Program-made: the position numbers and the translations under genes
Shown: piece by piece, positions 1 through 24,057 of the stretch
How the letters are laid out: each line of letters begins with the position of its first letter
Position numbering within the stretch: the first letter of the stretch is position 1
The notes under the pieces: model-generated
Told to the model about the DNA's origin: nothing
Seen by the model: the letters and a program-made list of their open reading frames with translations, nothing else
The model's database searches: none
Source: an uncultured Roseburia sp.
GTDB taxonomy: Bacteria; Bacillota; Clostridia; Lachnospirales; Lachnospiraceae
Direction of reading: 5' to 3'
Length of the DNA stretch: 24,057 bases
Assembly (NCBI GenBank): GCA_934307185.1
Contig: CAKRCJ010000006.1
Location: 1 to 24,057 of the forward strand

Positions 1-260
1 TCTGTATCTCCTCCTGCATACTGGGCGGCTGCCTTGTAATAACAGATGTCCATCTCATTTTCGCCAATTTTGCCGATGCACTGTGCAAGTGCGTTATCAA
101 ATGCAGTGACCGCCCCTTCATAATCCCCATTCTCCATATCGTTAATTCCAATCTGGCGATATGCCGTCTGGTTCTCCTTGCGTTCATTGCTGCAGCCGGC
201 GAGAAGGCCAAGGCTTAATAGTGTAATGGCTGCTATATATGTTAATTGCTTTCTTTTCAT
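1..260 (-). CDS. Lipoprotein with TPR-like segment, N-terminal part (gene runs off left edge)
   Basis: The minus-strand ATG at 260 opens a frame that stays open to the window edge, giving about 86 residues. A GAGGAA ribosome binding site lies upstream. The protein begins with a basic n-region, a hydrophobic stretch and the lipobox LLAGC, so it should be a lipid-anchored surface protein processed by signal peptidase II. The mature part (AYRQIGINDMENGDYEGAVTAFDNAL) resembles a tetratricopeptide helix pair, suggesting a protein-interaction role, but only one repeat is visible. A consensus promoter precedes it (302-330). It is transcribed away from glgP and separated from it by a terminator region, so no functional link to glgP is implied. 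The specific function is not recognisable from the fragment. Confidence 0.8.
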   Translation of the reverse strand, partial: MKRKQLTYIAAITLLSLGLLAGCSNERKENQTAYRQIGINDMENGDYEGAVTAFDNALAQCIGKIGENEMDICYYKAAAQYAGGDT

Positions 261-301
261 GAAAATTATTCCTCAATTCTGTCTTTCCCTTTTCTCCTAT
301 C

Positions 302-330
302 AGATTATCACGCACTTATCTCTATGTCAA
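302..330 (-). promoter_or_regulatory. Sigma-A-like promoter of the lipoprotein gene
   Basis: Read on the minus strand there is a perfect TTGACA (-35, 325-330), a 17-bp spacer and TAATCT (-10, 302-307) preceded by TGA, i.e. an extended -10. It points at the ATG at 260 with a leader of about 35 bases. Apart from this promoter, the tandem repeat and the terminator, nothing else was seen between 261 and 638. Confidence 0.7.
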
Positions 331-418
331 AATTTTTTAATGACATTTTTTGTTTAAAATCAGTGTTTTTTTTATTTTAAGAATGCATTACCTCTTTTTC
401 CTGCCATATGGCATAAAA

Positions 419-493
419 AAAAGCAACGGGTGCAAAAGCAACGAGTGCAAAAGCAACGGGTGCAAAAGCAACGGGTGCAAAAGCAACGGGTGC
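419..493. repeat. Five tandem copies of a 15-bp unit
   Basis: Plus-strand unit AAAAGCAACGGGTGC occurs five times head to tail with one substitution (GAG for GGG in copy 2). It lies downstream of glgP. On the glgP-sense strand the unit is GCACCCGTTGCTTTT, the same sequence as the 3' arm plus T-run of the adjoining hairpin (488-520). No spacers separate the copies, so this is not CRISPR. Small frames opened by the repeat on the plus strand are not convincing genes. Confidence 0.9.
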
Positions 494-526
494 TTTGCAA
501 AATTTTTCTGCAAAGCACCCGCTTTT
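479..526 (-). terminator. Probable glgP transcription terminator
   Basis: GGGTGCTTTGCA (488-499) pairs perfectly with TGCAAAGCACCC (509-520) around a 9-base loop. The stem can extend through AAAAGC (479-484) with GCTTTT (521-526), leaving a three-base bulge. Read in the glgP direction, the hairpin is followed by GTTGCTTTT. The U-run is short, so efficiency is uncertain. It lies about 110 bases beyond the glgP stop. Confidence 0.6.
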
Positions 527-638
527 CTTCTATATCATATACTCCCCTGTATCATGTTTATAGCTATTATAAAATTAAACCTTTGTTGCTTATATCACTT
601 TCTTACGCCACAAAACAGAATATGTTTTTCTGCTGATT

Positions 639-2891
639 TTACAGATGCCAGATATCCTCATTGTACTGTGCAATGGTTCTGTCAGATGAGAAAAATCCTG
701 CCTGGCTCATGTTAACAAGCATTTTCTTTGCCCAGGCCATACGGTCTTCATAGTCTGCAAAAATTCTCTCTTTTGCTGCAACGTATTCTTCGAAATCCGG
801 TAATGTCATGAACCAGTCTTTGTTTAATAATTCGTTGTAAAGGCGCTCTAAGTTTTCTCTGCAGCCAACTGCCATCATCTCATCACTTACGATGAAATCA
901 ATTGCACGTCTGATGTTCTCGTCATTGTCATAGTAGCTTCTGGAAACATAATCTGCTTTTGCATAATGCTCAATGACTGCTTCGGAGGACTCACCAAAGA
1001 TGTAGATATTGTCATCCCCGACAAACTGATGCATCTCAACGTTTGCTCCGTCCATTGTACCAATGGCTACTGCACCGTTTAACATAAATTTCATGTTAGA
1101 AGTTCCGGATGCTTCTTTGGAAGCAAGGGAAATCTGCTCATGAATATCTGCTGCCGGAATTAATTTTTCAGCGAGTGTTACGTTGTAGTTTTCTACCATA
1201 ACAACTTTTAAGTATGGAGAAACTTCAGGGTCTTTGCTGATTAACTCCTGTAAGCAGAGAATAAGATGGATAATGTCTTTTGCAATAACATAAGCCGGAG
1301 CTGCCTTTGCACCAAAAATTACAGTGATTGGACGGGCTGGTTTTTTGCCTGCTTTAATCTCAAAATATTTGTGAATGACATATAATGCATTCATCTGCTG
1401 TCTCTTATACTCATGCAGTCTCTTAATCTGGATATCATAAATAGAGTTCTCATTTAACTCGATACCCTGTGTTTTTGCGAGATAATCTTTTAATTCTGCT
1501 TTCTTTGCTGCCTTCACATCAAGAATTTTCTGTAAAACAGCTTCATCATTTAAAAATGCACCTAATTTTTCAAGTTCTGTTGCATCTTTTTTAAATCCGT
1601 CTCCAATTAACTCTTCAAATAAAGCAGTAAGTTCCGGGTCACAGTGTAATAACCAGCGGCGGAAGGTAATACCGTTTGTCTTATTATTGAATTTCTCCGG
1701 ATAAATTTTATAGAAGTTATTCAGCTCGGAGTTTTTCAAAATCTCTGTGTGAAGGTATGCAACACCATTGATGCTGTATCCATAATGAATATCCATATGT
1801 GCCATATGAACACGTCTTTCATCATCAATGATTGCAACGGATTTATCATCAAATTTTTTCACAACACGGCTGTTTAATTCGTAAATAATAGGCATTAACT
1901 GTGGAACGGCTTTCTCTAAGAAATGAATTGGCCATTTTTCCAGAGCTTCTGCTAAAATTGTATGGTTTGTGTAAGCGCATGTTTTGGATACAATGTCAAT
2001 TGCCTCGTCCATTAAAATTCCGCGCTCCATTAATAAACGGATTAATTCCGGAATTACCATACTTGGATGTGTATCGTTAATCTGGACAACTGCATATTCA
2101 TTTAATTTGTGTAAGTCTCCGCCTCTCTCTAATGTCTCATCAATGATTAATCTTGCTGCATTGCTTACCATAAAATACTGCTGGTAAACACGGAGAATAC
2201 GTCCTTTATCATCGGAATCATCCGGATATAAGAATAAAGTAAGGTTCTTTTTGATATCTTCCTTATCAAAATCAATTCCTTCTCCAACCAGGCTTTCATC
2301 TACAGTCTCTACATCAAATAAATGAAGCTTTGTAGTACGGTTGTTATATCCTAATACATCAATATCATACATTCTTGACTGTAAATTGAAACCGCCAAAC
2401 TGAACTGTATAAGCTCTGTCTGTCTTTGTTAACCAGCTTTCTTTTTCAATCCATGGGTTTGGTGTTTCATTCTGGAGATTGTTCTCAAATACCTGTTTGA
2501 ATAATCCGTAGTGATAATTTAAACCAACACCGTCACCGTTTAAGCCGAGTGTTGCGATAGAGTCAAGGAAGCATGCTGCAAGACGTCCAAGTCCGCCATT
2601 TCCCAAAGACGGTTCCGGCTCAACCTCTTCCACCTCTGCAAGGCTCTTGCCGTTCTCTGCCAATAATTTTTTTACATCCTCATAAATGCCAAGGTTAATC
2701 AGGTTGTTGGATAATAATTTACCAATCAAAAACTCTGCTGAAATATAGTATAATTTTCTTTTTCCCTCATTGCTTACTTTTTCTTCTGCCATTCCTTTTG
2801 TCATTTCAAGTAATGAGAAGTAAAGTTCTTCATTGCTGCACTGGGATATTTCTTTTCCTGTTCTCTTTGTTACGATTTCCTGTAAATTCAT
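639..2891 (-). CDS. glgP: Glycogen/starch/maltodextrin phosphorylase (GT35)
   Basis: The 750-residue protein catalyses phosphorolysis of alpha-1,4-glucan chains to glucose 1-phosphate in the cytoplasm. Family signatures run the whole length: [17 protein letters not shown] near the N-terminus, [30 protein letters not shown], and the pyridoxal-phosphate segment [15 protein letters not shown], in which Lys601 should carry PLP. Length is slightly below the 800-plus residues of enterobacterial enzymes. The start has AAAGGAG at good spacing. The gene stands alone, divergent from an AraC/cupin regulator across 337 bp. A TATAAT box (3004-3009) lies upstream but lacks a convincing -35, so activator-dependent expression is possible; that is inference. 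The family does not by itself separate glycogen from maltodextrin preference. Confidence 0.95.
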
Positions 2892-3003
2892 GATTTACTC
2901 CTTTCTTGTGTGCCTGTAGGCGAAATCTAATTACATAGTCTGCCGACTTATTGTGCCGCAGTTGTTTTCGTGTTTTTTCGTAAAACTGAATTTTTATGAT
3001 TAC

Positions 3004-3009
3004 ATTATA
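3004..3009 (-). promoter_or_regulatory. Candidate -10 box for glgP
   Basis: A perfect TATAAT lies on the minus strand about 113 bases before the glgP start. The matching -35 position (AAGATT at 17 bp) is poor. It overlaps the divergent regulatory region of the AraC gene. The rest of the 2892-3228 intergenic region contains only the candidate AraC promoter and A/T-rich sequence. Confidence 0.35.
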
Positions 3010-3030
3010 TGCACGAAACGAAATTTAATC

Positions 3031-3060
3031 TTGTAATATTTCATTCAAAAGTGGTACAAT
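3031..3060 (+). promoter_or_regulatory. Candidate promoter of the AraC/cupin regulator
   Basis: TTGTAA (3031-3036), an 18-bp spacer and TACAAT (3055-3060) preceded by TGG, i.e. an extended -10. This would give a 5' leader of about 160 bases, long but possible. It lies just upstream of, and opposite to, the glgP -10 candidate. Confidence 0.4.
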
Positions 3061-3228
3061 CCTATCATATTATAAATACCAATCACTTGTCCCAACGCCG
3101 GAGTTGTGTAAAATCAACAAATTTAAGTTGCCGTTTTTGTGCGCTTTTTTAGCACATTCATATTATTGCTGTGATTGCTCGTTTTTTGACTTTGGAAGAA
3201 AATTGATAATTTTAAAAGGAGTTAACTT

Positions 3229-4113
3229 ATGAATATTCTCGAATACGAAAATTACCACGAAAAAATATCCCACGGAAATCCCCTGTTTCCGTATATCACT
3301 TATCTGTGCTCCATTCCACTTGATTTTTCCTACGTCCCACTCCACTGGCACGACGAAATGGAAATCATTTATATCAAAAAAGGGCGCGGTATTATTACTG
3401 TGGACTTTACCAGATATCCGGTCCGTGCCGGAACGATTGCGCTGATTATTCCAGGACAGCTCCATTCCATTGAACAATATGAAGCGGAAAGCATGGAGTA
3501 CGAAAATATTATTTTTCACCCGCAAATCCTGTTATCCAAGCAGACCGATGCATGCAGCACCGACTATTTTTCCCCACTTATGAACGGAACACTCACAGTT
3601 CCGGTACTTTATGAACCGGGTGCTCCTTTTTATGAGGAAATTTCCACCTGCATTGACGCCAGCGATGAAATTTGCAAAACCACCCCGCCCGCTTACCAGC
3701 TTTTTATCAAAAGCCAGCTTTTTATGCTCTTTTTTATCCTGTTTAACAAGTGCAGCTCGACTGATGTTCCGAAAAAAGACTATAAATCCTTAGAAAAAAT
3801 GAAGCTGATTTTAAAATTTGTGGAAAATAATTATATGGAAAAAATTACGATTGAAGATGTGTCAAAAGAAGTGCATTTAAGCCAGTCCCATTTTATGAAA
3901 TATTTTAAAAATACCATGGGAACCTCCTTCATTGATTACCTCAATGAATACCGGCTCACCATGGCATCCAGGCTTTTAGTTTCCTCCGACTCCTCCATTT
4001 TAGATATTGCGGCTGAGGTCGGGTTTGATAATCTTTCCTATTTTAACCGCTCCTTTAAAAAGCGCTTTGAGCAGACACCGCGGGAATATAGAAAAAAGTA
4101 TGCGCAAATGTAA
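3229..4113 (+). CDS. AraC-family transcriptional regulator with N-terminal cupin domain
   Basis: 294 residues. The N-terminal half contains a cupin-type sensor (HWHDEMEIIYIKKGRG at about 39-54), expected to bind a sugar ligand. The last ~100 residues are the double helix-turn-helix DNA-binding domain (ITIEDVSKEVHLSQSHFMKYFK, then SILDIAAEVGFDNLSYFNRSFKK and the closing TPREYRK motif). AAAAGGAG precedes the start at good spacing. The gene is divergent from glgP, so glgP or its own gene is the obvious target, but that is inferred only from position. It converges on the PAP2 gene with 7 bp between stops and no strong terminator. Confidence 0.9.
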   Translation: MNILEYENYHEKISHGNPLFPYITYLCSIPLDFSYVPLHWHDEMEIIYIKKGRGIITVDFTRYPVRAGTIALIIPGQLHSIEQYEAESMEYENIIFHPQILLSKQTDACSTDYFSPLMNGTLTVPVLYEPGAPFYEEISTCIDASDEICKTTPPAYQLFIKSQLFMLFFILFNKCSSTDVPKKDYKSLEKMKLILKFVENNYMEKITIEDVSKEVHLSQSHFMKYFKNTMGTSFIDYLNEYRLTMASRLLVSSDSSILDIAAEVGFDNLSYFNRSFKKRFEQTPREYRKKYAQM

Positions 4114-4120
4114 GTCTGCG

Positions 4121-4615
4121 CTAAATCACATAATACCCCACCACTCCGCAGGCAATTCCAAAAACTGCGCCTGCAACAATATCCCTCGGCTCATGCACTC
4201 CGGCAAACACCCGCACGGCGCCAAGGCAGCCCCCCATAATACCGAGCAATATCCCTGCACCCGGATGTTCATAAAATATAGTCATTGCAATGATAAAAAC
4301 AGAAAATACATGCCGGCTTGGAAAGGATTTTCCCTTTGTGTCCTTTTCAAGCACCGGCGGTATCTGAAACTTTTCATAAGGTCTTGGGGCATTAATTATC
4401 CTTCTTACAACTGTAAGTATTACAAATGAGACTGCCGGAACAAGGATTGCCCGCCAAAGCCATGGATCTTTATCTGTAAAAAGCATGAAAAGATAAAGCG
4501 GATAAACGCAGAATACAAGTGCAGTCAGCACATGATTTAAACTGGTTACGCGCTTTGCCCGCTCTGGATTGCTCCGAAGCGGCTCTGTAATTTTGATATA
4601 CTGTTCTTTTGTCAT
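4121..4615 (-). CDS. PAP2-superfamily membrane phosphatase
   Basis: 164 residues with several hydrophobic segments. The three phosphatase motifs are present: RRIINAPRP (motif 1, normally K-x6-RP, here beginning with Arg), FPSRH (motif 2, Arg in place of the usual Gly of PSGH) and VRVFAGVHEPRD (motif 3, with catalytic His and supporting Asp). It probably dephosphorylates a lipid phosphate such as undecaprenyl pyrophosphate or phosphatidate at the membrane; the substrate cannot be told from sequence. It lies 24 bp downstream of lspA on the same strand and is probably cotranscribed with it. Its SD (AAGGA) is about 14 bases from the ATG, a little far. Confidence 0.85.
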   Translation of the reverse strand: MTKEQYIKITEPLRSNPERAKRVTSLNHVLTALVFCVYPLYLFMLFTDKDPWLWRAILVPAVSFVILTVVRRIINAPRPYEKFQIPPVLEKDTKGKSFPSRHVFSVFIIAMTIFYEHPGAGILLGIMGGCLGAVRVFAGVHEPRDIVAGAVFGIACGVVGYYVI

Positions 4616-4639
4616 AATGAAAAATCATATCCTTCCCAT

Positions 4640-5092
4640 TTATCTTTCACTTCCGATAACCGCAAGCACTGCGCCGATAAAAATAAAGAAATCGGACACG
4701 TTAAAAATAATCTTCCGGAACCATTTCGGTCCAACCCCAAACCGGATATAATCCACCACATGATGCTTTGTATAGCGGTCATATAAATTACTAAGCCCGC
4801 CACCGGCTAACATGGCAAGCCCTGTTTTTGTAAGCTGTCTGCCGCTAAAGCGCATAATAAAATAATAACCGACTGCAACGAAAACCATCACTGCACTGTG
4901 AATGCAGGTCATCGCTTTCGGGTGCTTTGCAAGAAGATTTAAGGTAGCACCATTGTTATAAAATTTCTGGATATAAACTTTTCCTCCAAGGCGCGGGTGC
5001 TTTTCTTTTGTCTTATATTTTTTGTCGATATACTTTTTTATGAAATAGTCAAGTGTAAAAATAGCTGCGGTAATTGCAGGATAAATCATCAT
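4640..5092 (-). CDS. lspA: Signal peptidase II (prolipoprotein signal peptidase)
   Basis: 150 residues, an inner-membrane aspartic protease that cleaves lipoprotein signal peptides before the lipidated cysteine. It has the expected hydrophobic segments, the conserved Asp15 in the first one, NNGAT (46-50), GGGLSNLYDR (97-106), VVDYI with catalytic Asp114, and FNVSD with catalytic Asp134. Length is normal. The start is preceded by AAAGGAG. The nearby lipoproteins (1-260, the ABC binding protein, the GH16 enzyme) would be substrates. The neighbourhood (GntR regulator upstream, PAP2 downstream) is not the commonest lspA context, so a second genomic copy is possible. Confidence 0.9.
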   Translation of the reverse strand: MMIYPAITAAIFTLDYFIKKYIDKKYKTKEKHPRLGGKVYIQKFYNNGATLNLLAKHPKAMTCIHSAVMVFVAVGYYFIMRFSGRQLTKTGLAMLAGGGLSNLYDRYTKHHVVDYIRFGVGPKWFRKIIFNVSDFFIFIGAVLAVIGSER

Positions 5093-5163
5093 GTAAAAAA
5101 CTCCTTTTTTTCTTTCATTTATTACCTATTCCATCATCATCTGATGTTTTATTTTATCTTCCA

Positions 5164-5880
5164 TTATTCTGATTTGCTTCCGTCCTTTTCGAATGCCTCC
5201 TGCTTTTTCTTCAAAATCATCTGCCTATTATAATTCAGATGCATAATCATTGCATATTTTGCTCCTGCACTATCGCCCTGCAAAATAGCATCTGTAATTG
5301 CACGATGGGTTTCTATTGTTTCATTCTTTAATTGACGATGGGTTATATTTACAAATGTGATAACTGCAGATTGAATAATTGGTACTAATTTCTCAATTAC
5401 ATTATTTTTACTGCATCTTGCTATACATGTATGAAATTCAACATCCTTTTGCAAATGATTTTCCCCTGCCAGATACAAATTTTCAACTTCATCACACAAT
5501 CTTTTCAATTCTTCCTTTTCTTCCACCGTAGCATGTTCACAAGCCAAAACTGCTATTTCTGGTTCCAACATCAATCTGACATCGCATAAATCTAATGCCA
5601 GTTCAAACTTATCCGTAAATTTGGACAAACCGAGTGGATCATCCTCCAAACGATTTGTTCCGATTACATATGTTCCGGAACCTCTGCGAACTTCTAAAAC
5701 CCTCTTGGATACAAGACTTTTTACCGTTTCCCGAATTGTACTTCTCCCCACGCCAAACAATTCCGCTAATTCAAATTCATTCGGTATTTTTTCTCCTATT
5801 TTCACCGGATGCTGCAATATATAATCCATCAGCTCTTCTTCCACCTGGGAGGCTAATAATTCCCGACTTTTCTTTTCCAT
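5164..5880 (-). CDS. GntR-family regulator, FadR/FCD subfamily
   Basis: 238 residues. The N-terminal winged helix-turn-helix (about 22-75) contains PNEFELAELFGVGRSTIRET and RRGSGTYVI. The C-terminal all-helical FCD ligand domain includes DVRLMLEPEIA, DVEFHTCIARCS, ETHRAITDAIL and MIMHLNYN, with the Asp/His residues that often bind a metal and an acidic ligand. Such regulators usually repress catabolic genes for sugar acids, amino acids or organic acids. The start has GGAG at good spacing. It is isolated from the ABC operon by the terminator at 6008-6048 and followed after about 70 bp by lspA with no clear terminator, so cotranscription is likely. Its target is unknown. Confidence 0.9.
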   Translation of the reverse strand: MEKKSRELLASQVEEELMDYILQHPVKIGEKIPNEFELAELFGVGRSTIRETVKSLVSKRVLEVRRGSGTYVIGTNRLEDDPLGLSKFTDKFELALDLCDVRLMLEPEIAVLACEHATVEEKEELKRLCDEVENLYLAGENHLQKDVEFHTCIARCSKNNVIEKLVPIIQSAVITFVNITHRQLKNETIETHRAITDAILQGDSAGAKYAMIMHLNYNRQMILKKKQEAFEKDGSKSE

Positions 5881-5967
5881 TTTCTACTCCACTGCCTGTG
5901 TGATAATATTTTTAATTTTCTCAATTTTCTGAAAAAATTATTTTCCCACGCTCCAATTTTTTTTTCA

Positions 5968-5973
5968 AGTGTA
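5968..5973 (-). promoter_or_regulatory. Candidate extended -10 of the GntR gene, within a partial palindrome
   Basis: Minus-strand TACACT is preceded by TGG (extended -10); the -35 is weak. The box sits in GTGGTACAC, whose outer bases are palindromic, loosely like FadR-subfamily operators, so autoregulation is possible. This is a weak call. Confidence 0.3.
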
Positions 5974-6007
5974 CCACATTTTCATCTTTATTGCATCTCT
6001 TCCACCC

Positions 6008-6048
6008 AAAAAAACAGGAAACCCTTAAAATCTTTTAAGAATTTCCTG
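6008..6048 (-). terminator. Rho-independent terminator of the sugar ABC operon
   Basis: On the minus strand CAGGAAA (6042-6048) pairs with TTTCCTG (6015-6021), with an inner CTTAAAA/TTTTAAG stem separated by a 2x2 mismatch, followed by a run of seven T (6008-6014). It lies 25 bp past the stop of the second permease gene. Confidence 0.85.
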
Positions 6049-6072
6049 CTCTTTATTTTTATATGATTTTTC

Positions 6073-6930
6073 CTAACCCTTCACACTTCCAAGTGCGACC
6101 CCCTGTACAATGTATCTTGATAAAAATAAATACACAATAATAACCGGGAAAATGGAGAATGCAATCATTACATAAACCTGACCCATATCAAACTTTAACC
6201 AGTCTGCTGCACGAAGCTGTGCAATCAGAATTGGTAATGTCTTTTTATTATCATTCTGTAAAATCAATGCCGGTGTAAAATAATTATTCCAGCTGCTTAC
6301 AAATCCAAAAATCGCCTGAACCGCAATTGCCGGCTTCATCAATGGAAGAACAATTGCATTAAATGTCCGAAATTCCCCGGAACCATCAATACGTGCTGCC
6401 TCAATCAATGATAATGGTAATGTACTCTCCATATACTGTTTCATATAAAAGAATGTAACCGGTGCCGCAACCGCCGGAATAATCAACGGTACAAATGAAT
6501 TCATAAGGTTCATTCCACGGACAAGTTTAATAAATCCCAGTGCCGTTACCTGTGTTGGAATCATCATAACAGCTAAAATAAATGCATAAATATATTTTTT
6601 CAGTTTAAAATCATAAGCATGAATTGCATACGCCGTCATCGTGGAAAAATAAACGGTTAATACTGCGCTTAAAGCAGAAACAATCAGGCTGTTTAACAGA
6701 CCGGATGCTACCGGAAGTGTTCCATGTACCAGATTATTCCAGTTGTCAAGCAAATGTGTACTCGGGATTGCGGTAAATCCTGACTGCAATTCACCATTTG
6801 ACCTGGTTGCATTAATGAATAATACATAAAACCAGAACAGGCAGAAAAAAGATATTATAATTAATACTACATATGCTATAAACCGTCTTGCATGCAGTCC
6901 AAGACCTTTATTAACTTCCTCTCTTCTCAT
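6073..6930 (-). CDS. Carbohydrate ABC transporter permease (MalG/CUT1 type)
   Basis: 285 residues with about six transmembrane segments; the first follows a basic cytoplasmic N-terminus. The EAA loop that docks the ATPase is EAARIDGSGEFRTF, followed by the usual LPLMKPAI. It should form the membrane channel with the neighbouring MalF-type permease and import an oligosaccharide delivered by the binding lipoprotein. The start follows AAAGGGG and lies 6 bp after the stop of the upstream permease gene, a tightly coupled pair. Last gene of the operon. Substrate is inferred from the surrounding beta-glucan genes. Confidence 0.93.
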   Translation of the reverse strand: MRREEVNKGLGLHARRFIAYVVLIIISFFCLFWFYVLFINATRSNGELQSGFTAIPSTHLLDNWNNLVHGTLPVASGLLNSLIVSALSAVLTVYFSTMTAYAIHAYDFKLKKYIYAFILAVMMIPTQVTALGFIKLVRGMNLMNSFVPLIIPAVAAPVTFFYMKQYMESTLPLSLIEAARIDGSGEFRTFNAIVLPLMKPAIAVQAIFGFVSSWNNYFTPALILQNDNKKTLPILIAQLRAADWLKFDMGQVYVMIAFSIFPVIIVYLFLSRYIVQGVALGSVKG

Positions 6931-6936
6931 GCCAGA

Positions 6937-7851
6937 TTACCCCTTTCTCTTATCGTTTCCTGTCACTTTAAATACAACCAGACTCAAAATACCTGTAATG
7001 ATAAACAATACGACGGAAACCGCACCTGCCATACCATAGTTCTTGCTGTATAAGTGGTTATTTAAAAACATGATTAATGTCATTGTAGAACGTACCGGAT
7101 TACCTGTACCATTTGTTAAAATCTGCGGAACATCAAATAACTGCAGTCCACCGATTAAAGAAGTAATCATTACATATACTAAAATCGGCCGGAGTAATGG
7201 CAGTGTAATTTTAAAGAATACCTGTGTAGATGTTGCACCATCTACTTCTGCTGCCTCAAATAATGATGTATCAATTCCCATCATTCCTGCCATCAGAAGA
7301 ATGGTTGTATTTCCAAACCACATTAGACAGTTCATAAGTGCAATCAGTCCCCTCGTGCTTCCAACATTTGACAGAAACTTATACGGTTCTGATATAATTC
7401 CCAATTGAAGCAGTAATGAATTGATGGGACCGCTTTCTGCAAATAATGTAAAAAATAACATGGAGAATGCAGAAGCCATAATTAAATTTGGTAAATAAAT
7501 AACCGTTTTAAAAAATCTGCTTCCCTTTAATTTCAGACGGACATCTGAAAACCATGCTCCAAGCAGTAATGAGAAAAAAATCTGCGGAACAAAACACATA
7601 ATCCATAAAATCATTGTGTTTTTTGCATAAATCCAAATATCCCCATCTTTAAAAAGTTTCACATAATTTTGTAATCCTACAAATTTCGGACCAACCTGTG
7701 TCAGCCCTGACATATAATTTTCAAAAAAGCTGTTATAAATGGTACTGAACAACGGAATGAGCTGGAATATGACATATACCACGATAAAAGGAATTAAAAA
7801 AATGTATCCCCATTTGTTATATCTGACCGCTTTTCCTCCACTTTTCTTCAT
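6937..7851 (-). CDS. Carbohydrate ABC transporter permease (MalF/UgpA type)
   Basis: 304 residues from the ATG at 7851, chosen because AAAGGAGG lies 10 bases upstream and the protein then starts MKKSGGK; an in-frame ATG at 7890 would add 13 residues but would translate through this SD. About six membrane segments follow (first at IFLIPFIVVYVIFQLIPL). The EAA motif is EAAEVDGATSTQVFFKI with LPLLRPIL after it. It pairs with the downstream MalG-type permease. It is 155 bp downstream of the binding-protein gene, with a strong stem-loop between them. No ATPase gene occurs in the operon. Confidence 0.93.
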   Translation of the reverse strand: MKKSGGKAVRYNKWGYIFLIPFIVVYVIFQLIPLFSTIYNSFFENYMSGLTQVGPKFVGLQNYVKLFKDGDIWIYAKNTMILWIMCFVPQIFFSLLLGAWFSDVRLKLKGSRFFKTVIYLPNLIMASAFSMLFFTLFAESGPINSLLLQLGIISEPYKFLSNVGSTRGLIALMNCLMWFGNTTILLMAGMMGIDTSLFEAAEVDGATSTQVFFKITLPLLRPILVYVMITSLIGGLQLFDVPQILTNGTGNPVRSTMTLIMFLNNHLYSKNYGMAGAVSVVLFIITGILSLVVFKVTGNDKRKG

Positions 7852-7915
7852 AACGCCTGTGCCTCCTTTATCCCGGTATATTGCATGCATTATAATTTAA
7901 AATCAAAGCTTCGAA

Positions 7916-7962
7916 GATTGTGAAAAATCAGCATTATATGCTATTGCCGTTTTTTCACAATC
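7916..7962 (-). other. Stem-loop between binding-protein and permease genes
   Basis: GATTGTGAAAAA (7916-7927) pairs perfectly with TTTTTCACAATC (7951-7962), and the loop contains a further AGCAT/ATGCT pairing. On the minus strand no U-run directly follows, so it is better read as a transcript-stabilising or partially terminating intercistronic hairpin. Such hairpins are commonly associated with high expression of the binding protein relative to its permeases. Confidence 0.7.
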
Positions 7963-8006
7963 AAATCCACTCTGTCTGGAATAATATAATTACCTGATAC
8001 TTTAAC

Positions 8007-9416
8007 TTAGTATGTAAGTTCCGGATATTTCTCTGTAATGCCTTTATAGAATAAATCAAGAGCCTCATCTAATGTTGCATTATCTTCAAAGTAGTTCTTC
8101 ATTGCTTTCTGGAATTCTTCGTTACATCCCTGGTCGTATGCAGAAAGATTGCTTAAATCAAGGCTATATACACCTGCGCAGTACATTTCAAGTGGGTTCT
8201 GTCCACCTAAAATCTTGCTGGAATAGCTTGTATCCTCTGCCATTTCTTCCATTACTATCTGATTGTTTACAAAATCATCATCCGCTACAACAATTTCTTT
8301 CATAACCTCTTCATCTGTTGTCATTGTAAGCATAATGTCTCTGATTGTTGCTACGTTATCTGTACCTGTTGCTGCTGCAATCCATGTACCACCCCAGAAA
8401 AATCCCTGTGGGCCTTCAGCTGCTCCCCAGCCGCCTTCGTATCCGATAGAACCTTCTGTATCAGCTGCCATAGAGAAGTTTACTAACCATGCAGGTCCAA
8501 AGTAACAAAATACTTTACCTTCCGGGAAGAAACCTTTTCTCCAGTCATCACTCCACATATCATGAACACCTGTCTCTCCAGCATCCACCATTTTCTTGGA
8601 GTCTTCTACCCATTTCATAATATTGTCATCAATGTTGACTTTTCCATCTTCTACCCATTTAGAAGTAACATTGTTGGAATATACACGATAGGTATCATTT
8701 GCGGAAGAAGTCATCTGATATCCGGCAGCTTTCATCTTCTCTGCTGTCGCATTAAATGTATCCCAGTCAGAAACATATTTCTGCACTTCAGCAGGATCAT
8801 CTGTTCCTAATACTTCTTTTGCTGCTTCACGATTGTAGAATAATACACCAGGACAGCCCTGCCATGAAACACCTTTTAATACGCCGTCAGAATCTGTTAC
8901 GATATCCTTTGTGTACTGATACTGTTCTTTTAAATCATCCGCTGTAATTCCAAGGTCGTTAAGTGCCATTGTATAATCTGTATCAACATATTTTAATGCA
9001 TAATCTGCTTCTAATAAAAATAAATCAATTTTATCATCTGCCGATGCAGAATCCTGTTCTAAAAGCGTCGCATCCAGGTTATTCTGATATGCACTATCAT
9101 CACTCGGCGTAATATTCCATTTTACTGTGATATCACCAATCTTACCTGTTGTAGCATCTACTTCTTCATATTTACTATAGTGAGCTTTTAAACGTCTCTG
9201 GAATTCATCATTCCAACAGTAAATATTTAATACCTTTCCTTCGTCTGCTGCAACTGTTTCATCTGCTGTACCAGCTTCCTCTGTTGCGGCTACTCCATTA
9301 TCCGCTGTTTCCTTTGCTGCATCATCCCCCGTTGAAGCTGCATCGCTTCCGCATCCTGCAAGCATGGATGCTGTCATTGCTGTAGCAAGTAATGCTGATA
9401 ACAATTTCTTTTTCAT
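8007..9416 (-). CDS. Sugar ABC transporter substrate-binding lipoprotein
   Basis: 469 residues from the ATG at 9416, chosen because GGGAGG sits about 8 bases upstream and the protein then begins with a normal lipoprotein signal (MKKKLLSALLATAMTASMLAGC, Cys22). An upstream ATG at 9446 would add ten charged residues. A Thr/Ala/Glu-rich linker (about 25-60) precedes the family-1 extracellular solute-binding fold (VLNIYCWNDEFQRR, later GCPGVLFYNREAAKEVLG, FPEGKVFCYFGPAW, FWGGTWIAAATG). It captures a sugar outside the membrane and delivers it to the two permeases. First gene of its operon, divergent from an AraC gene, with a shared operator-like sequence between them. Ligand inferred as a beta-gluco-oligosaccharide from the GH94 and GH16 neighbours. 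Confidence 0.92.
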   Translation of the reverse strand: MKKKLLSALLATAMTASMLAGCGSDAASTGDDAAKETADNGVAATEEAGTADETVAADEGKVLNIYCWNDEFQRRLKAHYSKYEEVDATTGKIGDITVKWNITPSDDSAYQNNLDATLLEQDSASADDKIDLFLLEADYALKYVDTDYTMALNDLGITADDLKEQYQYTKDIVTDSDGVLKGVSWQGCPGVLFYNREAAKEVLGTDDPAEVQKYVSDWDTFNATAEKMKAAGYQMTSSANDTYRVYSNNVTSKWVEDGKVNIDDNIMKWVEDSKKMVDAGETGVHDMWSDDWRKGFFPEGKVFCYFGPAWLVNFSMAADTEGSIGYEGGWGAAEGPQGFFWGGTWIAAATGTDNVATIRDIMLTMTTDEEVMKEIVVADDDFVNNQIVMEEMAEDTSYSSKILGGQNPLEMYCAGVYSLDLSNLSAYDQGCNEEFQKAMKNYFEDNATLDEALDLFYKGITEKYPELTY

Positions 9417-9480
9417 TTTTAGTTCCTCCCTTAATTTCTTGTTCATTTTGTAATTGTATTGTATGTTTTTTACTGCAATT

Positions 9481-9486
9481 CTTATA
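9481..9486 (-). promoter_or_regulatory. Candidate -10 box of the ABC operon
   Basis: Minus-strand TATAAG lies just downstream of the 27-bp operator-like element (9491-9517) with no good -35, the arrangement expected for a promoter needing an AraC-type activator at the -35 region. It would give a leader of about 55-60 bases. Confidence 0.4.
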
Positions 9487-9490
9487 TAAA

Positions 9491-9517
9491 ATTCATTGAC
9501 AAAATATCATATTCATG
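9491..9517 (-). promoter_or_regulatory. Operator-like element, copy 1 (ABC operon / AraC gene)
   Basis: The minus strand begins with CATGAATATGATATTT and ends GTCAATGAAT, giving two ATGAAT half-sites 20 bp apart, a spacing close to two helical turns and typical of AraC/XylS operators. It matches 23 of 27 bases upstream of the GH94 gene (15632-15658). It also covers the -35 and spacer of the AraC gene's own promoter (9496-9524), predicting autoregulation. Confidence 0.6.
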
Positions 9518-9524
9518 TTATGTT
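9496..9524 (+). promoter_or_regulatory. Sigma-A-like promoter of the AraC regulator
   Basis: Perfect TTGACA (9496-9501), 17-bp spacer, TATGTT (9519-9524) preceded by TGT (extended -10). It points to the ATG at 9586. The conserved operator-like element overlaps it. Confidence 0.65.
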
Positions 9525-9585
9525 TTGCATCATCAATATGCTATTATAAAAAAGTAATTTTTCACCTCAAAAAGGAGTTTTTATT

Positions 9586-10344
9586 ATGGATCTTTCCAGA
9601 GAATGGTATCGGAGTGAATTTGTAAATCAGGAAATGTTAGAACAACACCGTGTCATAGAAGCGGAATTTACTTTTTATGATGCAATTGCAAATGGAAATA
9701 TTGACTACATTGAAGAAAACTGTAAGAATAATACCTTTGTTAACCCTGACGGAATGGGAAAACTGTCAGAAGATAAGCTTCAGAATATCCGCTATCATTT
9801 TGTCGTCACAACCGCCATGATTACACGCTATTGCGTCCACGCAGGAATGGAACAGGAACAGGCTTACAGTCTCAGTGATTTTTATATTTTAAAAATGGAT
9901 AAATGTAAAACCATTGAACAAATCAGCAGGCTGCATGATACCATGTGCGTTGATTTATGCAACCGTATGAATGAATTGAAACGCCGGCATATTTTATCCA
10001 AACCAATTGTTCTTTGTATGGACTATATTTACAGCCATATCCATTACCGCATTACAATTAAAGAATTATCCGAATATCTGCATTTATCGGAAAGCTATTT
10101 ATCCAAGCTGTTTTTAAAAGAAATGGGGATTCCATTAAGTCATTATATTGTGGATTTAAAAATTGAAAAGTCAAAAAACCTTTTGCAATATTCCGATTAC
10201 AGCATCGTAGAAATTGCAAACTATTTTTCTTTTTCGTCCCAAAGTCATTTTATCCAGGTATTCCAGAAAAAAACCGGTATCACACCTTATAAATACCGTA
10301 TGATGCATTTCCGTTCAAACTGGGAAGAAGCATCAAAAAACTAA
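9586..10344 (+). CDS. AraC-family regulator, probable activator of the beta-glucan genes
   Basis: 252 residues. The C-terminal ~100 residues form the AraC double helix-turn-helix (ITIKELSEYLHLSESYLSKLFLKE, then SIVEIANYFSFSSQSHFIQVFQKK and TPYKYR). The N-terminal ~140 residues are all-helical (EAEFTFYDAIANGNIDYIEE, GKLSEDKLQNIRYHFVV, AYSLSDFYI), not a cupin, and resemble the sensor part of YSIRK-associated and other Firmicutes AraC proteins. AAAAGGAG precedes the start. It is divergent from the ABC operon, and an AraC-style direct repeat recurs upstream of the transporter and GH94 operons and, in part, the GH16 gene, so control of this locus is a reasonable inference. The ligand is unknown. 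Confidence 0.9.
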   Translation: MDLSREWYRSEFVNQEMLEQHRVIEAEFTFYDAIANGNIDYIEENCKNNTFVNPDGMGKLSEDKLQNIRYHFVVTTAMITRYCVHAGMEQEQAYSLSDFYILKMDKCKTIEQISRLHDTMCVDLCNRMNELKRRHILSKPIVLCMDYIYSHIHYRITIKELSEYLHLSESYLSKLFLKEMGIPLSHYIVDLKIEKSKNLLQYSDYSIVEIANYFSFSSQSHFIQVFQKKTGITPYKYRMMHFRSNWEEASKN

Positions 10345-10358
10345 GATTTCACAACGTT

Positions 10359-10396
10359 AAAAAATCGTCCGGACCATAAGATCTGAACGATTTTTT
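10359..10396. terminator. Bidirectional terminator between AraC and GH94 genes
   Basis: AAAAAATCGT (10359-10368) pairs with ACGATTTTTT (10387-10396), with a further CGGA/TCTG pairing inside. The A-run and T-run make it work for the AraC gene (plus) and for the converging GH94 operon (minus), whose stop is at 10407. Confidence 0.85.
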
Positions 10397-10406
10397 AGCT
10401 TCTTTT

Positions 10407-12821
10407 TTATGACATGATATATTCAATCTCTGTCACAGCTGTTAACATATCTTCCCTGACATATTTTCCTTCTGCCTCTACACCATTTACTATCATTTTT
10501 AAACATCCACTCTGTACATGCCCGCTGTTTTTCACAACAATATGTAAATGTTTTCCACGAAAATCTTTTTCAATTTCAAACTGTTCCCACTCTTTTGGAA
10601 CAGAAGGTTCAATACTAAGCCCGTCAAAATCAGGCCGCATGCCAAGAATACCCTCCACACAGCCTACCATTACGGTAGAAGCAGTTCCTGTCAGCCAGTG
10701 AACATGGGAACGTCCAAACTGTGGGCTTGCTTTTCCCTCTGTAAACTGCCCATAGCAATAAGGCTCTAACACACGTTTTTCTGCTATCGTATTCTGTGCT
10801 GCCGGTGAATTTTCCATAAAATAGGTAAATGCTTTATCACCATGCCCAAGCAATGCCTCTGCAAGAATCAGCCATCCCTGTGACTGTGAGAAAATACCAG
10901 CGTTTTCTTTTGTTCCTGCGTTATAAATTACGGCAAGTGCACCGTCAAACGCTTCCTTATGATATGGCGGATCCATTAAAACAGCACCAAACTGCGTATT
11001 TAATTTCTCATAAACATTATCCATGGCAAGCTTTGCCTGTTCTTTTGTTGCAAGTCCACTGATAACACTCCAGCTCTGTGGATTTAACCACATATTTGCC
11101 TCATTATCCGTTCTCTTTCCAATTGTCTGTCCTGCCTCTGTAAATCCACGGATAAAACGATCTTCATTCCAGCAGAACTCATTGATTACTTTACCCTGTG
11201 CCTGCTGTTTTTCCTCCAGATATCTTATGTATTCTGTATCCCCTTTATACTGTGCAAATTTTTCTAAAATTGTCATTGCATAATAGAACTGTAATGCAAC
11301 AAAGGTTGATTCTCCTGCTTTTCCAAGCCGTAAGCAGTCATTCCAGTCTGCATAAAGTCCAGCCGGCATTCCATGCACTCCAAGATGATTCATGGAAAAA
11401 TCAACGGCACGTTTTAAATGCTCATATACCGTTCCTTCCTCCTTGTCTGCAAATGGAATTACTTCATCTAAAAATGCCATATCTCCCGTCTCTGTAATGT
11501 ATTTATAAACGGTAGGAAACAGCCAGAGTGCATCATCTGCCCTATATTCTGGATGTCCTGTTTCATTCACATAAGAAGCGTCCTCCGGTGTATCTTCATG
11601 TCCCGGATTATGTGTAAATTTTACAAGCGGAAGACCTGCTCCATGATGCACCTGTGCCGAAAGCATGAAGCGAATTTTTTCTTTTGCCATCTCTGGTGCA
11701 AGATGAATCACACCCTGAATATCCTGTACCGTGTCACGATATCCATAGCCATTCCGAAGACCACAGTACACAAAGGATGCCGCACGCGACCATATAAATG
11801 TCATAAAACAGTTATATGCATTCCATGTGTTAATCATTGTGTCAAATTCAGGGCTTGGTGTTTTCACCTGGAAATGCTCTAATTTTGTGTGCCAGTAAGT
11901 TATTAATTCCTTTACTTCTTTTTCACATACCTCTTTCGGGTTTGCATAATGTGCACAGATTTGTTCTGCTTCGTCATTGTATTTCATTCCGAGAAGAAAT
12001 GCGATATTTTTAGTTTCACCCGGCTGCAATGTGATTTCTAAGGCAAGTGCCCCACAGCTGTTTTCATTATAGTTTAAGGAATTATCTAATTTTCCATTCA
12101 CCACACCAACCGGATTTGAATAATCATGATAGTGTCCAATAAAATTTTCTTTTGAACCACAGTAGGATGTTACCTTTTCTCCTGCTGCCCCGAAAAAACG
12201 TTCTACAACAATTTTGTTATCAACTTCTTTCCCGTCTTCCTGTCCGTCTAAATTTCCATGAATGAACTGGCGTATTCTGTTTTTTTCAAAAAGTGTTTTT
12301 GTAATAAACTGGGAATACTGTAAATTTACCTGATCCTGCTCATAATTGCTGTTATTTGTAAATTCTGCATATCCTGTAATTGTTAAATTTTTCACCTCGT
12401 CTGAATGATTTATTATATCCAAATCCCATACTTCATAAGATGCATTCAATGGCACATAATAAAGCGCTTCTGTCTGTATATTTTTATAATCTGCCCTGAT
12501 TTTTGTATAAGCAGTTCCATGATGACACTCACTCTTATACTCGTTTAAATCTTTTCCGACCGGCTGCCAGGATGCTGACCAGAAATCACTGTCCTTTTTG
12601 TCCTGAATATAAATATATCTTCCTGGGCGGTCAAAATCGTTAAATATATAACGAAGAATTCTTCCGTTTGCTCCTGATTTTGCAAAACTGTATCCGCCTG
12701 CATTATTGGAAATAATTGCACCGTATTCCGGGGAACCAAGGTAGTTTGCCCATGGTGCCGGTGTGTCCGGTCTTGTAATTACATATTCACGCTTTTTGTC
12801 ATCAAAATATCCATACTGCAT
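10407..12821 (-). CDS. GH94 phosphorylase, about 800-residue cellobiose/chitobiose phosphorylase type
   Basis: 804 residues. The N-terminus (YGYFDDKKREYVITRPDTPAPW, then NYLGSPEYGAIISNNAGGYSF) is the beta-sandwich start of cellobiose and chitobiose phosphorylases, and ADWNDCLRLG in the (alpha/alpha)6 barrel carries the catalytic Asp (Asp492 or Asp495). The enzyme is cytoplasmic and splits a beta-linked disaccharide with phosphate into glucose 1-phosphate and a second sugar. The glucose-site segment is NGYGYRDTVQDIQGV; from memory, characterised cellobiose phosphorylases have GFRDSNQD and chitobiose phosphorylase GYRDTAQD, so specificity should be left open. AAGGGAG precedes the start, 34 bp after the upstream GH94 gene. 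Cellobiose is plausible if the locus handles mixed-linkage glucan. Confidence 0.88.
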   Translation of the reverse strand: MQYGYFDDKKREYVITRPDTPAPWANYLGSPEYGAIISNNAGGYSFAKSGANGRILRYIFNDFDRPGRYIYIQDKKDSDFWSASWQPVGKDLNEYKSECHHGTAYTKIRADYKNIQTEALYYVPLNASYEVWDLDIINHSDEVKNLTITGYAEFTNNSNYEQDQVNLQYSQFITKTLFEKNRIRQFIHGNLDGQEDGKEVDNKIVVERFFGAAGEKVTSYCGSKENFIGHYHDYSNPVGVVNGKLDNSLNYNENSCGALALEITLQPGETKNIAFLLGMKYNDEAEQICAHYANPKEVCEKEVKELITYWHTKLEHFQVKTPSPEFDTMINTWNAYNCFMTFIWSRAASFVYCGLRNGYGYRDTVQDIQGVIHLAPEMAKEKIRFMLSAQVHHGAGLPLVKFTHNPGHEDTPEDASYVNETGHPEYRADDALWLFPTVYKYITETGDMAFLDEVIPFADKEEGTVYEHLKRAVDFSMNHLGVHGMPAGLYADWNDCLRLGKAGESTFVALQFYYAMTILEKFAQYKGDTEYIRYLEEKQQAQGKVINEFCWNEDRFIRGFTEAGQTIGKRTDNEANMWLNPQSWSVISGLATKEQAKLAMDNVYEKLNTQFGAVLMDPPYHKEAFDGALAVIYNAGTKENAGIFSQSQGWLILAEALLGHGDKAFTYFMENSPAAQNTIAEKRVLEPYCYGQFTEGKASPQFGRSHVHWLTGTASTVMVGCVEGILGMRPDFDGLSIEPSVPKEWEQFEIEKDFRGKHLHIVVKNSGHVQSGCLKMIVNGVEAEGKYVREDMLTAVTEIEYIMS

Positions 12822-12855
12822 GTTTTTTCTCCCTTTTTTCTTTTATTTCTGTTTC

Positions 12856-15549
12856 TTAGATCATTACATCAATCTCACAATGTCCCGTGGAAAGCTCTAT
12901 CAGTGATTTACGGGAAATTTTTGCTTTTCCGTCTTTGACTGTCACTTCTACATCCTTTACATTTACCTCATTTATTTTATATTCGCCAAAATCTTTTTTC
13001 TGTGGGTTATGGTAACGGACCGTAATTTTCTTTCCGGCAAACTCCATACATAACGCAGCATCGCCATTCTCATCAAACTGCTCTTTCACAAGCTTTGGTT
13101 CTATGATTAAATCTCCAAATTCGCCACGGACACCAAACACTTCTGTAATCATTGTAAGCATATACCAGCTCGCTGCGCCAGTCAGATAAGCGTACATTCC
13201 ACGTCCTTGTGCATTAAAATATTCCGGAATTCCCGGATAAATTTTACTTGTGGAAAAGTTAAGTGCCGTATCCGCCAATGTCTGTATTGCTTTATATCCT
13301 TCTCTTACAAATCCTCTCTGATACAGTGCATTTGCATACATGACGGTCATATGTGAGAATACCGCTCCGTTCTCTTTCTCGCCATAGGCAAACCCGAACA
13401 TTCTTCCCAAATCAAATTTTATCTCATGAAAATCGGTATTTAAGCGATAGCCTCCAACCTCCTTCTGATAAAGATATTTGTCTGTACTCCTGCAAATTGC
13501 TGCTACCTTTTCATTATCCGCAGTTTTGCTCATAACGGAAAATACCTGTCCAGTAAGCATCATCCGCACATTATCGCCAAATTTTCCTTCAACAGCCCTC
13601 CCATGATTATCATAATAGCTGTTAAACCATGCATTTCCTTCTCCATCACTTATCCATTCATTTTGTCGGATATATTCCATCATCCAGTCTGCTTTTTCCT
13701 TTAAGCTTTCTGCAAGCTCTGTAACAGAAACCTCTGTTGTCCTTCCGCTTACATTATATCTGCACTCTTTTGTATAATTAAGTAAAAGCTCCTGTTTTGC
13801 TTTGATGTCTGTATAAATTGTACGTTCTGCCAAAAGCAGTGGCTTCATCTCTTCCAAAACAGAAATTTCATTGATGCCAAGTCTGTTTTTTAACGCCAGA
13901 AGATATTCTGCAAGCTGTTTTAAATTGCCCGCATAAGCACAGGTGAATGCAACACTTTCTCCTTTTTCCTCCGCCATATCTAATGCATCATTCCAGTCAG
14001 CTCCCCTAAGTCTTATTATATTGTGTTCTCCAACCTCATAAAAGGCACATAAATTCTGTAACAATAAATGCTCTAATACACTTCCGTAATAGATTTCACC
14101 CATTTTTGTTTTCTGCTGCTTTCCATAGGCATCGTTCCAGTTCTCATCAATTCCGGTTCCTCTTTCCACCTGACGGTCTTTGAAATAAGGAACTTTTTTC
14201 ATAAGGATTTCCATATCACCGGTCTGATTAATGTAAAGCTTTGTTGTAAGAAATGGCCAGAAGCCATGGTCCATCCAGACACGGGTAATATTATTTCTGT
14301 CCGCAATGAATTCCCCCTGTTTTTCCCCGATGATTGTTGCATTGCTTCCATCCATACGGACGCCACAGTAATTATCTAATATCATCTGTCCAACACCGGA
14401 TGGATTCATGAAAAGAAGTGCCAAGCAGTCCTGCCAAAGGTCACGCCAGCCTCGTCCACCTTTTCCATAATCATGATGAGGGAGGAAAGAACAGCCATAT
14501 ATTCTTCTCAAAACCGGCTGGAAACTGACCCAGCGCATAAAATTATCAAATTCTTCCCTGCCAGTATAATATCTGACATTTACTTTTTCCTGCCAGTAAT
14601 TTTTTACTTTCTTTAAAGCAGTATCCACTTCTTCTTTCGTCCGATACTCTGCTATAATCTGTGCAATTTCATCTTCGTTATCAGTCACACCAAGAAGCAC
14701 TGTATAAGAAGCTCTTTCTTCCGGCTGTAATGTGATTTCTGTAAAACGGAAGGCTCCGGCTGCTTCTTTTCCCGCTGCCACATATCCTTCCTTCACACCT
14801 TCTTTCTTCTCACGCACTGCCTGTGGATTGGTATAACTTCCTCCTTCTCCAAGAAAAAGCTCTACGGTCGGATAAAAGCCAACCGGGTTTTCTCCTTTTC
14901 CGGAAACGCCCATTACATAATAAATCTGTTCATTTTTCTTATGTCCACGCTCATCAAAAGACATTGTCGGTTTGACACATACACCATTTTCTGTAACCGT
15001 AATATGATGAAGTAAGGATGTAACATGTCTGTGGTCCCTGATATTATCTGCACTGCGTCCATAAATTGGAATTGCTGCAACTGGTGTTATTACTTTTTCT
15101 TTTCCAGATTTATTACAGATTTCCACCTGCATAATCTCGACTGCATGTTCTGCCGGAGCAAAAGAAGTTACTTTCGCTTCCAGCCCATATTTTTCAGAGG
15201 TTCTTGTTACAGTCTGCCACATAAAGCCAGCCACAAGACTGCTTTTTTCCTGATTTCCGGTAAATTTAAAAAAATCATTTTCTGCTGACGCTCCTGTCGC
15301 GGACCAAAATCCCTCTCCTTTGATTTGACACCAAAAATTTCTTGTTGAACGGTTATTATGCAGATTTTCTGCACTTACCGGTTCCATTACAAATGTATTC
15401 TGGTCTTTTTTGGTATCTCCTCCAAAGTCCGGGGTAACTGCTCCCTTTAGCCCTGACTCATTCGCAACAGGTAAATACAGATAACTATAGTTTTCTGCAT
15501 TTTCGATTGTAAAGGTTCCATCTTTATCTAAAAAATGTATTGCTTCCAT
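12856..15549 (-). CDS. GH94 phosphorylase, about 900-residue type; probable laminaribiose phosphorylase
   Basis: 897 residues from the ATG at 15549. That start has AAAGGAG four bases upstream and begins MEAIHFLDKDGTF, where recognisable GH94 sequence starts. An in-frame ATG at 15603 with GGAGAG would add 18 basic residues, but a promoter inferred from the operator position would start the RNA within that SD. LRGADWNDALDMAEEKGES holds the catalytic Asp (518 or 521), and GGRGWRDLWQDCLALL is the sugar-site segment. Length matches the long GH94 form that includes Paenibacillus laminaribiose phosphorylase (recalled, not searched). With a laminarinase-type GH16 next door, phosphorolysis of laminaribiose to glucose 1-phosphate and glucose is the best guess. 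Cytoplasmic; cotranscribed with the 804-residue GH94. Confidence 0.85.
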   Translation of the reverse strand: MEAIHFLDKDGTFTIENAENYSYLYLPVANESGLKGAVTPDFGGDTKKDQNTFVMEPVSAENLHNNRSTRNFWCQIKGEGFWSATGASAENDFFKFTGNQEKSSLVAGFMWQTVTRTSEKYGLEAKVTSFAPAEHAVEIMQVEICNKSGKEKVITPVAAIPIYGRSADNIRDHRHVTSLLHHITVTENGVCVKPTMSFDERGHKKNEQIYYVMGVSGKGENPVGFYPTVELFLGEGGSYTNPQAVREKKEGVKEGYVAAGKEAAGAFRFTEITLQPEERASYTVLLGVTDNEDEIAQIIAEYRTKEEVDTALKKVKNYWQEKVNVRYYTGREEFDNFMRWVSFQPVLRRIYGCSFLPHHDYGKGGRGWRDLWQDCLALLFMNPSGVGQMILDNYCGVRMDGSNATIIGEKQGEFIADRNNITRVWMDHGFWPFLTTKLYINQTGDMEILMKKVPYFKDRQVERGTGIDENWNDAYGKQQKTKMGEIYYGSVLEHLLLQNLCAFYEVGEHNIIRLRGADWNDALDMAEEKGESVAFTCAYAGNLKQLAEYLLALKNRLGINEISVLEEMKPLLLAERTIYTDIKAKQELLLNYTKECRYNVSGRTTEVSVTELAESLKEKADWMMEYIRQNEWISDGEGNAWFNSYYDNHGRAVEGKFGDNVRMMLTGQVFSVMSKTADNEKVAAICRSTDKYLYQKEVGGYRLNTDFHEIKFDLGRMFGFAYGEKENGAVFSHMTVMYANALYQRGFVREGYKAIQTLADTALNFSTSKIYPGIPEYFNAQGRGMYAYLTGAASWYMLTMITEVFGVRGEFGDLIIEPKLVKEQFDENGDAALCMEFAGKKITVRYHNPQKKDFGEYKINEVNVKDVEVTVKDGKAKISRKSLIELSTGHCEIDVMI

Positions 15550-15621
15550 AGCTCTCCTTTTCTCAAATCCTTTAACTTTGATGTTTTTTACTGTTCTTAT
15601 CATAACGAAATCTCTCCATTT

Positions 15622-15686
15622 AAAAAATCAGATTCATTAACTAAATGTCATTTTCATGAACCATTCAAAAATGAATCTGATTTTTT
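15622..15686 (-). terminator. Terminator of the GH16 gene, with the GH94 operator inside
   Basis: A perfect 17-bp stem: AAAAAATCAGATTCATT (15622-15638) with AATGAATCTGATTTTTT (15670-15686), around a 31-base loop. On the minus strand it ends in six T, 13 bp after the GH16 stop. The loop and the 3' arm hold the operator-like element that precedes the GH94 operon. Confidence 0.8.
15632..15658 (-). promoter_or_regulatory. Operator-like element, copy 2 (GH94 operon)
   Basis: Minus strand begins CATGAAAATGACATTT and ends GTTAATGAAT; 23/27 identical to the element before the ABC operon (9491-9517), keeping both half-sites and the 20-bp spacing. The second half-site is also part of the 3' arm of the GH16 terminator. 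Confidence 0.6.
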
Positions 15687-15699
15687 GACCGGAGCATAT

Positions 15700-18600
15700 T
15701 TACTTCACAATTTCTGTTGCTGAAATTTCTTCTACAGTAATTGTATGTGCATCAAGTGCTTCTGCACCTTCTGGTGTTCCAAGTAATAGCACAAACTCTC
15801 CTGTCGTCGTTGTTTCTTCATTCCATGTTGTATTTACAACATACTCTTTTGTTTCATTTGCTTTTAATGTAATGTCATCATAAAATCCTTTATAACTGTT
15901 GGATGGGTCTCTAAAGCCAAGCTTAAAAATCCGGTCTATGCTGGATGTGATTTTAAACTTAATTTCATATTCTTTTCCATTTATAAGAGAAAGCTGCTGG
16001 TTTGCAACCTGAATATCCCAGTTATTTGTTCCAGAATTATTAAGTGTAAAGTCAAATTTTCCATCCTGTGCCGTATATGTTCCAATTTCTCCACCTGCAA
16101 TATTGCCCCAAAGTCCGGTTAATATATTCTCACCTGCCGGCTTGGATGGTTCAATTACCGGTGCATCAATTTTATCTAGCGAAATATTATCAAAACAAAT
16201 TCTATGCTGCATATCAATAGCATCTCCACCAACTGCACCAAGTGTAAAGGAAAGAATTGCTTTTTCATCTGTATCATTTACCATTTTGAAATCGCAGATG
16301 ACTGTTTCATACTCATTCGCTCCTGCAAGTTCAATTATTTTGCTTCCCGTGTACGGTGTCCAGTCATTATCAGCAGAGCCATCTCTCTGGATTGCATACA
16401 TAATCTTACGTACAAGATTTGATTTCACATCAAATTTTAATCTGTACCACTGGTCTTTTTCCAAAACAACATTATTCTGTTTTAACTGAATATACCAGTC
16501 TGTATTTCCAGTATTGTTAATTGTAATATCAGCAGCATTATCTTCCGTCTGGCTGTCCACAACAATGGATGCCATTCCGTCTGCATACTGATAAAATTCG
16601 TAACCGGAAAGTCCTGCATTGAAGGAACCATTTTTTATCAGGGATGCTTCTACAAGCATTACACTGTCAAGATAAATTTCTCCCTCTCCTGTCATAGTAA
16701 ACACAAGATTTTTGTCTGTATAACATTCATTTTTAATTTTTAATCTGTAAGTCTGGTTCTCATCTGTCAATGTATAACTTTCTTCTGCTCCTGCTGCGTT
16801 CACTTTTAAAGATGCAGTTCCCCTTGCCTTAAAGGACAGCTCATATTCTGTACCATCCGTAAAAGCAAGCCCTGTCTGTACGACAGTAAGCGGATTTTCT
16901 GCTGTATGGTTTACTACTGCATGAAGTTCTCTTTCATTATTTATATTTGTAACTGAAACCGCATTGCTGTCAGATACTTCCCAGAATTTTAAGCGGTTTG
17001 CACCTTCCTGGAATTCTCCATTATATACAAGACTTCCATTTGCAAGTACCGTCTTTTCCTCCACTTCATTTGGATTTGCATCTTTTGTCATTTTCACTGC
17101 AACATTTCTGATTTCAACTGCTGCTGTTGAGCCTGCAGCTCCCATGTTATACTCAAGCCTTCCATTTGCATCATTATCTTCTGTCATTTTAAATGAATAG
17201 GTATATTTCTTCCAATCCGTTGTAAGGTCTGCATTCTCACTCATATATGCCATATAAGAACGGTCTGGTGCTTTTACGGCTGTATTCATTTTTCTGTTTT
17301 CAGAAGCTTTTGCTTCATAAGATACCTCGTAAATTGCACCTTTTTTTAATGGGATTGCTGCCTGTACAAGCTGGACACTGTAGTCTACTGTTCCGGCATC
17401 CTCTGTTGTGATTTTCATCACATTATCTGCGATTTCTGCTGTTGCAACACCGCCATTTGCTGTTAAGAATTTCCAGTCTTTATCATCTGTCAAATCTTCT
17501 TTTACCGAAAAGTCACCATTGTTGATATAGTTTCCATTCTCATCCGGAGCTCTTAAAACAACATCTTTTACCGGTTTTTCCACATTCTCATCATAGCTGT
17601 CTTTCTGATATACCCTGACATAATCAACAGCTAACTGTGCTCTCTCATCAAACGGTGTAGTGTCATCCACATTTCCTACCCAGGAGCCACCAACTGCAAC
17701 ATTTAAAATCATATAAAATGGCTGGTCAAATGGTGCAGGATACGCAACAGTTCCTACATTTTTTGTTGTGGAATACCAGTCGTTTTCTTCATGATACAAA
17801 ATACCATCCACATACCATTTAATAGAACCCGGTTCCCATTCACATGCAAATGTATGATATTCATCTGCAAAATTTCCTTTTTCTAATATTTTTGTTCCCT
17901 GACTCTCTGCATGAGGTTCACCATAGTGAATTGTTCCATAAAGCTTATCTGTCTGCTGTCCCATAACCTCCATGATGTCAATCTCACCACATTTTGGCCA
18001 CTGACCATACAAATTTTCGTTTGTTGGCATCATCCAGAATGCTGGCAGATAACCATTTCCTTGTGGTACTTTTGCCCTACATTCAAAGTAGCCATATTTG
18101 AAATCTTTTTTGCCCTGTGTGTTTACTCTTCCAGATGTATAGGATACTTTTCCATCTTTTTCTGTCTTCACCGGCTGAATAATTAAATTTCCATCTTTTA
18201 TAAAAATATTTTCTTCACTATCCACATAAGCCTGAAGTTCACTGTTTACCCAGCCAGGATCATGAAGTTCTACATTCCATACGCTTCTATCCAATGTATC
18301 TTCGTCGAAATTTTCTTCCCACACAAGATGATATACCGGATCTTTTTGTGGATCCATTTTTTCGTCTGTACCCGGTGTTGCATCCGGTTTCTTATCTTCG
18401 CCTGTATCCGGTGTCACATCCGATTTTTTATCTTCGTCTGTATCCGGTGTCACATCCGGTTTCTTATCTTCATCTGTATCCGGTGTTGCATCCGGTTTCT
18501 TATCTTCGTCTGCACCCGGTGTTGCATCCGGTTTCTTATCTTCATCTGCACCCGGTGTCACATCCGGTTTCTTATCTTCGTCTGTATCCGGTGTCACATC

Positions 18601-19197
18601 CGGTTTTTTATCTTCGTCTGTATCCGGTGTCACATCCGGTTTTTTATCTTCGTCTGTATCCGGTGTCACATCCGGTTTTTTATTTTCATCTGTATCCGGT
18701 GTTGCATCCGGTTTCTTATCTTCGTCTGTATCCGGTTTCTTATTTTCATCTAAATTTGATGTTACATCCGATTTTCTGCCCGAATCCTGCTGATTATTAT
18801 TCACATCCAGTTCTTTATTCGTATCTGATGATTTTGCAACAAGTGTTCCCTGTACTTTTTTATTTTTCTGTACTTTCTTATCTGCTTTTTTCCCACTGTT
18901 TTTGTCTGTAGAAACTTTCTTTTCCTTTTGTTCAATAACAGTTGCATCATCCTCTGATACTTTAAATGTATCTTCTGTCTGCTCAGTCTCATTATTTACT
19001 ATTTCCGTAGTTTCTCTTGTTTCCGTCTGCTCTGTTTCATTTGCGTTTTTCATATTACCAGTCTGCTCTGTTTTTCCACATCCCATAGAAAAACTCATCA
19101 TACACGCTAACATTACCACCGTAAATCGCAGTTTAAATCTGCCTTTTCCATTTTTCATTCTCATTTTTTTTAGCAAAATAAAAACCTCCCTTTTCAT
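15700..19197 (-). CDS. Surface-anchored GH16 endo-beta-1,3-glucanase (laminarinase type) with CBM-like modules
   Basis: 1165 residues counted from the ATG at 19197. A basic n-region, hydrophobic core and lipobox SMGC (Cys40) make it a lipoprotein. A charged Thr/Lys/Glu-rich stretch (41-157) and ten 12-residue repeats DEDKKPDxTPDT (158-277) form a long spacer. The GH16 domain spans about 286-532 with GEIDIMEVMG: Glu405 nucleophile, Asp407, Glu410 acid/base; the extra Met of the beta-bulge is laminarinase-like rather than lichenase-like. Four beta-sandwich modules resembling CBM4/CBM16 follow (about 558-710, 726-855, 857-1010, 1020-1165). It should cut beta-1,3-glucan at the cell surface. Start uncertain: AAGGGAGG lies inside the first codons, eight bases before a TTG at 19176, which is the better-supported start. 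Confidence 0.92.
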   Translation of the reverse strand: MKREVFILLKKMRMKNGKGRFKLRFTVVMLACMMSFSMGCGKTEQTGNMKNANETEQTETRETTEIVNNETEQTEDTFKVSEDDATVIEQKEKKVSTDKNSGKKADKKVQKNKKVQGTLVAKSSDTNKELDVNNNQQDSGRKSDVTSNLDENKKPDTDEDKKPDATPDTDENKKPDVTPDTDEDKKPDVTPDTDEDKKPDVTPDTDEDKKPDVTPGADEDKKPDATPGADEDKKPDATPDTDEDKKPDVTPDTDEDKKSDVTPDTGEDKKPDATPGTDEKMDPQKDPVYHLVWEENFDEDTLDRSVWNVELHDPGWVNSELQAYVDSEENIFIKDGNLIIQPVKTEKDGKVSYTSGRVNTQGKKDFKYGYFECRAKVPQGNGYLPAFWMMPTNENLYGQWPKCGEIDIMEVMGQQTDKLYGTIHYGEPHAESQGTKILEKGNFADEYHTFACEWEPGSIKWYVDGILYHEENDWYSTTKNVGTVAYPAPFDQPFYMILNVAVGGSWVGNVDDTTPFDERAQLAVDYVRVYQKDSYDENVEKPVKDVVLRAPDENGNYINNGDFSVKEDLTDDKDWKFLTANGGVATAEIADNVMKITTEDAGTVDYSVQLVQAAIPLKKGAIYEVSYEAKASENRKMNTAVKAPDRSYMAYMSENADLTTDWKKYTYSFKMTEDNDANGRLEYNMGAAGSTAAVEIRNVAVKMTKDANPNEVEEKTVLANGSLVYNGEFQEGANRLKFWEVSDSNAVSVTNINNERELHAVVNHTAENPLTVVQTGLAFTDGTEYELSFKARGTASLKVNAAGAEESYTLTDENQTYRLKIKNECYTDKNLVFTMTGEGEIYLDSVMLVEASLIKNGSFNAGLSGYEFYQYADGMASIVVDSQTEDNAADITINNTGNTDWYIQLKQNNVVLEKDQWYRLKFDVKSNLVRKIMYAIQRDGSADNDWTPYTGSKIIELAGANEYETVICDFKMVNDTDEKAILSFTLGAVGGDAIDMQHRICFDNISLDKIDAPVIEPSKPAGENILTGLWGNIAGGEIGTYTAQDGKFDFTLNNSGTNNWDIQVANQQLSLINGKEYEIKFKITSSIDRIFKLGFRDPSNSYKGFYDDITLKANETKEYVVNTTWNEETTTTGEFVLLLGTPEGAEALDAHTITVEEISATEIVK
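18367..18726 (-). repeat. Ten 36-bp tandem repeats encoding the DEDKKPDxTPDT linker
   Basis: Ten consecutive in-frame 36-bp units (residues 158-277 of the GH16 protein), differing at a few positions (Val/Ala after Asp; PDT/PGA/PGT ends; one Asn for Asp, one Ser for Pro, one Gly for Asp). The unit is rich in Asp, Lys, Pro and Thr, fitting an extended cell-wall-spanning spacer. Copy number is likely to vary between strains by slippage or recombination. The repeat also opens long but spurious plus-strand frames. Confidence 0.95.
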
Positions 19198-19230
19198 TTG
19201 ATATTCTTATCCTATCAAACAAAAAGGGAG
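19186..19230 (-). terminator. Hydrogenase-operon terminator overlapping the GH16 ribosome binding site
   Basis: CTCCCTTTT (minus strand, 19222-19230) pairs with AAAAGGGAG (19186-19194), and TTTGATA (19213-19219) with TATCAAA (19197-19203), joined by two G-U wobbles to give a continuous 18-bp stem with a 9-base loop. TTTTTATTTT follows after one G, so it should terminate hydrogenase transcripts. Its 3' arm contains the AAGGGAGG ribosome binding site and the ATG (19197) of the GH16 gene, so read-through RNA would also have a masked SD. Confidence 0.75.
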
Positions 19231-19237
19231 ATTAAAA

Positions 19238-19249
19238 ATCATATTCATG
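19238..19249 (-). promoter_or_regulatory. Operator-like element, copy 3 (GH16 gene), core half-site only
   Basis: Minus-strand CATGAATATGAT is identical over 12 bases to the element upstream of the ABC operon. The second half-site 20 bp away is not conserved here. It is placed just upstream of the leader hairpin; spacing as in the ABC operon would put the RNA start near 19205, within the hairpin, leaving only its 3' arm and a free SD. Confidence 0.5.
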
Positions 19250-19283
19250 CACTATATATCAAATGCATGTCCTCATTATTTTT

Positions 19284-21017
19284 CTACTGCGGCATCTCCC
19301 ACGCGTTATGGTCTGTATGTAACAGCATATGTGCTTTGTGGGAAAGCGGTTTTTCCATGTAGTCCTGATATAATTTTAACACATCCGGATTTTCATGGGA
19401 GAAACGGATTTTTGCATTTTTATCGAGGAAATAAAGATTTGCCCCACGGACCGATGCAAGCTCCTCGCCGTCATGGATTGGCTGTCCACCGCCGCCGACG
19501 CAGCCGCCCGGACATGCCATGACTTCTACAAAATCATAATGCTCTTCCCCTCTTTCGATGCGTTCTAACAGTCTTCTTGTATTCGCAAGCCCACAGACAA
19601 CTGCAACAGAAACCTCATTATCCGCCAGCATAATTTTTGCCTCTTTTACACCGGTTTCCATATCATTTCTTACAATCTGGAATGCATCTGCATCTGGATT
19701 TTTTGCATTCACAAGATAATATGCTGAACGGATTGCTGCCTCCATCACGCCGCCGGTCGAACCGAAAATCACACCTGCCCCGGTTCCTTCCTTCATCAGG
19801 GAGTCACACTCTGCATTCTCTAATGTCTCCGGCAAAATATGTGCTGAACGAATCATACGCTCTAACTCTCTTGTCGTAAGAACTGCATCAATATCATGCC
19901 CTGCATATTCCTCATGGAACAGCTCCATTTTGGCTTCGCCTTTTTTCGCCAGACAAGGCATAATGGAAACTGTATAAATATTTTCAGGCTCCACCCCGAT
20001 GCTCTGTGCAAAATACGTTTTCATGACTGCACCAAACATCTGCTGAGGACTTTTTGCAGTGGAAAGCTGCGGTACCATATGCGGGAACTGGCTTTTTACA
20101 AAACGAACCCAGCCCGGACAGCAGGAGGTGAACATCGGACGGACTTTTGTCCCGCCCTTTTTCAGACGCTCCAAAAATTCATTTCCCTCCTCCATAATCG
20201 TTAAATCTGCGGAAAATGCGGTGTCAAACACATAATCTACTCCCATTTTCTTTAACGCATGTACGATTTTTCCAACTGTTGCATCCTCACGCTTCATGCC
20301 AAGCGCCTCTCCCCATGCAGTACGCACCGCCGGGGCAATCTGTGCAACGACAACTTTTTTCGTGTCAGCAATTGCCTCCCACACTTTTTCCGTATCATCA
20401 CGCTCTCTGAGCGCACCAACCGGGCAATGGGTAATGCACTGTCCACAGAGCGCGCAGTCTGCGTTATCAATTTTCCGATTGCCGGACACGCCGACTGTTG
20501 TTCTTGAACCTGTTCCTGTCACGTCCCAGATTTTAAGTCCCTGCACTTTGTCACACACCTGGATACAGCGCATACATTTGATACATTTGTGTGCATCACG
20601 GATAAGTGGGAAATTTTTATCCCATGGCATTGTCTCAAAACGTTCCTTATATGGAAGGTCGATGATATTCAAATCATTTGCCACTGTCTGCAAAGTACAG
20701 TTTCCGCTGCGCACACAGGTCGCACATTTACAGTCGTGCTGGGACAAAATAAGCTGGATCGTCTTTCTTCTGTCCATGCGCACTTTTGGGCTGTTCGTAT
20801 GAATGACCATTCCCTCTTTTGCAACATTGTTGCAGGAGGTGATAAGCTTGTCCATTCCCTCTAATTCCACCACACAGACTCGACAGGCTGCAATCTCATT
20901 GATGCCCTTTAAATAGCAGAGCTTTGGAATTGGAATGCCGTTCTTTTTCGCTGCTTCCATAATTGTCGTACCCTCCGGCACGGAAATCATTTTATCGTCA
21001 ATTGTAAGATTTACCAT
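19284..21017 (-). CDS. [FeFe] hydrogenase, catalytic subunit (CpI-like domain order)
   Basis: 577 residues. Reversibly reduces protons to H2 in the cytoplasm, an electron sink in fermentation. Domains in order: plant-type [2Fe-2S] (Cys34, 45, 48, 62); His-ligated [4Fe-4S] (His94, Cys98, 101, 107); two [4Fe-4S] (Cys145/148/151/155 and 188/191/194/198); H-cluster domain with TSCCPGW (Cys299 proton path, Cys300), MPCLAKKGE (Cys355) and MACPGGCVGGG (Cys502, 506); and a small-subunit-like tail (HKAHMLLHT). Numbering is almost collinear with Clostridium pasteurianum CpI. All ligands are present. The start overlaps the upstream gene's stop by 7 bp (ATGGTAA), with AAAGGAGG 12 bases before, so translation is coupled. 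HndD is the alternative family name. Confidence 0.95.
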   Translation of the reverse strand: MVNLTIDDKMISVPEGTTIMEAAKKNGIPIPKLCYLKGINEIAACRVCVVELEGMDKLITSCNNVAKEGMVIHTNSPKVRMDRRKTIQLILSQHDCKCATCVRSGNCTLQTVANDLNIIDLPYKERFETMPWDKNFPLIRDAHKCIKCMRCIQVCDKVQGLKIWDVTGTGSRTTVGVSGNRKIDNADCALCGQCITHCPVGALRERDDTEKVWEAIADTKKVVVAQIAPAVRTAWGEALGMKREDATVGKIVHALKKMGVDYVFDTAFSADLTIMEEGNEFLERLKKGGTKVRPMFTSCCPGWVRFVKSQFPHMVPQLSTAKSPQQMFGAVMKTYFAQSIGVEPENIYTVSIMPCLAKKGEAKMELFHEEYAGHDIDAVLTTRELERMIRSAHILPETLENAECDSLMKEGTGAGVIFGSTGGVMEAAIRSAYYLVNAKNPDADAFQIVRNDMETGVKEAKIMLADNEVSVAVVCGLANTRRLLERIERGEEHYDFVEVMACPGGCVGGGGQPIHDGEELASVRGANLYFLDKNAKIRFSHENPDVLKLYQDYMEKPLSHKAHMLLHTDHNAWEMPQ

Positions 21018-22843
21018 TCTTCTTCACGGCCTCCTTTGAAAATTCCATATCCGAAATGGTCACAGCGCAGGCAGCGTCCGGACTCCTGATATGCTTCTTT
21101 TTCTGTCATGCAAAATTCCACAGCATTGAAATCACAGACTCTTTCGACGGACTCCCGCTCGGATAAATTCACTCTTCCACAAGGCGGTCTGTCATCTAAT
21201 CGTGCCTCTGGAATTTTTACATCCGTAGAAATAATATGATGATAGCCAAGATACTCATCGATATTTGCGGCAACCACCTTTGCTGCTGCAATCGCTTTTA
21301 TAACCGAAGCCGGTCCGCTCGCACAGTCTCCGCCTGCAAAAACACCAGGTATATTTTCAAAACCGCCATGGCGTTCTGTCATGATTTTACCGCGCTCCAC
21401 CGGAACGCCCGCCTCTGCAAAATGCTGATATTCGATATCCTGTCCTATGGCAACAATTAATGTCTGGCACGGAATAAAAATATCCTCCTCGCCGGTCGCC
21501 CTTACACTTGCCCTGCCGTCTTTGATTTTACTAATCATCTGCGGTGTGACATAAATGCCTTTTACCCTGCCGTTTTCGTCCGGGACAATGTGGGACGGTG
21601 CTTTTAACGTCAGAAGCTCGATTCCTTCTGCCACCGCGCCCTCGATTTCCGCCGGAAGTGCAGTCATATCCGCCACACGTCTGCGGTATAAAATGGTAAC
21701 TTTTTTTGCTCCCAGTCTTCTTGCCGTCCGCACTGCGTCCATGGAAACGTTTCCACCGCCGACAACTGCAACCTCCTGTCCGGTGAGGTCCGGGTTTTTC
21801 TTTTTCCCGACATCACGTAAAAACTGGACTGCTGACAAGACACCCTCGGACTGTTCTCCTTCAATTCCAAGCTTTTTATCTGTGCTTGCGCCGATGGTAA
21901 TAAGCACTGCGTCGTATTCTTCCCTTAAACTCTGGATTGTCATATCCTCGCCAATACGAAGTCCATATTTTACTTCCACGCCGGTTTTTAAAATGGCACG
22001 GACATCATCTTCTAACCGCTCTTTCGGCAGTCTGTAGTTCGGAATACCATAGCGCAGCATTCCGCCAAGCTCCGGCAGCATCTCAAAAACAGTAACCTGA
22101 TGCCCCATAAGCTGCAAATAGTATGCGGCAGAAAGACCACCCGGTCCTCCTCCTACAATCGCCACACGTTTTCCGGTGGACGGTGCACATTCCGGTGGGT
22201 CAACCTCGCCTGCAAAATCTGCCGCCACACGTTTTAAGCCGCGGATATTGACCGCATCATCAACGATATTTCTGCGGCATCTTGCCTCACATGGGTGTTC
22301 ACAGATAAACCCGCAGGTCGTTGGGAACGGATTGTCTTTCCGGATAAGACGGATAGCGTCTGCATATCTTCCCTCATGCACTAAAGCGATGTAACCCGGA
22401 ATATCCACATGTGCCGGACATAGCGCCACACATGGAACTGCCTGTTTGCTATGGCTTGTACAACGGTCGTACAAAATGTGGGACTCATAATCCTCCCTGC
22501 AGCCAATCAGACTTTTATACACCATGTTTGCCGCTTCATAACCGATGGCGCAGTCTGCAGAATCCTTAATGGATATTGCTAACTCCTCCATCTCTTTTAA
22601 TGTATCCATTGTTGCCTCGCCGTTCATGACCTCTGTCAACATACCTTTTAACTGCCAGAGTCCCACACGGCATGGAACACATTTTCCACAGGTCTGTGCA
22701 TGACATAATTCCAGAAATGCCCTCGTAAGGTCTACCGGACAAAGTCCCGGCGGACTTGACTCAATCCGCCGTTCCAAATCTTTATAAAGCCCTTCTATTA
22801 CAAGCTGTGCCCGGTCCGGTGCCGGGATTTCCAATCTGCTCAT
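21011..22843 (-). CDS. NuoF-type Fe-S segment fused to GltD-type FAD/NAD(P)H oxidoreductase, hydrogenase partner
   Basis: 610 residues. The N-terminal ~115 residues match the C-terminal [4Fe-4S] domain of NuoF/HndC (TCGKCVPCRVG with Cys52, 55, 58, plus Cys98 in SADCAIG), but the FMN/NADH-binding domain of NuoF is absent. The rest is like the small subunit of glutamate synthase/NfnB: Cys-rich N-terminus (Cys138, 142, 177, 181, 185, 189), FAD site VAIVGGGPGG (227-236), NAD(P)H site VVGGGNVSMDAVRTARR, second FAD motif VFAGGDCASGPASV, and a C-terminal GRCLRCDHFG. It probably passes electrons between NAD(P)H and the hydrogenase encoded just downstream. Not a true glutamate synthase: no large subunit is adjacent. 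AAGGAG precedes the start. Confidence 0.9.
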   Translation of the reverse strand: MSRLEIPAPDRAQLVIEGLYKDLERRIESSPPGLCPVDLTRAFLELCHAQTCGKCVPCRVGLWQLKGMLTEVMNGEATMDTLKEMEELAISIKDSADCAIGYEAANMVYKSLIGCREDYESHILYDRCTSHSKQAVPCVALCPAHVDIPGYIALVHEGRYADAIRLIRKDNPFPTTCGFICEHPCEARCRRNIVDDAVNIRGLKRVAADFAGEVDPPECAPSTGKRVAIVGGGPGGLSAAYYLQLMGHQVTVFEMLPELGGMLRYGIPNYRLPKERLEDDVRAILKTGVEVKYGLRIGEDMTIQSLREEYDAVLITIGASTDKKLGIEGEQSEGVLSAVQFLRDVGKKKNPDLTGQEVAVVGGGNVSMDAVRTARRLGAKKVTILYRRRVADMTALPAEIEGAVAEGIELLTLKAPSHIVPDENGRVKGIYVTPQMISKIKDGRASVRATGEEDIFIPCQTLIVAIGQDIEYQHFAEAGVPVERGKIMTERHGGFENIPGVFAGGDCASGPASVIKAIAAAKVVAANIDEYLGYHHIISTDVKIPEARLDDRPPCGRVNLSERESVERVCDFNAVEFCMTEKEAYQESGRCLRCDHFGYGIFKGGREEEW

Positions 22844-22881
22844 TTTACCCTCTCCTTCTGCTGTAAAAATAATTTTAGGTG

Positions 22882-23079
22882 ATTGCGAAACTCATAGAAA
22901 AAGTATATTAAATTGTACAAAATGAACAAAAGCATAAGAAGACACTGGGGAGCCGCCGGTCCTTAGCGACCGTATTTTGGTCGCTTAGTACCGTTGCGAG
23001 CGATACGTAACGAAAGTGTGTCTTCGATGATTTTGTCCATTTTGTACAATTATAGATAACTAAATTTGAGTTTCGCAAT
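22882..23079. repeat. 198-bp nested palindromic element (MITE-like or structured leader)
   Basis: Outer 13-bp inverted repeats (ATTGCGAAACTCA at 22882-22894; TGAGTTTCGCAAT at 23067-23079, perfect). Inside are 20-base arms with one mismatch (22912-22931 and 23031-23050), then GAAGACAC/GTGTCTTC (22938-22945; 23018-23025), then a central hairpin AGCGACC/GGTCGCT with flanking CGGT/ACCG (22957-22993). The core is more GC-rich than its surroundings. No transposase is encoded inside and no target duplication is obvious. It fills much of the 22844-23347 gap; the rest holds the two promoter candidates. Confidence 0.8.
22902..22929 (-). promoter_or_regulatory. Candidate promoter of the hydrogenase operon
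   Basis: Minus-strand TTGTTC (22924-22929), 16-bp spacer and TATACT (22902-22907), about 60 bases before the ATG at 22843. It lies in the left arm of the palindromic element, so the element may supply the promoter. Confidence 0.45.
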
Positions 23080-23212
23080 TTCCCCATAAAAAATAGATAT
23101 AAACAGATTGTAAAATATGCTTTCGTGGTTTTCAAGAATAGTTAATATTTAGACAGGCTGGTTAAGAAATAAACAGGATTGACAAATTTTTCTCAATACA
23201 AATTTATTTTTA

Positions 23213-23241
23213 TTGCCATTTTCATTCTGTCATGTTATTAT
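23213..23241 (+). promoter_or_regulatory. Candidate promoter of the PD-(D/E)XK nuclease gene
   Basis: TTGCCA (23213-23218), 17-bp spacer, TATTAT (23236-23241) preceded by TGT (extended -10), about 105 bases before the start. A TTGACA at 23179-23184 is a second -35 candidate but has only ATTTAT at the right distance. Confidence 0.5.
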
Positions 23242-23347
23242 AAATATACTTCACGGACGCTTCTGCCCGTAATCTTCTTAAAATCTGACATTTCGTCACT
23301 TTTTCAGAAAAAATTATTTCATATCTACTACAAGGAGGATTTTGCCT

Positions 23348-24057
23348 ATGGCACAACAAAAAACAACTTATACACTTGCCGATATTCTCGGTTTACCAAT
23401 TTCCGAGCAGGATGCACTGGATTTTATCCGTCAAAACACCGATGAAAATTCCTTCCGCACTTTTAATCTCATGGACAATACTTACCGCGATAAGCTTCTT
23501 CACTTTATTATGGGTAAAAACGGTCTTGCAGTTACCTATGACTCTGTTTTCAAATATGTAATGATGCCTGGCGGTACAACGGAACGCTTGGAACATTTTT
23601 TATCTGCTATACTGGGCGAACCCGTCCAGATTAAGCAGGTCTTATCACGCGAGGGAAGCCAGATTGCAGAAACCGGCTCTTTCATTATCGCAGACATTAT
23701 TGTGAGTACAAAAAATGGTTCTATCATGAATGTGGAAATCCAGAAAATCGGCTACGACTTTCCCGGTGAACGCGCCAGCTGTTATACCGCCGACATGATT
23801 ATGCGCCAGTACAATTACCTGAAAAATAAAAATGACCGCTTCACCTATCGTGATATGAAACCGGTCTATCTTATCGTCTTTATGGAAAAAAGTCCCGCTC
23901 CCTTCCGTCAATCCAGTCATTACATTCATAACAGACATTCTTCTTTTGATACCGGTCTTAATCTAAATCTGCTCGACAATATTTCCTTCATTTCCCTTGA
24001 CACCTTCCGCTCTGTAGTTCACAATATAACTACAGAACAGGACGCATGGTTAAAATT
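23348..24057 (+). CDS. Rpn/PDDEXK_2-family nuclease (transposase-like), N-terminal part (runs off right edge)
   Basis: Open from the ATG at 23348 to the window end, 236 residues with no stop. AAGGAGGA lies at good spacing upstream. After an ~60-residue N-terminus comes the family segment: YDSVFKYVM, HFLSAILGEPV, then ADIIVSTKNGSIMNVEIQ, in which the Asp and the Glu-x-Gln form the PD-(D/E)XK metal site, followed by RASCYTADMIMRQY. Members are annotated as recombination-promoting nucleases or putative transposases, are often multicopy, and some have been linked to phage defence. The protein probably continues for another 50-100 residues. The neighbouring 198-bp palindrome could be unrelated or a substrate. 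Confidence 0.85.
   Translation, partial: MAQQKTTYTLADILGLPISEQDALDFIRQNTDENSFRTFNLMDNTYRDKLLHFIMGKNGLAVTYDSVFKYVMMPGGTTERLEHFLSAILGEPVQIKQVLSREGSQIAETGSFIIADIIVSTKNGSIMNVEIQKIGYDFPGERASCYTADMIMRQYNYLKNKNDRFTYRDMKPVYLIVFMEKSPAPFRQSSHYIHNRHSSFDTGLNLNLLDNISFISLDTFRSVVHNITTEQDAWLK

Follow-up and report, generated by a model that had tools for sequence, protein, structure and literature searches.

An element shared by three gene sets of one locus, with which a gut-type bacterium probably feeds on beta-glucan, is, judged by its sequence, a real operator of the ordinary AraC/XylS kind. It recurs in the window, the stretch of 24,057 nucleotides from an uncultured Roseburia sp. that was analysed here. 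We consider it highly probable that the three sites are operators of AraC1, a candidate regulator encoded in the same locus, which would use them to activate three targets by a class II mechanism and to limit its own synthesis, probably with a beta-glucan oligosaccharide as the inducer. What the DNA itself shows is an operator of defined geometry that is conserved and co-occurs with AraC1; binding by AraC1, activation, autorepression and the inducer we infer.

The locus and its three operators

The genes and sites are listed in Table 1. Because of the database relatives of GH94a, GH94b and GH16, beta-glucan is a fair name for the locus. For the product of GH94a, the closest solved relative was 8bou (1404 bits), an entry named diacetylchitobiose phosphorylase that is probably BpGH94MLG, the GH94 enzyme of Blautia producta. 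The substrates of BpGH94MLG are cello- and mixed-linkage oligosaccharides; laminaribiose is not one of them (PMC10318527). The GH94b product is laminaribiose-phosphorylase-like, matching 6ggy with 990 bits. A Pfam scan of the solute-binding protein (SBP) gave no match, and its identity comes from a PDB match together with its position among the importer genes. A second AraC gene (AraC2, with a cupin domain) and a GntR/FCD gene adjoin the locus, at 3229-4113 and 5164-5880. Upstream of GH16 (19284-22843), two genes overlap by 7 bases: one encodes an [FeFe] hydrogenase similar to the NCBI model for group A6, the other combines a NuoF-type part with an NAD(P)-binding oxidoreductase part.

Table 1. 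Genes, operators and predicted promoter elements of the locus (positions in the window)
Feature	Position	Strand	Remark
ABC importer: two permeases and solute-binding protein	6073..9446	-	target 1
Operator 1, weaker repeat (B), extending to the -35 region, before ABC importer operon	9481..9497	-	sequence; +20 repeat rule
Operator 1, repeat A, before ABC importer operon	9501..9517	-	matrix score 24.8
-10 TACAAT at +54, predicted importer operon promoter	9458..9463	-	spacing rule
Predicted AraC1 promoter, TTGACA-17-TATGTT, across operator 1	9496..9524	+	
AraC1, candidate regulator, 252 aa	9586..10344	+	
GH94 operon	10407..15603 (as ORFs)	-	target 2
GH94 gene nearest to 8bou (GH94a)	10407-12821	-	
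Laminaribiose-phosphorylase-like gene (GH94b)	ORF 12856-15603	-	likely start 15549
-10 TATGAT at +54, predicted GH94 operon promoter	15599..15604	-	spacing rule
Operator 2, repeat B, before GH94 operon	15622..15638	-	doubles as 3' arm of the hairpin after GH16
Operator 2, repeat A, before GH94 operon	15642..15658	-	
GH16 laminarinase-like gene with CBM4_9 stretches	15700..19197	-	target 3
-10 TAGGAT at +55, predicted GH16 promoter	19209..19214	-	spacing rule
Operator 3, repeat B, before GH16	19233..19249	-	contains CATGAATATGAT
Operator 3, repeat A, before GH16	19253..19269	-	

The original prediction had matched a 27-bp element before the importer operon with one before the GH94 operon, and the two (9491-9517 and 15632-15658) are indeed identical at 23 of 27 bases. 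Both full copies carry ATGAA twice, with starts 20 bp apart and pointing at the downstream genes, as had been claimed. The match exceeds chance: when the three leader regions were simulated 2000 times with a first-order Markov model, 23/27 was never reached by any pair (the maximum was 22), and a triple with at least 20 and at least 20 matching bases was seen once. The element is real, but a length of 27 bp cuts it short: in relatives, a repeat unit of 17 bp occurs twice at a period of 20 bp, which makes 37 bp in all.

A 12-base core, CATGAATATGAT, had been proposed to mark the site before GH16 as well. It has two exact occurrences in the window, at 9506-9517 and 19238-19249, each on the minus strand, but the copies are out of register, falling in repeat 1 before the ABC operon and in repeat 2 before GH16. 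The in-register third copy, at 19243-19269, matches site 1 at 21 and site 2 at 20 of 27 bases and is the best remaining window match for both. This full copy was overlooked because the 12-mer sits in the second repeat there.

The ORF of GH94b starts at 15603, inside the predicted -10 hexamer. An in-frame ATG at 15549, preceded by GGAGAG and 109 bases from the operator start (the median in relatives is 107), is likely the real start.

Geometry and conservation in relatives

For comparison, 80 loci were retrieved by alignment of AraC1 and its homologues (80 of 124 found were kept; 52-79% identical); AraC1 served to select these loci, and genomes that are related do not count as independent. In relatives, a 17-bp unit (CATGAATNTGATATTTT) is directly repeated at a distance of 20 bp; the second copy touches the -35 region, and the -10 is 54 bp from the first. 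Leaders were profiled with a 17-base matrix derived from the repeat A sequences of 87 leader contexts. This matrix averaged 0.24 at +20, where the profile mean was -20.7 (sd 4.5), and a -10 matrix averaged 3.04 at +54, where the profile mean was -8.0 (sd 2.5). By a rule of A at position 2, T at position 6 and at least four of the six bases of TATAAT, 75 of 82 promoters have a -10-like hexamer at +53 to +55 (SBP, 34/34; GH94b, 19/20; GH94a, 14/15; GH16, 8/13); at three neighbouring offsets further on, the rates were 0.10, 0.16, 0.17 and 0.26, respectively. The consensus of the 82 promoters reads CATGAaT.TGATATTTTT..AAt.AAT.T.aTATAt, followed by 18 loosely conserved bases and TAtaaT.

AraC/XylS-type sites are asymmetric, about 17 bp long and often arranged as direct repeats about two turns apart. 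In sequence pattern, the element is such a site, a 17-bp repeat with a 20-bp period, weakly so before GH94a. The second repeat scored above zero in 20/34 SBP, 15/20 GH94b, 5/13 GH16 and 1/15 GH94a promoters, and in less than 1% at other offsets. The element extends into the -35 region and keeps a constant spacing to the -10, which is the layout of a class II activator-dependent promoter; GH16 taken alone gives the 8/13 noted above. Five loci with a more distant AraC1 (46-49%; L143, L151, L156, L157 and L158, in G054, G160, G146, G058 and G247) have two operators, back to back between GH94b and SBP, with their own -10 in those checked.

We measured specificity with a matrix made from the three window sites only, scoring the 250 bp before leader genes in the 80 loci with a threshold of at least 10. 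The motif had been predicted to be kept before orthologous operons, and it was found before 80 of 128 leaders of the four classes (SBP, 34/42; GH16, 14/23; GH94b, 19/36; GH94a, 13/27) versus 12 of 322 other leader genes. Operon-internal genes gave 5/66 for the four classes and 0/290 for the rest, while permB leaders gave 1/19, permC 0/5, AraC2 0/4 and AraC1 leaders, read on their own strand, 0/61. Across whole loci, there were 93 matches (window included), versus 1 to 6 for three column-permuted matrices.

A search of 26 relatives' genomes for the 17-base core with at most one mismatch returned 88 matches, versus 5 for the reversed pattern. The expectation that the motif would not be scattered at random held for exact matches, all 23 of which lie at an AraC1 locus (one of them 0.7 kb outside the locus stretch taken). 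One-mismatch matches are looser: 48 of 65 lie elsewhere, more than the reversed control gave in total. At least one match with no more than one mismatch fell inside the AraC1 locus in 21 of the 26 genomes and none in the other five. When eight of the 48 outlying one-mismatch matches were inspected, six were in long open frames and none of the eight had a -10. By comparison, a -10 was present in 20 of 21 in-locus matches inspected in this search and in 17 of 17 strict in-locus matches from the larger survey described below; the in-locus check left out L093 and L150, which are too near contig ends.

On the minus strand, positions 15622-15686 form a strong hairpin after GH16 (fold of 15618-15700, -25.6 kcal/mol, z -5.3), so placed that a terminator-like structure and an operator occupy the same bases. 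That repeat B of site 2 is an arm of this hairpin would suit a reading in which the likeness of the sites is due to chance, or is a by-product of A+T-rich leaders and the GH16 transcript-end hairpin. We regard this as extremely improbable, given that no simulation reached the observed match, that the motif is kept before the same genes in relatives and that the hairpin was absent from all 30 relatives' GH94b leaders examined. As far as sequence can, the simulations and the conservation before the same genes refute it.

AraC1 as the candidate regulator

AraC1 matches HTH_18 and HTH_AraC above cutoff and has two helix-turn-helix motifs in its C-terminal part; by both profile and model, this DNA-binding domain aligns with those of AraC, MarA and Rob. 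A Pfam scan found no AraC_binding or cupin domain in the N-terminal part, and AraC2 was matched in the same scan. In the predicted structure, the N-terminal half is all-helical (mean pLDDT 80 and pTM 0.49 for the whole model). An operator-like sequence within the AraC1 gene (9874-9900, and in relatives) is the coding sequence of a conserved SDFYILKMD and a trap for motif searches.

The motif had been predicted to co-occur with this regulator. In a survey of 299 genomes from the family of G001, AraC1 was matched in 41 (E <= 1e-60) and GH94 in 49 (E <= 1e-250), and a strict form of the motif gave 24 matches in 18 genomes (reversed control, 1). Motif and AraC1 did co-occur, in 13 of 41 genomes with an AraC1 match versus 5 of 258 without (Fisher 5e-9), counts that serve as a guide, given the common descent of the genomes and the many sites that escape the strict pattern, above all in the closest relatives. 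Among GH94 genomes, the strict motif was present in 11 of 31 with AraC1 and 1 of 18 without; that lone genome, lacking an AraC1 match at the cutoff, has an AraC1 piece at a contig end (L124). Sorted by AraC1 identity, 12 of 24 genomes at 47% or above had the motif versus 1 of 17 at 41-46%, and only 1 of 6 at 60% or above had it because the strict pattern suits more distant loci better. Seventeen of the 24 strict matches are at an AraC1, SBP or GH94b gene (L147 is 4 kb from AraC1), six are outside such loci, and the remaining one is at a contig end; four of the six have a -10-like hexamer.

One alternative is that the shared operator is real but bound by a regulator encoded elsewhere, for example a second AraC-type protein, with AraC1 a mere neighbour. 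We think this unlikely. It could draw on the 14 of 81 AraC1 genes that have no operator within 300 bp upstream, among them that of Anaerocolumna (L008), whose product is 73% identical with the same recognition helices. Also among the 14 are L010, L017, L023 and L027, where the upstream neighbour is co-directional, and L020 and L070, where the locus starts close to the gene. Moreover, G186 has an operator-like site before GH94 (L115, score 22.3) with no AraC1 match at the cutoff, and AraC-type paralogues, 41-46% identical, occur in other genomes. Against this alternative stand the co-occurrence over the 299 genomes and the constant place of the AraC1 promoter relative to the operator. In addition, the operator stays with AraC1 when other neighbours differ, still adjoining it where the neighbour is GH3 or GH5 (L022, L025 and L024). 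Eight GH94 loci with no AraC1 in their 1.5-kb flanks (L135-L142, 63-67% identity) gave no site at score 11. The GntR of the window had no match in the 80 related loci, and AraC2 matches there were mostly the AraC1 gene itself. AraC1 is the best candidate for the protein that binds the operators, and since the operator is kept near the same regulator and at a fixed promoter distance in many related species, it is very probably an AraC1 binding site.

In the proposed mechanism, two AraC1 subunits would occupy the two direct 17-bp repeats, whose 20-bp separation is about two helical turns. The promoters have poor -35 boxes, and the repeat nearer to them extends to the -35 region, so that bound AraC1 would recruit RNA polymerase there (class II activation) and switch on all three targets: the importer, both GH94 phosphorylases and the GH16 glucanase. 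The inducer would probably be an imported beta-glucan oligosaccharide. Operator 1, lying between the AraC1 gene and the importer genes, spans the AraC1 core promoter, and because of this overlap AraC1 likely limits its own synthesis. In 51 of 65 operator-bearing upstream regions (81 examined), the AraC1 -10 lies at a constant place relative to the operator, just outside the motif.

Repression would be expected at a promoter covered in this way, which raises the alternative that AraC1 binds all of its sites as a repressor and is released from the DNA on sugar binding. We judge this very unlikely. The poor -35 boxes, the end of repeat B in the -35 region and the fixed spacing (75/82) form the layout of an activator, and most AraC-type sugar regulators are activators.

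Known systems and the wider family

The gene for E. coli AraC is divergent from a target and self-limited, and its product has an arabinose-binding cupin barrel as N-terminal domain. AraC1 resembles it as an AraC-family protein with paired operators before a target promoter and with a gene that is likewise divergent from a target and likely self-limited, and differs in the N-terminal part, which is helical in our model, with the cupin barrel absent. At E. coli araBAD, two adjacent operators (araI1/araI2) are described, of which the promoter-near one recruits polymerase (PMC4760080). The DNA-binding domain of AraC1 is also related to those of the class II activators RamA, MarA and SoxS. These are mostly single-domain proteins acting at single sites, unlike AraC1, with its N-terminal domain and tandem site. 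The class II complex of RamA has been solved (7bef).

The locus resembles the mixed-linkage beta-glucan locus bp1313-bp1318 of Blautia producta, which has genes for GH16, GH94, an AraC-type regulator and an ABC importer (PMC10318527). The window brings the same four together, the gene set of a Gram-positive mixed-linkage beta-glucan utilization locus, and, unlike the Blautia locus, adds a laminaribiose-phosphorylase-like gene. On barley beta-glucan, transcripts of the Blautia enzymes and importer go up about 4- to 5-fold and the AraC gene changes little (PMC10318527). This small change is compatible with autorepression of AraC1, by analogy, though Bp1315 may be a regulator of another type: it and the 252-aa AraC1 may not be orthologues, because Bp1315 is described as membrane-bound (PMC10318527). 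In the main text of that report, the words operator, promoter and operon are absent.

Operators are also located upstream of, or right at the start of, genes for GH3, GH5 and periplasmic sugar-binding proteins (L022:9919, L025:9897, L024:9890, L042:16786 and L033:17144), which are candidates for further regulon members. On the minus strand at L072:6726, a high-scoring operator precedes the gene of a methyl-accepting chemotaxis receptor (4764-6455) by 270 bases, a hint that the same control may extend to movement toward beta-glucan. More tentatively, it is possible that AraC1 heads a beta-glucan regulon across many Lachnospiraceae, in which one module would activate one gene and limit AraC1, the partner gene would differ from species to species (importer, phosphorylase, GH16, GH3, GH5 and, at one locus, the chemotaxis receptor), and an all-helical domain, of a kind undescribed for sugar-sensing AraC proteins, would sense the signal.

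Such loci are known from their enzymes; in the open-licence literature searched, we found neither their control side nor an earlier description of this operator. The present analysis provides an exact and testable operator and promoter layout for a probable beta-glucan regulator of many Lachnospiraceae. With it, beta-glucan genes outside the locus can be searched for from DNA alone, and AraC1 and its promoters become a candidate sensor-promoter pair for work on dietary fibre.
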